Shown: piece after piece, positions 1 through 64,000 of the stretch
Position numbering within the stretch: the first letter of the stretch is position 1
Layout: each line of letters begins with the position of its first letter
From: Actinoplanes sichuanensis
GTDB taxonomy: Bacteria; Actinomycetota; Actinomycetes; Mycobacteriales; Micromonosporaceae
NCBI RefSeq assembly: GCF_033097365.1
Contig: NZ_AP028461.1
Span: 11,311,501-11,375,500 of the forward strand
Length of the DNA stretch: 64,000 nt
Direction: 5' to 3'
The notes under the pieces: generated by a model
The model's database searches: none
Told to the model about the DNA's origin: nothing
Seen by the model: the letters and a program-made list of their open reading frames with translations, nothing else
Translations under genes and position numbers: made by a program

Positions 1-48
1 GGACCTACACGTTGACCGCACGCTGACTCCGCGAATACGCCGTCGCCC

Positions 49-531
49 TCACCAGTCGAGGGCGGCGGCGTATTTCTGTGCGATGGCGGTGGACTCCGGC
101 AGGTCGCTCTCCACCACCGGGAGACCCGGCCGGACCACGATGGCGCCCAGCTCGACCAGCAGTTGGCGCAGCAGCGTCTCGGCCGCGGTGGCCTGCGGAG
201 CGACACCGGCGGTGACCACCGGGACGGCCAGCTTGCCGGACAGCGCCTGCGCCGGGAGCTGGTCGAGCAGCACCTTGAGCACGCCGGTGTAACCGCCCTT
301 GTAGGTGGGAGTGGCGACGACCAGCAGATTCGCCTCGCTGATCACCGCGACGGCGGCTTTCGTCGCCTCGTCGCCCGGTGTGAGCAGGCCGGCTCCGAGC
401 GAGCCGACCTCGATGACGTGCGGCTGCGGGGAGCCGAGCTGCTCGGCGATGGCCTCGCCGACCGCGACGGCCAGCGTCGACGTCCTGGATCCGGTCCGGG
501 GGTTGCCGGACACCACCACGATTCCCGTCAT
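49..531 (-). CDS. NADPH-dependent FMN reductase family protein
   Basis: A 160-residue flavodoxin-fold protein. The N-terminus reads MTGIVVVSGNPRTGSRTS, the phosphate-binding loop of SsuE/ChrR-type NAD(P)H:FMN reductases, and the middle has ATPTYKGGYTGVLKVLLDQL, the usual P-T-Y/K-G-Y-T-G segment around the flavin. It probably supplies reduced flavin to a two-component monooxygenase or reduces quinone-like substrates in the cytoplasm. The frame is open 17 codons further upstream, but the ATG at 531 has an AGAGAGG ribosome site a few bases before it and starts exactly at the fold. It diverges from the winged-helix gene at 694 across a short AT-rich region holding two palindromes. No partner oxygenase is next to it. 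Confidence 0.85.
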   Translation of the reverse strand: MTGIVVVSGNPRTGSRTSTLAVAVGEAIAEQLGSPQPHVIEVGSLGAGLLTPGDEATKAAVAVISEANLLVVATPTYKGGYTGVLKVLLDQLPAQALSGKLAVPVVTAGVAPQATAAETLLRQLLVELGAIVVRPGLPVVESDLPESTAIAQKYAAALDW

Positions 532-584
532 GTCGGTGCGACCTCTCTGGAGTGCCGGTCGAGGACCAGGCGCGTACGCCATAT

Positions 585-654
585 CCTAGTTATCCGATAG
601 GGAATTGTCACCACGGAGGATATGATGCCTGCCACTGCCTATCTAACTGATAGG
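585..654. promoter_or_regulatory. Divergent operator region with two 17-bp palindromes
   Basis: A perfect inverted repeat CCTATC-TAACT-GATAGG lies at 638-654. A weaker copy, CCTAGT-TATCC-GATAGG, lies at 585-601. Centres are 53 bp apart, about five helical turns, so both face the same side of the DNA. The region is clearly more AT-rich than its surroundings and separates the flavin reductase (leftward from 531) from the winged-helix regulator (rightward from 694). A dimeric regulator controlling both genes is the simplest reading (inference). Confidence 0.6.
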
Positions 655-693
655 AAATGTATCCTTGCCCCACCCACCGTGAAGGAGTAAGCC

Positions 694-1239
694 GTGTCCG
701 CTCTCGCTGTCGCCCACCCGCACGCCACGTACCCCCGCCCGGTCCTGCTACGGCCCGTGCCCGATCCGCCGCCGGAGCAGCAAGTGGACGATGACCAGGC
801 GCCCGTCACCCTGACGATCAGCATCGCGGGCGGGGTCGGTGGCCGTGAGCGGGTGCTCGCGGCGCTGCGTGAGCTGGTGGACGCGGCCGGTGCCGCCGCT
901 GTCGAGGTGGACGGCGTCTCAGCGCCGGCCGTCGAGCACGCCGCCGAGATCCGTCTCGACCCGCGGGCGCGCACCGCGTTCCGCGGCGGCCGGCTGCTGG
1001 AGCTCAGCCGCCTGGAGTACGACCTGCTCCTCTTCCTCGCCCGGCACCCGCGTCAGGTGTTCAGCCGTTCGCAGCTGCTCACCCACGTCTGGGGGCACCG
1101 GCACACCACCAACCGCACGGTCGACGTGCACGTCAGCCGCCTGCGGACCAAACTCGACGACCCGGAGCTGATCACCACGGTGTACGGCCTGGGCTACCGG
1201 CTCGCCGACGACGCCCCGATCGTCGTCGTCGAGCGGTAA
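694..1239 (+). CDS. Winged-helix transcriptional regulator, OmpR/PhoB-type DNA-binding domain without receiver
   Basis: 181 residues, GTG start six bases after GAAGGAG. Residues ~90-175 form the Trans_reg_C winged helix (LLELSRLEYDLLLFLARHP, VWGHRHTTNRTVDVHVSRL, the YGLGYRL wing). The N-terminal 85 residues are proline/alanine-rich with a short region resembling a small alpha/beta domain, and contain no receiver with a phospho-aspartate. It is thus not a classical response regulator. Receiver-less PhoB-type regulators are common in actinomycetes. It may bind the palindromes at 585-654 and control itself and the flavin reductase; that is inference from position. Confidence 0.8.
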   Translation: MSALAVAHPHATYPRPVLLRPVPDPPPEQQVDDDQAPVTLTISIAGGVGGRERVLAALRELVDAAGAAAVEVDGVSAPAVEHAAEIRLDPRARTAFRGGRLLELSRLEYDLLLFLARHPRQVFSRSQLLTHVWGHRHTTNRTVDVHVSRLRTKLDDPELITTVYGLGYRLADDAPIVVVER

Positions 1240-1274
1240 GCAGGCCGTTCACGTGTGTCGATGTAGCCGCCGCG

Positions 1275-1303
1275 CCGGCCGGTGACCTCGGGTCACCGGC
1301 CGG
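1275..1303 (+). terminator. Hairpin after the winged-helix regulator
   Basis: A perfect 13-bp stem (1275-1287 with 1291-1303) closes a 3-base TCG loop, 35 bases after the stop codon at 1239. The downstream tail is only weakly T-rich (TTGCGTTTCC), as is usual for high-GC actinomycete terminators. Confidence 0.6.
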
Positions 1304-1505
1304 TTGCGTTTCCTCCAGCTTCATCCCGAACGGGTAATAGGTCCGCGATATGCAAGGCGTGTTTCCGCAGTTCACGGCGCTGTTGATCGCCATTCGGTGA
1401 TCGTTCACAGCTCTTGCCAGTCGATTGAGAGATTTAAATACTTGCGAGCACGCGGTACGCCGGATCGGGCGTACCGGCCCCTACCCGTTCCCCCTGGGAG
1501 GAAAC

Positions 1506-2534
1506 GTGCTAAACCCGAAGCTTCGCCGACCGATCGTCGGCCTTGCCGTGGGCATCCTCGTCGGAAGCGGACTCGCCGCCACCCCCGCCGCGGCCGCACC
1601 GATCGCCGACCCGACGGCCCTCGCCAACACCCTCGACGCCCGTCTCGGCGTCCGTGACGCGGGCTCCTATATCGACGACGCCGGCCGGCTCGTCGTCAAC
1701 GTGACCGACGCCGCGACCGCCGCCGAGGTGAAGGCCACCGGCGCCACCGCGCGTTACGTCGCCCGCAGCGGCGCCACGCTCGCCGCCGCCGACGAGAACC
1801 TGAAGGTCAACCTGAAGACGCCGGGCACGGCGTTCGCCATCGACCCGGTCACCAACCAGGTCGTCGTCTCGGTGGACGAGAGCATCACCGGCGCCAAGCT
1901 CGCCGCGGTCCAGGCGACCGTCGCCAAGCTCGGCGACGCCGCCCGCGTCGAGAGCGTCCCCGGCAAGCTCAGCCTGCGCATCTCCGGTGGCGACGCCATC
2001 TACGCCCCCAGCGGCGGCCGCTGCTCGCTCGGCTTCAACGTCCGCAACAGCGCCGGCACGAACTACTTCCTGACCGCCGGCCACTGCACCAACATCTCCT
2101 CGACCTGGACCAACGGTTCGGTCACGCTCGGCACCCGGGCCGGCACCAGCTTCCCGGGCAACGACTACGGCATCGTCCGCTACACCAACACGACGATCAC
2201 CAAGACCGGCGGCGTCGGCACCTCGGTCGACATCACCTCGGCGGCCACCCCGGCCGTCGGCGCGACCGTCACCCGTCGTGGCTCGACCACCGGCACCCGC
2301 TCCGGCCGGGTCACCGCGCTCAACAGCACGGTGAACTACGCCGAGGGCTCGGTCTCCGGTCTGATCCGCACCACCGTCTGCGCCGAGCCCGGCGACAGCG
2401 GCGGCTCGCTCTACTCCGGCACCACCGCGCACGGCCTGACCTCGGGCGGTAGCGGCAACTGCACCAGCGGTGGCGTCACCTACTTCCAGCCGGTCGTGGA
2501 GGCCCTGAGCGCGTACGGCGTCTCGGTCTTCTGA
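1506..2534 (+). CDS. Secreted S1-family serine protease (streptogrisin/alpha-lytic type) with propeptide
   Basis: 342 residues from a GTG with GGGAGGA just upstream; the frame opens earlier but only this start gives a proper signal peptide (KLRR, then a hydrophobic stretch ending in ATPAAAAP). An alanine-rich propeptide of roughly 130 residues follows, then the trypsin-fold mature enzyme. The catalytic triad is visible: His193 in FLTAGHC, Asp220 in NDYGIVRY, Ser298 in EPGDSGGS. Cysteines near 174/194 and 293/319 could form the two disulfides typical of streptogrisins. Product: exported, self-processing extracellular protease. It stands alone between two hairpins, so probably monocistronic. 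Confidence 0.93.
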
Positions 2535-2600
2535 CACACACCTGCGGCCCGGCGGTGACGCCCACACCGTGAGCTCTCCGAACAGGGCCGGGCCGATACG

Positions 2601-2639
2601 GACACCCGCCCCCGATCCACTTGATCGGGGGCGGGTGTC
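2601..2639 (+). terminator. Strong hairpin after the protease gene
   Basis: A perfect 17-bp stem (2601-2617 with 2623-2639) with loop CACTT ends only 18 bases before the P450 start codon. It follows the protease stop at 2534 and likely isolates the two genes. Confidence 0.75.
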
Positions 2640-2657
2640 GTGTATCACAATCGATGA

Positions 2658-3802
<1,145 letters not shown>

Positions 3803-3806
<4 letters not shown>

Positions 3807-4492
3807 TCGTGGGTGCGTTCCTCGCCTCGGCGGCGCAGCATCTTCAGTCCGGGCAGGCCGGCGATCGCCAGGTGCAGGTCCTCGGTCACCTCGAGGAGCT
3901 TGTGCAGGTCCGGGCCGACCTGGTCGAGCTTGCCCAGCAGCGGCATCACGTCGTGGACCAGGTGCCGCTGGAGGGCCGGCAGCTCGTCGATCATCCGGAT
4001 CGCGGCGGTCACCTCGTCGGGGGTGAGCTCGGACACGAAATGGGCGGCGAGCGGGGCGGCCTGGCGCAGCGTGGGGGAGTAGTCGCCGACGAGCCCCTCG
4101 ACCTCGCCCGCCACCGAGTCGGCTCGGGTGACGATGGCGGTGACCCCGTCGACGGCCGTGTTCGCGCGAGTAGTGATGGAGGTCACTCCGTCGATGGCGG
4201 TGCTCGTCCGGGTCGTGATGGCGGTGACCTCGTCGACGGCGATCGCGGCCGCCGTCGTGATGGCCCGGGTCTCGGCCACCGCCGCCTCCGCCGCGGTGGC
4301 CACCGCGGACACCCGCTCGATCAGTTCCTCGGCCCGGCCGACGGCCAGTGTGATCCGGTTGACCAGTAGTTCCGTCTGGCCGATCAGGGAGACGGCCCGC
4401 ACCGGGATGGTCGCCGCGGTGGCCGCCGTCTCGATCACCTTGCCTGCCGCCGCCGTGGTCATCTGGAGAGCACCGGACACGAGAGAGAACAT
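3803..4492 (-). CDS. Alanine-rich helical protein with 14-residue repeats, function unknown
   Basis: 229 residues from the ATG at 4492 (MFSLVSGAL); the frame extends upstream without good start signals and a second in-frame ATG lies at 4462. The middle holds four or five tandem 14-residue units, for example AVDEVTAITTRTST, AIDGVTSITTRANT and AVDGVTAIVTRADS, i.e. two heptads each, predicting a long amphipathic helix or coiled coil. The C-terminal part is helical and ends in a basic tail (LKMLRRRGEERTHD). No membrane segment or catalytic motif is evident. Similar repeats occur in actinobacterial proteins of unknown role that sit at membranes. It converges with the P450 gene with overlapping stop codons. 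Confidence 0.65.
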
Positions 4493-4626
4493 GCACCCAT
4501 TGTGCGCCGGTTCCGCACCCTTCGATCGGTGACGGGCTGTGTCGATGTCGGAGCCGAGCGTCGAAAGTCGGGAATACACAGGAATCCGGTGAGCCATCCG
4601 GGCGTCCGACACGGCAGTATGCATGG

Positions 4627-5547
4627 GTGCGACGTACCCGGAATCTCATCGTGACGGCGGCCGCTCTCGGTATCCTCGGGGGTTCGGTCCTGGTGGCGAA
4701 GGGCCTCCTGGCCGACAGTGGCACCGGCGGTTCCGGTGGCGGCGCCCTGGCCGGAGTCTTCCAGGAGGAGCCGAAGGCATCGGCCACCCCGACCGGCCCC
4801 ACCCCGGAGGAGCTGGCCGCCATCGAGCGCGCCAAGCGGGTCAAGGCCCTCGACGCGGCGCTGAAGAAGTACGCGACCGGTAAGCCCGAGTTCTCGGTCG
4901 CCGTCTTCGACCGCAAGACCGGCGAGACGTACGCCTACCGCGGCGACGAGAAGTACGAGACCGCGAGTGTGGTCAAGGTGCAGGTGCTGGCCTGCCTGCT
5001 ACTCACCGCGCAGGACGACGACCGGAAGCTGACCAGCTCGGAGAAGGCGCTGGCGGACAAGATGATCCGGTACAGCGACAACGACGCGACCACCTCGCTC
5101 TACGGCAAGGTCGGCAAGATCGGTGGATTGACCGCCTGCAACAAGCGCCTCGGCCTCACCCAGACCAAGGTCAGCGGCTCCTGGGGCCTCACCCGGACGA
5201 CCGTGAAGGATCAGGTGGTCCTGCTCTCCCAGTTGGTCGACGAGAAGAGCGAGTTGTCCGAGGCCTCCCGGGAGTACGCGCACAAGCTGATGAGCACCGT
5301 CGCCTCGGACCAGGACTGGGGTGTCCCGGCCGCGGCCCAGGAGGGCGAGGACGCCACGGTGAAGAACGGCTGGCTCCAGCGGTCCACCGAGAGCAACCTG
5401 TGGATCATCAACACGGTCGGTCAGATCACCGACGACGACACCGACGTGTCGATCGCCGTCCTGTCACACACCAACTCGACGATGCCCGCCGGGCAGAGCC
5501 TGGTGGAGAAGGTCGCGAAGCTCACCCGGACGCATCTGAAGTACTAG
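4627..5547 (+). CDS. Class A beta-lactamase-like serine hydrolase, membrane-anchored or secreted
   Basis: 306 residues, GTG start. An N-terminal hydrophobic segment (residues ~8-28) is followed by a Gly/Pro linker and then the beta-lactamase/transpeptidase-like fold. The three signature motifs are present: Ser114-V-V-Lys (SxxK nucleophile motif), Ser150-Asp-Asn (SDN) and Lys246-Asn-Gly in place of KTG/KSG. KNG replacing KTG is unusual for true beta-lactamases and points rather to a peptidoglycan-related or esterase-like hydrolase. Acts outside the membrane. The 3' end overlaps the opposing VTT gene by 26 bases. Confidence 0.85.
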   Translation: MRRTRNLIVTAAALGILGGSVLVAKGLLADSGTGGSGGGALAGVFQEEPKASATPTGPTPEELAAIERAKRVKALDAALKKYATGKPEFSVAVFDRKTGETYAYRGDEKYETASVVKVQVLACLLLTAQDDDRKLTSSEKALADKMIRYSDNDATTSLYGKVGKIGGLTACNKRLGLTQTKVSGSWGLTRTTVKDQVVLLSQLVDEKSELSEASREYAHKLMSTVASDQDWGVPAAAQEGEDATVKNGWLQRSTESNLWIINTVGQITDDDTDVSIAVLSHTNSTMPAGQSLVEKVAKLTRTHLKY

Positions 5548-6100
5548 CGTTCCGCCGTTTCGAGAACCAGCTCAGGCACTGGTTGACCAGCAGGATGAGC
5601 ACCACGGCGGCGAGCACGCCCTGCCACGGCTCGGGGAAGAGCGAACCGCCGAGCAGCCCGATCATGGCGTAGACGGCCGACCAGAGCGCGCAGGCCGGCA
5701 GGTTGGCGACCACGAACGTGCGCCACGGGAGCCCGGCGAACGCGGCGGCCAGCAGCACCGGCACCCGGCCGCCGGGGATCAGCCGGGACACCAGCAGCAC
5801 CGACACCTCCCGCCCGCGCAGCCGCTCGGTCACCGCGGCCAGCCGGTGCTCGTCACGCATCCACCGCAGCCGGCGGGCCATCTGCTCACCGCCGAACCGG
5901 CACATCGCATACATCACCAGGTCGCCCACGTAGGCTCCGGCCGCTCCGGCCAGGATCACCGGCACGACCGCATACACATGCTGGTGGAACGCGTACGCCG
6001 CGGTCGCGCTGACCGCCGCCCCGGTGGGCACGATCGGCACGATGGCCCCGAACGCCACCACCAGGAACAGCCAGCCCGAGGCGCTGAGGGTGTCGATCAC
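5522..6100 (-). CDS. DedA/VTT-domain membrane protein
   Basis: 192 residues, GTG at 6100 overlapping the stop of the metallo-hydrolase gene in GTGA. Four to five hydrophobic segments and the VTT signature are visible: GAAGAYVGDLVMYAMCRFGG and SRLIPGGRVPVLLAAAFAGL, matching the conserved glycine-rich re-entrant loops of DedA/SNARE-associated proteins, which move lipids such as undecaprenyl phosphate or phosphatidylethanolamine between leaflets. Third gene of a leftward three-gene operon. The last eight codons run antisense to the end of the serine hydrolase gene. Confidence 0.85.
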   Translation of the reverse strand: MIDTLSASGWLFLVVAFGAIVPIVPTGAAVSATAAYAFHQHVYAVVPVILAGAAGAYVGDLVMYAMCRFGGEQMARRLRWMRDEHRLAAVTERLRGREVSVLLVSRLIPGGRVPVLLAAAFAGLPWRTFVVANLPACALWSAVYAMIGLLGGSLFPEPWQGVLAAVVLILLVNQCLSWFSKRRNASTSDASG

Positions 6101-6864
6101 GCGGGCACGCCGAAGGTCTCGCCGTGGGTGAGCACCCGCACCCGGCTGTCCGGTGCCGCCTCGGCCGCGAACTCGGCGAACCGAGGGCCCGGCTCGTCGA
6201 ACATGTGCCGGCGGACGCGACCCATCCCGACCGGCCAGAGTGTCCCGTAGTGCACCGGCACCGCCCACGACGCCCGCACCCGACGCAACGCCTCGGCGCC
6301 GTCCCGGGCGTCCAGGTGACCGTGCGCACCGAGGGTCGGCCCCCAGCCGCCGACCGGGATCAGTGCCAGGTCCAGCGGGCCGAGCTCACCCATCCCGTCG
6401 AACAGGCCGGTATCACCGGCGTACCAGGTGCGGGAGGCGCCCTCGACCACGAAACCGATCGCCTCGGCCCGTTCCCGGGACCAGGGTCCACGGCGTCCGT
6501 CGTGCCGGGCGGGGACGGCTCTCACCCGTACCCCCTTGATCTTGGTCTCCTCGCCCGGCCCCAGCTCGACGCACCGCCGCGCCGCACCGGGGATCGCTCG
6601 CGCGGCGAAAGCCGCGGCGCCGCGCGGCACCACCAGGACCGGATCGCCGGGCACCGCCCGCAGCGACGGCACGTGAAAGTGGTCGGCGTGCAGGTGCGAC
6701 AGCAGGATCGCGTCGGGCGCGCCGGGCAGGCGGGGCGCCGGACCGGCCATCCGCCGCAGGTGGGCGAGCCGGCCGGTGAGCACCGGATCGGTCAGCAGGG
6801 TGACACCCGAGTCGGCGAGCCACACGGTGCTGTGCCCCCACCAGGTGATCTCGGTCCGGCTCAC
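6097..6864 (-). CDS. Metallo-beta-lactamase fold hydrolase (UlaG/NAPE-PLD-like)
   Basis: 255 residues, GTG start overlapping the preceding stop in GTGA. The metal motif is SHLHADHFH near residue 57, a second ligand is in ARHDGRRG, a metal aspartate in YAGDTGLFD and a late histidine in VPVHYGTLWP. The arrangement matches the L-ascorbate-6-P lactonase/NAPE-phospholipase D branch (MBL fold acting on esters or phosphodiesters). Its coupling with a lipid-scramblase-like VTT protein hints at a lipid or envelope substrate (inference). Confidence 0.88.
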   Translation of the reverse strand: MSRTEITWWGHSTVWLADSGVTLLTDPVLTGRLAHLRRMAGPAPRLPGAPDAILLSHLHADHFHVPSLRAVPGDPVLVVPRGAAAFAARAIPGAARRCVELGPGEETKIKGVRVRAVPARHDGRRGPWSRERAEAIGFVVEGASRTWYAGDTGLFDGMGELGPLDLALIPVGGWGPTLGAHGHLDARDGAEALRRVRASWAVPVHYGTLWPVGMGRVRRHMFDEPGPRFAEFAAEAAPDSRVRVLTHGETFGVPA

Positions 6865-7361
6865 CGCCCCACGTTACCCAGGCGCCGCAGGGCCAACCCG
6901 CACGCGCGGGCGAAGGCGTGCTGGAACAACACCGCGGCCGGGCCGGTCACCCGCATCAGGGTGCTCGCCGGGCGGCTGAACGCGACGACCGTGAACCACA
7001 CCCGGTCGTGTTCGTCCCGTTCCACCAGGAACGCCTCCTCGCCGGTCGCCGGATGCCCGGGACGGGTGCCGTAGGCGAACCCGATCCGGTCACCCTCCTC
7101 GACGGTCCAGACCACCTCGCACGGGGCCCGCAGCGGGCCTAGGCCGACGGTGAGCAGCACCCCGGGCGCGGCCCGACCGGCGTCGGCGCTGATCCGGGCG
7201 CCGATGGCCCGGTGCATGCGGAAGGTCAGGATCGCCTCACCGGCCCGGGCCAGCGTCTCCTCACCGGCGCCGATCGCGGTGCGATGGCGCAGATGGCGGT
7301 AGCCGGACGGGAGCCGCCCGGTACGGGTGAACCCGACATGCGGATAGGTAACTTCGGTCAC
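6861..7361 (-). CDS. DUF1990 family protein
   Basis: 166 residues from GTG at 7361. Recognised by YPHVGFTRTGRLPSGYRH near the start, FRMHRAIGARI in the middle and FLVERDEHDRVWFTVVAFSR toward the end, all typical of DUF1990. The family resembles a lipid- or polyketide-cyclase-like fold and has no established function. First gene of the leftward operon with the metallo-hydrolase and VTT protein; each junction is a GTGA overlap, so the three products are translationally coupled and probably made in similar amounts. Confidence 0.82.
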   Translation of the reverse strand: MTEVTYPHVGFTRTGRLPSGYRHLRHRTAIGAGEETLARAGEAILTFRMHRAIGARISADAGRAAPGVLLTVGLGPLRAPCEVVWTVEEGDRIGFAYGTRPGHPATGEEAFLVERDEHDRVWFTVVAFSRPASTLMRVTGPAAVLFQHAFARACGLALRRLGNVGR

Positions 7362-7439
7362 TCGTGCAGTGTGCCCTTCTTCCGGCAGGCACCGTCGGTC
7401 GAGTCGCCGCCGTGACATGACTCCGGCACACTGAGCGAC

Positions 7440-8390
7440 GTGACTGGACCCCGCTGCGCCGTCGTGGTGAACCCCACCAAGGTGGCCGATCCCGATCAGC
7501 TGCACCGGATCGTCGAGCAGGGGCTCGCCCGTGCCGGCTGGCCCGCGCCGCGTTGGTATGAGACGACACCCGAGGACCCGGGCCGCGGCCAGGCGAAGAA
7601 GGCGGTGGCCGACGGCGCCGAGCTGGTCTTCGCGTGCGGCGGCGACGGCACGGTGACCGCGGTCGTCACCGCCCTGTCCGGGTCGGATGTGGCGCTGGCC
7701 GTGCTGCCGGCCGGCACCGGCAACCTGCTGGCGGCGAACCTCGGCCTCGGCAACGACCCGGCCACCGGCTTGGAGGTGGCGTTGGAGGGCGGCCGGCGGC
7801 GCATCGACGTCGGCGTGATCGACGACAGGTGCTTCGTGGTGATGGCCGGGATGGGCTTCGACGCCCAGATGCTCGAGGACACCTCGGAGAAGGCGAAGAA
7901 GCGGATCGGCTGGCTGGCGTATGTCGGCGGGGCCGCGAAACACCTGCTGGACCGGCCGATGCGGGCCCGGATCCGGCTGGACGGCGGTCCGCCGATGCCC
8001 CGACGCCCGGCCGCCGTGATCGTCGGCAACGTGGGCCGGCTGCAGGGCGGCGTCCGACTGCTGAGCAAGGCCGAGCCGGACGACGGCAAGTTCGACGTGG
8101 CCATCCTCAGCCCGACCAACCTGGCCCACTGGGCGGCCCTGGCCTGGGCGGTGGTGAGCCGTCGGGAGCGGGTGCCGTTGATGGAGACGTACACCGCATC
8201 GCGGGTTGAGATCTACAGCAACCGGGCACAGGCGCGTCAGCTCGACGGTGACACCATCGCCCCGGGCAAGGTCATGAAGATCCACCTCCGGCCGCGGGCC
8301 CTGCTGCTCTGCGTGCCGCAGCCGGACGCGGACCCGGACCTGGCGTACGACGCCTCCGCCGTCGCCCGTCGTGCGAAGGAGAAGGCTTGA
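7440..8390 (+). CDS. Diacylglycerol/lipid kinase (YegS/DagK-like catalytic domain)
   Basis: 316 residues, GTG start. The nucleotide-binding loop GGDGT is at 67-71 and PAGTGNLLA follows at about 89, with VVVNPTK at the N-terminus; all are DAGK_cat hallmarks. Expected reaction: ATP-dependent phosphorylation of diacylglycerol or a related lipid at the inner membrane face. Ends in a TTGA overlap with the next gene and heads a co-directional set (YihY, PAP2-PAP2, EEP-fold protein) that reads as a phospholipid phosphorylation/dephosphorylation unit. Confidence 0.92.
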   Translation: MTGPRCAVVVNPTKVADPDQLHRIVEQGLARAGWPAPRWYETTPEDPGRGQAKKAVADGAELVFACGGDGTVTAVVTALSGSDVALAVLPAGTGNLLAANLGLGNDPATGLEVALEGGRRRIDVGVIDDRCFVVMAGMGFDAQMLEDTSEKAKKRIGWLAYVGGAAKHLLDRPMRARIRLDGGPPMPRRPAAVIVGNVGRLQGGVRLLSKAEPDDGKFDVAILSPTNLAHWAALAWAVVSRRERVPLMETYTASRVEIYSNRAQARQLDGDTIAPGKVMKIHLRPRALLLCVPQPDADPDLAYDASAVARRAKEKA

Positions 8391-9400
8391 GCAGCACCCA
8401 GCCGGTCCCCGAGACCCGGATGATGCCGGGTGACAAGCTGTCCGCCGACGACGCCTTCCACGCGTTGTGGCACTACGGGCGCTGGCCGCTGCTGCACGAC
8501 GCGTTCGTCCGGTTCCGGTACGGCGACGGGTTCAGCCACTCCCGGGCGTTCGCCTTCCAGCTGTGCCTGGCCATCGTCCCGTTCCTGATCGCGCTCTCCG
8601 GCCTGGCCACCGACCTGGGGGTGGAGGACGGCGGCCGGATCGTCGCCGACACCGTCATCGCGCTCACCCCGGGCGCCAGCGAGCCGCTGGTCACCGAGTT
8701 GCTGATGGACGACGACCGGACCGAGGAGGCGGGCGAACTGGCCCTGACCCTGGGTCTGATCACCGGCCTGTTCGCGCTGACCAGCGCGATGGCCCAGATC
8801 GAGCGCGGCGCCAACCGCATCTACGGGGTGGAACGCGACCGGCCGGCCCTGCGCAAGTACCTGCGGGCCGCGGTGCTCGCGGTGATCGCCGGTCTACCCG
8901 CGCTCTTCGGGTTCCTGCTGCTGGTGGCCGGGCGGGCGGCCGGTGACTCGGCGGAGAGACATTTCGGGCTGAGCCCCGGCCTGCGGGTGGCCTGGGACGT
9001 GGTCCGCTGGCCGCTGAGCCTGCTGCTGATCGTCTTCGCGGTGGGCCTGCTGTTCCGGCATTCGGTACGGCGTAACCAGCCGGCCCTGTCCTGGCTGCTG
9101 TTCGGTGCCGTGGTGTCGACGGTGCTGTGGTGGCTGGCGAGCCTGCTCCTGGCCGGGTACATCAGGTTCAGCGACGGGTTCGGCGCCACCTACGGCCCGC
9201 TGACCGCCATGATGGCGCTGCTGCTGTGGGCCAATCTGACCGGGATCGCGCTCTTCCTCGGGCTGGCCTTCGCGGCCCAGTTGGAGGCCAGGCGGGTGGG
9301 CGTACGACGGCCTGCTCTGGAGGACCGCTGGGAGCCCGATCCGGAGCCGGAGATTCCGGCACAGCGCGACCCCGGTGTATCCGCGGAGCCGACCGGGTAA
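8387..9400 (+). CDS. YihY/BrkB family membrane protein
   Basis: 337 residues. The TTG at 8387 is preceded by GAAGGAG with good spacing and overlaps the kinase stop codon (TTGA). About six membrane segments, with the family motifs in FSHSRAFAFQLCLAIVPFLI and FGATYGPLTAMMALLLWANL. Function of the family is not settled: once called ribonuclease BN, now viewed as an inner-membrane protein possibly involved in envelope lipid transport. The C-terminal 40 residues are hydrophilic and acidic. Translational coupling to a lipid kinase supports an envelope-lipid role. Confidence 0.9.
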   Translation: MSSTQPVPETRMMPGDKLSADDAFHALWHYGRWPLLHDAFVRFRYGDGFSHSRAFAFQLCLAIVPFLIALSGLATDLGVEDGGRIVADTVIALTPGASEPLVTELLMDDDRTEEAGELALTLGLITGLFALTSAMAQIERGANRIYGVERDRPALRKYLRAAVLAVIAGLPALFGFLLLVAGRAAGDSAERHFGLSPGLRVAWDVVRWPLSLLLIVFAVGLLFRHSVRRNQPALSWLLFGAVVSTVLWWLASLLLAGYIRFSDGFGATYGPLTAMMALLLWANLTGIALFLGLAFAAQLEARRVGVRRPALEDRWEPDPEPEIPAQRDPGVSAEPTG

Positions 9401-9438
9401 GAACGGCGCACCTCTCCCGGACGAATCAGGAGTACGCC

Positions 9439-10896
9439 GTGACCGAGAAGCGAGCCCGCTGGGCGCCGGTACGACACTTCGCTGAACGCAGCGTGCTGGG
9501 TCTGGCCGCGGTGACGGCGGTCGGCCTCGCCTTCGGCACCCTGCTACTGCTCGTGCGTTTCCACTGGCAGCCGCTGCTGGGGCTGGACCGGTCGGTGGCC
9601 GACGGCCTCAACAGTTGGGCGTCCGGCTCGGACACGATCGTGGCGGTCCTGAACCAGATCTCCTCGTTCGGCGGCCGCGGTTTCATGATCCCGCTGGTGG
9701 CCCTGCTGGTCGCGGTGCTGCTGATCCGGCGGCGGCCCCGCCCGGCGCTGTACCTGGTGGTGACCGGAGCCGGCGCGCTGATCCTGGACCCGTCGCTGAA
9801 GGCGCTGATCGGACGGCTGCGCCCGGTGGTCGAGGTGCCGGTCGCGACCGCGCCGGGCAACAGCTTCCCCAGCGGGCACGCGCTCGGCTCGATGGTCGTC
9901 TACGGGATGATCGTGCTGGTCTTCCTGCCGGCCATGCGGCGGCGGTGGCGGCCCTGGTTCGCCGGGCTGGCCGCGGTGATCGTGGCCGCGGTCGGGTTCA
10001 CCCGGATCGCCCTGGGTGTGCACTTCCTCTCCGACGTGATCGGCGGATGGCTGCTCGGGGTGGCCTGGATCAGCGTCACCGCGTACGCCTTCCGGATCTG
10101 GCGTCGCGAAGCGGGCCGGCCGGTCCCGGCGCTCGCCGACGGCCTGGAGCCGGAGGCCGGTCCGGACCTGCGTCCCGCCCCGGCCGAGGAGGCCGTGCTG
10201 CCGCACCCGTGGGCGAAGGCGGCCGAGATCCTGGTCGGCTGGGTGTTCGTGTTCGGCCTGCTCTACCTGGTCGGCTACTCGGTGAACAGGTGGGAGCCGC
10301 CCTTCGACGACGGTTTCCCGCGCTGGCTGCAGACCTTCCGCACCCCGTCGCTGGATGAGCTGAGCTGGCTGGCCAGCAAGGCCGGCGACACCCACGCCAT
10401 CCTGATCATCTCGCTGATCTTCTGCCCGCTGGCGCTGGCCCTGTGGCGGCAGTGGCGGCCGGTCCTGTTCCTGGCCCTGACCATGATGGGTGAGCTGACC
10501 CTCTTCCTCTGCGCGGCGGCCGCGGTCGGCCGGGACCGTCCGTCGGTCGAGCAGTTGGACGGCCAGATGCCGACGTCGTCGTTCCCGTCCGGGCACATCG
10601 CCGCGACCATGTGCCTCTGGGCGGCCATCGCGATCATCGTGTTGGCCCGGGTCCGGCAGCCGTGGCGCTGGATCTTCCCGGCCCTCGCGGTGATCATGCC
10701 GCTGATCGTGGCGCTCTCCCGCATGTACCGCGGCATGCACCACCCCACCGACGTGCTCGGCGCGGCCCTGCTGACCGCCGGCTGGCTCACCGTCCTCTAC
10801 TTCACGGTCCGCCCGAACGCACATGCCGAGACGGCCTCCGAGGCGGCCGCCGAGGCCGAGCAGGCGACCCGGCGCCACCCGGTGACCGTCGGATGA
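9439..10896 (+). CDS. Membrane phosphatase with two tandem PAP2 domains
   Basis: 485 residues from the GTG at 9439 with AGGAG upstream. Two complete PAP2 (phosphatidic acid phosphatase) domains follow each other. The first has KALIGRLRP, SFPSGHALGS and TRIALGVHFLSDVIGG. The second has GRDRPSVEQL, SSFPSGHIAAT and SRMYRGMHHPTDVLGA. Both therefore carry the C1-C2-C3 residues (Arg-Pro, Ser-Gly-His, Arg..His..Asp). Linker of ~60 hydrophilic residues between them. It should dephosphorylate lipid phosphates or undecaprenyl pyrophosphate outside the membrane. The doubled domain is larger than the usual 200-250 residues. Ends in ATGA with the next gene. Confidence 0.9.
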   Translation: MTEKRARWAPVRHFAERSVLGLAAVTAVGLAFGTLLLLVRFHWQPLLGLDRSVADGLNSWASGSDTIVAVLNQISSFGGRGFMIPLVALLVAVLLIRRRPRPALYLVVTGAGALILDPSLKALIGRLRPVVEVPVATAPGNSFPSGHALGSMVVYGMIVLVFLPAMRRRWRPWFAGLAAVIVAAVGFTRIALGVHFLSDVIGGWLLGVAWISVTAYAFRIWRREAGRPVPALADGLEPEAGPDLRPAPAEEAVLPHPWAKAAEILVGWVFVFGLLYLVGYSVNRWEPPFDDGFPRWLQTFRTPSLDELSWLASKAGDTHAILIISLIFCPLALALWRQWRPVLFLALTMMGELTLFLCAAAAVGRDRPSVEQLDGQMPTSSFPSGHIAATMCLWAAIAIIVLARVRQPWRWIFPALAVIMPLIVALSRMYRGMHHPTDVLGAALLTAGWLTVLYFTVRPNAHAETASEAAAEAEQATRRHPVTVG

Positions 10897-11666
10897 CGCT
10901 GCGGCTGATGACCTGGAACATCAAGAACGGCGGCGGAGACCGCCTGCCGGCCATCACCGGGGTCATCCGCCGCGAGCAGCCGGACGTCGTCTGTCTGCAA
11001 GAGCTTCAACACTTCCATCGGTACGGTCGACGTCTGCACCGGTTGGCGCAAGAGGCGGGCATGACCGTCCACCTTGCGCCGGCCGGGCTCGCGCAGCCGG
11101 TCGCGGTCCTGGTGCGCCCACCCCGGCGGATCCTCCGGCGGTCGGCGATCCGCTGGCGGCTGCACCACGCGGTCGCGATCGCGGTCGTGGAGACCACGGC
11201 CGGCCCGCTGACCGTGGTCAGCGCCCACCTCAACCCGTTCTCCCCGTACCGCCGCTACCGTGAGGCCCGCTGGCTGGCCGCCCGGTACGGGTCCGGCCGC
11301 GGGATGACGCTGATCGCCGGCGACATGAACGGCCTCGACCCGGACACCGACCACACCGCCACGCTCGACCGGGTGCACTCGCTCTACCGGCAGCGGCACC
11401 TCGGCCCGGACGGCACCCCGGACACCCGGGCCCTGGTGGCGTTCCGTGCGGGCGGGTTCACCGACCTGTGGGCCGCCGTGGGGGAGGGCGACGGGCGTAC
11501 CGTGCCGACCGGTTTCGCCGGCCGCGAGTTCGGCACGATGCGCCTGGACTACCTGCTGGCCGGTCCGGCGCTGGCGGCCCGAGCCGAGCGGGCCTGGGTG
11601 ATCCGCGACGAGACCACCGAGCAGGCCTCCGACCACTATCCGGTCCGCGCCGACATGGATCTCTGA
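10893..11666 (+). CDS. Endonuclease/exonuclease/phosphatase (EEP) family protein
   Basis: 257 residues, ATG overlapping the PAP2 stop (ATGA). EEP-fold motifs are present in order: MTWNIKNGG, VVCLQELQHF (metal Glu), VSAHLNPFSP, AGDMNGLDP and a C-terminal ASDHYPV (catalytic Asp-His). The fold cleaves phosphodiester or phosphoester bonds in DNA, inositol phosphates or sphingomyelin-type lipids. No signal peptide. Coupled to a PAP2 phosphatase, it may act on a lipid headgroup phosphoester rather than DNA (inference). Confidence 0.88.
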   Translation: MTLRLMTWNIKNGGGDRLPAITGVIRREQPDVVCLQELQHFHRYGRRLHRLAQEAGMTVHLAPAGLAQPVAVLVRPPRRILRRSAIRWRLHHAVAIAVVETTAGPLTVVSAHLNPFSPYRRYREARWLAARYGSGRGMTLIAGDMNGLDPDTDHTATLDRVHSLYRQRHLGPDGTPDTRALVAFRAGGFTDLWAAVGEGDGRTVPTGFAGREFGTMRLDYLLAGPALAARAERAWVIRDETTEQASDHYPVRADMDL

Positions 11667-11688
11667 CGGCCGGCTCTAACCTCGCGGT

Positions 11689-12198
11689 ATGACGATCGAG
11701 TTCCCGTCGCCCACGATCCCGGCCGCGAACCGGGCCGAGGTGTTCACCCGCTACCTGGACTACTTCCGCGAGACGCTCCTGGTGAAGACCGCCGCACTGC
11801 CCGAGACCGAGCTCCGGACCAGCCGGCTGCCCTCCGGCTGGACCCCACTGGAACTGGTCAAACACCTGCGGCACGTGGAACGGCGCTGGATCGAGTGGGG
11901 TTTCGAAGGGCGGGACATCCCCGACCCGTGGGCCGACCAGCGCGACGACCGCTGGCACGTCGACGACTCGGAGACCCTGGCCGGCCTGACCGCCGAACTG
12001 CGGGCCCAGGGGACGCACACCACCGCGGCGATCACCGGCAACGACCTGGACGCGGTCGGCGTACCGGGGCCACGCTGGTCCGGCGCCGACCCGGCCACCC
12101 TGGAGCGGGTCTGTCTCCACCTGGTCCAGGAGTACGCCCGCCACGTGGGCCACCTGGACATCGTCGCGGAGTCGGCCGGCGTCCCGACCGGCGAATGA
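11689..12198 (+). CDS. DinB-like (DUF664) four-helix protein
   Basis: 169 residues. The pattern of metal-binding histidines fits the DinB/mycothiol-transferase-like superfamily: LVKHLRHVERRW at ~53-64 and VQEYARHVGHLDIV near the C-terminus. DUF664 members in actinomycetes are putative mycothiol-dependent S-transferases or detoxifying enzymes. It sits 22 bases after the EEP gene, same strand, so may be the last gene of that transcription unit, and ends 15 bases before the converging diguanylate cyclase. Confidence 0.82.
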   Translation: MTIEFPSPTIPAANRAEVFTRYLDYFRETLLVKTAALPETELRTSRLPSGWTPLELVKHLRHVERRWIEWGFEGRDIPDPWADQRDDRWHVDDSETLAGLTAELRAQGTHTTAAITGNDLDAVGVPGPRWSGADPATLERVCLHLVQEYARHVGHLDIVAESAGVPTGE

Positions 12199-12213
12199 CG
12201 ACCGGTTCCGACC

Positions 12214-13788
12214 TCAGCCGGCGATCACCCGGTCGCGGCCGGAGCGCTTCGCGGCGTACAGGTTGTGGTCGGCCGCGGAGAGCAGCGCGGAGAACGTGCT
12301 CCGGCCCTCCGGCGCCGTGGTGACCCCGATGCTCGTGGTCACCGGAAGAGTCCCGGTGACCGTCTCCCAGCCGTGCGCCCGGATCCGCAACCGCAGCCGC
12401 TCGCAGCGGGTGAGCGCCTCCTCGGCGTCCACCCCCGGATAGACCAGCAGGAACTCCTCGCCACCCATCCGGGCCGCGAACGCCGACCCGGGTGCCGCCT
12501 CCTCCAGCAACTCGGCCACGTGCTGCAGCACGGCGTCACCGGTGGCGTGCGACAGGGTGTCGTTGACCCGCTTGAAGTGATCCAGGTCGACGATGGCCAG
12601 CGACAGCGGGCGGCGGCGTGCTGCCGACTCCAGCAGCAGAGCCGGCATCCGCTCGTTGACGTACCGCCGGTTGTAGAGCCCGGTCAGCGCGTCCCGGTGG
12701 GCCATCTCCCGGAAGTGCTCACTGACCCGGCGTGCCTCGTTGGCCTCGAAGACGGCCTGCAGGGCACGGGCCCGAGCGTCCCGCTGGACCGACTGCAGCG
12801 CGGTCGTGGCGGCGTGGAAGGCGCGATGCTCCTCGTACGCCTCGGCGAACCGCCCGGTGTCGGCGAACAGGGCGGCCTGCTCCTGCCGGACCCGGGCGCC
12901 GATGCCGGCCAGACCACGTTCGGCACACACCGCCCGGGTGTCGTCCAGAGCCTCCTGCGCCGCCTCGTGCCGGCCGGCCATCCGGCGTGCCTGGGCGAGG
13001 GTGAGCCGGCATTCGGCGACCGCGTCCCCCTCATTCGCGGCGACCAGGTCGGCCAGCACCGGGGAGAGCAACTCCTCGACCGCGTCGTACCGGCCGCCCA
13101 TCAGCTCGACCTGTGCCATCGTGTCCAGCTCGTTGGCGGTGAACCGGATTCCGGTACGGGCCTGGAGGTCACGCATCTGATCGACGAGCATCCGGGCCTC
13201 GGGCTCGTCGCCGATCTCGACCGCGGTGTACGCCATGTTGTTCAGGACCGACGAGGTGACCTCGTGATCGCCCGCCTCGACGGCCAGCATCAGAGCCTCC
13301 CGCGCACGGATCTTGCCGTCCGCGTGCGAGCCGGTGTCGTCGAGCGAGACCGAGAGCGTCATCAGGTGCCGGGCCCGCAGGCTGGGCGGCACGTCGTCGG
13401 GGAGGAAGGCGACGCCCTGGAGCGCGTGGGTGAGCGAGTCCGCGAAATCACCCACATGGCGGAAGAAGACCGACAACTCCCGGTGGGTACGGGCCAGCAG
13501 GAGGTGATCCTCGTGTTGTTCGGCCCAGACGCGTACCTGGTGGGCGAGCCGGCCGCCCTCGCCGGTCCGCCCCTGCCGGAGCAGCACCCCGGCCTGAAGC
13601 AGGGTCGCCCGCTGGACGAGCCGCTCGGAGCCCTGCTCGGCGGCACGCTGCCGGAGCTCCTCGGCGGGCTCCCAGAGGGTGCGGAACGCCGACAACGGCC
13701 GTCCCTCGAGTTCCGCCGCGACGGATTCGAGTGCGCTGAGCTCCGGATGGGGCTCGGTGGGGACACGGCTCGCCGTTTCCGTCGTCAC
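12214..13788 (-). CDS. Diguanylate cyclase with N-terminal TPR-like repeats
   Basis: 524 residues from GTG at 13788. Residues ~20-340 are helical repeats of TPR character (e.g. LARTHRELSVFFRHVGDFAD, NNMAYTAVEIGDEPEARM). The GGDEF domain covers ~355-520: HRDALTGLYNRRYV, DLDHFKRVNDTLSH and the active-site loop Gly442-Gly-Glu-Glu-Phe446. The metal residues are intact so c-di-GMP synthesis is expected. No RxxD inhibitory site precedes the loop, so product inhibition is not expected through that site. Cytosolic; the TPR part probably senses a protein partner. The same TPR-GGDEF architecture is common in Micromonosporaceae. Confidence 0.92.
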   Translation of the reverse strand: MTTETASRVPTEPHPELSALESVAAELEGRPLSAFRTLWEPAEELRQRAAEQGSERLVQRATLLQAGVLLRQGRTGEGGRLAHQVRVWAEQHEDHLLLARTHRELSVFFRHVGDFADSLTHALQGVAFLPDDVPPSLRARHLMTLSVSLDDTGSHADGKIRAREALMLAVEAGDHEVTSSVLNNMAYTAVEIGDEPEARMLVDQMRDLQARTGIRFTANELDTMAQVELMGGRYDAVEELLSPVLADLVAANEGDAVAECRLTLAQARRMAGRHEAAQEALDDTRAVCAERGLAGIGARVRQEQAALFADTGRFAEAYEEHRAFHAATTALQSVQRDARARALQAVFEANEARRVSEHFREMAHRDALTGLYNRRYVNERMPALLLESAARRRPLSLAIVDLDHFKRVNDTLSHATGDAVLQHVAELLEEAAPGSAFAARMGGEEFLLVYPGVDAEEALTRCERLRLRIRAHGWETVTGTLPVTTSIGVTTAPEGRSTFSALLSAADHNLYAAKRSGRDRVIAG

Positions 13789-13901
13789 TGTCCCTGCTTT
13801 CCTGTCGCCGCCGTGACGCCTCACATTCCGGTGTGCCGGTAGCTTTCCGGGTCGCGGCGGGTTGCGGATCGGTAGCGGGCGGCCGGACCTGGTCGAGCCG
13901 G

Positions 13902-15467
13902 TCACCGGGCGGTGCACGCGGGCGCGGCGGCCGCGATCTTCTGCCCGCTCTGGCGTATCCCGACCGTGATGCAGTAGTCGTAGCGTTCGCTGAGGCTGTA
14001 GACGACGTAGTCGGTGGCTCCGGCGGGCAACTCGGCGACGGTGACCGGGGGCCGGTCCGAACGGGTCACCGTGATCAGCACCTCACCCTTCGCGTCGCGC
14101 GGATAGTCCCACTGGAGGGACACACTCGGCCCGTCGTCGCGCAACCGCACGTTCTGCGGAGAGCCCGGGTCGGCGGTGGCGGCCAGTGGCTGGGCCCCGC
14201 CGGTGGCCGACTGGACCGGCGGGGTGGTCGCCCCGTCGGCGCCGGGCAGCGTCAGGATCACCACCGCCGCGGCCGCCGCGACTCCGGCGGCCAGGAGCGT
14301 GGCCAACAGCAGCGGATGCCCGGCCCGGGACCGCCGGGCCGGTGCCGGCACGCGCCGCGAGTTGGGCGGATCGGTACGGGTGTCGGCCTGCGCGGTCCCG
14401 ACCGGAAGGGGTCGGCCGTCCTCGCCGTAGTCGGGCGCCCGATTGCCGGGCAGTGGCGGTGGGGTGTCGGCCCGGGCGTGCCGGCCGGTCGGGTCGCCCG
14501 GCAGCCGGTGCACGTCGCTGAGGTAGAGCGGCTGCTGGTAGACGGTCCCGTTGGGGTCGGTGGGCCGGTTGTCCGGCAGCGGGTCGTCGGCATCCTCGTC
14601 GACCGGGTAGACCGTGCCGAGCGGGTCGGTGGGCCGGTCGTCGGGCGGCGGCTGACCGGGCGCGTGGGCCGGGAACGCCGCCGGCTGGGCTCCGGACGGA
14701 TCGGTGACGGTGGGCCGCCTCGGGAACGGGCGGAACGGCTTGCCCCCGGTGGTGTCGCGCCGGCCGCAGGTGTGCCGTCCGGACGCCCGGCCGGCGACGA
14801 GCGCGGCGGCCTGCCGGGCCAGCGGGTGACCGGCCGGCAGGTGGCGGGCGCACAGCTCACCGACCTGGGCCAGGTGCTCGGCCGACTCGGCGTCCAGTCC
14901 GCACTCGCGCTCCATCGCGCCGAGCCGGGCCAGCATCTTGATCCCGGCCGGGGCCGCGTCGCCGTGCACCCGGCTGTGTCGCCGCCAGGCACGGGCCAGC
15001 CGGGACCGGGCGGTCGAGCAGTGACCGGCCGCGTGCTCGGCGGTGGCCAGGTCGGCCTCGGCGGCCAGCACCCGCGGCGAGTCCGGGCCCTCGATCGAGG
15101 CCAGCTCGCCGACCAGGTCGTGGTAGACCGACGAGGCCCGGCCGTGCTGACCGATCCGCTGGAGCACGGCCGCGTGCATGGCGGCGGCCGCGATGGTGCG
15201 CTCGTCACGGGAGCCGTGCAGACGCTCCTCGGCGGAGTGCGCGAAGGCGGCCCAGAGCCGGGCCGCCTCGGGATCGCCGAGGGCGATCAGGACACGGGCG
15301 TGCAGCGCGGCGGCGACGGCGAGGTCCGCGGTGGCGCGGCGCGGGTCGGCATCGGCGGTACGCAGGACGTCGTCCAGAACGGCCCGGGCACCCGTGAGGT
15401 CACCGGCCGACGACAGGGTCTGCGCCTGGGCGGTCAGTTCAGCGAGTGGAGGGGCCATGTATCCCAT
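13902..15467 (-). CDS. TPR-like / transmembrane / fibronectin III protein
   Basis: About 521 residues (ATG at 15467; an alternative ATG three codons later at 15458). Residues ~1-230 are alanine-rich TPR-like helices. A long proline/aspartate-rich linker repeats the short motif RPTDPLGTVY / RPTDPNGTVY and similar variants. One transmembrane segment (HPLLLATLLAAGVAAAAAVV) is followed by a ~95-residue fibronectin III-like domain (QNVRLRDDGPSVSLQWDYPR). The linker is basic just before the membrane segment, so the TPR part should be cytoplasmic and the FnIII domain outside. Unknown role; the layout suggests a transmembrane scaffold or signal relay. Confidence 0.75.
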   Translation of the reverse strand: MGYMAPPLAELTAQAQTLSSAGDLTGARAVLDDVLRTADADPRRATADLAVAAALHARVLIALGDPEAARLWAAFAHSAEERLHGSRDERTIAAAAMHAAVLQRIGQHGRASSVYHDLVGELASIEGPDSPRVLAAEADLATAEHAAGHCSTARSRLARAWRRHSRVHGDAAPAGIKMLARLGAMERECGLDAESAEHLAQVGELCARHLPAGHPLARQAAALVAGRASGRHTCGRRDTTGGKPFRPFPRRPTVTDPSGAQPAAFPAHAPGQPPPDDRPTDPLGTVYPVDEDADDPLPDNRPTDPNGTVYQQPLYLSDVHRLPGDPTGRHARADTPPPLPGNRAPDYGEDGRPLPVGTAQADTRTDPPNSRRVPAPARRSRAGHPLLLATLLAAGVAAAAAVVILTLPGADGATTPPVQSATGGAQPLAATADPGSPQNVRLRDDGPSVSLQWDYPRDAKGEVLITVTRSDRPPVTVAELPAGATDYVVYSLSERYDYCITVGIRQSGQKIAAAAPACTAR

Positions 15468-15533
15468 AGTGCTCACGCGAACACCATGGGTACAAGTTTC
15501 CGGTACCGAAGTGGACAGGTGTAGAAACACGAT

Positions 15534-16433
15534 GTGTCCGCTATCGCCGTAGTCAAACGTGAGCTTCTGGTCCGCCACCTGCAGGCATGGGCGGCCGGTG
15601 CGCTTCATCACGCCCGCCGTGCCACCTATGTGCACGGCTACGCCGACGGCGACGGCGGGGAGGCGGCCGAGGAGGCGGTCCGGGCCCTCGCCGATCTGCC
15701 CGGCCTGGCCCGTGGACGGGAACTGTCCATGGTGGCGGTCGGCGGCGACGTCACCGGGGTGGGCCGGCGGATCGGGGCGGCTCAGCGGGACGCCGGGGCG
15801 GCGGCCGGGCTCACCGTGCTTCCGGTCGGCGGCGGGACCGACGAGCGGCTCCCGGTCGCGCTGAAGGCGGCCGGCGCGTCCCGCGTACCCCTGCTGGGTT
15901 TTCTCGATGCGACGAGCGCCGGGGCTCCGCCCGCGGTGACCACCGTCGCCGCGCTGGCGGCCGGGAAACCGGCCGAGGTCCTGCTGGTGCTACCGCCCGG
16001 CAGCCCGATCGACCCCTATCGGGGCCTGGGTCTCCCGCTGCTCACCGCCGCCGAATTGGCCACCGGGCCGGAACCCGGCGAGGTGGTGGCCTTCGCCACC
16101 ACCTCGGGGAAGAGTCTGGAGAGCTTCAAGGAGGCGCTCTGGGCGGTCGACGAGTTCGCTGGGGTACGGCTACGCGACCCGGGCGATCCGGAGCGGCACC
16201 TGATCGACATCTCGCTGAGCCCGCACCCCGGCCCGCTGCGGCGGGAGATGCTCGCGCACCTGGAACGGGTGGGTGAGGCGACGGTGACCGAGTTGCGCAC
16301 CTTCGCACTCACCGAAACCGTCTATCGTGCCGCCGACGCGACCCGGGTCCTGCACACGCTGATCGACAGTGGAGCCGTCGCCCGCGAGCCGGCACACGGC
16401 CGGCTCGGCGGCGACGTCGTGATCCGCCTCTAG
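15534..16433 (+). CDS. TcmP-like (three-Cys-motif partner) protein, divergent
   Basis: 299 residues, GTG start. The order of segments resembles TcmP family proteins: an N-terminal LLVRHLQAW, then ATYVHGYADGDGGEAAEEAV where TcmP has its Y-D-G-F-A-G-x-G loop, then VPLLGFLDATSAG where it has F-x-D-P-F-G, and a C-terminal winged-helix-like tail (GEATVTELRTFALTETVYRAADATRVLHTLI; two pieces of it are clear). The glycine and acidic residues are partly lost, so any methyltransferase-like activity is doubtful. The usual partner, a Gp37/Gp68-like radical protein, is not nearby. Assignment rests on pattern resemblance only. Confidence 0.45.
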   Translation: MSAIAVVKRELLVRHLQAWAAGALHHARRATYVHGYADGDGGEAAEEAVRALADLPGLARGRELSMVAVGGDVTGVGRRIGAAQRDAGAAAGLTVLPVGGGTDERLPVALKAAGASRVPLLGFLDATSAGAPPAVTTVAALAAGKPAEVLLVLPPGSPIDPYRGLGLPLLTAAELATGPEPGEVVAFATTSGKSLESFKEALWAVDEFAGVRLRDPGDPERHLIDISLSPHPGPLRREMLAHLERVGEATVTELRTFALTETVYRAADATRVLHTLIDSGAVAREPAHGRLGGDVVIRL

Positions 16434-16471
16434 CCCGGTCGCGGATCGTCGGCGATCCGCGGAGCCGGGAC

Positions 16472-16654
16472 CTAGCGGGAGCGGCTCTTGTCCTGCTTCC
16501 ACGACAGCGGGCCGGGCAGGTCGACGCGGTGTGCGCGGGTCTTGGAGTTCCACGACCAGCGGCCGATCTTCAGGCTCCACGACGAGTAGCCGTTCTCGGT
16601 GAAGTTCAGCACCAGCGGACCGATCTTCTTCCGGCTGCGGTAGACGATGCCCAT
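16472..16654 (-). CDS. Small DUF4236-type protein
   Basis: 60 residues from ATG at 16654, preceded by GGGAGAGG at good distance; an in-frame ATG five codons earlier lacks this. Sequence begins MGIVYRSRKKIGPLVLNFTE and continues with NGYSSWSLKIGRWSWNSKT, a beta-rich pattern seen in small actinobacterial DUF4236 proteins. Very basic and tryptophan-rich, no membrane segment. Role unknown. Lies between the TcmP-like gene and the Rrf2 regulator, reading leftward. Confidence 0.7.
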   Translation of the reverse strand: MGIVYRSRKKIGPLVLNFTENGYSSWSLKIGRWSWNSKTRAHRVDLPGPLSWKQDKSRSR

Positions 16655-16718
16655 CGGAACCTCTCCCATCTAGTTTCTGATGGACCCGACGATTCCCGAT
16701 GGGGCCGATTCACAAACG

Positions 16719-17174
16719 TCAGCGTGGCTGCCAGGCGTCCGGCCGGGTGGTCAGCTTGCGCACATGCGCCGGCATCCGCCCGCTGATCAGCTCGGCCAGG
16801 CTCACCTCGTCGAGCACCTCGCGGACCGCCGCCCGCACCGCCACCCACAGGTTCGGCAGGTTCTCCGCCGCGCCCGTGTACTGCGTCTCCTCCGGACGGA
16901 GGCCGCGCACACCGGCCAGCGGCCCGTCGACCGCGCGGATGATCTGGCCGATCGTCACGTCCCTCGGTGGGTGCGACAGCGTGTAACCGCCCTCGGCACC
17001 ACGTTGCGCCCGGACCACGCCGGCCCGGCGCAGGTCGGCGAGCACTGCCTCGAGGAACTTCCGGGGCATGTTCTGGTCTTGGGCAATGGCCTGGGCGGAC
17101 ATCAGTGCGGGGTAGGCCTGCGCCAAACTGAGGGCGGCCCGGACCGCGTAGTCACCGCGCGCGGAGATCTGCAC
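16719..17174 (-). CDS. Rrf2-family transcriptional regulator lacking cysteines
   Basis: 151 residues from GTG at 17174 (QISARGDYAVRAALSLAQAY). Winged HTH typical of Rrf2: AIAQDQNMPRKFLEAVLADL, RAQRGAEGGYTLSHPP, then IIRAVDGPLAGVRGLRPE. The protein has no cysteine at all, so it cannot bind an Fe-S cluster as IscR/NsrR/RsrR do. It belongs with the CymR/Rv1287-like branch, members of which often lie at sulfur-assimilation genes. Its targets cannot be read here; see the palindromes at 585-654. The frame runs open upstream, but the Rrf2 fold starts exactly at this GTG. Confidence 0.88.
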   Translation of the reverse strand: MQISARGDYAVRAALSLAQAYPALMSAQAIAQDQNMPRKFLEAVLADLRRAGVVRAQRGAEGGYTLSHPPRDVTIGQIIRAVDGPLAGVRGLRPEETQYTGAAENLPNLWVAVRAAVREVLDEVSLAELISGRMPAHVRKLTTRPDAWQPR

Positions 17175-17305
17175 CTGACTATCATGCCCCGCCCGCGCAT
17201 CCCGGATGCACATACCCCAGGGAGTTATGGGAATTCGCAGTCGGTGAACCCTCTCCGACCCGGCGTCGGCCCGGTCCTCCGGGTCTCCGCCACGTCGAAA
17301 ACGGT

Positions 17306-18220
17306 TCAGTCGACGGCCTGCCGCTGAACCGGGATGCCGCCGTCCGACCCGGCCGCGTACCGCCCCCGGAACTGGCCCGGGCTCAGCCCGGTCTCCCGGT
17401 GGAAGAAGCGGCCGAAGTTCGTCGGCTCCCCGAAGCCCAGGATTCGGCCCACCTCGGCGACCGACAGCGGCGTCGCGGCGAGCAGGCGGCGGGCCTGCAA
17501 AGCGACCCTGTCGTCGACCACCTGCTTGGCGGTACGGCCGGTCAGCGCGAGGCTGGCCCGGGTGAGGGTGCGCACCGAACAACCCAGCTCGGCCGCATAA
17601 TCCTCGACCCGCCTGGTGTGCGGATAGCCCTCCTCCAGTCGGCGCTGGAACCGCTCGAAGGTCCGGCCCTCGACATGACCGGCCGGATCGAGCGGCGGCT
17701 CCAGTGTCCGCAGGCGCAGCAGCACCGCGGCTAGCTGATGTCGCAGCATGGCGGCGGCGATCGGCCCGGCGTCGCCGTCGGCGTCCGCGGTCAGGTGGGC
17801 GAAGGCGGCCCGGAGCACGTCCGGAGCGGGCAGTGCCAGTGGCCGGGCGGCCGGACCGGATGGATCGTCCGGCACCAGGTCCGGCAGTTCCTCCGGTCCG
17901 AACAGGCCACGCCGGAACACGATCGTGGCGGTCTCCCCGGGTGGCTCGCCTTCTCGGGATGGCCGGCCCTCTCCGGGTGGCTCGCCGAACCGCACCGCCT
18001 GCCCCGGACGGATCCAGAGCGCCGTACCCGGTCCGCAGAGGTGTTCGGTGAAATCCACCTCGGCGAGCAACGGTCCGGTGACGGTCAGCACGAGAGCGTG
18101 AACGTCCAGCAGGCCGGTGGCAGCGCCTGGCGCCACCGGCAGGGCGCAGCCGTGGATCCCCGACCAGTCCGGTGGAAGACGGGTCGGCGCCGGCTCGGTG
18201 TGTTGAATGAGTACTGACAT
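17306..18220 (-). CDS. AraC-family transcriptional regulator
   Basis: 304 residues from ATG at 18220. N-terminal ~180 residues form a cupin-like sensing domain (LDVHALVLTVTGPLLAEVDF ... ALWIRPGQAVRF). The C-terminal double HTH is clear: YAAELGCSVRTLTRASLALT and LSVAEVGRILGFGEPTNFGR followed by FFHRETGLSPGQFR. Ligand unknown. Upstream is an AT-rich stretch unusual for this genome. The Rrf2 gene follows it 131 bases downstream on the same strand; cotranscription is possible but not shown. Confidence 0.9.
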   Translation of the reverse strand: MSVLIQHTEPAPTRLPPDWSGIHGCALPVAPGAATGLLDVHALVLTVTGPLLAEVDFTEHLCGPGTALWIRPGQAVRFGEPPGEGRPSREGEPPGETATIVFRRGLFGPEELPDLVPDDPSGPAARPLALPAPDVLRAAFAHLTADADGDAGPIAAAMLRHQLAAVLLRLRTLEPPLDPAGHVEGRTFERFQRRLEEGYPHTRRVEDYAAELGCSVRTLTRASLALTGRTAKQVVDDRVALQARRLLAATPLSVAEVGRILGFGEPTNFGRFFHRETGLSPGQFRGRYAAGSDGGIPVQRQAVD

Positions 18221-18362
18221 CGCGCCTGACGGTAGTCGTCGATGGATGCTTCCGCATCCACTAGCGCACCGACTGAGGTAAATGTCCGATTTCAAGCTCG
18301 GTATTCGCTATACGTCCGATTCCGATCCCTTTTCGGAGATCGATTATTTTTCCGGTTATAAA

Positions 18363-18403
18363 GGGCGACCCGCGCGGACCGGCAGTGTCCGCGCGGGTCG
18401 CCC
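18363..18403 (-). terminator. Terminator of the SsgA-like gene
   Basis: A perfect 17-bp stem (18363-18379 with 18387-18403) with a 7-base loop lies 26 bases beyond the stop of the leftward SsgA-like gene. In that direction it is followed by TTTATAACC, a short T-rich tail. Confidence 0.75.
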
Positions 18404-18428
18404 CGACTTCGCTGATGTTCGCTGACGG

Positions 18429-18860
18429 CTAGCGCCCCGCCAGCAACCTGTTGACCGCCGCGTCGACGTCCAGATGATCGGACTCGCGCCCGCGAGGCAC
18501 CACCACGTAGGTGCGCCGCAGGAAGCGGACCAGGACGCTGCGCGGCACCTCGAACAGTGCGTTCCCGTCCGGCGACGAGAGGGCCAGTGCGACGAAATCG
18601 CCCCGCGGCGTGGCCCACGGCCACACCCGGACGTCGCCGATCCCGGCCGGCTCGTCGAGCCCGGTCACGAGGAGCTCCCGCGCGAAGGACCAGCTCACGG
18701 CTTCCCCACCGGCTGATTCTGCGTGGAACAACACGTGAACCGCATACGGGTCGGCTGGGTCGTAACGCAGACTGGCGCGTACCGGCAGTGCCGTCGCGTC
18801 AGGCGCTACGAGCCGCAGCGAGGTTTCGACCTCGACGGTCGTTGGACGAATGGTACTCAT
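18429..18860 (-). CDS. SsgA-family sporulation/cell division regulator (SsgB-like)
   Basis: 143 residues, ATG preceded by GGGGGAG. SsgA-like (SALP) features: a small beta-rich whirly-type fold with LPVRASLRYDPADPYAVHVL, VSWSFARELLVTGL and DVRVWPWATP near the middle. These proteins occur only in morphologically complex actinomycetes and help place FtsZ rings and remodel peptidoglycan during sporulation. Length fits SsgB (about 137-145). Monocistronic, with its own terminator. The presence of this gene is good evidence that the host sporulates. Confidence 0.92.
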   Translation of the reverse strand: MSTIRPTTVEVETSLRLVAPDATALPVRASLRYDPADPYAVHVLFHAESAGGEAVSWSFARELLVTGLDEPAGIGDVRVWPWATPRGDFVALALSSPDGNALFEVPRSVLVRFLRRTYVVVPRGRESDHLDVDAAVNRLLAGR

Positions 18861-19169
18861 GGACGAACTCCCCCCGGCACCGCTGCGAGGCTGGTGAACC
18901 CCGCGGTTCCCATACTCAGGTGATCCTTGTAGTTACGCTCCGCCATACGCTGATCTCACCCAGTAGTGGGAAGGCGGTTCCGAAAACCCTTCCGTGCAGG
19001 ACGTAAAGCGATATCTTGTCCTGTTCTGCCCGTGTACTCGGTTCCGCCTGGCATCAGTGGTCCAGCAGTTGACTTACTCCGGTAACGTCCATTCCTCCCG
19101 GGTAGTGACGGGGCTCCCGGACACTGGGGGATGAAATGAACCTAAAACCGGACGACGGGGTTCTCAGAC
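18861..19169. other. 309-bp intergenic region between the SsgA-like and PGPGW genes
   Basis: No convincing reading frame. It is less GC-rich than the neighbours and holds the divergent promoters of the leftward SsgA-like gene and the rightward PGPGW gene. A TTGACT hexamer at 19069-19074 could be a -35 box, but no matching -10 stands at the right distance, so I do not call a promoter. Nothing else seen. Confidence 0.4.
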
Positions 19170-19544
19170 GTGCGTGTGCTTGACCGTATTCGGTCCAACT
19201 CCACCGGCCGCCTGGCCCTCAAGATCGGCGTCGGCATCGTCGGCGGCCTGGTGGTCGCCATCGGCATCATCCTGATCCCGTTCCCCGGCCCCGGCTGGGC
19301 GATCGTCATCCTCGGCCTGGCGATCCTGGCCGTCGAGTTCCACTGGGCCCGCGGTGTCCTCGCCTTCACCAAGCGCCACGTCCAGAGCTGGACCCACTGG
19401 ATAGCCCGCCAGTCCCTACCGCTGCGGGCCCTGATCGGCGTGGTCGGCATGCTCTTCATCAGCGCGGTGGTCTGGGCGAGCGTGAAGGTGAGCCTGCACG
19501 TCGACCTGATCCAGGTCAGTCTGGACTGGTTGCGGACCCGATGA
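19170..19544 (+). CDS. TIGR02611-type PGPGW membrane protein
   Basis: 124 residues, GTG start. Two or three membrane segments; the signature FPGPGWAIVILGLAILAVEF sits at ~43-62, followed by HWARGVLAFTKRHV. This matches the actinobacterial PGPGW/TIGR02611 family of unknown function. A third hydrophobic segment (LIGVVGMLFISAVVWASV) precedes a short C-terminal helix. Lies 52 bases before tRNA-Val. Confidence 0.85.
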   Translation: MRVLDRIRSNSTGRLALKIGVGIVGGLVVAIGIILIPFPGPGWAIVILGLAILAVEFHWARGVLAFTKRHVQSWTHWIARQSLPLRALIGVVGMLFISAVVWASVKVSLHVDLIQVSLDWLRTR

Positions 19545-19596
19545 CCCCCTGGTTCGCAAACCGGTGCGGCGGTCTAGTAGAGTTCCATCTCGTTGA

Positions 19597-19671
19597 GGGC
19601 GATTAGCTCAGCGGGAGAGCGCTCCGTTCACACCGGAGAGGTCACTGGTTCGATCCCAGTATCGCCCACCA
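19597..19671 (+). tRNA. tRNA-Val (anticodon CAC)
   Basis: Full cloverleaf: acceptor GGGCGAT pairs with ATCGCCC, D-arm TTAGCTCAGCGGGAGAGC, anticodon stem CTCCG/CGGAG around loop TTCACAC giving anticodon CAC, T-arm with GGTTCGATCC, discriminator A and an encoded CCA at 19669-19671. Confidence 0.95.
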
Positions 19672-19806
19672 GCATTCGAACTGCGAAAACGCTCGGTCTT
19701 GTGATCCACGAGGCCGGGCGTTTTGTCATGCTTGTGGGGGCAGCGTCTTGGCTCCCGAGGAGACCTCCTCCGAGGAGGCTCGCTGACCGTAATGTCGAAC
19801 AGCGTT

Positions 19807-19977
19807 CACCAGGCTGACGGTGCGGGTGTGCTCGGCCAGGTTGCCGATGGTGTCGTAGGAGCGGACCGTCAGGGTGGCCGGGCCGTTGACCACCGTGGGG
19901 TCGAAGGGCAGGGCGATGCCGCCGAGGCCGTTGCGGTTGACGTAGCCGTCTACTTGCTCGTATCCGACGTCGGGGTG
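19807..19977 (-). pseudogene. Remnant of a secreted-protein Ig-like domain
   Basis: About 57 codons in one leftward frame read like a real domain end: GYVNRNGLGGIALPFDPTVV and NGPATLTVRSYDTIGNLAEH, followed by TRTVSLVN. This pattern (VNGPATLTVRSYDxxGN) is typical of Ig-like or Big-type modules at the end of actinomycete secreted hydrolases. There is no start, signal peptide or catalytic region attached, and codons on either side lose the protein-like character. Most likely the truncated tail of a lost gene. Confidence 0.5.
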
Positions 19978-20086
19978 GGTGGTGCGGCGCTTTCCAAGAC
20001 CGGCGATCGGACGGGGAGCAGGCCGGGGTTGATATCGACAACGTCGAACGGCGTTCAGCAGCGTCGGGTGCCGGTGGCCGACCGGC

Positions 20087-20114
20087 CTGAGCGCCGTTTT
20101 AACGATCGTCTCAG
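20087..20114. promoter_or_regulatory. 28-bp palindromic element, copy A
   Basis: CTGAG-N18-CTCAG with a TTAA centre. It matches copy B (22292-22319) at the ends and at CGCCG, TTAA and TCGT inside, and similarity continues about 15 bases to each side (for example GCTCGGTA on the right in both). Lies 133 bp upstream of the response regulator start. Likely an operator shared by the two loci (inference). Confidence 0.55.
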
Positions 20115-20246
20115 GTCTGCTCGGTAGGAAGTGGGCGACGCGGGGCCGGGCCTCGACGTCATGGCCGGACGCGTCGCGGACTCCGGCGGCACGGCCCGCG
20201 CCGGACGGCGGCCGGACCATCTACGCGACCTGAAGGGTGGCCGTTC

Positions 20247-20915
20247 ATGATCTCCGTGCTCGTGGTGGACTCCCAGCCGCTGCAGCGCTTCGGGCTACGC
20301 ATGCTGCTGGAGAGCACCCCCGACACCGAGATCGTCGGCGAGGCCGACAATTCCGCCGAGGCCGTTCGGCGGGCCACTGAGCTGCGTCCCGACGTGGTGC
20401 TGATGGACATCCGCATGCCGGGCGTCGACGGGATCGAGACGACCCGGCGCATCGTCGCAGGCGGTGGACGGTCGCGGATCCTGGTGCTGACGACGTTCGA
20501 CGTGGACCGGTATGCGTTCGCCACGCTGCGGGCCGGGGCGAGCGGTTTCCTGCTCAAGGACATCCGCCCGGAGGATCTGCTCGCCGGTATCCGGGCCGTC
20601 GCGGCCGGGGACGCGGTGATCGCGCCGGCGCTGACTCGGCGACTGCTCGACGCGTTCGCCGACCGGCTGGACGACGACCTCTGCGGGCCCGTGCGGGAGG
20701 ATCCCCGCCTGAGATTCCTGACCGACCGCGAGCGTGAGGTCCTCGTCGCCATCGGCCACGGCCTCACCAACGGTGAGATCGCGCGACGGTTCAGGCTGTC
20801 GGAGTCGACGGTGAAGACACACGTCGGGCGGGTCCTCGCCAAGATCGGCGCAAGAGACCGGATCCAGGCCGTCATCCTCGCCTACGACTTGAGACTCGCC
20901 CGGCCGGTCCAGTGA
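20247..20915 (+). CDS. NarL/LuxR-family response regulator (orphan)
   Basis: 222 residues. Receiver domain 1-120 with phospho-acceptor Asp54 in VVLMDIRMPG, Thr in LVLTTFD and Lys104 in FLLKDIRPED. Only one acidic residue (Asp8, then Ser9) stands where most receivers have two. The LuxR HTH (~150-215) reads TDREREVLVAIGHGLTNGEI and RLSESTVKTHVGRVL. No histidine kinase is adjacent; the kinase at 24549 has its own OmpR-type partner. Copy A of the 28-bp palindrome upstream suggests autoregulation; copy B stands upstream of the MmpL gene, making it a candidate target. Confidence 0.92.
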   Translation: MISVLVVDSQPLQRFGLRMLLESTPDTEIVGEADNSAEAVRRATELRPDVVLMDIRMPGVDGIETTRRIVAGGGRSRILVLTTFDVDRYAFATLRAGASGFLLKDIRPEDLLAGIRAVAAGDAVIAPALTRRLLDAFADRLDDDLCGPVREDPRLRFLTDREREVLVAIGHGLTNGEIARRFRLSESTVKTHVGRVLAKIGARDRIQAVILAYDLRLARPVQ

Positions 20916-20934
20916 TCCGTCGGGCCACGACGAT

Positions 20935-20971
20935 GCCGCACGGGTGTGGGCTCGGCTCACACCCGTGCGGC
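20935..20971. terminator. Bidirectional terminator
   Basis: A perfect 14-bp stem (20935-20948 with 20958-20971) with a 9-base loop lies between the converging response regulator (stop at 20915) and the leftward monooxygenase gene (stop at 20978), only 6 bases from the latter. Confidence 0.75.
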
Positions 20972-20977
20972 GCTTCG

Positions 20978-22186
20978 TCAGGACTCGCGGGGGGAGACCG
21001 TCATGATGCCGATGCACATCTCGTCGCTGGTGCCGTCGCCCCACACCACGTAACGCGGCGGCAGCTTCTTGAGCTGGGGCACCTGCTTGCGTAGTCCCGC
21101 GTCGTGGGTGCAGGTCACTCGCAGCACGTCGCCCGGGCCGATCTCCTTCGGTTTCGCCAGTGGTGTCAGTCGCTGATCGTCGAAGTCGAACTGCGGCACG
21201 TCCAGCAGAACCTCGGCCTTCGGCGTGCCGGGATTGAGCTCGACCTTCAGGGCCCGCCCGAGCATGTGCATGTGGGCGAAGCCGGCGTACACGGTCATCG
21301 GCGCTTCGACCTCATGGTCGCAGGTCTGGACGGGGCCGGGCTTCGGCGTTCCCCGGCCGCACTCCTCGACCTGACGATCGCCCATTCCGCCGACATCGTC
21401 GCCGAATCGCTTCGTCACGTCCGCGACCGAGGCGGCCCGGTCACAGAGCGGCCCCGACTCGTCGGCCGCACAGGGCAGGTCGGTCGGCGCGTCGACCGAC
21501 AGCGTCTCGAGTTCCCGGGTCTTCGGTGTGCCGTCCGTCAGTCGCAGCCGCACCGCCGAGCGGTCCGGACCGGCCGGCTTGCCGTCGGTCGCGAGCAGGT
21601 TGTAGTGGATCTGGAGGACGAGCAGGCTGCCCGGCTCCAGCTTGAAGCCGGCGTCCTGGTTCAGCAGCGTCTCCGTCGCACCCGGCGCCCACGTGTCCAC
21701 CCACGCCGCTTCACCTTCTTCGACCTCGGCGCCCTTGACGCCGGTCCCGCCGAAACACTGCCAGCCGAGACCAGGGGTCTTGGTGTCCTGTTCCCGGGTC
21801 TCGGCGGCCCCGCCCGGTGGGATCGCGTAGACGATGGCATGGTGGGCGATGGCGACGTTCTCCGGGATGAACTGGGTCCCGGTCAGGAACGCCGCCTTGG
21901 ACAGCTGCGGGTCGATGATCTGGCACCGGTACTCGTCCGTGCCGCCGCCCTCCGGCGGCGTGGGCGTGTAGGCCTGGGCCATCCTCAAGTCGACGAACCG
22001 CTCGCCGGCGCGCAGCGGCTGTGGTGGAGCCGACGACGCGCCCGCGTGTGCGCTGTGCACGTCGACCGCCGGGGGCGCCGCGCTCCGGTCGGCGTCCGAC
22101 CCACATGCGGCGACGGCGGCCAACGCTGCCACCAGCGTCATGACGCCGGCCGCGATCTTCCACCCTGGACTGTCAGCTTTCCTCAT
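20978..22186 (-). CDS. Copper type-II monooxygenase-like lipoprotein (PHM/DBM fold)
   Basis: 402 residues from ATG at 22186. Lipoprotein signal with lipobox LAAVAAC (Cys28), so anchored outside the membrane. The PHM-type two-domain fold is indicated by His115-His116 in IAHHAIVY (CuH-type ligand pair), by VLQIHYNL, and by GFAHMHMLGRALKVEL, where HMH resembles the CuM His-x-His pair. A late Met in DEMCIGIMTV could be the CuM methionine. Many cysteines (about ten) suit the disulfides of this family. Bacterial members are uncharacterised; substrate unknown. Divergent from the MmpL gene, sharing the region that holds copy B. Confidence 0.75.
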   Translation of the reverse strand: MRKADSPGWKIAAGVMTLVAALAAVAACGSDADRSAAPPAVDVHSAHAGASSAPPQPLRAGERFVDLRMAQAYTPTPPEGGGTDEYRCQIIDPQLSKAAFLTGTQFIPENVAIAHHAIVYAIPPGGAAETREQDTKTPGLGWQCFGGTGVKGAEVEEGEAAWVDTWAPGATETLLNQDAGFKLEPGSLLVLQIHYNLLATDGKPAGPDRSAVRLRLTDGTPKTRELETLSVDAPTDLPCAADESGPLCDRAASVADVTKRFGDDVGGMGDRQVEECGRGTPKPGPVQTCDHEVEAPMTVYAGFAHMHMLGRALKVELNPGTPKAEVLLDVPQFDFDDQRLTPLAKPKEIGPGDVLRVTCTHDAGLRKQVPQLKKLPPRYVVWGDGTSDEMCIGIMTVSPRES

Positions 22187-22254
22187 GGCCCGAACGCTAG
22201 GAGTGATTCCGTCCGGTTTCGTCGTACCGCGGTCGTCATTCTCGGGAATGGGGC

Positions 22255-22268
22255 GGTACCGCGGTACC
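22255..22268. promoter_or_regulatory. 14-bp perfect palindrome GGTACCGCGGTACC
   Basis: Lies in the monooxygenase/MmpL divergent region, 24 bp from copy B of the 28-bp element. Part of it (TACCGCGG) also appears about 30 bp to the left. A dimeric regulator site is possible; no factor can be named. Confidence 0.4.
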
Positions 22269-22291
22269 ACCTTCCCGCACGGTCAACCGAT

Positions 22292-22319
22292 CTGAGCGCC
22301 GCATTAATGGTCGTCTCAG
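22292..22319. promoter_or_regulatory. 28-bp palindromic element, copy B
   Basis: CTGAG-N5-CATTAATG-N5-CTCAG: both arms and the 8-bp centre are self-complementary. Ends 62 bp before the MmpL start and about 105 bp from the divergent monooxygenase start. Sequence similarity with copy A (20087-20114) extends beyond the palindrome. Confidence 0.6.
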
Positions 22320-22381
22320 ATTCGCTCGGTACGAATTCGGCCTCGGACAAGCGATGTATCGCCTACGTAGGAGGCTTATTC

Positions 22382-24514
22382 ATGTCAGTCAACGCAGCGC
22401 CGCCCAGGAAAGCGCCGCCCGGCCGCTGGGTGCCGTGGTTGGTGATCGGCTTGTGGATGGCGCTGGCGGCGGTCATGGTGCCGTTGAGCGGGAAGTTGAG
22501 CTCGGTCACCACCGACCGGGCCGTGGACACCCTGCCCGCCGGTGCCGAGTCCACCAGAGTGGCGGTGCTGGAGGACAGTCTCCCCGGCGGTGAGGACAAC
22601 ACGTTCGTCTTCGTGTACCACCGTGCCGGCGGCGTGACCGACGCCGACCGCGCGACGGTCGAGCGCCACTACGCCACCCTCGCCAAGCGGTACCCGCCGA
22701 AGGCGGCGGCCGGTGCGGACGAGGAGGGCCCGTCGACGCAGCTCTCCGCCGACGGCGAAGCGATGATGTTCACCCTCGACGTGAGCACGACTTACGGCGC
22801 TCCGGAGGCCGTCGTCGGCCCGCTGCGGGACGCGGCGAAGGAACGCCCCGCCGGCCTGGAACTCGACGTGACCGGCCCGGCCGCGATCGACGGCGACATG
22901 GACGCCGTCTTCGATGGCATCGACCTGCAGGTCTTTCTCACCACCGTCATCGTCGTCACGGTGCTGCTCGTCCTCACGTACCGCAGCCCGGTGTTGTGGT
23001 TCATCCCGCTCGTGGTCGTCGGCGCTGCCGCGCTGACCTCGATGGCGACCGTCTACCTGCTCGTCAAGGGCTTCGGGATCGTGGTCAACGACCAGAACTC
23101 GGCGCTGCTGACGATCCTGGTGTTCGGTGTCGGAACGGACTACGCGTTGCTGCTCATCGCCCGGTATCGGGAGGCACTGCACCAGCACGAGAACGTCCGG
23201 GTCGCGATGGTCCACGCACTGCGCGGCGCGGCGCCGGCCATCGTCGCGTCCGCCGCCACCGTGGTCGCCGGCCTGCTCTGCCTGCTCGCCGCCGACCTGA
23301 ACAGCACCAGCGGGTTAGGCCCGATCGGTGCGGCCGGCATCCTGTGCGCGCTGGTGGCCATGCTGACGCTGTTCCCGGCGGTGCTGGTGGTGCTGGGCAG
23401 GCGGATCTTCTGGCCGGCCATCCCACGGTTCAGTACGGCTGTGGTGGAGAAGCCGGGGCTGTGGGGTCGGCTCGGCACCGCCATCAGCCGCCGCCGATGG
23501 GTGGCGACGCTCGGCTCGTTCGGAATCCTCGGAGTGCTCGCCATCGGCCTGACGGGCAACACCGGCGCGCTGCGGGAGCAGGACCAGTTCCTGTCCGCCC
23601 CGGAGTCGGTCACCGGCTTCACCGTTCTCCGGCAGCACTTCCCGGAGCTCGGCGGTCAGCCGATGACGGTCTTCACGCGGCCGGCGTACCAGGATCGGGT
23701 GCTCGACGTCGTCCAGGGCACTCCCGGCGTGGCCATGGCCGTCCCGGGTCAGACCAGCGGAGGCTGGGCCGACATCTCCGTCTTCCCGACCGACGCGCCG
23801 GACACCACCGCGGAATACGACACGATCGAGCGGGTACGCACCGCGGTGCACGCGGTGAGCGGGGCACAGGCGATCGTCGGCGGGCCGAGCGCGGAGAACC
23901 TCGACACCGAGGTCACCACCAGCCGCGACGAGAAGGTCGTGATCCCGCTGGTGCTGGTGGTCGTCCTGATCGTCCTCGGGCTGCTGTTGCGCGCGATCGT
24001 GGCCCCACTGGTCCTGATGGCCACCGTGATCGTCTCCTTCGCCGCAGCCTTCGGCGGCAGCGTGTTCATCTTCGACACGATTTTCGGGTTCAAGGGCGTC
24101 GACTATTCGGTGCCGCTGCTGGCATTCCTGTTCCTGGTGGCGCTCGGCGTCGACTACAACATCTTCCTGGCCAGTCGGGCGCGGGAGGAGACCGTGCGTC
24201 TCGGCACCAGAGAGGGCATGCTCAGAGCCCTGTCCGCCACCGGCGGTGTCATCACCTCGGCCGGCCTGGTTCTGGCGGCAACGTTCGCGGTCCTCACCAC
24301 ACTTCCGCTGGTGATGCTGATCGAGGTCGGGTTCCTGGTCGCCTTCGGTGTGCTGCTCGACGCCCTCCTGGTGCGGTCGGTCCTGGTGCCCGCCCTCACC
24401 CTGCTGATCGGTCGGCGGATCTGGTGGCCGAGCCGGCTGTCCCGACCGGCGGCGGAGCCGCCGACCGGGCCACAGCCAGTCGCCGAGGACGAGGAGCTCG
24501 CGCTGCAACGATGA
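22382..24514 (+). CDS. MMPL-family RND transporter
   Basis: 710 residues from ATG with GGAGG upstream (22370-22374); the reading frame is open far upstream but that is fortuitous. RND topology: one membrane segment at residues ~20-38, a ~160-residue external loop, then five segments, and the pattern repeated in the second half. Signature loops GVGTDYALLLIARYREAL and GVDYNIFLASRAREE are present, the Asp-Tyr pairs being the proton-relay sites of MmpL proteins. Likely exports a lipid or hydrophobic metabolite using the proton gradient. Divergent from the copper lipoprotein; perhaps controlled by the orphan response regulator. Confidence 0.9.
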   Translation: MSVNAAPPRKAPPGRWVPWLVIGLWMALAAVMVPLSGKLSSVTTDRAVDTLPAGAESTRVAVLEDSLPGGEDNTFVFVYHRAGGVTDADRATVERHYATLAKRYPPKAAAGADEEGPSTQLSADGEAMMFTLDVSTTYGAPEAVVGPLRDAAKERPAGLELDVTGPAAIDGDMDAVFDGIDLQVFLTTVIVVTVLLVLTYRSPVLWFIPLVVVGAAALTSMATVYLLVKGFGIVVNDQNSALLTILVFGVGTDYALLLIARYREALHQHENVRVAMVHALRGAAPAIVASAATVVAGLLCLLAADLNSTSGLGPIGAAGILCALVAMLTLFPAVLVVLGRRIFWPAIPRFSTAVVEKPGLWGRLGTAISRRRWVATLGSFGILGVLAIGLTGNTGALREQDQFLSAPESVTGFTVLRQHFPELGGQPMTVFTRPAYQDRVLDVVQGTPGVAMAVPGQTSGGWADISVFPTDAPDTTAEYDTIERVRTAVHAVSGAQAIVGGPSAENLDTEVTTSRDEKVVIPLVLVVVLIVLGLLLRAIVAPLVLMATVIVSFAAAFGGSVFIFDTIFGFKGVDYSVPLLAFLFLVALGVDYNIFLASRAREETVRLGTREGMLRALSATGGVITSAGLVLAATFAVLTTLPLVMLIEVGFLVAFGVLLDALLVRSVLVPALTLLIGRRIWWPSRLSRPAAEPPTGPQPVAEDEELALQR

Positions 24515-24548
24515 GCGCGGCGGTACGGACCTCATCGGCCGGGGCAGG

Positions 24549-26000
24549 TCAGCGCGGCGTGCTGTCCTCCCCGGCGGTGAGCCGCGCGACCGGGGTGGCC
24601 GGGGCTGTGGCCGGAAGGTCGATCCGCAGCAGCGCGCCACCGCGCGCGGACCGGGCGACGGTGGCCCGGCCGCCGTGGGCGTGCACGACCCGCTGCACGA
24701 TCGACAGCCCGAGCCCGGATCCCGGCAACGCCCGGGCAGTCTCGGCACGGTAGAACCGGTCGAACACCCGCGGTACGTCGGTGGCGTCGATACCGGGCCC
24801 GGCGTCGTCGACCTCGAGCACCGCCGACGCGCCCTCGGCCCGGAGCCGGACCTGCACCGGCTGATCCGTGGGGGACCACTTGCCGGCATTGTCGACGAGG
24901 TTGAGCACCGCTCGCTGGAGAGCGGCGGGACGCCCGCTCACCCACACGGTGGCCACGTCGAGCGCGACCTCGAGGTCGGGCATGCGGGAACGCGCCTGGG
25001 CCGTGGCGGCCACCACCACGTCGGCGAGGTCGAGCAGTTCGGTGCTCTCGTCGCCGGCGTCACCGCGTGCCAGATCGGTCAGCTCGGCGGCGAGGGTACT
25101 CAATTCGGCCACCTGGGTGCCGAGATCGTTGAGCAGCCGGGTCCGGCTCTCCGCCGTGAGGGCGGTGTCGAGGGTGCCGCGCCGGTCGAGCCGGACCAGC
25201 AGCTCGATGTTGAGGCGCAGGCTGGTGAGCGGGGTCTTGAGTTCGTGGGCGGCGTCCTCGGCGAGTAGCCGCTGGGCCTGCCGGGAGTCCCGGAGCGCGG
25301 CGAGCATGTCGTTGATCGCCTGGATCAGCCGCCGGATCTCCCCACCGCCCTCGTCCGGGATGTCGGCGTCGAGATCCCGGGTACGCGCGACCTGTACCGC
25401 GGCGGCGGTCAGCCGGTCGATCGGTGCCAGCCCGGTCCGCGCCACGGTCCGCCCGACAAGGGCACCCCCGACCACACAGAGCAGCCCGATCAGCAACATG
25501 CCGAACCCGAACTGGTTGATCGAGGTGTCGTCGGCGACGCGGGCCACCTGGACCGCGCCGTCACCCGCCCGCAGCGTGTAGACGAGATGGCCGTCGTCGT
25601 CGCTGTCGTTCGACTCCATCAGGTCGGCCGACGCGCCCCGCACCACGCGCCCGGCCTGCTCGCTGACCGGGGGCAGCTCCGGTTGACCGGCCGGAGTCCG
25701 AGTCGAGCCGTCGGGCAGGACGACCCGCACCAGCCGACCGGATCCCGGATAGGGCGGTAGCCAGACCTGCGCCAGGCCTGCGCGTTCCGCGGTCGTCGCC
25801 AGGACGTGGGCCTCGGCGCGCAGCTCATTCTCGGTGGTGTCCTGCAGCTGCCAGTCCATCAGCTCGCTGGCCACCTGGAAGGCCATGAACACGCTGACCG
25901 CGATGGCCGTCGCCGCGATCACCGTCAGCCTGGTCCGCAGGGACCGCCGCCGCCACCATCGGGTCAGCCGGCGCGGTTCCGGCCCGTCCGGTCGGCTCAC
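24549..26000 (-). CDS. Two-component sensor histidine kinase
   Basis: 483 residues, GTG start overlapping the response-regulator stop (GTGA). Membrane segments at ~25-45 and ~165-187 enclose an external sensor of ~120 residues rich in acidic residues near its end ([11 protein letters not shown]). HAMP ~188-240, then the H-box [15 protein letters not shown] with His252. The ATPase has N-box [13 protein letters not shown]1 DDAGPGID and G2 [12 protein letters not shown]. Lys-Trp in the N-box replaces the more usual Lys-Phe/Tyr. Signal unknown. Second gene of the pair. Confidence 0.93.
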
Positions 26001-26689
26001 GGAGGCGTCTCCCGCAACGTGTATCCCAGGCCGCGCAGCGTGTAGATCAAACGCGGCTCACCCTCCGCCTCCATCTTGCGGCGCAGGTAGCTCACGTACA
26101 CCTGGAGGTTGTTGGCGGTGGTGCTCATGTCGAAGCCCCAGATCGCCTCGAACAGCGCGTCACGCGTCAGGACCCGGGTCGCGTTGCGCAGGAGAACCTG
26201 CAGGAGGGAGAACTCGGTCCGGGTCAGGCGCAGCGGGCGCCCGCCCCGCCAGGCCTCGAACCTGTCGGGATCGAGCCGGACGTCGGCGAACGACAGGATC
26301 TGCGACTCCTCGTCGGCCGGCGTGCGCCGGCGCAGCAGAGCACGCACCCGGGCCAGCAACTCCTCGGTGGCGAACGGCTTGGGCAGATAATCGTCGGCGC
26401 CCGCATCCAACCCCGTGACCCGGTCGGAGACCTGGTCCCGGGCGGTCAGCATCAGCACCGGCAGATCCCGGCCCGCAGCCCGCAACCGCCGGCAGGTCTC
26501 CAATCCGCCCAGGCGGGGCATCATCACGTCGAGGATCAGCAGATCCAGCGTGTCCTCGCCGGCCTCACCGACCCCGTCGAGCACGGCTAGACCGTTGGCG
26601 ACGGTGCTGGTGTCGTAACCCTCGACCTGGAGCACCCGCTCCAGGGACTCACGGATGGCGGCGTCATCATCCGCGATCAGGATCCGCAC
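25997..26689 (-). CDS. OmpR-family response regulator
   Basis: 230 residues from GTG at 26689 ([19 protein letters not shown]), with purine-rich GGGGAAGGG upstream; an ATG seven codons earlier is a weaker choice. Receiver has the acidic pair Asp7-Asp8, phospho-Asp54 in [10 protein letters not shown] and Lys at ~104 in [11 protein letters not shown]. Winged helix: [51 protein letters not shown]. Cognate regulator of the downstream kinase by overlap and orientation. Related in design to PrrA/TrcR-type actinobacterial systems. Confidence 0.93.
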
Positions 26690-26904
26690 GTCGGCCCTTC
26701 CCCTTCCCATCGATGCCTTTGCCGCTCATTCTCCCGGGTCAACCTGAGGCCAGGATTAAAATCGAACCGGTACATCGGGCGCTGAGCGACCACCGCGTCA
26801 GGTGTAGCAGGCTGTACCCGGAAGGTCTCGCGTACTGCAATGACCTTGAGCGGCTCCGCTGATGGACTGTCGTCATCCCCCTGACAGTCCTGATCGGAGA
26901 TCTC

Positions 26905-27786
26905 GTGGACGCCCTGTTCTCGCTGGTCCGGCGCTATCCGGTATCGGCCTTCTTCACGCTTGCCTTCGGACTCAGCTGGTTCTGCTGGACGCCGTACATC
27001 CTGTCGGATCATGGTTTGGGTCTCGAGCCGGACATCCGGATTCCGGAGGTGCTCGGTACCGGCCAGCTGGTCGGTGTGCTGCCCGGCGCCTATCTCGGAC
27101 CGCTCGGCGCCGCCTTCCTGGTCACCGCGATCACCGAGGGGCGGTCGGGGCTGCGGGAGTGGGCGCACCGGCTGAAGCACTGGCGGGTCGGGTGGCGCTG
27201 GTTCCTCGCGGTGCTGCTCGTCGTCCCGGCGGTCATCCTGGTCGCGCCGCTCGCGCTGCCGAAGACGTGGGGGCACATCACGATGCCGAGCGCGGTGATC
27301 CTGCTCGCCTACGTCCCGATGCTGCTCATGCAACTGGTCACCACCGCCGCGGCAGAGGAGCCGGGATGGCGCGACTTCGCCCTACCCCGGATGCAGGACC
27401 GGTTCGGGCCGGTTCTGGGCACCTCGCTGCTGGGCCTGCTGTGGGGCGCCTGGCACCTGCCGCTTTACCTGACCGAGTGGGGCGGCCCGAACCCGACCTG
27501 GCTCGACCCGGTCGAGTTCGTCATCATCTGTGTCCCGCTGAGCCTGGTGATGACCTGGGTGTTCAACCGCAGCGGCCAGAGTGTGCCGCTGATCATGTTG
27601 CTGCACGCCGGCATCAACAGCACGTATTCGCTGGTCTGGGGTGAGGTCTACCCGACCCTCGACATCGCCCGTGATCCGTTGCACGGTCAGCTCATCGCCT
27701 CGGCGGCGGCCGCTCTCATCCTGATCGTCGCGACCCGCGGCCGGCTGGGCCTGCGCTCCGAGCGCCCGGTCCCGGTCCCGGTCTGA
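26905..27786 (+). CDS. CPBP-family intramembrane metalloprotease
   Basis: 293 residues, GTG start. Seven or eight hydrophobic segments. The Rce1/CPBP motifs are present in order: AAAEEPGWRDFALP (EExxxR motif 1), WGAWHLPLYL (His motif 2) and LLHAGINSTY (motif 3, HxxxN). The family cleaves or binds membrane proteins or peptides; some act in bacteriocin maturation or self-immunity. Divergent from the two-component genes and closed by its own terminator. Confidence 0.9.
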   Translation: MDALFSLVRRYPVSAFFTLAFGLSWFCWTPYILSDHGLGLEPDIRIPEVLGTGQLVGVLPGAYLGPLGAAFLVTAITEGRSGLREWAHRLKHWRVGWRWFLAVLLVVPAVILVAPLALPKTWGHITMPSAVILLAYVPMLLMQLVTTAAAEEPGWRDFALPRMQDRFGPVLGTSLLGLLWGAWHLPLYLTEWGGPNPTWLDPVEFVIICVPLSLVMTWVFNRSGQSVPLIMLLHAGINSTYSLVWGEVYPTLDIARDPLHGQLIASAAAALILIVATRGRLGLRSERPVPVPV

Positions 27787-27804
27787 GAGATCAGCCGAGG
27801 TGTG

Positions 27805-27845
27805 GAGATGCCCGCCGTCCCCCGTTACTTGCCGGCGGGCATCTC
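27805..27845 (+). terminator. Terminator of the CPBP gene
   Basis: A 13-bp stem (27805-27817 with 27833-27845) with a 15-base loop, 18 bases after the stop, followed by TCTGTTCCCC. Confidence 0.7.
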
Positions 27846-28051
27846 TCTGTTCCCCTCGTGCGGCCGTGGGGGCCGCGCTTTGTCGCAGGTCGGACCATCC
27901 GTCGCCATCGGGCTTCCATGTGGCGTCCCGATTCCCCCGTACGCTTTCGTAACCGGGCGAGGGCGATCCGTTCCCTTCAACGACGTCAATGCTCGTCGCC
28001 GCACCTTGTACGAAACATGGGAGACTTGTAGCGGACCTTGTGGATTTCTTG

Positions 28052-28088
28052 AATCCCCTGGTCAGGAGCAGGGGCAATCCCCTGGTCA
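28052..28088 (+). promoter_or_regulatory. Leader with direct repeat and mutually exclusive hairpins
   Basis: AATCCCCTGGTCA occurs twice (28052-28064 and 28076-28088), 24 bp start to start. Between them CAGGGG (28069-28074) can pair with CCCCTG of either copy: upstream copy at 28055-28060 or downstream copy at 28079-28084. The second hairpin ends 18 bases before the GGAGG ribosome site at 28103. It may be a tandem operator in DNA or a two-state RNA leader. Confidence 0.5.
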
Positions 28089-28111
28089 AACCATGGGCGT
28101 ACGGAGGTCAG

Positions 28112-31105
28112 TTGGCGGCGGAGTTCGGTGTTCTCGGTGTGGTGGAGGCGTTGATCGACGGCCGCCCCGCCGATCTGGGGCATGCCCGACAGCGATGTGT
28201 CCTGGGTGTGCTGCTCGTGGAGGCCGGTCGGCCGGTCACCCCGGACCAGCTGATCGACCGGGTGTGGGGCGAGCACGCACCGCAGCGGGCCGCCGGCGCT
28301 CTCTACAGCTATCTGTCCCGGCTGCGGCGCGCGGTCGCGGACGCGGACGGCGCGGAGATCCGACGCGAGCCCGGTGGCTATCTGCTGACGGTCAATCCGC
28401 AGGCGGTGGATCTGCACCGGTTCCGGCGACTGGTCACCACCGCCCGGGCGGCCGAGTCGGACCGGTCCGCGGCCGGCCTGATCGAGCAGGCGTTGGGGCT
28501 GTGGCGGGGCGACCCGTTCGTCGGCCTGGACACCCCGTGGCTGGCCGCGACCAGGCGCACCCTGCTCGGCGAGCGGTTCGCCGCCGAGCTGGACGGCAAC
28601 GACGTGCTGCTGCGGCTGGGGCGCCACGGCGAGTTGCTGCCCGCGCTGCTGGCCGCCGTCGCCGAGCATCCCCTGGACGAGCGGCTGGCCGGTCAGGCGA
28701 TGCTCGCGCTGTACCGGTGCGGGCGCCAGGCCGACGCCGACGAGCAGTACCGGCGGATCCGCCGCCGGCTGGCCGACGAGATGGGCAGCGATCCGGGCGC
28801 CGAGCTGCGCCGGCTGCACGAGCAGGTGCTCGCGGCCGATCCGGTGCTGTCCGTGCCGGGTGGGGACGCCCGTGCCCAGGCCGGGGTGACGCCTGCGGTC
28901 TCGGTCACGGTGCCCGCGCAGTTGCCGGCCGACGTGCGGGCGTTCACCGGACGTACCGGGGAGCTCGCCGCCCTTGATCGCCTGCTGGAGCCGCCGGACG
29001 GCGACGAGCCACCGCTCACCGTCGCGTTGTTGTGCGGCACCGCCGGAGTCGGCAAGTCGGCGCTGGCGGTCCGCTGGGCGCACCGGGTCCGGGAGGCCTA
29101 TCCGGACGGGCAGCTCTACGTCAACCTGCGGGGTTACGACGCCGAGCAGCCGGTGGCGGTGGCCGACGCGCTGGCCGGGTTCCTCACCGCGCTGGGCATC
29201 CGCGCCCCGGAGATCCCGCCGGGCACCGACGAGCGCGCCGCCCGCTACCGGTCCGAGCTGACCGGCCGGCGGATGCTGATCCTGCTGGACAACGCGTCCT
29301 CGGTGGAGCAGGTCCGACCGCTGCTGCCCGGCACCGGTTCGTGTCTGGTGCTGATCACCAGTCGTGACTCGCTGCGCGGCATGGTGGCGGTCGACGGCGC
29401 CGAACGGGTCAACCTCGACCTGCTGCCGCCGGACGACGCGATCGGGCTGCTGCGCAAGCTGATCGGCCCCCGGGTGGACCGTGACCCGAAAGCCGCCGAG
29501 GCGATGGCCGCCGCGTGCGCCCGGCTGCCGCTGGCCCTGCGGATCGCCGCCGAGTTGGCCGCCGAACGCTCCGATGTGCCGTTGCCCGAGCTGGTCACCG
29601 AGCTGGGCGACCATCAGGTACGGCTGGACCTGCTGGACGCGGGCGGTGACCCCCGGGCCGAGGTCCGGGCGGTGTTCTCCTGGTCGTACCAGAACCTGCC
29701 GGAGGGCGCGGCCCGGACGTTCCGGCTGCTCGGCCTGCACCCGGGGGAGACCGCGCACGTCGACGCGGTGGCCGCGCTGATCGGTGCCCGGGCGAGCGAG
29801 ACCCGGCGGCTGCTGGACGTGCTGGGCCGGGCCAGCCTGGTCCAGCCCGGCCGGGGCGGCCGGTACGGCATGCACGATCTGCTCCGGGCGTACGCCGCGG
29901 AGCTCGCCGCCGAGCACGACGCCGAGACCGATCGGCGGGCCGCCCTGACCCGCCTGTTCGACCACTACCTGGCCGGCGCCGGCACGGCGATGGCCACGCT
30001 GTACCCGGACGGCTCGGCACCGGCCGGTGACCCGGACGCGGCCCGCGCCTGGATCGAGGCGGAGCGCCCCAACCTCGCCGCGGTCTGCACGAACGGCGCG
30101 GCGCACGGCTGGTACCGGCACACCATCGAGCTCGCCGGGACCATGTTCCGTTATCTCGACGCGGGCGGGCCGGTGGCCGAGGCGGTCACCGTGACCGCGT
30201 CCGCGGTGTCCGCCGCCCGGGCCGTCGGCGACCCGGGCGCACAGGCGCGGGCGCTGTCCAATCTGGGCCGGCTGCATCGGCGGCAGGGCCGGCTCCGCGA
30301 GTCCGCCGAGACCTACCGGCAGGCGCTGCTGCTCTACACCGACCTCGGCGAGCCCGCGGCCGAGGCGTTGGTGCTGCGCAACCTGGGCAGCGTCGACTGG
30401 CGGCGCGGCGACTACCGTCCGGCCGCCGACCACTACCGGCGGGCCGAGGCGTTGTGCCGGGATCTGGGGGACGACGACGGGCGGGCCGACGCGCTGGTCC
30501 GGCTCGGGCTGATCGACGCCCGGCTGGGCGATCACGACCGGGCGGCCGGTCGGTTCGGATCGGCCCTCGACCTGTACGCCACACTCGGCGACCGGTTCAG
30601 CGAGGCGTATGTGTTGTCGCTGCTGGCCCGACTGCCGGACGGTCCGGTTTCGCTGGAGCAGGCCGAGGCACATCTGGACCAGAGCCTCTCGGCGGTCCGC
30701 CGCACCGGTGACCGCACCGCGGAGGCGTACGTGCTGACCGATCTCGCCGCGATCCACGCCCGCCAGAGCCGCCTCGCCGAGGCCGCCGGTCACCTGCGCC
30801 GCGCTCTGGTGCTGCTGCGCCGGATCGGTGACCGGGCCAGCGAGGCCGAAGCCCTCAACGATCTCGGTCAGGTGCTGTGCGCGGCCGGGGACGCGGCCGA
30901 CGCGCAGGCCCAGCACGGTCAGGCGCTCGCGCTGGCCGAGGAGATCGGGGATCGGTACGAACAGGCGCGCGCCCACGACGGCATGGCGGCGGCGTCCCGG
31001 GATCTCGGTGCGACCGAACCGGCCGGTGCACACGCGGACCGGGCCGGGCGCCTCTTCGCCGAGCTGGCGGTACCGGCCGCGAAAGTGGCCGTGACCGGCG
31101 GGTGA
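28112..31105 (+). CDS. SARP-type regulator with BTAD, NB-ARC (STAND ATPase) and TPR repeats (AfsR-like)
   Basis: 997 residues from the TTG at 28112, which follows GGAGG and starts just before the winged helix (AAEFGVLGVVEALIDG); upstream in-frame starts would add an unrelated 41-residue tail. Residues ~5-95: OmpR-like DNA-binding domain (WGEHAPQRAAGALYSYLSRL). ~100-245: BTAD. ~270-560: NB-ARC with P-loop GTAGVGKS at ~309 and Walker-B-like RRMLILLDNAS, then LVLITSRDSL. ~620-980: TPRs such as ALSNLGRLHRRQGRLRESAE. Like AfsR, it should switch transcription in response to a ligand or partner bound by the TPRs. It converges on the SLOG/TIR genes and lies 4 kb from the lanthipeptide cluster. Confidence 0.92.
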   Translation: MAAEFGVLGVVEALIDGRPADLGHARQRCVLGVLLVEAGRPVTPDQLIDRVWGEHAPQRAAGALYSYLSRLRRAVADADGAEIRREPGGYLLTVNPQAVDLHRFRRLVTTARAAESDRSAAGLIEQALGLWRGDPFVGLDTPWLAATRRTLLGERFAAELDGNDVLLRLGRHGELLPALLAAVAEHPLDERLAGQAMLALYRCGRQADADEQYRRIRRRLADEMGSDPGAELRRLHEQVLAADPVLSVPGGDARAQAGVTPAVSVTVPAQLPADVRAFTGRTGELAALDRLLEPPDGDEPPLTVALLCGTAGVGKSALAVRWAHRVREAYPDGQLYVNLRGYDAEQPVAVADALAGFLTALGIRAPEIPPGTDERAARYRSELTGRRMLILLDNASSVEQVRPLLPGTGSCLVLITSRDSLRGMVAVDGAERVNLDLLPPDDAIGLLRKLIGPRVDRDPKAAEAMAAACARLPLALRIAAELAAERSDVPLPELVTELGDHQVRLDLLDAGGDPRAEVRAVFSWSYQNLPEGAARTFRLLGLHPGETAHVDAVAALIGARASETRRLLDVLGRASLVQPGRGGRYGMHDLLRAYAAELAAEHDAETDRRAALTRLFDHYLAGAGTAMATLYPDGSAPAGDPDAARAWIEAERPNLAAVCTNGAAHGWYRHTIELAGTMFRYLDAGGPVAEAVTVTASAVSAARAVGDPGAQARALSNLGRLHRRQGRLRESAETYRQALLLYTDLGEPAAEALVLRNLGSVDWRRGDYRPAADHYRRAEALCRDLGDDDGRADALVRLGLIDARLGDHDRAAGRFGSALDLYATLGDRFSEAYVLSLLARLPDGPVSLEQAEAHLDQSLSAVRRTGDRTAEAYVLTDLAAIHARQSRLAEAAGHLRRALVLLRRIGDRASEAEALNDLGQVLCAAGDAADAQAQHGQALALAEEIGDRYEQARAHDGMAAASRDLGATEPAGAHADRAGRLFAELAVPAAKVAVTGG

Positions 31106-31142
31106 GGCGGGCCCGGCGGGTGAGTCCGGCCCGGCTCGGTGA

Positions 31143-31613
31143 TCAGTCCCGCTGGACGCCGTCGATCCAGAGCACGGTGACCGGGCAGCCGCGGGCCCGG
31201 GCGTAGGCGACCACGTCCGCGGTGCCGCCCAGCCCGCGGGCGGGTTGCCCGTCCCACACGGCGAACAGGTGGTCGCAGCGGTCCACCAGGGCCTGACCGG
31301 CGGCGAGGAAGCTCTCGTCGGACGGTTCGCCACCGGGGACGGTGATCACCGTGGCCGCGGCCCGGACGAGATCCTCGAACCGGGCCCGGCTGCCGTCGGT
31401 GAGCGAACCGCCGTAGTCGGCCCACGGCAGAACCGCCTCCAGCGTGCCGCCGGCCGCCAGCACATGGGCGGCGAACAGCTGGTCGGCGCCGTCGGCGAGA
31501 CTCGACACCCCGAGCAGCCCGGCGCCGGTGGGTAGTACCCGCCGCCAGTGGTCCATCGCCCGTTCGGCGATGCCCGGTGGAAGGACCCGGTGACCGGTGA
31601 CACCGAACCGCAC
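31143..31613 (-). CDS. SLOG-like Rossmannoid nucleotide-binding protein
   Basis: 156 residues from GTG at 31613, five bases after GGAGG. The opening RFGVTGHRVLPPG, then LLGVSSLADGADQLFAAHVL, GTLEAVLPWADY, VDRCDHLFAVWDGQPARGLG and GTADVVAYARARGCPVTVLW give the alternating strand/glycine pattern of the SLOG superfamily (DprA/LOG/YspA-like folds), which bind nucleotides such as NAD- or ADP-ribose-derived ligands. No effector domain is attached. It follows the TIR-WD40 gene by 66 bases on the same strand, so the two are probably cotranscribed. TIR enzymes make NAD-derived signals and SLOG domains can sense them, as in Thoeris; that link is inference. Confidence 0.7.
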   Translation of the reverse strand: MRFGVTGHRVLPPGIAERAMDHWRRVLPTGAGLLGVSSLADGADQLFAAHVLAAGGTLEAVLPWADYGGSLTDGSRARFEDLVRAAATVITVPGGEPSDESFLAAGQALVDRCDHLFAVWDGQPARGLGGTADVVAYARARGCPVTVLWIDGVQRD

Positions 31614-31679
31614 ATTGACCTCCGTACGAAGCAACCTGACGATACGGCCTCCCGGCCGTGTGCGGGGGGCACGTGATCG

Positions 31680-34600
31680 TCAGCAGGTCGACCGGTACGG
31701 GAGTTCCGGAACGTAGAGGGCCCATTCGTCGGCGGTGAGGCCGCGCCCGCTGATCGTGCAGGCGTGCGCGACCGGATCGGCGGTGACCTCGGCCGGGATC
31801 GCGGTGTCCCAGAACGTGATGGTCCGGCTGGGGACGATGCCCAGCGAGCCACCGGCGGCCAGGCTCCGCCCGTCCGGACTGAAGACCATGTAGACGTTCT
31901 GCAGGTCGGAGTTCTTGAGTACGGCGTACCGGATCGGGGTGCTCGGGTCGGTGATGTCCCACAGCATGATCGAGTTGTCCAGGGCGGCGGTGGCCAGCGT
32001 GTGCCCGTCCGGGGCGAACGACGCCCAGAGGATGAAGCTGCCGTTGGCGGGGAGTGTGCTGATCCGGGCCGGCTGGGTCGGGTCGGCCACGTCGTACAGG
32101 TAGGTGGTCCCGCTGTCGTTGGTGCCCGCCGCCAGGATCCGCCCGTTCGGGCTGAACTCGATGGACGTCGCCATGGTGCTGCTGTAGTCGGAGACCGGGA
32201 TCGAGGCGACCCGGGCCGGGGCCGACCGGTTGGTCATGTCCCACATCGAGATGTTGTAGCCGTCGGCGACCGCCAGGGTCTTCCCGTCCGGGGTGAACGT
32301 CATCGAACTCAACGTCCGGTTGCCGAAGGCGAGGTCGGCGAGCTTGGTGGGTTTCGTCCGGTCGGACACGTCGTACACCGCCGTCTTGCCGTCCGCCCGC
32401 CCGACGACCAGCGTGCGCCAGTCCTGGCTGATCGTCGCCACCCAGACGGCGACACCCGGGTCGTTGATCCGGGACACGACGGTGGCCTGGTCGGTCCGGC
32501 TCACGTCCAGCAGCGTGGTGACGTTGTCGGTGCCGATGACGTACATGGTCGCGCCGTCGCCGGTGGCCATCATCCCCACCAGTTCGCCGCTCTGCAGCGG
32601 CACGGTGGGCCCGGCCACCGGTGCCGACGGGACGGTCAGGTCGTACGTGATGGCGTTGCTGTCGCGGCGGGCCGCGGTCAGCGAGCCGTCCGGGCGGTAG
32701 GCCAGGCCGGCGAGCTGCGCGGGGAACGGGCCGCGGATCGTGGTGACCGGCCCGCGGGCGTAACGGCCCTTGGGGCTCCACAGCGTCGCGATGTTGCGGT
32801 CGCCGGCGGTGAGCAGCGTCCGGCCGTCCTGGCTGTAGGCCATCGACCGGACCGGGGCGCCGCGAGCGGTCAGCGCGGTGATCTCGGTGTTCATCGACGG
32901 CCAGTTGTCGTTGTAGTCGATGCTCACCACGACCGAGGTTCCGTCGGAGTTCCCGATGGCCAGCATGTCCCCGGTCGGGCTGAACACCATCGTGGAGAAG
33001 TCACTGTCGCCGGGACCGGCCGTGCGGGAGTCCCAGGGCTGTGGATCGTCCAGGTCGGCCATGCCGAAGAGGTAGACGTAGTCGCTCGGCCCCTGCATGG
33101 CGACGACCGGCAGCGTCGGGTTGAACTCGATGGCGGCGTCCGGGACCTTGGTGCCCCAGCCCGGGTCGAGGACCGCGTGCCGTACCGGGGCGCTGAGATC
33201 GCTCAGGTCCCAGCCGACCACGTCGGTGCCGCTGGTGACGCCGGTCCGCCCGTCCGGGCCGAACTTCAGCGGGTACCCGCCGGTGAGCGTGGACAGGCGG
33301 GCCGGAGTCGTACCCGTGACGTTCCACAGGACGGTGTTCTTGTCCCGGTTGCTCACCGCGACGGTACGCCCGTCCGGGCTGAAGTTCACCGCGGTGATGC
33401 CGGCGTCGTCGGTGAGCGGCGTCAGCCGTACCGGATCAGCGGGTTTCGTCACGTCCCACCGGGTCGCCTCGGCGCTTCCGTCGAAGACGACGAGGGTCCG
33501 TCCGTCGCGGCTGACCGCCAGTGACTTCTCCGCGGTCCCGGTGGCGGGCAGCGAGGCGACCCGGACCGGTTCGGCCGGGGCCGTGGTGTCCCAGAGCGAC
33601 ACCGTCCCACTGGCGCCGGTGGTGGCGACCATCTGATCGGTGAGGGCCTCGACGTCGATCACGTCATTGAGATAGCCGGAGTACGTCGACGCCATGGTGA
33701 GGTGACTGACCTGCTCACGGGTCGCCGCGTCGTCGTGCAGGTTCTGCGCGGCCACGGCCAGCCGGAGGGCCTTGCGCGGGTCGTCACCGATCATCCCGCG
33801 GGCCCGGGTGATCAGCCGCTGGTTGATCACGATGCGCTGTTGCAGCTCGGCGGCCTCGCGCTGGCGGCGGGCCTCCTCGGACGCCTCCCGGGCCAGCTGC
33901 TCCTGCCGCTTGCGTTCCTCCTCGGCCAGCCGGGCCAGCTCGCGGTGGTGCTCGGCGATCCGCTCCTGCTCCTTGGCCCGGGCCGTGGCCTGGTCGGCCA
34001 GCTCCTGCTGGTGCTTCGCGTTGGCCTTCTCCCGCTCGGCGTTGGTCTTCTGCCGGGCGGCTTCCGCGGCGGCCTCGCCGGCCAGTTTCTGCTGCTGTTC
34101 GGCTTTCGCCTGCTGTCGTTCCGCGTTGGCCTGCTGGGTGGCCGCGCTCGCCTTGAACCGCTCGGCGTTGGCCTGCTCCCGCCGGGCCTCCGCGGACGCC
34201 TCCTCGGCCAGTGCCTGCTGCTGCCGGGCCAGCTGCTCCTGCCGTTCGGTCTCGGCCGTCGCCGCCTGCGCCCGGGCCTCCTGCTCCCGGGCGTTCTCCA
34301 GTTGGACCCGCGCGTTCTCCTCCTGGGCCAGCGCGTTCGCCTGCTGCCGCTGCGATTCGGCGGTGGCCCGTTCCGCGGTGTCGCGCTGCTCCGAGGCGAG
34401 TTCCTCCTGGAGGCGGGCCTCGTTCGCGGCCAGGGTGGCCCGCTCCGCGTTGTGGACCGCGACCACTCCGGTCAGCGACGTGACCAGGGTCAGCAGGACC
34501 AGCGCGGCCACCGCCACCACGGACAGTCGCCGGGCCCGCCGGTGTTGCCGGACATCCTCGCCCTCCAGTTCGTCCTTGCTCACTCCGTGCATCGGGGCGG

Positions 34601-35087
34601 CGAGCTGCGCTATGGCGTCGCGGAACCGGACGTGCTGCAGGCTCAGGTGCAGATCGTCGCGGGCCCAGCGCAGATCCAGGTAGAGCGGCTCCTCGGCGAA
34701 GACGCCCCGCAACGCGTGCGGCACCGCGGTGGAGTCGGCGGTGAAGTCGCGAGCGGCCGGGTCCCAGCTCCACTCACCGTCGGTCACCACCGGCAGGATG
34801 CGGTCGGCGGACTTCGTCGCGAGCCAGTGCTCGATCTCCCGGTTCACCCACGGCGAGGCGGCCGCTTCGGGGGAGGCGAGCAGCACGAAGTGCCTGGAGC
34901 CGTCGAGCGCGTCCTGAATGGACGTCCACAGTTTGGGCGTGACCGACAGGCCGGTCTGGTCCCGGAAGATCCACAGGGCGCGGCGCCGGTGCCATGGCTT
35001 CGCCAGTCGATGCAGACCCCGTTGTACGGCGGGCGCGAGCCGCCCGTCGGCGGCGTGACTGTACGAGATGAAACCATCGAATGGCAT
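31680..35087 (-). CDS. TIR domain - transmembrane - coiled coil - WD40 protein
   Basis: 1135 residues from ATG at 35087 (MPFDGFISYSHAADG), with CGGGGAC upstream. Residues 1-~150: TIR domain, including FISYSH, IFRDQTGLSVTPKLW and SPWVNREIEHWL, where Glu84 sits in the position of the catalytic glutamate of TIR NADases. Residues 188-211: a single membrane segment preceded by RQHRRARR, predicting N-terminus inside. ~214-435: Gln/Glu/Ala-rich coiled coil. ~460-1130: about 13 WD40-like blades (FSPDGRTVAVSN, SQDGRTLLTAGD, FTPDGKTLAVAD). The sensor would then face outside and the TIR domain inside, like a Toll-like receptor. Coupled with the SLOG-like gene downstream. Confidence 0.88.
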   Translation of the reverse strand: MPFDGFISYSHAADGRLAPAVQRGLHRLAKPWHRRRALWIFRDQTGLSVTPKLWTSIQDALDGSRHFVLLASPEAAASPWVNREIEHWLATKSADRILPVVTDGEWSWDPAARDFTADSTAVPHALRGVFAEEPLYLDLRWARDDLHLSLQHVRFRDAIAQLAAPMHGVSKDELEGEDVRQHRRARRLSVVAVAALVLLTLVTSLTGVVAVHNAERATLAANEARLQEELASEQRDTAERATAESQRQQANALAQEENARVQLENAREQEARAQAATAETERQEQLARQQQALAEEASAEARREQANAERFKASAATQQANAERQQAKAEQQQKLAGEAAAEAARQKTNAEREKANAKHQQELADQATARAKEQERIAEHHRELARLAEEERKRQEQLAREASEEARRQREAAELQQRIVINQRLITRARGMIGDDPRKALRLAVAAQNLHDDAATREQVSHLTMASTYSGYLNDVIDVEALTDQMVATTGASGTVSLWDTTAPAEPVRVASLPATGTAEKSLAVSRDGRTLVVFDGSAEATRWDVTKPADPVRLTPLTDDAGITAVNFSPDGRTVAVSNRDKNTVLWNVTGTTPARLSTLTGGYPLKFGPDGRTGVTSGTDVVGWDLSDLSAPVRHAVLDPGWGTKVPDAAIEFNPTLPVVAMQGPSDYVYLFGMADLDDPQPWDSRTAGPGDSDFSTMVFSPTGDMLAIGNSDGTSVVVSIDYNDNWPSMNTEITALTARGAPVRSMAYSQDGRTLLTAGDRNIATLWSPKGRYARGPVTTIRGPFPAQLAGLAYRPDGSLTAARRDSNAITYDLTVPSAPVAGPTVPLQSGELVGMMATGDGATMYVIGTDNVTTLLDVSRTDQATVVSRINDPGVAVWVATISQDWRTLVVGRADGKTAVYDVSDRTKPTKLADLAFGNRTLSSMTFTPDGKTLAVADGYNISMWDMTNRSAPARVASIPVSDYSSTMATSIEFSPNGRILAAGTNDSGTTYLYDVADPTQPARISTLPANGSFILWASFAPDGHTLATAALDNSIMLWDITDPSTPIRYAVLKNSDLQNVYMVFSPDGRSLAAGGSLGIVPSRTITFWDTAIPAEVTADPVAHACTISGRGLTADEWALYVPELPYRSTC

Positions 35088-35220
35088 GGCGGTCCCCGTG
35101 GTCGACGTAATCGACGGAGGACGATACTCCATGCCGCAGGCCCGCAGGTGAACCGGCGAATCGCCCGACCGGGCCATCCCGCGTGGCGGGGGCACCGGTT
35201 CGTGTGCTTTCATCTATGCG

Positions 35221-35252
35221 GGCCGGGCATTCTCCCCCGTGGATGCCCGGCC
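35221..35252 (-). terminator. Terminator after the lanthipeptide-associated ABC permease
   Basis: A 10-bp perfect stem GGCCGGGCAT/ATGCCCGGCC with a 12-base loop lies 24 bases beyond the permease stop codon and before the TIR gene start region. It probably ends the leftward lanthipeptide transcript. Confidence 0.6.
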
Positions 35253-35275
35253 TCCATATCGTCAGGTCTCGGTGA

Positions 35276-36043
35276 TCAGGCGTCCCGGCGGCGCACCGCC
35301 AGATAACCCGCGGCGAGCGCGGCGACAGTCCAGGCGACGAGCACCGCGAGGCCGGTCCATCCGTTCAGGATCGTGTCGCCCTGCGGCTCCCGGTAGAGGA
35401 TCTGCCCGCCCGCGACATCCGGCAGGAACTGTGCCACCTGGCCGACCTTGGGGATGCTGGTCAGGATCGTGGAGATCATGAAGAACAGCGGGAACAGCAG
35501 GCCGATGGTCAGCGCGGAACTGCGCAGCACGGCGGCCAATCCCATGGCGAAGACACACAGCAGCGTGGTGTAGACGATGCCGCCGACGATCGCGCGCAGC
35601 ACGCCGTCATCGGACAGGCTCACCGCGTGCTCACCGAGCATGACCTGGGTGGCGGCGAACGTGGCGATCACCACCACCGTCGAGGCGGCCAGCGCCACCA
35701 GGCTGCCGGCGGCCACCTTCGAGGCGAAGAACGTGCCCCGGCGCGGCACCGCGGCCAGTGAGCTGCGGATCGTGCCGGAGGTGTACTCGGTGGTCACGGT
35801 CAGCACACCGAAGATCACCAGGGCGAGCAGTCCGAGGCGTACCGAGCTGAGTCCCGAGCCGATCGGGTCGAAGGCGGCCCGTTCCGCGGCGTCCAGTTCG
35901 GTGTACGTCTTGTGGAGATACCAGCCGGAGGGCACCGCCAGTGCCAGGCTCACCGCCAGGAAGGCGCTGAGGTTCCAGAACGTGGACCGCAGCGTACGGA
36001 TCTTGTACCACTCGAACGACAGGGCCGCGCCGAAGTCCGCCAC
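35276..36043 (-). CDS. ABC-2 type permease subunit (putative lanthipeptide immunity/export)
   Basis: 255 residues. GTG at 36043 is chosen because GGAGG lies seven bases before it; a GTG six bases earlier overlaps the ATPase stop but is too close to that site. Six hydrophobic segments, with FEWYKIRTLRSTFWNLSAFL at the N-terminus and TEYTSGTIRSSLAAVPRRGT in the first loop, the typical ABC-2 (LanE/BcrB-like) pattern. Directly follows its ATPase. In class II lanthipeptide clusters such pairs usually confer self-protection by pumping the peptide off the membrane; there is no separate LanG or lipoprotein here. Confidence 0.88.
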   Translation of the reverse strand: MADFGAALSFEWYKIRTLRSTFWNLSAFLAVSLALAVPSGWYLHKTYTELDAAERAAFDPIGSGLSSVRLGLLALVIFGVLTVTTEYTSGTIRSSLAAVPRRGTFFASKVAAGSLVALAASTVVVIATFAATQVMLGEHAVSLSDDGVLRAIVGGIVYTTLLCVFAMGLAAVLRSSALTIGLLFPLFFMISTILTSIPKVGQVAQFLPDVAGGQILYREPQGDTILNGWTGLAVLVAWTVAALAAGYLAVRRRDA

Positions 36044-36045
36044 CG

Positions 36046-36963
36046 TCACACCTCCTGCTTCGCGCGGTAGTCCACCGCATCGGCCGTCAACTGCATGAAC
36101 GCCTCTTCCAGGGAGGCGACCTGGGGGCTGATCTCGTACACCGTGATCTGGTGCCGGGCGATCAGCGCGCCGACCTCCTCGAGCGTGGTGTGCAGCGCCT
36201 CGAGGGTGCCGTCCGGGCCGTCGGCGACCTGGATGCCGGCTCCGCCCAGCGCGTCGCGCGCCTTCTCCGGCTCGGGTGTGCGGATCAGAATGAACGAGCG
36301 CGAGTTGCGGCTCACGAACTCGGTCACCGAGCTGTCGGCGAGCAGGCGGCCCTGACCGATCACGATCAGATGGTCGGCGGTGAGTGCCATCTCGCTCATC
36401 AGGTGGCTGGAGACGAACACTGTCCGGCCCTCCGCCGCCAGTCGTTTCATCAACGCCCGGATCCACAGGATGCCCTCCGGATCGAGACCGTTGACCGGCT
36501 CGTCCAGTAGCAGCACCTGCGGGTCGCCGAGCAGGGCGGCGGCCACGCCGAGGCGCTGCGCCATGCCGAGGGACAGGCCCTTGGCCCGCTTGTCGGCCAC
36601 CGCGGTCAGGCCGACGATCTCCAGAACCTCGGTGACCCGGGCGGCCGGGATGCGGTTGCTACGGGCCAGGCCGGTCAGATGCGCCCGGACGGTACGGCCA
36701 CGGTGGACCGAGACGTCGAGGAGGGCACCGACGTGCCGCAGCGGCTGGTCGAGCTGGTCGTAACGGCTGCCGGCGACCAGCACCTCGCCCGACGTCGGCC
36801 GGTCCAGGCCGACGATCGCGCGCATCGTGGTGGACTTGCCCGCGCCGTTCGGGCCGAGGAAGCCGGTGACCCGGCCGGGCCGGACCTCGAAGGAGAGACC
36901 GTCGACGGCGGTGGTCCGGCCGTACCTCTTGGTCAGGTTTCGTACTTCGATCGCTGCGCTCAT
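36046..36963 (-). CDS. ABC transporter ATP-binding subunit (LanF/BcrA-like)
   Basis: 305 residues. Walker A GPNGAGKST at ~42-50, signature LSLGMAQRLGVAAAL (Gly replaced in LSGGQ by Leu-Gly-Met), Walker B PQVLLLDEPVNGLDPEG, switch His in FVSSHLMSEM. The C-terminal ~80 residues match the DUF4162-like tail of drug/lantibiotic-resistance ATPases. Same family as bacitracin and lantibiotic immunity ATPases. Pairs with the permease that starts 2 bases after its stop. Lies downstream of lanT and the HTH-only gene. Confidence 0.9.
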   Translation of the reverse strand: MSAAIEVRNLTKRYGRTTAVDGLSFEVRPGRVTGFLGPNGAGKSTTMRAIVGLDRPTSGEVLVAGSRYDQLDQPLRHVGALLDVSVHRGRTVRAHLTGLARSNRIPAARVTEVLEIVGLTAVADKRAKGLSLGMAQRLGVAAALLGDPQVLLLDEPVNGLDPEGILWIRALMKRLAAEGRTVFVSSHLMSEMALTADHLIVIGQGRLLADSSVTEFVSRNSRSFILIRTPEPEKARDALGGAGIQVADGPDGTLEALHTTLEEVGALIARHQITVYEISPQVASLEEAFMQLTADAVDYRAKQEV

Positions 36964-37000
36964 CGAACCTTCCAGTCGTCGGAACGGAAATCGGGGTGGG

Positions 37001-37270
37001 TCAGGCCGCGACCGGAACGTTCACGGTGGTGGTCTTGATGCCGGCCATCAGCACCAGCACGGCCTGTGCGGACGGGAGCATCAGCCGCCCGGCCCGGGTC
37101 AGCGCCGCACCGTTGCTGTTGCGGGCGAACAGCCGGGTGCCGAGCGTCTGCTCCAGACACTTGATCTGGTAGCTGACCGCCGGTTGTGAGTAGCCCAGCG
37201 ACCTCGCGGCCAGATCCATCCGGCCGTGCTGGGCGACGGAGACGAAAGCCTGCAGTTCCCGCTCGTTCAT
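37001..37270 (-). CDS. LysR-type HTH-only protein
   Basis: 89 residues, ATG with GGGGG upstream. Residues 1-62 are a complete LysR N-terminal HTH (MNERELQAFVSVAQHGRMDL, then RSLGYSQPAVSYQIKCLEQT and LGTRLFARNSNGAALTRAGR). After a short linker helix the protein ends at NVPVAA; the ~200-residue effector-binding domain is absent and there is no sign of it downstream in any frame. Either a deliberately short DNA-binding protein or a truncated relic. It sits between lanT and the ABC genes on the same strand and could bind the palindrome at 37311-37335. Confidence 0.8.
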   Translation of the reverse strand: MNERELQAFVSVAQHGRMDLAARSLGYSQPAVSYQIKCLEQTLGTRLFARNSNGAALTRAGRLMLPSAQAVLVLMAGIKTTTVNVPVAA

Positions 37271-37310
37271 GACAACCCCCGTGGTGTCTGGTCATGCGGA
37301 TTTACTGAAG

Positions 37311-37335
37311 TCATCATAGCGCATAACTACGATGA
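37311..37335. promoter_or_regulatory. Palindrome between lanT and the HTH-only gene
   Basis: TCATCATAG-N7-CTACGATGA, 8 of 9 positions complementary, in a conspicuously AT-rich 60-bp stretch. It overlaps the lanT stop codon and is 41 bp upstream of the HTH-only start. It could be an operator (T-N11-A type sites are usual for LysR) or a weak terminator for lanT. Confidence 0.45.
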
Positions 37336-39429
37336 CAGCGGTAATGCTTCTTCGTACAGCGATCGATACAGGCCCGCGTTCCGGCAGAGCTCGTCGTGAG
37401 TGCCCGCGGCGACCACCCGGCCGTGATCCATCACCACGATCAGATCGGCGTCGAGGATCGAGGTCAGCCGGTGCGCGATGACGATCCGGGTCGCCCGCAG
37501 ACTGTTGAAGAACGCCGTCACGGTCGACTCGGAGATGTTGTCCAGCGAGCTGGTGGCCTCGTCGAGCACCACGATGGACGCCTCCTTGAAAGCGGCCCGG
37601 GCCAGCGCGATCCGCTGCCGTTGGCCGCCGGAGAAGTTCTGCCCGAGCGACGCGACAGGGGTGTCGTAGCCCAGCGGCAGCGCCCTGATCTCGTCGTGCA
37701 ACCCGACCCGTCGGGCCGCCTCGTGCACCCGCTCCTCCTCCGGATCACCGGTGCCCCAGGCGATGTTGTCGCGGACCGTCCCGTACTCCAGCACCACGTT
37801 CTGCGGCACGTAGGCGACCGCCTGGTAGAACCGGTCCCGGTCGTGATCGCCCAGCTCGGTGCCGCCGATCAGGATCCGCCCGGTGTCCGGCCGGTGCAGG
37901 CCGACCAGCAGACGGGCCAGAGTGGACTTGCCGCAGCCGGACGGGCCGACGATCGCCACCTTGGCACCCTCCGGGACCCGCAGCGCGGCGCCGTCGAGCA
38001 CCCGGCGGCCGAACGTGCCATAGCCGAACGAGACCCCCTCGACCACGACGTCGCCGGACGGTCGGGCCGCCGTCTCGCCACGGAACAGGTCGTCGGCCGG
38101 GCGCAGCAGCACGTCGGCGATCCGGGCCAGCAGCGACCCGGCCTGCGCCAGCCTGGTGATCGAGCCGGCCAGCACGTTCACCTGGCCGAGCAGTAGCCCG
38201 GTCAGCGCCTGCACCGACACCACCAGCGAGACACCGGGTGCGGCCTGCCCGGCCAGCGCCTGCTGGAGGATCACCACCGGACCGACGAACATCACCCCGG
38301 CCAGCGCCGCGTCGAAGACGCCCTGCACGGTCTGCAGCCGGTCGGACTGCCGCTGAGCCGCGTCACTGCGCCGCCGCCACTGGGCCGCGTACACCGCCTC
38401 CATGCCGTTCGTCTTGATCAGCTCCAGGCCGGAGATCGCGGACAGTTGAGTGGCCTGCAACTCCGCCTGCGCCCGGGTCTGCGCGTGGGCCAGCCGCCGG
38501 ACGGTACGGGCCGCCGCCAGCGTGCCCACGGCCAGCGCCGCCATCAGCAGCAGGGTGGTCACCAGCGCGGCCACCGACACGGCGGCCAGCCAGCCCAGCA
38601 GCACCCCCGTCACCACCAGCGCGGCCAGCGCCACGATCAGGTCGTTACAGAGCAGGGCACGCAGGCGGTGCACCGACTCCAGGGTGAACATCAGGTCGCC
38701 GGGACCACGGTTCTCCACGAAGGCGTACGGCAACCGCAGCAGCCGATCGAACACGGCCCCCGCCAGCGACCGTCCCACCGCGGCCGACGCCACGATGCCG
38801 GCCACCGTGCGGACGAACAGCAGCAGCCCGAACGCCAGGCCGACCCCGGCCAGCAACGGCCCCGCCGACAGCCCGCCCGCCTGATCGCCGAACAGCCGCT
38901 CCAACAGCCACGGGATTCCCAGCGGCACCATCGAGCTGACCAGCGACAGGACCAGCACCAGGCCGAGCAGTCCACGGCGCTGCCAGGCGAACCGGCCCAG
39001 CATCCGGAGCCCGGACGGCGGTCGGGTCCGCACCCGACGAGACAGCGGATCGGCGGTGACGGCCAGCCCGGAGAAGCTCTCGGCGAACTCCTCGGCACTG
39101 ACCCGGCGGCGGCCCGCACCCGGGTCGAGCAGGGTCACGCCACCGGAGTCGAAGCCGGTCACCACCACGAAGTGCGACCGTTTCCAATGGCAGATCGCCG
39201 GCCGGCCGAGTGCGGCCAGACCGGCCGGGGAGGTGCGGTAGACGTGTGGGCGTACCCCGTTCTCCCGCAGCACCGCGGCGAGGTCGGCGACGGTCAGACC
39301 ATCCCGGCCGACCCGGTAGCGGGTGCGTAGGTCGTGCATCGGCACCCCGGCCCCGGCCGCCTCCAGGAGCATGGCGCAGCAGCACAGGCCGCACTCGGTC
39401 GGGCCGAGCTGCTCGACCAGCCGGGTCAC
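37327..39429 (-). CDS. lanT: Peptidase-containing ABC transporter LanT (C39 type)
   Basis: 700 residues from GTG at 39429, overlapping the LanM stop (GTGA). Residues 1-~130: C39 bacteriocin-processing peptidase with Cys13 in QLGPTECGLCC, His86 in KRSHFVVVTG and Asp102 in LLDPGAG. ~150-440: six-segment ABC membrane domain. ~470-690: ATPase with Walker A GPSGCGKST, signature NFSGGQRQRIALARA and Walker B SIVVLDEATSSLD. It should cleave the precursor after its Gly-Gly and export it. Complete and canonical in length for a one-protein LanT. Confidence 0.95.
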   Translation of the reverse strand: MTRLVEQLGPTECGLCCCAMLLEAAGAGVPMHDLRTRYRVGRDGLTVADLAAVLRENGVRPHVYRTSPAGLAALGRPAICHWKRSHFVVVTGFDSGGVTLLDPGAGRRRVSAEEFAESFSGLAVTADPLSRRVRTRPPSGLRMLGRFAWQRRGLLGLVLVLSLVSSMVPLGIPWLLERLFGDQAGGLSAGPLLAGVGLAFGLLLFVRTVAGIVASAAVGRSLAGAVFDRLLRLPYAFVENRGPGDLMFTLESVHRLRALLCNDLIVALAALVVTGVLLGWLAAVSVAALVTTLLLMAALAVGTLAAARTVRRLAHAQTRAQAELQATQLSAISGLELIKTNGMEAVYAAQWRRRSDAAQRQSDRLQTVQGVFDAALAGVMFVGPVVILQQALAGQAAPGVSLVVSVQALTGLLLGQVNVLAGSITRLAQAGSLLARIADVLLRPADDLFRGETAARPSGDVVVEGVSFGYGTFGRRVLDGAALRVPEGAKVAIVGPSGCGKSTLARLLVGLHRPDTGRILIGGTELGDHDRDRFYQAVAYVPQNVVLEYGTVRDNIAWGTGDPEEERVHEAARRVGLHDEIRALPLGYDTPVASLGQNFSGGQRQRIALARAAFKEASIVVLDEATSSLDNISESTVTAFFNSLRATRIVIAHRLTSILDADLIVVMDHGRVVAAGTHDELCRNAGLYRSLYEEALPLSS

Positions 39430-42341
39430 GGCCGGTCCCGGCGGAACGTCAGCGGTGAGGCGACGTCCACCTCGCCGGTGCTCAGGATCAGGCCCATGCC
39501 GACGCCGGCCAGGCCCACGTAGAGCGAGTCGTTCAGCACCGACTTGCCGGTCCGGGCCCGAAGCGCCCGCGGCAGGACCCGGGTGACCAGCTGCGCCCGG
39601 CGGTCCTCGGCCCGTTCGGCGGCCCGCCCGGAGGTGTCCCAACGCGCCGACCGGGCGAGGATCAGCAGGTTGCCGACGTCACCGTGGCAGAGCGAAAGGT
39701 TGAGCCCGAAGCCGTCCACCGCCACCGTCTCGGCCAGCCGGGTGACGTCCGCGCCCGGGCCGGACGGCACGTCCTCGCCGGCGGCCAGTCGCTCGATCTG
39801 GCCGAGCAGCACACCGGGGGTCCCGTGGCACCAGCCCCGAGCGGCCCGTTCCGGCGCCCGGTCGCTGATCGCCCAGTGCTGCTCGTCGTGGTTCCAGAGG
39901 GCGTCGTGGGCGGCGGACAGCTCCGGGCTGCGCACGCCGTACCGGGCCAGGGCGGCCAGCGTGCCGCTGGTGCCGTGCGCGAACCCGCTGTACCGGGACT
40001 TCCCGTCGGTCGGTGTCCCGGTCAGATGCTGGAACGCCGCCTCGATCACCGCCGGCCGACCGGCCGTGAGTGCCGCGGACAGTAGCCCGGCCGAACCCAT
40101 CAGAAAGTCGTTGTCGGCCATCGCCGGAAGGTCGGCGGGCACCAGATCCCACAGTGCCGTGCCCATCTCGCTCAGCTCGGCCGAGCCGGTCAACCGGCCC
40201 GCCTCCAGCGCGGCGAACGCCACCCCGGGATAGCCGCCGCACAGCCCGCCGGCCACCTCACGGCGCCGCCGGACCGGGTCGTCGAGCAGCGCCCGCACCC
40301 GCGGTACCAGTGCCGCCCGGGCCAGCTCCCGATACCGTGGCTCGTCCAGGAACACCCCGGCGGCGGCCAGGAACAACGCCAGGCCGGGCACCCCGGCGTA
40401 CAGGTCGTCGCCCAGTTCGTCGACCCGCCACGGGTGCTCCTGGGTGGTGTCCCGGATGGTCGCGCCGACCCATCCGGGACGGCCACCGGCGAACCCGGCC
40501 CGGTCGTGCACCTCGGCGGCGATGTCCCCGACCGTCTGCCGGATCCGCCCGGGCACTCCGGCCCGGGACGCGCGGCGCATCGCCGGCAGGTACGCCGGAG
40601 CGTCCGCCTCGGGTCCGGTCAGGTCCGCGTACGCCGCCCGGATCACCCGCAGGTTCAGCTCCCGGTCCGCGCCGGACATCGCCCGCAGTCCGGCGACCGC
40701 CTGGTCCAGCGGAGTCTCGCTGAGCACGTCGGCGATCGGCCGGCCCCGGTGATGCACCCAGGTCGAACCGGTACGCAGTGTGAAGAACGGGATGTCGCCC
40801 TGGAACAGATCGTCGATCTCGGCCCGGACCACGGCCGGGGTGAAGTGCTCCACCCGGCCCAGCCCGACCCGGTGCAGCAGCATCCGCTTCGCGGCGGTGT
40901 CCTGCTGGAACGCCGGATGCGCGGCGGTCCGCAGCAGCTTGTAGTACTTACCGGTGGTCTCCAGCACGGCCCGGGTCGGCAGATCGGCGAAGAGCTCACG
41001 CAGCCACGACTCGACCAGGCCACGGTCGGCGGCGGCCCAGTCCCAGCACTCGGCGAAACCGCGGCACAGTTCGGTCAGTTCCACGGCCCGGGACACGGTC
41101 GACGGGCGGACCGCCGGGGTGTCCACCGAGCCGGTCACCATCGTCACCCGGGGCCGGTCGGTCCCGAAGTCCTCCAGCGCGGGCATCGCGGTGACCGCCC
41201 GCTGGCCCGGCACGTAGCCGAGGAAACCGATGTCGATCGAGGTGGACGGATCAGCCGGGTCGGAGATCCGGGTCGGCAGGAAGCCGGTGGAGAAGACGGT
41301 GTGCGCCAGCGTCTCACCGGCCGAGCCGGCTCCCGTCCCACCGGCCCGCTGGTTCACGCTGAACAGCGACTCGGCGTCGACCACCACCGGCAGCCCACGG
41401 TGGTTGAGCACGTTCTCGTAGTGCATGTCGCCGGCCCGCAGTAGATGCAGGACACCGAGCAGACGGCCGGCCGCCCGAAAATAGCCGGGCTGCTCGATCG
41501 CGGGCGCCCGGTCGGCGTGCTCCTGCCAACCGACGCCGCTGCCGCACCACACCTGGAGCACCGGCAGGTCGAAGCCGGCCGCCGCGCCGATCCGGGTGAC
41601 CAACGTGTTGTAGGCCAGCTCGGCGGCCATCGATCGCGGTTTGTAGACGATCACCCGGTCGCCGCCGAAGGTCAGGCGGCACACCGTCTGCCCGCCGGCG
41701 TGGGTGTCGCCCAGGCCGTACCCGATGTCGTGCAGTTGCACCAGGCCCCCGCCGGTCGCCGAAGGCGGCAATGTGCCGTCACCGACCGCGGCGGTCGTCG
41801 CCGCCAGCATTCGCCGCGCGTGCCGCAGGGTGTTGCGGGTCAGCACGCCGAGCTGCCGCCGCAACTCGGGGAAGACCTCACCCAACGTCACCCGGAACCC
41901 GTCCCGTCCGGCCAGGTCACAGAAATGCCAGAGACGTTCCTCGGCGGTCTCGCCGGGCAGTGCGCCGGACCGCCGCAAAAGATCCAGAGCGACCACGAGG
42001 GTACGGACGGAGGCGTCCTGAATCCGGCCGGCCAGCCAGCGGGCCAGCCCGTCGGCGAACTCCCCGGCCCGGTGCGCGGTCAGCGGGGAACCGGCGAACA
42101 CCAGCTCGGCGGCGGCCCGATGACGATCGGCCCAGGCCCGTGCGAACGAGTCGAAGTGGGCGGGCCCGTCGATGTCCCGCCAGGTGGTGTCGGCGGCGAG
42201 AGCGGCCAGGTCGCCGGTGCGGTCTGGCCTTTCCCCATCGCCGTCATCGGCCGGGAGGTCGGAGATGCGGCTCAAGAATCCGTGCAGCGCCGCGGGATCT
42301 GTGTATTCGGGAAAAAGGGGTCGGACGTCTTTCAGTCGCAT
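39426..42341 (-). CDS. lanM: Class II lanthipeptide synthetase LanM
   Basis: 971 residues from ATG at 42341; an earlier in-frame ATG lies beyond the hairpin at 42368-42395 and is rejected. N-terminal ~580 residues: LanM dehydratase (DUF4135), with KPRSMAAELAYNTLV, LRAGDMHYENVLNH and VVDAESLFS (kinase-like active site phosphorylating Ser/Thr before elimination). C-terminal ~380 residues: LanC-like cyclase with GFAHGTSGTLAAL, zinc ligands Cys838 (RGWCHGTPG), Cys885 and His886 (SLCHGDVGN). All needed residues seem intact. It dehydrates Ser/Thr and forms (methyl)lanthionine in the LanA peptide encoded 92 bases upstream. Confidence 0.96.
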   Translation of the reverse strand: MRLKDVRPLFPEYTDPAALHGFLSRISDLPADDGDGERPDRTGDLAALAADTTWRDIDGPAHFDSFARAWADRHRAAAELVFAGSPLTAHRAGEFADGLARWLAGRIQDASVRTLVVALDLLRRSGALPGETAEERLWHFCDLAGRDGFRVTLGEVFPELRRQLGVLTRNTLRHARRMLAATTAAVGDGTLPPSATGGGLVQLHDIGYGLGDTHAGGQTVCRLTFGGDRVIVYKPRSMAAELAYNTLVTRIGAAAGFDLPVLQVWCGSGVGWQEHADRAPAIEQPGYFRAAGRLLGVLHLLRAGDMHYENVLNHRGLPVVVDAESLFSVNQRAGGTGAGSAGETLAHTVFSTGFLPTRISDPADPSTSIDIGFLGYVPGQRAVTAMPALEDFGTDRPRVTMVTGSVDTPAVRPSTVSRAVELTELCRGFAECWDWAAADRGLVESWLRELFADLPTRAVLETTGKYYKLLRTAAHPAFQQDTAAKRMLLHRVGLGRVEHFTPAVVRAEIDDLFQGDIPFFTLRTGSTWVHHRGRPIADVLSETPLDQAVAGLRAMSGADRELNLRVIRAAYADLTGPEADAPAYLPAMRRASRAGVPGRIRQTVGDIAAEVHDRAGFAGGRPGWVGATIRDTTQEHPWRVDELGDDLYAGVPGLALFLAAAGVFLDEPRYRELARAALVPRVRALLDDPVRRRREVAGGLCGGYPGVAFAALEAGRLTGSAELSEMGTALWDLVPADLPAMADNDFLMGSAGLLSAALTAGRPAVIEAAFQHLTGTPTDGKSRYSGFAHGTSGTLAALARYGVRSPELSAAHDALWNHDEQHWAISDRAPERAARGWCHGTPGVLLGQIERLAAGEDVPSGPGADVTRLAETVAVDGFGLNLSLCHGDVGNLLILARSARWDTSGRAAERAEDRRAQLVTRVLPRALRARTGKSVLNDSLYVGLAGVGMGLILSTGEVDVASPLTFRRDRP

Positions 42342-42367
42342 GCCATCACTCGCATCCGGAAACGGCC

Positions 42368-42395
42368 ACGGGGCCCGTGTCGGCACGGGCCCCGT
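42368..42395 (-). terminator. Attenuator hairpin between lanA and lanM
   Basis: A perfect 12-bp stem (42368-42379 with 42384-42395) with a TCGG tetraloop sits between the lanA stop (42433) and lanM start (42341). In lanthipeptide operons such partial terminators let lanA transcript exceed lanM transcript. Confidence 0.65.
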
Positions 42396-42432
42396 TGGCA
42401 TTCTCTATTCGGTCGCCGTCGCCGTTTCTCGA

Positions 42433-42624
42433 TCAGTCGCCGGTGCCGCAGAGCCGCTTCGGGACCGAGCACTCCCAGGACACGGTGCACACCCAGCCGA
42501 TGGTGCTCGTTCCGGGCACCGTCCACAGACCGCCGGCCTCCTGCGCCGCGTCCAGGTCGATCTCCTGCAGGCTCAGCTCGGTGGCGACGTCACCGGCGGC
42601 GGCGAACTTGTCGTTCTCGCTCAT
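42433..42624 (-). CDS. lanA: Class II lanthipeptide precursor (mersacidin/lacticin-alpha-type core)
   Basis: 63 residues, ATG preceded by GAGAGGA. Leader residues 1-32 are acidic and helical, with ELSLQEIDLDAAQEAGG ending in a double glycine, the C39 peptidase site. The predicted 31-residue core starts at Leu33 (LWTVPGTSTIGW) and contains Cys46-T-V-S-W-E-Cys52 and a third Cys59 (SVPKRLCGTGD). C-T-x-S/T-x-E-C is the lipid II-binding ring motif of mersacidin, actagardine and the alpha peptides of two-component lantibiotics. Eight Ser/Thr and three Cys allow up to three (methyl)lanthionine rings. No second precursor (beta peptide) is visible. Placed directly upstream of lanM. Confidence 0.92.
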   Translation of the reverse strand: MSENDKFAAAGDVATELSLQEIDLDAAQEAGGLWTVPGTSTIGWVCTVSWECSVPKRLCGTGD

Positions 42625-42643
42625 TGTCGGGTCCTCTCAGTGG

Positions 42644-42726
42644 GGCGGCGGGTGACTCCCGCCGGCCTCGGTGGGCGACGGGTGGCTCCCGCCGGCCTCG
42701 GTGGCCGGCGGGTTGTTCCCGCCGGC
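42644..42726. repeat. 30-bp tandem repeat (2.8 copies) upstream of lanA
   Basis: Units at 42644-42673, 42674-42703 and 42704-42726 (partial), beginning GGCG(G/A)CGGGTGNCTCCCGCCGG. Each contains a short inverted repeat (CGGCGGG..CCCGCCG), so in leftward transcripts of the XRE gene or in the lanA leader region they would form a row of hairpins. They end 20 bases before the lanA start codon. Confidence 0.8.
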
Positions 42727-42793
42727 TGAGAACCACGACACCAGGAATCGATCCGGAAAGCGCGTCTACATCGAATACTTTGAATCGAATGGC

Positions 42794-44047
42794 CTATTCG
42801 CCGAGCTCATTCAGCTCCCGCCACAATTGCGCGGCCCGCCGGAATGCCGAGATGTCCTCGGCCGCCTGGGCCGCCTCGCGCAACGTGGCCACCGCCTCCG
42901 CGGTCCGCCCGATCTGTGCCAGCGCGCTGCCCAGCGCGTGCCGGAACCGCACGCCCTCCAGGCCCATCAGCTGCCCCCGGTCGACCGACGCGGCCATCTC
43001 GACGGCCCGCTCCGGCGCCCCGGTCGCGAACGCGTAACGCACCTCCAGGGCGGCCAGCCGGTTCGCCTCGGTGCCCGACTCGGCCGCCGTCGCCGCCCGG
43101 GCCGCCGCCATATGCTGCTCGATCATCTCCGGATCGGCCCGGACGTCGAGGAGCGTCGAGACCGCGGCCCGGCTGAACCGCGCCCAGTCCCGCAGCGAGG
43201 TGCGCGGATCGGCCAACATCCGGCGTGCGCCGCCGAGCAGCTCCAGCGACCGGTCCGTCTCACCGGCCGCGGCCAGCGCCAGGCTCGCCGCCCACTGCGC
43301 CCGGCCGCTGATCGACGGGCTGCCCAGCGCCTCGGCCATGGTCAGCATGCTGTTGACCAGGCGGACGATCTCCGCACCGCCACCGGCGTCGGCGAGCACC
43401 GAGATGTGCACGGCCAGCAGTCTGATGTGCTCGCTGCCCTGCCGGAAGGCGGTGCCGTCGATCTCCTCGGCGGCCCGCTCCACGTGGGTGAACGCCTCGT
43501 CCAGGCGGCCGATGTCGCGGGCCGCGGCGGCCAGCGACACCAGGATCCGGACCCGCGCCTCGGCCACCCCGGCGGCCTCGGCCGCCGGCAGCAACTCGCG
43601 CAGCAACGAATGGCGTGCGTTGCGGTCGCCGCGCATCTCCAGGACCCGCTCCAGCGCCAGCCCGTGGGTCAGGATCGCGTGCTGAGAGCCGGACCGACGC
43701 GCGGTGGCGAAGATCTTCGCGAGCCGGTCCTCGGCCTGCTCCAGGTCACCCTGGTCGATGGCGCTGCTGGCGAGCAGCTCCTGCACCAGCTCGGCCCGAC
43801 CGGCCGCGGAGTCCTCCGACCCGGTGCTGATGTCGATGTCCCCGGCCAGGTCACGCAACGGCACGTTGAGAACCTTGGCCAGGTGGGCGACCACGTCGAG
43901 GGTCGGCACCCGGGCGCCGGACTCCAGCAGGGAGATGTACGACTGGTTGACCGCCCCGGACGCCAGGTCGCGCTGGGACAGCCCCAGGTCGGAGCGCAGC
44001 CTCCGCAGGCGGCGACCGAACTCGGGCTGAGGCACCTGAGCGACCAC
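42794..44047 (-). CDS. XRE-family HTH regulator with TPR-like C-terminus
   Basis: 417 residues from GTG at 44047, six bases after GAGGAAG. Residues ~8-65: XRE HTH (FGRRLRRLRSDLGLSQRDLA, NQSYISLLESGARVPTLDVV). Remaining ~340 residues are alanine-rich helical repeats similar to TPRs, a layout known from quorum-peptide or cytokine-like responsive regulators in actinomycetes. It reads toward lanA, 169 bases upstream of it, and is the probable cluster regulator. A divergent promoter region of ~200 bases separates it from the SWIM-vWA-MoxR operon. Confidence 0.85.
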   Translation of the reverse strand: MVAQVPQPEFGRRLRRLRSDLGLSQRDLASGAVNQSYISLLESGARVPTLDVVAHLAKVLNVPLRDLAGDIDISTGSEDSAAGRAELVQELLASSAIDQGDLEQAEDRLAKIFATARRSGSQHAILTHGLALERVLEMRGDRNARHSLLRELLPAAEAAGVAEARVRILVSLAAAARDIGRLDEAFTHVERAAEEIDGTAFRQGSEHIRLLAVHISVLADAGGGAEIVRLVNSMLTMAEALGSPSISGRAQWAASLALAAAGETDRSLELLGGARRMLADPRTSLRDWARFSRAAVSTLLDVRADPEMIEQHMAAARAATAAESGTEANRLAALEVRYAFATGAPERAVEMAASVDRGQLMGLEGVRFRHALGSALAQIGRTAEAVATLREAAQAAEDISAFRRAAQLWRELNELGE

Positions 44048-44249
44048 GAAGCACTTCCTCACTCGTCCGTCCGCGCCCACCGCCCCCGACCGGCGCCTTC
44101 ATGACTAGCGTAATGGCTTCGGCAATGCCCGTCATCAGTGACCACCGCTCCCGCCGGTCTTCCGGAAACTCCCTCCTCACCTCGGCCGACGCGGTTTTGT
44201 CGTACCGGTGGGATACAACTTCCGCACCTGTTCGTGAGGAGGTCTGGTT

Positions 44250-44750
44250 GTGACAAGCGGAGGTGTCGCCTATGAGCGACGCAGCGCGGCGCCGGTCATC
44301 GCGCCGGTGCGGCCACGCAAGCTGGCGAAGGTGCCGTTCGTGGAGCTGGCCGAGGGCCGGTTGCAGGGCGTGGTGTCCAGCGGGTCCGACGTGGAGCGTG
44401 TCTACGTCTCCTCGATCACCGCCGGAGACCACGGCCTGAGCTGCAACACCAACAACAACCGCCCGTGCGGTGGCCTCTCCGGCGGCACCCGGGCCTGCAA
44501 TCACCTGCGCGCCCTGGCCGAGGCGGCCGTCGCGCAGTATGGCGTGGACCGGGTCGCCCGCTACCTCAAGGTCACCCTCGCCGACGGCGATGACGACCTC
44601 TGGTCCGGGCTGCACACGACGACCGCGCCCAACCGGGCCGCCGAGGTGTTCAGCGGGTTCCTCCGCCACCTTGCCTACCTCGAGGTCCCGGCCACCGTCG
44701 AGCCGCTGCCCGAGCTGCACTGGTTCCCGGCCGCCGGGGTGGTGCGCTGA
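44250..44750 (+). CDS. SWIM-like zinc-binding protein, first gene of the vWA-MoxR operon
   Basis: 166 residues, GTG with GAGGAGG upstream. The central stretch LSCNTNNNRPCGGLSGGTRA then CNHLRALAEAA has Cys65, Cys73, Cys83 and His85, i.e. C-x7-C-x9-C-x-H; the C-x-H end matches SWIM zinc fingers (CxCx(n)CxH), while the first CxC pair is spread. The rest is a small alpha/beta protein ending in EPLPELHWFPAAGVVR. SWIM proteins bind nucleic acid or protein. Similar small SWIM genes begin operons with MoxR, vWA and DUF5682 genes. Stop and next start overlap by one base (TGATG). Confidence 0.7.
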   Translation: MTSGGVAYERRSAAPVIAPVRPRKLAKVPFVELAEGRLQGVVSSGSDVERVYVSSITAGDHGLSCNTNNNRPCGGLSGGTRACNHLRALAEAAVAQYGVDRVARYLKVTLADGDDDLWSGLHTTTAPNRAAEVFSGFLRHLAYLEVPATVEPLPELHWFPAAGVVR

Positions 44751-46345
44751 TGCTGGCCGACGCCCTGCGCACCCCGCCGGATGGTCTCGGCGAGGCGTTC
44801 ACCCTGATCGACGGGCTCGACGACGCACTGGTCCACGGTCTGGCCCGGCTCGACGAGGAGCGCGCCGCCGCCCTGGAGTCGTTCGCGGCCGCCTTCACCG
44901 GCTCACCGCTGTCCGGCCGGGTCACCGACGCGATCGGCAAGATCGTCGCCGGCTCGGTCACCGACGAGCACCTGGCCGTGCTGGCCGGAGCCCGCGCCGC
45001 CCTGACCGGAGCCGCCCACGACGCCCTGCTCGGCCGCCTCGACTCGGCCCTCGGCCGCTCCCGCCCGGCGTGGCCCACGACGTCCACCGACGCCGGGCCA
45101 CTGCCCGCCGATGACCGTCCCGGGCCGGTGCTCACCGAGGACGCTTCCGATCCATTGCCCGCTGACGGTCGTTCCGGGTCGTTGCCCGTTGATGGTCGGT
45201 CGGGGTCGTTGCCCGCTGACGGTCGGTCCCGGCCGCTGCTCGCCGGTGGCCGGTCCTGGCTGCGTGAGCTGGCCCTCGCCGGGTGGCGTGGGGTCGACCA
45301 CGAGCTGGCCGGCGGTGGCGACCGGGCGGTTCAGGCGCTGCTCGCCGACCCGTCCGGGCGGCGGCTGGCGGTGCTGCTCGACGGTTTCGCCGCCGAGCTG
45401 CGCAGCGCCGCGCCGGTCGCCACGTTCGACCGGATCCCGGTGCGCCGCTGGGCCGACCTTTGGGCCCGGGCGATCCTGCTCTCCCAGGACACTTTTGCGG
45501 CCGTCGGCGTTTCCCCCTCCGCTTCGGCCGCTTCGGCCGCTTCGACCACCTCCGCCGGTTCGGCGGCCTCGGCCGTCTCTGCTACGGGCGTGGTCTCGGC
45601 TGCTGCGGCCGTCGCGGCTGACGGTCGGCTTCTGCTGCTCGGCGTCGACCTGCACGAGCACCCGACGGTCTTCCGCGCTCAGGCTCACGGGCTGTTGGAG
45701 ACGGCCGGTGGCGAGGTGCGGCTGGTCCGGGTGAGCGTGGCGGCGGCCAAGGTCGACACCATCAGCGGGTCGTCCGCGTGGCGGATGCTCAGCGGATTCC
45801 CGGTGTTCCGGGAGGCCCTGGCCGGCCGGCGGACGGTCGAGGTGTCCGGCATGGCGCTCACCCCGGCCGGCGACCTGCTCTGGGACGAGTCACGGGCGGT
45901 GCCCGGCGAGCCCGCCGACCCGTTCGCGGTCGCCCGGGTCCGGCTCGGCGCGGCGACCGCCTCGCCGGTGGCCCCGCTCGACAGGCATCCGGCGGCCATC
46001 GCCGAGCCGGTCCTGCTGGAGGGCTACACCGCCGGCGCGGAGTCGTTCGAGCTGGGCGGGGTCACTCTCGCCGTCGACTCCGACCGGCTGCCCGAGGCCG
46101 GCCCGATCACTCCGGCCCTGGTCGCCGCGTCCACCGCCTGTCTCGGCCTGCTCCGCTGGGATGCCGGCCGCTGGGCGGTGCAACCGCTCGCCGTGCAGGC
46201 GCTGGTCCGTAAGAAGCCCGTCGTCGCGCACACCGGCGACTGGGCGCTCGGCCCGACCGAGCCCAAGGCGGCCAAGGCCGAGGCGGTCGCCGGCACCGCC
46301 GTCGACGTGCTGCGTGAGCGCGCGGGAAGGCTGTTGCGGAAATGA
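44750..46345 (+). CDS. Unrecognised 531-residue protein of the vWA-MoxR operon
   Basis: Not assigned. Residues 1-100 are helical and acidic (LRTPPDGLGEAFTLIDGLDD). Residues ~110-165 are a linker with 9-residue repeats (LPADGRSGS, LPVDGRSGS, LPADGRSRP) encoded by a 27-bp tandem repeat. Another Ser/Ala/Thr-rich low-complexity stretch lies at ~255-285. The second half looks like a mixed alpha/beta domain (LLLLGVDLHEHPTVFRAQAH, SGMALTPAGDLLWDESRAVP). No membrane segment, P-loop or known motif. In related operons this slot is often a DUF5691 protein; I cannot confirm that here. Ends in an ATGA overlap with the vWA gene. Confidence 0.75.
   Translation: MLADALRTPPDGLGEAFTLIDGLDDALVHGLARLDEERAAALESFAAAFTGSPLSGRVTDAIGKIVAGSVTDEHLAVLAGARAALTGAAHDALLGRLDSALGRSRPAWPTTSTDAGPLPADDRPGPVLTEDASDPLPADGRSGSLPVDGRSGSLPADGRSRPLLAGGRSWLRELALAGWRGVDHELAGGGDRAVQALLADPSGRRLAVLLDGFAAELRSAAPVATFDRIPVRRWADLWARAILLSQDTFAAVGVSPSASAASAASTTSAGSAASAVSATGVVSAAAAVAADGRLLLLGVDLHEHPTVFRAQAHGLLETAGGEVRLVRVSVAAAKVDTISGSSAWRMLSGFPVFREALAGRRTVEVSGMALTPAGDLLWDESRAVPGEPADPFAVARVRLGAATASPVAPLDRHPAAIAEPVLLEGYTAGAESFELGGVTLAVDSDRLPEAGPITPALVAASTACLGLLRWDAGRWAVQPLAVQALVRKKPVVAHTGDWALGPTEPKAAKAEAVAGTAVDVLRERAGRLLRK
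45155..45259 (+). repeat. 27-bp tandem repeat inside the coding region
   Basis: Starts at 45155, 45182, 45209 and a decayed fourth copy at 45236; a further weak copy lies at about 45098. Unit begins TTGCCCG(C/T)TGA(C/T)GGTCG. The 27-bp period keeps frame and encodes the 9-residue LPADGRSGS-type repeats, so copy number can change without frameshift. Confidence 0.8.
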
Positions 46346-47670
46346 GCGCTGCGGAGACCCGTCGTCAGGTCCTCTACTGGCGGCTGCTGGCCCGGCTTTT
46401 CGATCCGGAGGAGCAGCCCACCCTGGAGTCGGGCAGCATGGCGATCGTCGGTGATCTCGGCCTACCGGCCACGTTGCTCGACCCGTCCGTCTCGATCGAC
46501 ACCGTGGTGCAGCGGTTCCCCCAGCTGGAGGCCGAGTTCGACGGGCTGATGAGTGATCCCGGCGACGATCGTGACGGCGAGGTGCGTCGCGCTGCCCTGG
46601 TGTCGAAACTGCTGCTCAACGTCTTCGCGACCGGCTCCGGCAACGTGACCGCCGAGCAACTGCAGCGCTGGCAGGCCGACGCCGGCTGGTTCGAGCGGGC
46701 GATGGGCTGCGAGCCCGGCGGCCTGCGCGGCCGGGCGGGCGGTGCGGGCTCCGCCGCCGGCGCCGGTACGGGTGCCGGAGCCGGTCTCGGCGCCACCCTG
46801 GCCGGGATCGAGGGTGACCTGGTCAGCCGGATGCGGTTGCGCGAGGTGCTCGCCGACAACCGGCTCGCCCGGCAGCTCACCCCGAGCATGTCGCTGATCG
46901 AGCAACTGCTGCGTGACAAGGACAATCTGGACGGTGTGGCGCTGGCCAACGCCAAGGCGCTGATCCGCCGGTTCGTCGACGAGGTGGCCGAGGTCTTGCG
47001 GACCCAGGTCGCCCAGGCCAGCGCCGGCACGATCGACAGATCCGTGCCGCCGAAACGGATCTTCCGTAACCTCGATCTGGACCGCACGATCTGGAAGAAC
47101 CTGCCGAACTGGAGTCCGGAGGACGAGCGGCTCTACGTCGACCGGCTCTACTACCGGCAGACCGCGAAACGGATCGAGCCGGCCCGCCTGATCGTGGTGG
47201 TGGACCAGTCCGGGTCGATGGTCGACGCGATGGTCAACTGCACCATCCTCGCCTCGATCTTCGCCGGCCTGCCCAAGGTCGACGTGCACCTGGTCGCCTA
47301 CGACACCCGGGCCCTCGACCTGACCCCGTGGGTGCACGACCCGTTCGAGGTGCTGCTGCACACCAAGCTCGGCGGCGGCACCGACGGCACGGTCGCGCTC
47401 GACCTGGCCCGGCCCAAGATCACCGATCCGCGCAACACCGTGGTCGTCTGGATCTCCGACTTCTACGAGTGGCAGGAGCAGGCCGTCTGGGACGGCATGC
47501 AGGCCGTGCACCGTTCCGGGGTCAAGTTCATCCCGGTCGGTTCGGTCAGCAGCGGCGGCCACCAGAGCGTCAACCCGTGGTTCCGGCAGCGCTTCAAGGA
47601 CCAGGGCACCCCGGTCCTGTCCGGCCACATCAAGAAGCTCGTGACCGAGCTCAAGAACTTCCTCGTCTGA
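46342..47670 (+). CDS. vWA-domain protein (CoxE/MoxR-associated type)
   Basis: 442 residues. N-terminal ~270 residues are helical with a Gly/Ala-rich linker (~125-150). The vWA domain (~281-440) has the MIDAS metal site Asp288-Q-Ser290-G-Ser292 in IVVVDQSGSMVDAM, then LGGGTDGTVAL (MIDAS Thr) and VVVWISDFYEW (MIDAS Asp). Such proteins act with MoxR ATPases to insert metals or remodel target complexes. Coupled by ATGA to the unrecognised gene and followed after 25 bases by the MoxR gene. Confidence 0.92.
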   Translation: MSAAETRRQVLYWRLLARLFDPEEQPTLESGSMAIVGDLGLPATLLDPSVSIDTVVQRFPQLEAEFDGLMSDPGDDRDGEVRRAALVSKLLLNVFATGSGNVTAEQLQRWQADAGWFERAMGCEPGGLRGRAGGAGSAAGAGTGAGAGLGATLAGIEGDLVSRMRLREVLADNRLARQLTPSMSLIEQLLRDKDNLDGVALANAKALIRRFVDEVAEVLRTQVAQASAGTIDRSVPPKRIFRNLDLDRTIWKNLPNWSPEDERLYVDRLYYRQTAKRIEPARLIVVVDQSGSMVDAMVNCTILASIFAGLPKVDVHLVAYDTRALDLTPWVHDPFEVLLHTKLGGGTDGTVALDLARPKITDPRNTVVVWISDFYEWQEQAVWDGMQAVHRSGVKFIPVGSVSSGGHQSVNPWFRQRFKDQGTPVLSGHIKKLVTELKNFLV

Positions 47671-47695
47671 TCTCTCACCCTAGGAGACCGTCCCC

Positions 47696-48808
47696 ATGAG
47701 TGACATGCTGCGCGCCCCCGCCGAGGTCAAGTACGCCGACGAGCTGGACTGGCTGGAGTCGGTCGACGACGGCCCCAAGCCGTTCTCCTGGCGGCTCAGC
47801 CCCAAGATGGTCCGGCTGTTCATTCTCGGTTCCGAGCGCGCCGACGGCCTGGACCGGGAGATTGCGCAGAAGTGGTTCGGCGACCGCAGCTTCGTCGAGC
47901 GGGCCATCGTCACCCTCGCCTCTGACCGTGGTCTGCTGCTGATCGGCGACCCGGGCACCGGCAAGAGCTGGCTGGCCGAGCTGCTGTCCGCCGCGATCAG
48001 CCGCAACTCCACTCTTGTCGTGCAGGGCACCGCCGGCACCACCGAGGACCACATCAAGTATTCGTGGAACGTCTCGATGGTCATCGCGAAAGGCCAATCC
48101 CGGGCGTCGATGATCCCATCGCCGATCATGACGGCCATGGAGACCGGCGTGATCGGCCGTTTCGAGGAGCTGACCCGGTCCACCAGTGACGTGCAGGACG
48201 CGTTGATCTCGATCCTCTCCGAGAAATACGTGTCGATTCCCGAGCTCGACGACGACAACATCGTCTTCGCCAAGCCCGGCTTCAGCATCATCGCCACCGC
48301 CAACAGCCGCGACCGGGGGGTCAACGACCTGTCCTCGGCGCTCAAGCGGCGGTTCAACTTCGTCCGCATCCCGGTCGTGACCAACAAGAAGAGCGAGGCG
48401 GAGATCGTCCGGTTCCGGACCGAGGAGTTGCTGCGCCGGCACAACATCGAGCTGGAGGTGCCACCCACCCTGCTCGACGTGTTGCTGCAGAGCTTCGCCG
48501 ACCTGCGGGCCGCCGCGGCCTCGGCCGGCAGCGACGACGAGCGGCTCGAGTCGGCGCTGTCCACCGCCGAGCAGATCGGCGTTCTGGAGGACGCGATCCT
48601 GCACAGCAACTTCTTCGGCGCCCGGACCCTCACCTCGGAGACGCTCGCCTCGTCACTGGTCGGCTCGCTGGCCCGGCGTAGCCCGGAGGACCTGGCGATC
48701 CTCAACAAGTACTGGCACGGTGTGATCGAGCCGCGCAGCCGAGAGCAGAGCGGCGAGTGGGAGGGCTTCCTCTCCGGTGGCCGTCAGGCGATCGCGACCC
48801 TGTCGTGA
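47696..48808 (+). CDS. MoxR-family AAA+ ATPase
   Basis: 370 residues. Walker A GDPGTGKS at 84-91, Walker B region ETGVIGRFEELTRSTSDVQD (Glu-Glu in place of the usual Asp-Glu), sensor-1 FSIIATANSRDRGVNDLSSA and the arginine finger zone ALKRRFNFVRIP, followed by the lid with EAEIVRFRTEELL. The GFSIIATAN and ALxRRF patterns define the MoxR/AAA_5-like clade. ATP-driven remodelling of a partner, probably together with the vWA protein. Ends in GTGA overlap with the DUF5682 gene. Confidence 0.93.
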   Translation: MSDMLRAPAEVKYADELDWLESVDDGPKPFSWRLSPKMVRLFILGSERADGLDREIAQKWFGDRSFVERAIVTLASDRGLLLIGDPGTGKSWLAELLSAAISRNSTLVVQGTAGTTEDHIKYSWNVSMVIAKGQSRASMIPSPIMTAMETGVIGRFEELTRSTSDVQDALISILSEKYVSIPELDDDNIVFAKPGFSIIATANSRDRGVNDLSSALKRRFNFVRIPVVTNKKSEAEIVRFRTEELLRRHNIELEVPPTLLDVLLQSFADLRAAAASAGSDDERLESALSTAEQIGVLEDAILHSNFFGARTLTSETLASSLVGSLARRSPEDLAILNKYWHGVIEPRSREQSGEWEGFLSGGRQAIATLS

Positions 48809-51600
48809 CCAGCCCTTTCGACCCGCTCCGAGATCAGCTGCTGGGTGCGGCCGAGTCCCTGGCGGACGGGCCGGCCGCGCTGCCGGAGATTCTCGCCGGG
48901 ATCGTCGACGATGTCGACCACGCGCTGCGCGAGCCGCTGGAGATCTTCCCGGTCTGCCACCACTCACCGGCCTCGGCGCTGGCCATGCTCCGACGGCTGC
49001 GGGAGAAACAGCCGAAGGTGATCTACCTGGAGCTCTGCGAGGACCTCCAGCCGCTGCTGACCGAGCTGCGCAACTGCCGACTGCCGGTGGCGTTGCAGGC
49101 CTTCGCCTCCGAGCTGGACGGCTTCCCCAAGGAGTCGGCGCCGCTCTCGGTGATCGCGCCGATCACCGAGTCGTCCGCCGAGTACCAGGCGATCTCGTAC
49201 GCCCTGGACACTCCGGGTGTCGAGCTGGTCCTGGTCGACAGGTCCACCGACCACGTCTTCCAGTGGCAGCCCGACGTGTCGTCACCGGCGGACACCCCGG
49301 AACCGGAGGACGATCTGCACGGCGACGCGGTCGGGGTGGAGATCGGTGACCTGCGACCCCGATTCGCCGAGCTGGAGGAGCACCTGCTGCACCACGGCCG
49401 GGTGCGGCACTGGTCGGAGTGGTGGGACCAGTATGTGGAGCAGCCGCTCGCCGGGGCCGACCACGAGACGTACCGGCAGGTCATGGTGCTGATCGGCAGC
49501 CTGTTCCGGCGGCTCGCCCCACACGACACGAAACGCTATGCCAGTGACGAGGACCGGGAACGATACATGTGGACCCGGATCCGCGAGCACCTCGGCCGGT
49601 CCGGCGCCGATCCGGCCGACTGCCTGTACATCTGCGGGGCGTTCCACGCGGCGAGCCGGGTGGCTGAGGCGGGTTCGGCGCCCGGCACCCCGGACTTCGC
49701 GATCACCCCGCGGACCGGGACGACGTGGCTCTACGGGCTGATCCCGTCCAGCCACTCGGCGATCGAGTCACAGTTCGGGCTGGCGCCCGGTTCGGTGTCG
49801 ATCGCCGCCACCACCTGGCAGAAACAGCTGCTGAAACTGCGGCTCACCCCGTTCCGGCTGGAGGGGCAGAAAGGCGCCCGGAAGACGAAGAAGGCGCTGC
49901 CGCTGCCGGCCGCTTCGAATGGACCGGTCGTCGACCACCTCACCGGCTATCTGGCCGGGCCGCCGGTGCTCGACGGGCTCGACGAGGAGGAACTGCGCGG
50001 CTGGTGCGTCGACATCGTCCGGCTCGCCCGTCGTAACGGCTATCTCGCCAGCACAGCCGACGCGATCGCGGTGTTCGAGACGTCGGTGCTGCTGGCCGGG
50101 ATGCGCGGGCGGGTACGGCCGACGCCGTACGACTTCCAGGACGCCGCGGTCACCTGCATCGAGAAGGACACCGTGCCCGGCCGCCGGGACGTGCGGCGAC
50201 TCTGCGAGATCCTGCTCGGCGGTGACCGGATCGGGCAGGTCGGCTACGAGGCGCTGCCACCGCTGGCCCGGGACGTCTACGACCGGTTGGCCCCACTCGA
50301 GCTCGACCTCGAACAGCGCAGCATCCAGCGCGCGCTGCTCGACCTGTCCGCCCGGCCCGAGCTGGCCGGATGCTCGCAGCTGCTCTGGATGTTGCGGTAT
50401 CTGCTGCCCGACCAGGCGGTTCGCCCGATCATGGGCAGCCGCAAGCTCGGTGAAAGACACATCCAGGAGAGTTGGGACCTCGATCTGGGCCGTAACCAGC
50501 GGGCCGTCATCGAGCTCGGCTACGAGGGCGTCACCGTCGAGCAGGTGCTGGAGCAGCGCCTACGCCGTGACGCCTGGGATCCGAAGGCGACCGCCGCCAC
50601 CGCGCTCAAAGCGGTGGAGAACTCGCTGCTCTTCCTGGAGAGCCCGCGGCTCACCGACGAGCTGGGGGCGCGTGCGATCGAGCTGCTGGCAGCCGAGCGG
50701 ACCGTCGACGACGCTCCGGACGTGCTGCGCCGGATCCGTCGGCTGCTCGGGCACTACCGGGCCACCGCGCCGGTGCTGCCCGGATGGTGCGGGCGGTTCG
50801 TCACCGAGGGGTACGCCCACTACTGCACCCTGCTGCCGACCGCCTTCGTCGAGGAGGAGACCGGGGTGCGGCAGGTCGGCGCGATGCTCGGCTTCCTGTT
50901 CAGCATGGAGAGCCTGGCCCTGTCGCTGGGCTGTGACCGCACCCAGCTGGAGATCGCGGTCCGGCAGTCGCACCCGGAGTCCCCGGCCAAGATCGCGCTG
51001 CTCTGGGCGGCGTTGCACCAGCTCGGCGTGCTTCCCTTGACCGACCTGCGGGTCCGGGTCGGTGAGCTGCTCGGCAACCCGCTGGTGGTGCCGTCCTTCC
51101 CGCAGTATGTGAGCGGGTTCGTGCAGGCGCTCGAACCGGTGCCGAGGCTGGCGCCGTTCGTGGTGGAGACCCTCTCCCAGGCGTTCGCGCGGCTGCCCGA
51201 CCCGGTGTTGCTGCCCTGGCTGCCCAATCTGATCACCACGTTGAAACAGCAGGCGGCCGAGCTGGTGCCGGTGCTGACCCGGGAGGCCGGACGCACGTTC
51301 CCGGGATCGCTGGCCGCTCTGGACTCGTGGACCGCGCCGTGGAACGCCCCACCGCGCGCCCGGCCGTCGGCCGGACCGGGCGATGCGGCCGGACTCAGCG
51401 GGCCGTCCGGTCCGGCGGGTGCCGCGGCGGCGTTGCTGGCGGCCAACCCGGCCGCGGCGGACGCGGTGGCGACCATGCTCGGCTGCGAGGGCGGCTGGAC
51501 GCCCCTGACCACCGAGACCGGCGGCGACGCGGCGGTGGTGGGGCTGCTCACGGCATACCCGGCCACCGCCGAGGCGGTAGCCGAGCTGATCGGCGCCTGA
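48805..51600 (+). CDS. DUF5682 family protein
   Basis: 931 residues from GTG at 48805. N-terminal third: LEIFPVCHHSPASALAMLRR, VIYLELCEDLQPLL, then SLFRRLAPHDTKRYASDEDR and YICGAFHAASRV; the His-His motif and the later acidic/His residues recall the TraB/ChaN/EreA-type fold to which DUF5682 is thought to belong. The middle and C-terminal parts are long helical repeats (VIELGYEGVTVEQVLEQRLR), ending in a low-complexity Ala/Gly/Pro tail. Unknown activity, always found with MoxR and vWA genes. It is the last gene of the operon. Confidence 0.85.
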   Translation: MTSPFDPLRDQLLGAAESLADGPAALPEILAGIVDDVDHALREPLEIFPVCHHSPASALAMLRRLREKQPKVIYLELCEDLQPLLTELRNCRLPVALQAFASELDGFPKESAPLSVIAPITESSAEYQAISYALDTPGVELVLVDRSTDHVFQWQPDVSSPADTPEPEDDLHGDAVGVEIGDLRPRFAELEEHLLHHGRVRHWSEWWDQYVEQPLAGADHETYRQVMVLIGSLFRRLAPHDTKRYASDEDRERYMWTRIREHLGRSGADPADCLYICGAFHAASRVAEAGSAPGTPDFAITPRTGTTWLYGLIPSSHSAIESQFGLAPGSVSIAATTWQKQLLKLRLTPFRLEGQKGARKTKKALPLPAASNGPVVDHLTGYLAGPPVLDGLDEEELRGWCVDIVRLARRNGYLASTADAIAVFETSVLLAGMRGRVRPTPYDFQDAAVTCIEKDTVPGRRDVRRLCEILLGGDRIGQVGYEALPPLARDVYDRLAPLELDLEQRSIQRALLDLSARPELAGCSQLLWMLRYLLPDQAVRPIMGSRKLGERHIQESWDLDLGRNQRAVIELGYEGVTVEQVLEQRLRRDAWDPKATAATALKAVENSLLFLESPRLTDELGARAIELLAAERTVDDAPDVLRRIRRLLGHYRATAPVLPGWCGRFVTEGYAHYCTLLPTAFVEEETGVRQVGAMLGFLFSMESLALSLGCDRTQLEIAVRQSHPESPAKIALLWAALHQLGVLPLTDLRVRVGELLGNPLVVPSFPQYVSGFVQALEPVPRLAPFVVETLSQAFARLPDPVLLPWLPNLITTLKQQAAELVPVLTREAGRTFPGSLAALDSWTAPWNAPPRARPSAGPGDAAGLSGPSGPAGAAAALLAANPAAADAVATMLGCEGGWTPLTTETGGDAAVVGLLTAYPATAEAVAELIGA

Positions 51601-51671
51601 CCGTTCCCGAGCTGATCGAACGCGGTCGGAAGCCGGTTTCGGCTTCCGACCGGGCGTTTCGTTCCGGTGGC

Positions 51672-51921
51672 GAGGGGGCTGCCGGAGCGAAGCGCGGACG
51701 TGGGTGGCTTGTTGCGGTGGGGAGGGGGCTGCCGGAGCGAAGCGCGGACGTGGGTGGCTTGTTGCGGTGGGGAGGGGGTGCCGGAGCGAAGCACGGACGT
51801 GGGTGGCTTGTTGCGGTGGGGAGGGGGTGCCGGAGCAAAGCGCGGATGCGGGTGGCGTGAGGGGGCTGCTGGAGCGAAGCGCGGATGCGGGTGGCCTGTT
51901 GCGGTGGTGCGAGGGCGCTGG
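51672..51921. repeat. 50-bp tandem repeat block (about five copies)
   Basis: Units start with GAGGGGG at 51672, 51722, 51772, 51821 and 51859, with a partial sixth at ~51909. The unit contains GCCGGAGCGAAGCGCGGA and then GTGGGTGGCTTGTTGCGGTG. Copies 1 and 2 are identical over 50 bp apart from one base at the start; copies 3-4 lack one base (49 bp) and copy 4 lacks a further 11. It lies entirely between the DUF5682 stop and the amylase terminator. Frames through it exist but indels break periodicity by 1 base, so it is not coding. Confidence 0.9.
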
Positions 51922-51927
51922 AAACGG

Positions 51928-51962
51928 CCGCGCCGGCCGGGTTGGGGGCCCGGCCGGCGCGG
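51928..51962 (-). terminator. Terminator of the amylase gene
   Basis: A perfect 14-bp GC stem (51928-51941 with 51949-51962) with loop TTGGGGG, 20 bases past the amylase stop codon. In the leftward direction it is followed by GTTTCC. It could also stop rightward transcription. Confidence 0.75.
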
Positions 51963-51982
51963 TGAGTGGGGAAACGGGGCGG

Positions 51983-54931
51983 TTACTTGAGATAGGTGGT
52001 GGCGGTGCCGACCTTGCCGGGCGCCGGGGTGGCGCTCGTCGAGAGGACGTAGACGCGCAGGTTGCCCTTGGCGTTCAGGTCGATGGTCAGGGAGCCGCCG
52101 GTGACGGTCTTGGTGTCGCCGGTGACCGCGTCGACGTAGGTGCCGTTCGGGATGCCGCTGAAGGTGGCGCCGGCCGAGACCGCGATCAGCGCGAAGCTGT
52201 CCACCCCGTTGGCGGTGTAGCGACGCTTGTAGGCCATGTTGCCGCTGACGCCCTCGGTCGAGTACTGGCCCATCTGCAGGGCGGGGACCGCCCGGCGGAT
52301 CTGGTTGAGCCGCTGCAGGTGCTTGACCAGCGGCTGGGACAGCGTGGTGGCGACCTGGCCACTGGCCGAACTGACCACTCCATAGTCGCCGGCGGTGACG
52401 CTGCCGGCGATCTGGTTGCCGTAGTAGGCACGGCCGGTGGTGGCGAGCGGGCAGGTCGGGCCGCAGTCGATCTGCTTGCCGGCCTGGAACTCGATCTCCG
52501 ACCCGTAGTACAGGGTCGGGATGCCGCGGAACGTCCACATGAGCGTCATGTTCTCGGCCCACGCGTCGGTGCCGCCGGTGTAGCGGGTCGACGACTTGTT
52601 CGGCCCGTAGTCGTGCGAGTCGACGTAGACGACGTTGTAGGTGGCGTCGTTGACCGAGTCGTCCGAGTCCTTGCCGTTCCAGTACGCGTTGTTGGCGTCA
52701 CTGAAGTTCATGTGCATCCGCATGTCGATGATGTTCATGCCGGAGAACTTCGAATAGTCGGGCGTGTGGTAGTTGTTGCCCGACAGGAACGCGTTGGTAC
52801 TGGTCGGCTGGTTGCCCGTACCCAGATTGTTCTCGTAGTTGAATTGTTCGATCGCCGCCGTGACGTCGTCGGCCGAGTAGGTCGACCGCTCTTTCCAGGT
52901 GAAGAACTGGGCGGAGTGGTTGACCGAGCCGCGGTTCCACTTGTCATTCACGAATGCCGCGACCTCACCGAAGATGTAGAAGTCCTTGGCCTTGGTGGCG
53001 CCGTACTTCTGGGTGAGGATCTCCTGGAAGGCCGGCAGGAAGCGGCGGTTCCAGGTGACGCGGGGGATGTGCACGGCGGTGTCGATCCGGAAGCCGTCCA
53101 CCCCCATGTCGATGTACTTCTTGTACGCCCCGATCAGGTAGTCCTGGACCACAGCGTTCTCGGTGTTCAGGTCGGCGAGGTCCTCGTGCAGCCAGCAGGA
53201 CCGGGCGTCCTCACCCTCCCAGTTGCCGATCCAGCACTGGTGGAAGAGCGTCGACGGGAACATCTTGTTGGTCGGCTGCGGCCACTGACAGTTGTAGAGC
53301 GCGAAACCCTCGGGGCTCTTGCCCCCGGTCGCGACCCCGTAGTTGGGGCAGGTGTTGCCGGCCGGCGCGGTGCTGCTCCACAGATCGCCGTTGTAGGGAC
53401 GGCCCTTGGCCAGCGCGTTCTGCGCCGCGGTCATCGTGGAGTCGTTGCCCTGGTGCTCCTCCAGCGGGTTGTAGGTCTTGCCGGCGACCTTCTCGCTGTA
53501 GAACCACTTCCAGTCGTTGTCCCGCGCGCCGTACACGGTCGGGGTGTAGAGGCCGTTGGCGCCCCACCGCGAGGTGTGGTTGAGAACGATGTCCTGGTAG
53601 ATCTTGAGGCCCTTGGCGTGGGCCGCGTCGATCAGCTGCTGGTAGGACGCCCCGTTGGACTCCAGCCGCGGGTCGACCTCGTAGAAGTCGTAGCCGTGGT
53701 AGCCGTGGAAGTCGTAGTCGGATCGGTTCAGCACGACCGGCGTGATCCAGATGGCGGAGAAGCCGAGGCCCTTGATGTAGTCGAGCTTGTCGACCAGGCC
53801 CTTGAAGTCACCACGGAACATCGGGTCGTCGTTCGCCGCGTTGCCCGATTTGGTGTGCTGGCTGCCACCACGGTTGTTGGTGGTGTCGCCGTCGTTGAAC
53901 CGCGCGGTGAGGATGAAGTAGATGCTGTCCTTGCGCGGGTCGCCGCCGAGCATCTCGCCGCCGGCCGGAGCCGGGTCGGCCGCGCCGGTGGTGACGGTCT
54001 TCGAGGCGGCGGTGGAGAGGTTGCCGGCCGCGTCGAGCGCCTGCACCTGGTACGTGTAGGCGGTGTTCGCGCTGAGGCCCCGGTCGGTGTACCCGGTGGT
54101 CGAGCTGCTCAGCACGGTGCTGCCCCGGGTGATCCGGTATCCGACGACACCCACGTTGTCGGTGGACGCGGTCCAGCCGAGGGTGACCGTGGTGCCCGCC
54201 GCGGTGGCGGTCAGAGCGGTCGGCGCGGTCGGCGCCGTGGTGTCGGCCGGGGCCGTCTCACACGGGTTCGCCGCGTTCGCGGTGACGACGCCGCCGTTGA
54301 CGGTGCTCGTACCCGTACCCAATGCGTAGTTCTTGCTTGAGTTGTTGTCCCAGGTTCCGGAGCCGTTGTTGAAGGTGGCGGCCCAGGTGGTGGCGGTGCC
54401 GAGGCTGACCGTCTTGCGGACCCAGCCGGTGCAGGCCTCCTCGTTCATGACCACGCCGGGGACCGTGGTCCAGGAGCCGCCGGTCGGCGCGTAGTGCAGG
54501 TATGTCGTCGTCCACGCGGTCTTGTAGTAGACCGTGGCCGAGTTGCTCGCCGTGCTGCACGGGACGGACGAGCTGACCGCGCCACCGGAGATCGTGACGG
54601 TGCCCGTACCCACGCTGTAGTTGGCTCCGGAGTTGTTGTCCCAGGTGCCCGAGCCGTTGTTGAAGACGACCTGCATGCCGGTGGCGGTACCGAGGTCGAG
54701 TTCCTTCTCATACCAGCCGGAACAGCCGGTGTAGGCGCTCATCGCGACGCCGGGCACGGTCGTCCAGGAGCCGCCGGTCGGCGCGTAGTGGATGTTGACA
54801 GTCGTCCAGGACGTGGGCGCCTGGTAGTAGACGGTCACCGTGGTCGCCGCGTGCGCGGCGGGCAGTTCGGTCATGAGAAGCAGGGGTACGGCGCAGAGCG
54901 CGGCCAGCACTCTGCGGAGTATTCGGGACAC
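51983..54931 (-). CDS. Secreted GH13 alpha-amylase with two starch-binding-like modules and FnIII
   Basis: 982 residues from GTG at 54931 (GGAGG just upstream). Signal peptide to about AHAATT. Two ~95-residue CBM25/26-like modules follow, both with HYAPTGGSWTTVPGV and FNNGSGTWDNN. Then one fibronectin III domain (~240-325) and the GH13 barrel (~345-900) with DIVLNHT, nucleophile Asp617 in DGFRIDTAVH, acid/base Glu656 in FGEVAAF and Asp774 in VDSHDYG, where the usual Asn-His-Asp is Ser-His-Asp. A C-terminal beta domain closes the enzyme. Extracellular starch or maltodextrin hydrolysis. AT-rich promoter region upstream, no MalR-type LacI gene nearby. Confidence 0.93.
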   Translation of the reverse strand: MSRILRRVLAALCAVPLLLMTELPAAHAATTVTVYYQAPTSWTTVNIHYAPTGGSWTTVPGVAMSAYTGCSGWYEKELDLGTATGMQVVFNNGSGTWDNNSGANYSVGTGTVTISGGAVSSSVPCSTASNSATVYYKTAWTTTYLHYAPTGGSWTTVPGVVMNEEACTGWVRKTVSLGTATTWAATFNNGSGTWDNNSSKNYALGTGTSTVNGGVVTANAANPCETAPADTTAPTAPTALTATAAGTTVTLGWTASTDNVGVVGYRITRGSTVLSSSTTGYTDRGLSANTAYTYQVQALDAAGNLSTAASKTVTTGAADPAPAGGEMLGGDPRKDSIYFILTARFNDGDTTNNRGGSQHTKSGNAANDDPMFRGDFKGLVDKLDYIKGLGFSAIWITPVVLNRSDYDFHGYHGYDFYEVDPRLESNGASYQQLIDAAHAKGLKIYQDIVLNHTSRWGANGLYTPTVYGARDNDWKWFYSEKVAGKTYNPLEEHQGNDSTMTAAQNALAKGRPYNGDLWSSTAPAGNTCPNYGVATGGKSPEGFALYNCQWPQPTNKMFPSTLFHQCWIGNWEGEDARSCWLHEDLADLNTENAVVQDYLIGAYKKYIDMGVDGFRIDTAVHIPRVTWNRRFLPAFQEILTQKYGATKAKDFYIFGEVAAFVNDKWNRGSVNHSAQFFTWKERSTYSADDVTAAIEQFNYENNLGTGNQPTSTNAFLSGNNYHTPDYSKFSGMNIIDMRMHMNFSDANNAYWNGKDSDDSVNDATYNVVYVDSHDYGPNKSSTRYTGGTDAWAENMTLMWTFRGIPTLYYGSEIEFQAGKQIDCGPTCPLATTGRAYYGNQIAGSVTAGDYGVVSSASGQVATTLSQPLVKHLQRLNQIRRAVPALQMGQYSTEGVSGNMAYKRRYTANGVDSFALIAVSAGATFSGIPNGTYVDAVTGDTKTVTGGSLTIDLNAKGNLRVYVLSTSATPAPGKVGTATTYLK

Positions 54932-55115
54932 GGGGCCTCCAACCACCTCGGGGGACGGGCGGTGTAACGGGGGAGATGCGGGCTCAACGAATCGGTAATC
55001 CCGCGTTCACATGACGTGGAAGCTAGCAACTTCTTTCAATTTCTGGAAGTCTCTGCCGTCCTCTTGCAAAAAGATGCACTGAGATGTCTCGATCTGTCCG
55101 ATGGTGGACGGCAAG

Positions 55116-55149
55116 AAGGGGCGTGCCGCACGGTGCGGGCACGCCCCTT
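55116..55149 (-). terminator. Terminator of the TetR gene
   Basis: A perfect 12-bp stem AAGGGGCGTGCC/GGCACGCCCCTT with a 10-base loop, 14 bases beyond the leftward TetR stop. It also insulates the amylase promoter region (54932-55115), which is AT-rich and otherwise shows no certain motif. Confidence 0.75.
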
Positions 55150-55162
55150 CAGGGAAGTCTGT

Positions 55163-55822
55163 CTATCGCTGGGGGGCCATCGCCTCCACGCCGGCGATCA
55201 GCAGGTCGACGGCGAAGGTGTAGTAACGGTCCATGTCGGGCTCGTCGCGATAGGACTCGGCGAGCCGGATCATCATCGGGAACCGGTGAGCGGGCATGCC
55301 CTCCAGTTGCACCCGTTTCTGCCGGCGCCACTCCGGCTCCTGATCGGCCGGGACGCCCGGCGGGCAGCCCGGCTGGCCGCTCACCACGCCCATGCAACCG
55401 TTCAAGAGGTACGTGGCCACCCAGTACCCCTCCTCGACGGTGAACCCGGCGTCGGCCAGCAGCGCCAGTGTGTCGTTGGTCGCCCGGTTGAAGCTCTCGG
55501 TCTGCGTCTTGTCCACCGAGTGCAGCAGGGCCGGCAGGGACGGGTGCTCGCGCATCACCCCGACCACCGTCTCGACGACCCTGCGTAGGCGTTTCTGCCA
55601 GGGATCGTCGGTGTTCGCATCGGCCCGCACATCCGTGAGCAGGTGATCGACCATGCCGAGGAGCAGCTCTTCCTTGTTCTTGAAGTGCCAGTAGAGCGCC
55701 ATCGGGGTGACGCCCAGCTCCTTGGCGAGGCGACGGACCGTAACCGCGTCCAGCCCCTCCTCGTCGGCGAGGCGGAGCGCGCGGTCGGCCACGGCGGCCT
55801 TGGTCAGTCGATCACCGGTCAC
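55163..55822 (-). CDS. TetR-family regulator
   Basis: 219 residues from GTG at 55822. HTH at ~20-55: LDAVTVRRLAKELGVTPMAL then YWHFKNKEELLLGMVDHLL, closest in style to TetR proper with a TetR_C-type ligand domain (~80-215). The open frame extends 16 codons upstream through the operator array, so this is not the start. No ribosome site is seen; TATAGT lies 7 bases before the GTG, suggesting a leaderless transcript. Divergent from the MFS gene it very likely represses; the operators at 55831-55889 lie between them. Confidence 0.9.
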   Translation of the reverse strand: MTGDRLTKAAVADRALRLADEEGLDAVTVRRLAKELGVTPMALYWHFKNKEELLLGMVDHLLTDVRADANTDDPWQKRLRRVVETVVGVMREHPSLPALLHSVDKTQTESFNRATNDTLALLADAGFTVEEGYWVATYLLNGCMGVVSGQPGCPPGVPADQEPEWRRQKRVQLEGMPAHRFPMMIRLAESYRDEPDMDRYYTFAVDLLIAGVEAMAPQR

Positions 55823-55830
55823 TTGACAAC

Positions 55831-55889
55831 TATACGACGTACGGGTCTCATGTACGAGGTACATGTACACCGTACAAGTACGTCGTACA
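55831..55889. promoter_or_regulatory. Array of TetR-type operator palindromes
   Basis: Three directly abutting 13-bp palindromes of form TGTAC-N3-GTACA: 55851-55863 (centre GAG), 55864-55876 (ACC), 55877-55889 (GTC, first base A). A fourth, one mismatch per arm, lies at 55831-55843 (TATAC-GAC-GTACG). The array fills the gap between the TetR -10-like box and the MFS ribosome site (GGGGGA, 55890-55895). Confidence 0.8.
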
Positions 55890-55899
55890 GGGGGATCTG

Positions 55900-57324
55900 A
55901 TGGAGAAGAATCGCCGGTGGTGGGCGCTGGTCGCGGTAGCGCTCGGCACCTTCATGACCTACCTCGACAACAACGTCGTCAACGTGGCGCTGCCGTCGAT
56001 CCAGCGGGACCTGGGCCTCAGCATCGCCGGGCTCGAGTGGATCACCAGCGCGTACATCCTGGTCTTCGCCGGGCTGCTGCTCGCCGGAGGCCGCGTCGCA
56101 GACGTCCTCGGCACCCGCCTCGCGTTCGTCGCCGGACTGGTGATCTTCACGGGCGCGTCGGTCGCGGCCGGGCTCGCCGACACCCAGGGGCTGCTGATCG
56201 GCGCCCGCGCGGTCCAGGGCATCGGCGCGGCGCTGCTCGCCCCGGCCTCACTGGCCCTGCTCCAGGAACTCTTTCCGGACCCGAAGGAGCGGGCCACCGC
56301 CATCGGCATCTGGGGCGGGGTGGGCGCGCTCGCCCTCGCCGTCGGACCGTTCACCGGCGGGGTGCTCAGCGAGCACGTCTCGTGGGGCTGGATCTTCCTG
56401 ATCAACCTGCCGATCGGTGTCGCCACCCTCGCCCTGACCCTGGTCAGCGTGCCCCGCCGGCCGATCCGGGACGGCTGGTCGCTGCGCCGCCTCGACCCGG
56501 CCGGGCTCGCCTCCTCCTCGATCGGGCTGTTCGCTCTCACGTACGCCCTCATCGAAGGGGACGCGGAAGGCTGGACGTCGCCGCTCATCCTGGGATCGTT
56601 CGCGGTCGCCGCCGTGTCGGCCGTGGTGTTCGTGCTGCTCCAGAACCGCAACGTCGACGCCATGATGGACCTGAAGTTCTTCAGGTCCCGGATGTTCTCC
56701 GGCGGTCTCCTGGCGATGGGCCTGTGGGCCTTCGGCGTCTTCGGCATCTACTTCTACATGGCTATCTACCTGCAGAACGTTCTCGGGTTCACGCCGACCG
56801 AGGCGGGTGCGGCGTTCATCCCGATGGCCCTCATCACCGCTGTCGGCGCCGTCCTCGCACCCCGTCTGGAGATCCGGTTCGGCGTCGCCCGGGTGACCGC
56901 TTTCGGTCTTGCCGTGATGGCCGCGGCGATCGCCGGTATCGCCGGTTACGGCGCGGGGACCACCTACGGCGACCTGCTTCCGTGGTTCCTGCTCTACGGC
57001 GTCGGCGGCGGCCTGCTGATCCCGCTCAACACCGTGGTCGTCGACGCGCTGCCGCCGCAGCGGGCGGGTATCGCCTCCGGCATGCTCAACGTCTCCCGAG
57101 AGGTGTTCGGCCTGCTCGGCGTCACGGTGCTCGGCGCCATCCTGAGCAACCGCACCGAGGCGGCCGGCGGTGACTTCCTGGCCGGCTACCAGTTCGCCCT
57201 GGTGGTGGCCGCGGTGCTGGTGGCGGCCGGGGTGCCGGTCAGCCTCTGGATGCTGCGCCGTCAGGCTGCCGCGACCGAGCGCGAAGAAGAACAGGCGCTG
57301 CCGGCTCGCGCGGTCGTCAACTGA
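55900..57324 (+). CDS. MFS drug efflux transporter, DHA2 (14-TM, EmrB/QacA-like)
   Basis: 474 residues, ATG five bases after GGGGGA. Motif A LAGGRVADVLGTRLAFVAGL in loop 2-3, motif C-like GPFTGGVLSEHVSWGWIFLI in segment 5, and motif D1 at the N-terminus (MTYLDNNVVNVALPSIQRDL). About 14 membrane segments. Proton-driven export of a drug or metabolite, induced when the ligand releases TetR from the operator array. The unknown inducer is likely the exported compound or a relative. Confidence 0.93.
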   Translation: MEKNRRWWALVAVALGTFMTYLDNNVVNVALPSIQRDLGLSIAGLEWITSAYILVFAGLLLAGGRVADVLGTRLAFVAGLVIFTGASVAAGLADTQGLLIGARAVQGIGAALLAPASLALLQELFPDPKERATAIGIWGGVGALALAVGPFTGGVLSEHVSWGWIFLINLPIGVATLALTLVSVPRRPIRDGWSLRRLDPAGLASSSIGLFALTYALIEGDAEGWTSPLILGSFAVAAVSAVVFVLLQNRNVDAMMDLKFFRSRMFSGGLLAMGLWAFGVFGIYFYMAIYLQNVLGFTPTEAGAAFIPMALITAVGAVLAPRLEIRFGVARVTAFGLAVMAAAIAGIAGYGAGTTYGDLLPWFLLYGVGGGLLIPLNTVVVDALPPQRAGIASGMLNVSREVFGLLGVTVLGAILSNRTEAAGGDFLAGYQFALVVAAVLVAAGVPVSLWMLRRQAAATEREEEQALPARAVVN

Positions 57325-57330
57325 TCGATC

Positions 57331-57361
57331 GTGGTCACGGCTTATCCTGAGCCGTGACCAC
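57331..57361. promoter_or_regulatory. Palindrome covering the -10 box and start codon of corA
   Basis: A perfect 12-bp inverted repeat GTGGTCACGGCT/AGCCGTGACCAC with 7-base spacer TATCCTG. The spacer has a TANNNT -10-like hexamer (57343-57348) five bases before the GTG start at 57354. It could be an operator, the terminator of the MFS gene (stop at 57324), or both. Confidence 0.55.
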
Positions 57362-58235
57362 TCGCCGTTACGTCGACGAGCCGAGCGGGGTGCTCTGGTA
57401 CGACCTCGACGATCCGTCCGACGAGGAGTTGCGCACCCTCGCCACCCGGTTCGACCTGCACCCGCTCGCGATCGAGGACGCCCTGCAGGAGCATGAGCGA
57501 CCCAAGCTGGACCACTACGAGAACCACCTGTTCCTCAACGTGTACGCCGTCGAGTTCGACGAGCAGCCGCGCAAGACCGGGATCAGCGCGTTCATCACCC
57601 CGCAGGCGCTGATCACCGTGCACCGGGAACCGTTCGACATGCAGCCGGTGCTGGACCGGTGGGCCGATGGCGAGCGGCCGCCCGGCGGCGTCGACTTCCT
57701 GGTCTACGCGCTGCTCGACCTGGTGGTCGACACTCAGTACCGGATCGCCCAGCGGATCGACGAGGCGATGGACTCCGTCGAGGACCGGATGCTCGGCGAC
57801 GGCCCGGCGCCCCGCGACGTCCGGCGACACGGCTTCACCCTGCGCAGGCACCTGGCCGCTCTGCGCCGGGCGGTGGCCCCGATGCCCGAGGTGGCCCGCT
57901 CCCTGGTCGACAGTGAACAACTCCGGCCCTACTACCGGGACGTCGAGGACCACGCCCGGCTCGCCCTGGACCTGATCGAGCACTCCCGGATCCGGATCAC
58001 CGAACTGCTCGACGACGACCTGGCCGAGCAGAGCAACGAGCTGAACGTGGTCACCCGCAAACTCGCCGCCTGGGCCGCGATCATCGCCATCCCCACCGCC
58101 CTGACCGGCTACTTCGGTCAGAACCTGCCCTACCCCGGGTACGAGCAGTGGTCCGGGTTCGTGGTCAGCACGGTGTTGATCGTGCTCTCGGCAGGCGGGC
58201 TGTACCTCTACCTCAAACATCGCCGCTGGATGTGA
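57354..58235 (+). CDS. corA: CorA-family magnesium/divalent cation transporter
   Basis: 293 residues, GTG start with no ribosome site; a -10-like TATCCT five bases before it points to leaderless translation. Cytoplasmic N-terminal domain of ~230 residues with the long stalk helix (LAEQSNELNVVTRKLAAWAA), then two C-terminal membrane segments. The signature loop reads TGYFGQNLPYPGYEQWSG: Gly-Gln-Asn replaces the Gly-Met-Asn selectivity motif of CorA. GQN-type variants exist among CorA-like proteins and may change ion preference. C-terminus KHRRWM, basic as usual. Confidence 0.88.
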   Translation: MTTRRYVDEPSGVLWYDLDDPSDEELRTLATRFDLHPLAIEDALQEHERPKLDHYENHLFLNVYAVEFDEQPRKTGISAFITPQALITVHREPFDMQPVLDRWADGERPPGGVDFLVYALLDLVVDTQYRIAQRIDEAMDSVEDRMLGDGPAPRDVRRHGFTLRRHLAALRRAVAPMPEVARSLVDSEQLRPYYRDVEDHARLALDLIEHSRIRITELLDDDLAEQSNELNVVTRKLAAWAAIIAIPTALTGYFGQNLPYPGYEQWSGFVVSTVLIVLSAGGLYLYLKHRRWM

Positions 58236-58317
58236 ACCGGTTAAGCGCGGTCTGTCCACAGGGCCCCCGAGGCGGCCCCGGATCGCGTAACGTCCCCCGC
58301 AACCGGGGGAGGGGTGA

Positions 58318-61300
58318 ATGTTCGCGCTCGTCTTCGGCGCGGTGCGGACCCGAGCCGCACAGGTGCTGACCATTCTGGTGCTGACCACGCTGGCGGCCGC
58401 CGTCGCCGCGGCCGGGCCCTGGTACGGGTTCGCCGCCGTGGGCAAGGCCGCCGACGCCTACCTGTCCGCGGCTCCGGCGAGCCAGCGGACGGTCACCGTG
58501 ACCAGCCGCATCGACACCCGAGGCGACCCGACCGGCGCTCTGGACCGGTTCGCCGAGCAGGTGCGGGCCGGTCTACCGAAGGGGATCGACGGCGGTCTCC
58601 GCGGCCTCTCCGCGTCGATCAACGTGCAGACCGGGTCGTCGGCGAGCACCACCATCGACCTCGCCTACCGGGACGAGTTCTGCGACCGGGTCCGGCTCGA
58701 CGGGGCCTGCCCGGCCGCCGCCGGTGAGGTGGCCGTCAGCCACGACGCCGCACGACGGCTCGGCGTCACCACCGGTGACGTGCTGACCGTGCTGACCACC
58801 ACCTCGGGCGTCCCGCTGAAGCTGACCGTGGCCGGGCTGTACGCCCCGACCGACCTCACCGGGACGTACTGGTCGAGCCGCCTGTTCCGGTCCGTCACCG
58901 GGCCCGACCCGATGTTCACCGTGACCGGCACCTTCGAGCACAAACACCTGGCCGGCCCGACGGTGGCGTACGACGTGGTGCTCCCCGGCGCCCTGTTGCG
59001 CGGTGACGGCGGGTTCGATCTCAGTGCCGCGCTGGTCGCGTCGGACCGGCTTCTCGGCCAGTCCCAGCTCCGGCTCAACAGCCAGGCCACCCCGCTCCAC
59101 CTGGCGATCGTCCGCGACCGCGCCACCATCCTGGACGGCATCTCGGCCTCCGGCGCACAGCTGCTGGTCCTCACCTGGTTCGCCCTCGGTCTCGCCGGTT
59201 GGTACACGTTGCGCGACCGCCGGGCCGACGCCGCCCTGCTCAAACTGCGCGGGGTGAGCCGGTTCGGGCGGCTGCGGCTGGCCCTCGGGCAGCATCTCGT
59301 CCCGCTGATCGGTGGCGCGCTGATCGGTGCGCCGCTCGGCTACCTGGTGGCGTGGGCGCTGGCCGGGCCGGTGCCGATCGCCGTGGACCAGCGGACCGCC
59401 CTGGCCTACAGCGCGCTGGCGGTCGGCGCGGTGCTGGCCGGCGGCCTCGCGGTACTGGCCACCGTCGAGGCCACGGTGCTCGGCCGGCCGGTCTCCGCGC
59501 TGTTGCAACGAGCCGGCTCGGGGCGCGGCTCCTGGCGGCCCGCCCTGGTCGACGTGGTCCTGCTCGCGATCGCCGTCGCGGCCCTCTACCAGGTCCGGTC
59601 GGCCGGCGCCGGTGACGGCCTGGGCCGGGCCGCGCTCGCTCTGGTCGCGCTCGCGGTCGGCCTGATCGCCGCCCGCCTGCTCAACCGGGCCGCCGACCGG
59701 GGCGGCGCCGCGGCCCTGCGGGGCGGGCGGTTGCGGGTCGGCCTGACCGCACTGCGGATCTCCCGGTCACCCGGCTCCGACCGACTGTTCGTGCTGGTCG
59801 TCGTCGCGGTCGCGCTGTTCGTCACGGCGGCCGGCGGATGGGCCGCGGAGAGCGCCGGTCGGACCGCCCGCGCCGGCGCCGAGCTCGGCGCGAACCGGGT
59901 GCTCAGCGTCACGGCGGCCAACCGGACCGTCCTGCTGACCGCGGTGCGAGCCGCCGACCCGGGCGGCCGGGAGGCGATGGCCGTGGTCCGCAACCGCAAC
60001 GACACCGCCCAGGTCCTCGAGGTCGACACCGCCCGGCTCGGCGCGGTCGCCGCCTGGCGCCCCGAGTACGGCCCGGCCGGTGCCCTGCCGGATGCGGTGA
60101 CGACCGCCGCGCTGCCCCCGTTGCCGCTGGTCACGGGCGAGCGGCTGACCCTGGCCGTGCGCCGCGAGGGCGATCAGGCGGTGGCGCTCACCCTGTACCT
60201 CCAGCACGAGTCGACGGGCCAGCCGGTGCGGGTGCCGTTCGGCGCGCTGCGCCCCGGCGACCAGACCGTCACCGTGCCGGTCACCGGTTGCACGGCCGCG
60301 CCCGGCTGCCGACTCGTTCGCTGGGAGCTGACCACGCCGCCCAGCGCGAACGGCCGGGTCCGTCCGGCCCCGACCGGATCCGCGGTCGTCCTGCGCCGCC
60401 TCGACCAGGGCGCCAACCTCCTCGACGGCACCACGCTCGGCGACATCGGCCGCTGGCGGGTCGGCACCATCGGTGCCGCCGTCGACCTGGTCGCGGCCGG
60501 TGAAACCCTCCGGCTGTCGGCCGACGACAACCACACCGAGGTGGACCGGGTGGGCGTCGAGGCGTGGGCATCCGACCACCTGCTGCCGCTGCCCGCCCTG
60601 CTCGCCGGTCCGGTTCCGGACCGATGGCGCGACGACGAGGCACTTCTTCCGGGGTACGGGGAGCTGAACCCGGTCCAGGTGGTGCGAAACGTGGCCGCCC
60701 TGCCCGCGGTCGGCGGCTCCGGCCTGGTCGTCGACCTGGACAGCACCCGGCGACTGGCCGCCGACGCCGACCCCGGTGGGCAGTTCGAGGTGTGGCTCGC
60801 GCCGGACGCCCGCCCCGACATCGTCGAGGCTCTCACCGCGGCCGGCCTGACCGTCAGCACCGACACCGACGTGGCCGCGCACACCGCCCGCCTCGGCACC
60901 CAGGGCCCGGCCGTCCTGGTTCGGTTCGAGCTGCTCGCCGGGGTCGCCGCACTGCTGCTCGCGGCGGCCGTGGTCGCGGTCGCGGCCACCGTGGACCGCC
61001 GCTCGCTGGCCGAGCAGCTGGCCGCGCTGCGCCTGCAGGGCCTGCCCCGCCGGGTCACCGTCAGCATCGGCTGGGCCGGCACCGCGGCGCTGATCCTGGT
61101 CGGTCTCGCCGGTGGGGTGCTGGCCGCACTGCTGGCCGTCGACGTGACCGGCCGGACCGTCCCGCCGTTCACCGACGGCTGGGCCGTGCTGCCACCACCC
61201 GGACCGCTCGACCCGGTGACGACCGCGCTGGCCGTGGCGGTGGCGCTGGCGGTGCTCGGGGTGACCGGCCGACTCGCCCTGCAACCGCTGATGAGAAGCC

Positions 61301-61326
61301 TGCGTGACGGGGAGGCCGGCCGATGA
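58318..61326 (+). CDS. Large FtsX-like ABC permease
   Basis: 1002 residues, ATG preceded by GGGGAGGGGTGA. MacB/FtsX layout: N-terminal membrane segment (AAQVLTILVLTTLAAAVAAA), a ~220-residue external domain, several membrane segments (~285-470), a second segment near 500, another large external domain (~520-860), then three terminal segments (FELLAGVAALLLAAAVVAVA and others). Conserved permease motifs are WYTLRDRRADAALLKLRGVS and RRSLAEQLAALRLQGLPRR. No ATPase is encoded in the window; it may lie further right. Function unknown, perhaps lipoprotein or peptide handling. Ends in ATGA with the next gene. Confidence 0.85.
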   Translation: MFALVFGAVRTRAAQVLTILVLTTLAAAVAAAGPWYGFAAVGKAADAYLSAAPASQRTVTVTSRIDTRGDPTGALDRFAEQVRAGLPKGIDGGLRGLSASINVQTGSSASTTIDLAYRDEFCDRVRLDGACPAAAGEVAVSHDAARRLGVTTGDVLTVLTTTSGVPLKLTVAGLYAPTDLTGTYWSSRLFRSVTGPDPMFTVTGTFEHKHLAGPTVAYDVVLPGALLRGDGGFDLSAALVASDRLLGQSQLRLNSQATPLHLAIVRDRATILDGISASGAQLLVLTWFALGLAGWYTLRDRRADAALLKLRGVSRFGRLRLALGQHLVPLIGGALIGAPLGYLVAWALAGPVPIAVDQRTALAYSALAVGAVLAGGLAVLATVEATVLGRPVSALLQRAGSGRGSWRPALVDVVLLAIAVAALYQVRSAGAGDGLGRAALALVALAVGLIAARLLNRAADRGGAAALRGGRLRVGLTALRISRSPGSDRLFVLVVVAVALFVTAAGGWAAESAGRTARAGAELGANRVLSVTAANRTVLLTAVRAADPGGREAMAVVRNRNDTAQVLEVDTARLGAVAAWRPEYGPAGALPDAVTTAALPPLPLVTGERLTLAVRREGDQAVALTLYLQHESTGQPVRVPFGALRPGDQTVTVPVTGCTAAPGCRLVRWELTTPPSANGRVRPAPTGSAVVLRRLDQGANLLDGTTLGDIGRWRVGTIGAAVDLVAAGETLRLSADDNHTEVDRVGVEAWASDHLLPLPALLAGPVPDRWRDDEALLPGYGELNPVQVVRNVAALPAVGGSGLVVDLDSTRRLAADADPGGQFEVWLAPDARPDIVEALTAAGLTVSTDTDVAAHTARLGTQGPAVLVRFELLAGVAALLLAAAVVAVAATVDRRSLAEQLAALRLQGLPRRVTVSIGWAGTAALILVGLAGGVLAALLAVDVTGRTVPPFTDGWAVLPPPGPLDPVTTALAVAVALAVLGVTGRLALQPLMRSLRDGEAGR

Positions 61327-64000
61327 TCTCCCTGGTCTTGGCGATGGTCTGGAACCGGCGCGGCCAGGCCGTCACCCTGGCCCTGCTGGCGATGCTCGCG
61401 GTCGCCTCCGCGGTGGCCGCCCCCGCCTTCGTGATCGCCGCCGAACGGGCGGTCGCCGAGGGACAGATCGCCACCGCGTCGACGAGCGAGCTGACCCTGG
61501 TCGCCCGCCGTACCACCGACAGCCTCCAGGAGGCGTCACCGAACGTCGGCATCAAGTTCCCCGACGTGGGCCGGGTGCTGCTGCTCGGGCTGGGCGGGTT
61601 CACCTTCTACCACTCCGCCGAGGTGCCGACCGTCGGTCTCGAGCCGGGCAACTTCCACCCGACCCGGTTCGTCTTCCGCCAGGAACTCTGCGCCCACGTC
61701 CGGGTGCTCAGCGGCCGCTGCCTGGCCGGCGAGGGTGACGTGCTGCTCGGCGAGGGCACCGCGAAACGGCTCGAACTGGCCGCGGGCGACCCGATCACGC
61801 TGACCGCGGCCCGGGCGAACGGCCTGGCCCGGCCACCCACCTGGGATCCCGACGGCCCACCCAAGAAACTCACCGTGGCCGGCGTCTACCGGGCGATCGA
61901 CCCCACCGACGCGTACTGGGGGCTGCACGGCTACTTCGTCTCCGGCTCCGACGTCGGCTCCGGCGAACCGGTGTTCACCACCGCCGGGACGCTCGACACG
62001 ATGAAGCGGACCACCACCGCCATGGCGATCGACGGCATCGCCCAGCCCGGCACCCTCGACGTCGACCGGCTCGACCAGCTTCGCGCCGACATGGAACGGC
62101 TCGACACCACCGCCGCCGAACTCCAGGACTCGCTCCAGTTCGACAGTGGGATCCCGCACCTGCTCGACCGGATCGACGAGGGCCGCGCCGCCGCCCGGCT
62201 GCTGGTCCCGGTGCTGGCGGTGCCGCTCGTCCTGCTGGCCTGTTTCACCATCTACCTGACCGTCGGATACGGGGCCGAGGGCCGGCAGAGCGAACTCGCC
62301 GTGGTGGCGCTGCGCGGCGCCCGCTGGTGGACCCGATGGTGGCTGGCCACCGGGGAGAGCCTGGTCGCCGTGCTGGGCGGTGCGGTCGCCGGGTGCCTGG
62401 CCGGACAGTTGCTGGTCAACGGTGCCGCCGCGGTCCTGTTCCCGGGCGCCGGGACGGCACCGGCCTTCACCTCGCTGCGGTATGCGCCACTGGCCGCGGC
62501 GGCCGCACTGGTCGCCGCGGTGGCCGCCCAACGACGACAGCTGATCAGCCCGGTCTCCCGGCTGCTGCGACGCACCCCACCCGCCGACCGGCGCCGCCTC
62601 GCCGCGGCCGAAGCGGTCGTCGCGGTGCTCGCCATCGCCGCAGGCGTCCAGTACTTCATCTCCGCCGACCCGCTCACCGGGGTCGGGCTGTTCGCGCCCG
62701 CGCTGATCGTGCTCGCTCTGGGCCTGATCGCGGCCCGCCTGCTGCTTCCGCTGGTCAATCGGTACGCCGTCCGCGCGCTGGCCCGGGGCCGGCTCGGTGT
62801 CGCGCTCGCCGGTCTCCAGCTGTCCCGCCGGCCCGGCGCCGGTCGCCTGTTCGCGCTGCTGGTCGCGTCGGTCGCGGTCGCCGGATACGCCGCCTGCACG
62901 GTCGACACGGCGGCCCGCGGCCGGGACGTCGAGGCGTCGCTCGGCACCGGCGCGGACCGGGTCCTCGTCGTCGAGTCGGTGACCCGGCAGGACCTGCTCA
63001 CCGCGGTCCGCGCCGTCGACCCGGACGGCCGATTCGCGATGGCCGCCGTCCGCATCCCCGGCGGTTCCGGGACCCCGCCCGGCCTGGCCGTGGACACCCG
63101 GGCCCTGGCCGCGGTCCCGGCCTGGGCCGAGGGCGCCCCGAGCCGGACCGGGCTGCGGGCGGTACTCCACCCGGCGGAACCGCCACCGCCGGTCATCTAC
63201 CCCGGTACGGACATCGCGATCGAGGTCACCGCCACCACGACCGGGGCCATGCAGTTGGCGGTCTCGCTCTCCGCGATGGACGGGCCCGGCATCCAGATCC
63301 TGGAGTTCGGCGACCTGAAGAACGGCACGCACACCTACCGGGAGACCGTGTCGATCTGCGAGAACAAGTGCCGACTCAACGCCATCCGGGTGTCCGGGAC
63401 CGGCACCGCCGTGGAGGCCACCGGCGACATGGTGATCCGTGGGCTGGGTGCCGCCACCTCCGCCCCGCTGACCGACGCCGGGCGGTGGCGCGGCACCCGG
63501 TCGGCCCGGCTGTCGGCGGCGCCCGACGGTCTGCGGGCCGATCTCCGGGTCACCGGGGCGGTCGCCGACACCGCGTGGATCCAGCCGGTCACCACGCCGT
63601 ACCCGCTGCCGGTGGCGTATGCGGGGAACCCGCCCGCGGCCGGGACGATCATCGACTCGGGCGCCACCACCATCCCGGTCGACGCCGCTGTCGCCCTGCC
63701 GGCGGTGCCCGCTCTCGGGCGTCAGGGTGTCATCGTCGACCTGGAGTACAGCGACCTGATCTCGGTCACCCCCAAGCTGGTGCCGCAGCCCGAGGTCTGG
63801 CTGAACTCGCAGGCACCGGCCGACATCCTCGACCGGCTCGGCGAGCATGGCCTTCAGGTGGTCTCCGAGAGTTCCGCGACCCGGGTCAAGGCCGGGCTCG
63901 ACCGGCAGGGGCCGGCCGTCGCCCTCTGGTTCCATCTGCTCGCCGCGATCCTCGCCGGGTTGCTCGGAGCCGGAGCGCTCGCCCTCACGGTGGCCGTCGA
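61323..64000 (+). CDS. Second FtsX-like ABC permease, cut by the window edge
   Basis: ATG at 61323 overlaps the previous stop (ATGA). 892 codons are visible without a stop and the gene continues beyond the window. N-terminus MISLVLAMVWNRRGQAVTLA, an external domain with two close cysteines (QELCAHVRVLSGRCL), then permease segments (GEGRQSELAVVALRGARWW style loop, LLVPVLAVPLVLLACFTIYL), and a second external domain. It is a paralogue of the preceding protein and its last visible residues (LWFHLLAAILAGLLGAGALA) begin the C-terminal membrane part. The two probably form a heterodimer. Confidence 0.82.
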   Translation, partial: MISLVLAMVWNRRGQAVTLALLAMLAVASAVAAPAFVIAAERAVAEGQIATASTSELTLVARRTTDSLQEASPNVGIKFPDVGRVLLLGLGGFTFYHSAEVPTVGLEPGNFHPTRFVFRQELCAHVRVLSGRCLAGEGDVLLGEGTAKRLELAAGDPITLTAARANGLARPPTWDPDGPPKKLTVAGVYRAIDPTDAYWGLHGYFVSGSDVGSGEPVFTTAGTLDTMKRTTTAMAIDGIAQPGTLDVDRLDQLRADMERLDTTAAELQDSLQFDSGIPHLLDRIDEGRAAARLLVPVLAVPLVLLACFTIYLTVGYGAEGRQSELAVVALRGARWWTRWWLATGESLVAVLGGAVAGCLAGQLLVNGAAAVLFPGAGTAPAFTSLRYAPLAAAAALVAAVAAQRRQLISPVSRLLRRTPPADRRRLAAAEAVVAVLAIAAGVQYFISADPLTGVGLFAPALIVLALGLIAARLLLPLVNRYAVRALARGRLGVALAGLQLSRRPGAGRLFALLVASVAVAGYAACTVDTAARGRDVEASLGTGADRVLVVESVTRQDLLTAVRAVDPDGRFAMAAVRIPGGSGTPPGLAVDTRALAAVPAWAEGAPSRTGLRAVLHPAEPPPPVIYPGTDIAIEVTATTTGAMQLAVSLSAMDGPGIQILEFGDLKNGTHTYRETVSICENKCRLNAIRVSGTGTAVEATGDMVIRGLGAATSAPLTDAGRWRGTRSARLSAAPDGLRADLRVTGAVADTAWIQPVTTPYPLPVAYAGNPPAAGTIIDSGATTIPVDAAVALPAVPALGRQGVIVDLEYSDLISVTPKLVPQPEVWLNSQAPADILDRLGEHGLQVVSESSATRVKAGLDRQGPAVALWFHLLAAILAGLLGAGALALTVAV

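Follow-up and report, generated by a model that had tools for sequence, protein, structure and literature searches.

A TIR receptor, SLOG protein and SARP regulator cassette of Actinoplanes and close kin as a proposed variant of TIR-SLOG signalling

In Actinoplanes and its close relatives, the genes for a TIR receptor, a SLOG protein and a SARP regulator stay together as a cassette, which is a proposed variant of TIR-SLOG signalling and not Thoeris. It was found in a stretch of 64,000 nucleotides from Actinoplanes sichuanensis (the window, to which all coordinates refer), and the preferred reading, with a probability of about 0.4, is that the SLOG binds an NAD-derived signal produced by a one-pass receptor in the envelope. 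Across 20 cassette loci, the regulator and the SLOG were present at all 20 (the SLOG of L081, missed by the gene caller, was counted from its search match) and the TIR receptor at 18, while any other flanking gene occurred at no more than four. The arrangement is beyond chance because the cassette is conserved, and a chance adjacency of TIR receptor and SLOG is ruled out by this cohesion together with counts in 150 genomes of the family, where 9 of 57 TIR-receptor matches adjoin a SLOG and about 0.03-0.06 would be expected for each pairing considered (SLOG-RyR, TIR-SLOG and TIR-RyR) under uniform placement over 9 Mb. The conserved TIR-SLOG adjacency of the original prediction thus holds for the cassette of Actinoplanes and its kin and fails as a general rule, the nine family matches all falling within one genus.

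Within the cassette, the two partners have different histories. The SLOGs form one clade (20 rows, support 100/99), but the TIR receptors adjacent to them do not (p-AU 5e-45), based on a 46-row tree of the TIR and membrane segments from which 8 of 54 rows were dropped (four copies of other rows and four long-branched distant rows); a first TIR tree of 50 rows had the same outcome. The 46-row tree rules out one ancestral TIR-SLOG pair passed down intact, and since the SLOGs are one clade and their TIR neighbours are not, the trees indicate that the TIR slot beside the SLOG was refilled, having been re-occupied by a second TIR lineage. Some lineages lost one cassette partner: G137 (locus L150) retains the TIR receptor and the regulator without an intervening SLOG and has another SLOG in its genome, L086 and L087 have the SLOG and regulator and no TIR receptor, and at L047, arranged like L087, just a 23-residue TIR start remains. 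Among 15 sampled genus genomes, TIR receptors occurred in 10 of 10 with a cassette-type SLOG, in one of them unlinked from it, versus 1 of 5 without (Fisher p 0.0037, uncorrected for kinship). TIR receptors are multi-copy in the genus, and the four TIR-receptor paralogues of the window genome have no SLOG neighbour.

The receptor is encoded on the reverse strand as an ORF of 1135 amino acids (31680..35087; ATG at 35087, stop at 31680), and the order originally predicted for it, a TIR domain, one membrane segment, a coiled coil and a WD40 array, is borne out by the ORF, Pfam and the predicted structure. The TIR domain is a TIR_2 match (37.6 bits, cut-off 28) over residues 6-106 (34770..35072, reverse strand; residues 48-148 of the longer ORF). 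A predicted membrane helix, the single hydrophobic stretch of the protein, spans residues 188-211 (34455..34526, reverse strand) and is preceded by HRRARR. It is followed by a putative coiled-coil stalk, residues 213-432 (33792..34451, reverse strand), modelled as helices 213-337 and 356-432 with low confidence to about residue 370. The WD40 match (85.9 bits, cut-off 27) corresponds to 56 modelled strands across residues 469-1094 (31806..33683, reverse strand), mostly with pLDDT of about 80-96 and counted as 14 four-stranded blades, that is, two seven-bladed propellers; the model is poor over the TIR part (block means 41-81). A C-terminal cap carries the conserved cysteine pair C1110 and C1135 (31683..31760, reverse strand).

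A glutamate at the NADase position had been proposed for residue 84, and E84 (codon 34836..34838, reverse strand) does sit in a W-x-x-x-E motif, here W-V-N-R-E. The glutamate is common to 18 of 18 aligned relatives, to 24 of 24 in another set and to 54 of 54 receptor rows (52 at position 84 and two offset rows by motif), and it aligns with the same residue of PDB 9m0n (E 0.008). We take E84 to be the position of SARM1 E642; the HMMER alignment of the receptor TIR to the SARM1 TIR is weak (E 0.99) and does not place E84 on the SARM1 glutamate. ApTir, a TIR protein of Actinoplanes, is named among TIR NADases in PMC8494770.

The propellers are likely outside the membrane and the TIR domain inside, as had been supposed, because of a charge bias around the helix (five K/R in the preceding 15 residues versus two in the following 15), the C-terminal cysteine pair, conserved in every one of 54 receptor rows (50 distinct), and a matching tail at the end of kinase-TM-WD40 proteins. 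Two of these Ser/Thr kinase-like proteins in the same genome (L197 and L200; the kinase label is read from sequence) share the order of enzyme, helix, WD40 and cysteine pair, with a kinase where the receptor has TIR.

The SLOG gene (31143..31613, reverse strand) encodes a stand-alone YpsA-type protein of 156 amino acids from a GTG at 31613 with GGAGG just 5' of it (163 amino acids if the TTG at 31634 is used), and it is co-directional with the receptor gene across a gap that, with the GTG start, is exactly the 66 bases first given. The protein was classed by its fold because no firm family label came from its sequence in Pfam, NCBIfam or PDB. In Pfam the window protein reaches no SLOG model, and YpsA (PF06908) matches 6 of 26 SLOG relatives at E<=1 (best 1.4e-5) and not the window protein. 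The predicted structure (pLDDT 91.7) has YpsA, DprA or ShosA entries as all 15 of its PDB matches at E<=1e-3, the best being YpsA 2nx2 (E 1e-7), and the 3'cADPR-bound SLOG of ThsA (7uxs) is a weaker match (E 7.8e-3, prob 0.99). A GxD motif, G49-A50-D51 in the 163-residue numbering (31482..31490, reverse strand), has G49 and D51 invariant in 26 of 26 aligned sequences; the motif of the YpsA clade is described as GxD/E, and its mutation disabled YpsA (PMC6459960). The SLOG-like identity first suggested from the letters is therefore sustained by the predicted fold and the YpsA-type motif.

Convergent with these two genes, as originally noted, lies the SARP-NB-ARC-TPR regulator (27989..31105, forward strand), in which Trans_reg_C (the SARP winged helix, 28.6 bits), BTAD (126.8 bits), NB-ARC and TPR all exceed their Pfam cut-offs. 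Orthology to AfsR was rejected (NCBIfam NF053617, 542 bits against a cut-off of 1430). A conserved hairpin element 5' of the receptor gene (35221..35252, reverse strand), carried by 9 of the 11 co-directional loci that were aligned, had no identity in Rfam. Around the genes, sigma-70-type promoters (none) and intrinsic terminators (one) did not exceed shuffled sequence, counts of little weight in such DNA.

Membership in Thoeris was rejected, neither form of ThsA being present: the SLOG, of 156-163 amino acids, lacks SIR2, and the three proteins have no ThsA or macro match. ThsB models gave weak matches (E 0.0038 and 0.03). The cassette resembles Thoeris of the SIR2-SLOG ThsA and TIR ThsB type, for which PMC11204291 describes a TIR product read by a SLOG, in placing a TIR gene beside a SLOG gene, and differs from it in that the SLOG is stand-alone, YpsA-like and without SIR2, the TIR is on a WD40 membrane receptor and the third gene encodes a SARP regulator. 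In the TM-macro ThsA form, according to PMC11204291, TIR proteins act together with one part in the membrane and another that binds nucleotides; the cassette has comparable parts, although there the effector carries the membrane segment and here the TIR protein does, and none of the three cassette proteins matched a macro domain. The window SLOG has its best PDB match in YpsA and carries the GxD/E motif of the clade of YpsA, which is described as affecting cell division in Bacillus subtilis (PMC6459960), but its branch sits by genes for TIR, RyR or HTH regulators. Nucleotide-centred conflict systems of TIR, SLOG and RyR, with the same kinds of domains and the same predicted logic as the cassette, were reportedly set out by Burroughs et al. 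in 2015.

In the preferred reading, the WD40 propellers on their stalk would bind an envelope or external cue, the receptors would cluster and bring their cytoplasmic TIR domains together, the clustered domains, with their conserved glutamate, would turn NAD+ into an ADP-ribose-type product, and the SLOG encoded alongside, given its fold and motif, would bind that product. The conserved glutamate, the fold and motif of the SLOG, the cohesion of the three genes, the refilled TIR slot, the co-occurrence in the genus and the pairings with RyR speak for this reading. Against it stand the small share of TIR receptors that adjoin a SLOG, the loci with one partner missing, the regulator as the SLOG's constant neighbour, the lack of a SLOG Pfam match for the window protein and the SARM1 alignment. 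A change in gene expression may be a more likely output than cell suicide because Pfam finds no killing domain in the three cassette proteins and the third conserved gene encodes a SARP-NB-ARC-TPR regulator. Rather doubtful is a fuller, Toll-like route to transcription, in which the outside WD40 acts through TIR to place an NAD product on the free SLOG, the complex steers the STAND-type SARP regulator, and in sister lineages TIR receptors or SLOGs of these kinds work through RyR membrane proteins instead, with TIR, SLOG and RyR exchangeable in one signalling network. To our knowledge, the usual end point of bacterial TIR systems is NAD+ depletion or abortive infection. If the preferred reading is true, the cassette would offer a receptor-shaped TIR with its sensor outside, a separate small protein as signal reader and no recognised killing domain; it may let Actinoplanes-related soil bacteria convert an outside cue to a nucleotide signal, and it provides a compact gene set for asking if bacterial TIR nucleotides control gene expression.

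It is rather unlikely that the SLOG is instead a nucleotide-binding partner of regulators (SARP here, XRE-TPR-like elsewhere) that answers metabolism, with a separate TIR receptor repeatedly landing alongside. The SARP gene stands beside the SLOG at every cassette locus, even those without a TIR receptor, an XRE-TPR-like regulator takes the partner place at many other SLOG loci, and most TIR receptors lack a nearby SLOG, as this reading would have it. However, the slot was re-occupied by a second TIR lineage, the receptor accompanies the SLOG in all ten genus genomes that have it, unlinked in one, and convergent genes do not share an operon; further, a distant SLOG (L066) adjoins a TIR-like FxsC-type protein, with TIR_2 below cut-off.

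An improbable reading makes the SLOG an off-switch, an enzyme or sponge that clears what the TIR makes and holds a dangerous NADase in check. For it one can cite the co-directional genes with their 66-base gap, the lack of a recognised effector and precedents in PMC9503650, where LOG-type SLOGs are described as cutting N-glycosidic bonds and phage SLOGs as candidate degraders of cADPR; the window genome nonetheless carries its four paralogues with no SLOG beside them, and the G137 receptor likewise has no adjoining SLOG, though another is in that genome. More improbable is that an envelope trigger sets off the TIR receptor as an NADase effector of abortive infection, with SLOG and SARP merely tuning it. 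TIR effectors are described as common in antiviral systems (PMC9503650) and P0001 is the source of the E 0.0038 ThsB match, but no defence island was seen among the nine flanking window genes because PADLOC gave just cross-matches there (mad3/mad8 models hit by an ABC transporter and an AAA ATPase), and the multiple receptor copies in the genus suit a family of receptors no less well.

Beyond the cassette, relatives of the window SLOG follow genes for RyR membrane proteins or for XRE-TPR-like regulators, RyR being a Pfam family named for the animal ryanodine receptor. The XRE-TPR-like regulator accompanied the SLOG at 43 of 80 named loci; these 80 ranked highest among 234 and are skewed to close relatives and Nocardiopsis, with partners called by tblastn similarity within self-set distance limits. 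Flanks of 1.5 kb were compared at 30 SLOG places and longer neighbourhoods at 26 and the window, plus a few more. All gene calls in the analysis came from a simple codon-bias caller, which missed some SLOG genes (L045, L060 and L081). TrkA_N-RyR proteins were rejected as K+ channels, four sequences inspected by eye only having no TxGYG-like filter. In the 150 family genomes, 31 of 105 SLOG places were near RyR, as were 6 of 57 TIR-receptor places (three of the 57 being partial), with 61 RyR places merged to 50. RyR genes adjoin TIR receptors in three other genomes, and the RyR membrane proteins joined to relatives of the SLOG or TIR receptor look like possible alternative readers. TIR receptor-RyR and SLOG-RyR pairs also offer a handle on the ligands of bacterial RyR domains.

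The gene for a 1135-residue TIR-transmembrane-coiled coil-WD40 protein (the TIR receptor; 31680-35087, minus strand) lies in a single-contig genome of 12.1 Mb and is followed 66 bases later by a same-strand SLOG gene (31143-31613), while a SARP-NB-ARC-TPR regulator gene (27989-31105, plus strand; assigned by domain matches) converges on the pair. The SLOG start, a GTG at 31613 behind GGAGG, confirmed the spacing given in the original prediction. The three genes cohere as a cassette: of the best 80 of 234 named loci, 17 (L070-L085, L090) hold receptor, SLOG and SARP together and two (L086, L087) hold SLOG and SARP without a receptor. Across these 19 loci and the window, the SARP is present in 20/20, the SLOG in 20/20 (including that of L081, missed by our gene caller) and the receptor in 18/20, with no other surrounding gene family above 4/20. 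By SLOG, the closest named relatives among the matches listed (best 80 of 234 loci) are Actinoplanes philippinensis and A. xinjiangensis.

The conserved TIR-SLOG adjacency that had been predicted held for these 17 of the best 80 named loci but not for the family sample, where the 57 receptor matches (three partial; 25/150 genomes) include only nine places within 5 kb of a SLOG, every one in the window's genus. Within the genus sample of 15 genomes, receptors occur in 10/10 genomes with a cassette-type SLOG versus 1/5 without. Individual loci depart from the full arrangement: one genome (G137, L150) has SARP and receptor adjoining without the SLOG, and another SLOG elsewhere; in a second (G028, L047) only the first 23 residues of the TIR protein are still encoded next to the SLOG, with other receptors elsewhere; and a third (G130, L048) has SLOG and SARP at the locus and two receptors elsewhere.

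The domain order of the receptor is supported by Pfam matches that clear their cut-offs, TIR_2 at 37.6 bits (28 required) and WD40 repeats at 85.9 bits (27 required). A full-length structure model built from 24 sequences places long helices over residues 213-337 and 356-432, followed by 56 strands spanning residues 469-1094; by our count the strands would form 14 blades, or two seven-bladed propellers. Model confidence is low across the TIR domain and the beginning of the stalk. The glutamate predicted at the catalytic position, E84, was borne out on alignment, being unchanged in 18/18 TIRs (including three of the genome's four paralogues) and in 24/24 sequences (including all four), and found in 54/54 receptor rows collected (at position 84 in 52, located through the motif in two offset rows). 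E84 lies within W-x-x-x-E and aligns with the corresponding glutamate in PDB 9m0n (E 0.008), deposited as 'Tetratricopeptide repeat protein'. We take E84 to be the position of the catalytic E642 of SARM1; the pairwise alignment with the SARM1 TIR is weak (E 0.99) and does not align the two glutamates to each other.

The membrane helix is flanked by five K/R in the 15 residues before it and two in the 15 after. A C-terminal Cys pair, spaced 24-26 residues, occurs in 54/54 receptor rows (50 different) and provides the sole cysteines beyond residue 230 in 50/54 (46 different); a disulphide outside the membrane fits this pattern best. A like tail with the Cys pair is carried in the same genome by two Ser/Thr kinase-like (L197, L200) and one protease/STAND-like (L198) TM-WD40 proteins, all with further cysteines ahead of the propeller. 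Against this stand a third kinase-like WD40 protein (L199) without any cysteine and L201, with a Cys pair at different spacing (the L197-L201 labels are our reading of the sequences).

For the window SLOG protein, sequence searches alone give weak family evidence: no Pfam SLOG family matched it, YpsA SLOG matched 6/26 relatives, and a profile search reached YpsA 2nx2 only at E 0.35. A search with the protein returned 3975 relatives at E ≤ 1e-5, and among the 120 listed the names given are mostly 'hypothetical protein', occasionally 'DNA recombination-mediator protein A' or 'DUF1273'. A confident structure model from 26 relatives (pLDDT 91.7) has the SLOG fold, with YpsA 2nx2 as top PDB match (E 1e-7); YpsA, DprA and ShosA account for all 15 matches at E ≤ 1e-3, and the ThsA SLOG with 3'cADPR bound comes next (E 7.8e-3). 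The GxD/E motif, mutation of which is reported to have disabled YpsA (PMC6459960), is G49-x-D51 here and unchanged in 26/26 relatives.

Receptor and SLOG are arranged either co-directionally, as in the window, or divergently. More than one TIR lineage occupies the slot beside the SLOG, a single clade of SLOG-adjacent receptors being rejected (p-AU 5e-45; tree of 23 vs 23 rows); L051, a SLOG-free paralogue in the window genome, nests among the divergent-type receptors (moderate support: forks 93/79, 96/75, 94/77). Because these receptors are not one clade, whereas the cassette-locus SLOGs are (20 rows, support 100/99; the co-directional SLOGs form a clade of nine within it, 94/92), the slot next to a SLOG passed down by vertical descent was probably refilled by a different TIR receptor. 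An ancestral pair of receptors with different members lost in different lineages could have left much the same picture; two receptors stand in tandem at L085.

The SLOG also has alternative partners. In the best 80 of 234 named loci the commonest is an XRE-TPR-like regulator (43/80), with the SLOG directly behind it at L088 and 42 other loci (the one regulator scanned, at L088, matches Pfam HTH_31), and 14/80 have no sought partner type. In the family sample, 31/105 SLOG places have a RyR domain (Pfam, named after the ryanodine receptor) within 5 kb, upstream in 31/31 and on the same strand in 30/31, at a median gap of 45 bases. Pfam scans of three of these 31 neighbours show TrkA_N-RyR membrane proteins (L054, L055, L067); a fourth protein scanned, L068, does not belong to the 31 and combines TrkA_N with a sub-threshold RyR match. 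At the named locus L093, the gene ahead of the SLOG (6729-7985) encodes a RyR domain together with two DUF1003 stretches, a further membrane platform for RyR.

TIR receptors also have RyR genes within 5 kb at 6/57 places, spread over three genomes from two other genera; at L172 the receptor and TrkA_N-RyR genes abut. Uniform placement would give counts of 0.03-0.06 for each of the SLOG-RyR, receptor-SLOG and receptor-RyR pairings. RyR places near neither SLOG nor TIR receptor number 14/50. Four loci from three genomes of the same family (L167, L170, L171, L172) have TIR-TM-WD40 genes by TrkA_N-RyR or stand-alone RyR genes, and the L167 cluster includes 618- and 655-aa proteins (7342-9198, 10781-12748) with no Pfam match at E ≤ 0.01. 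At L066, L173 and L178, SLOG or TrkA_N-RyR genes adjoin FxSxx-type peptide-system genes, presumably FxsC-/FxsT-like, with TIR or TIR-like proteins; TIR_2 is above cut-off in L178 and below it in the L066 FxsC.

In the proposed working, the receptor would sense an outside cue, its TIR would turn over NAD+, the SLOG would bind the product and output would run through the regulator. In known systems, cADPR isomers from ThsB TIR proteins activate the SIR2-SLOG protein ThsA, of which a TM-macro form also exists (PMC11204291), and TIR, DrHyd and SLOG are regarded as related nucleotide-handling domains, with SLOG in the role of sensor or enzyme (PMC9503650; PMC7159879). No description of the receptor-SLOG-SARP cassette was found in the literature searched, which was covered as listings and excerpts; an earlier mention is possible in the 2015 work on nucleotide-centric systems.

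Elsewhere in the window, a hairpin with a perfect 10-bp stem lies ahead of the receptor gene (35221-35252, minus strand) and is present in 9/11 aligned co-directional loci, with no Rfam match. Its core pattern occurs at two places in the window genome (up to 3 mismatches) and at 17 places in 15/40 genus genomes (up to 2 mismatches; reversed control, 0); by our reading, a sister form adjoins P450-like, ESX-like and other genes. Gene and Pfam content indicate a class II lanthipeptide-like cluster (37327-44062, minus strand) of a C39-peptidase ABC transporter, a DUF4135-LANC_like synthetase, an HTH regulator and a 63-aa candidate precursor with no Pfam match. Consecutive genes with the domain names VWA_CoxE, AAA_5 (MoxR-like) and DUF5682 occupy 46342-51600 on the plus strand.
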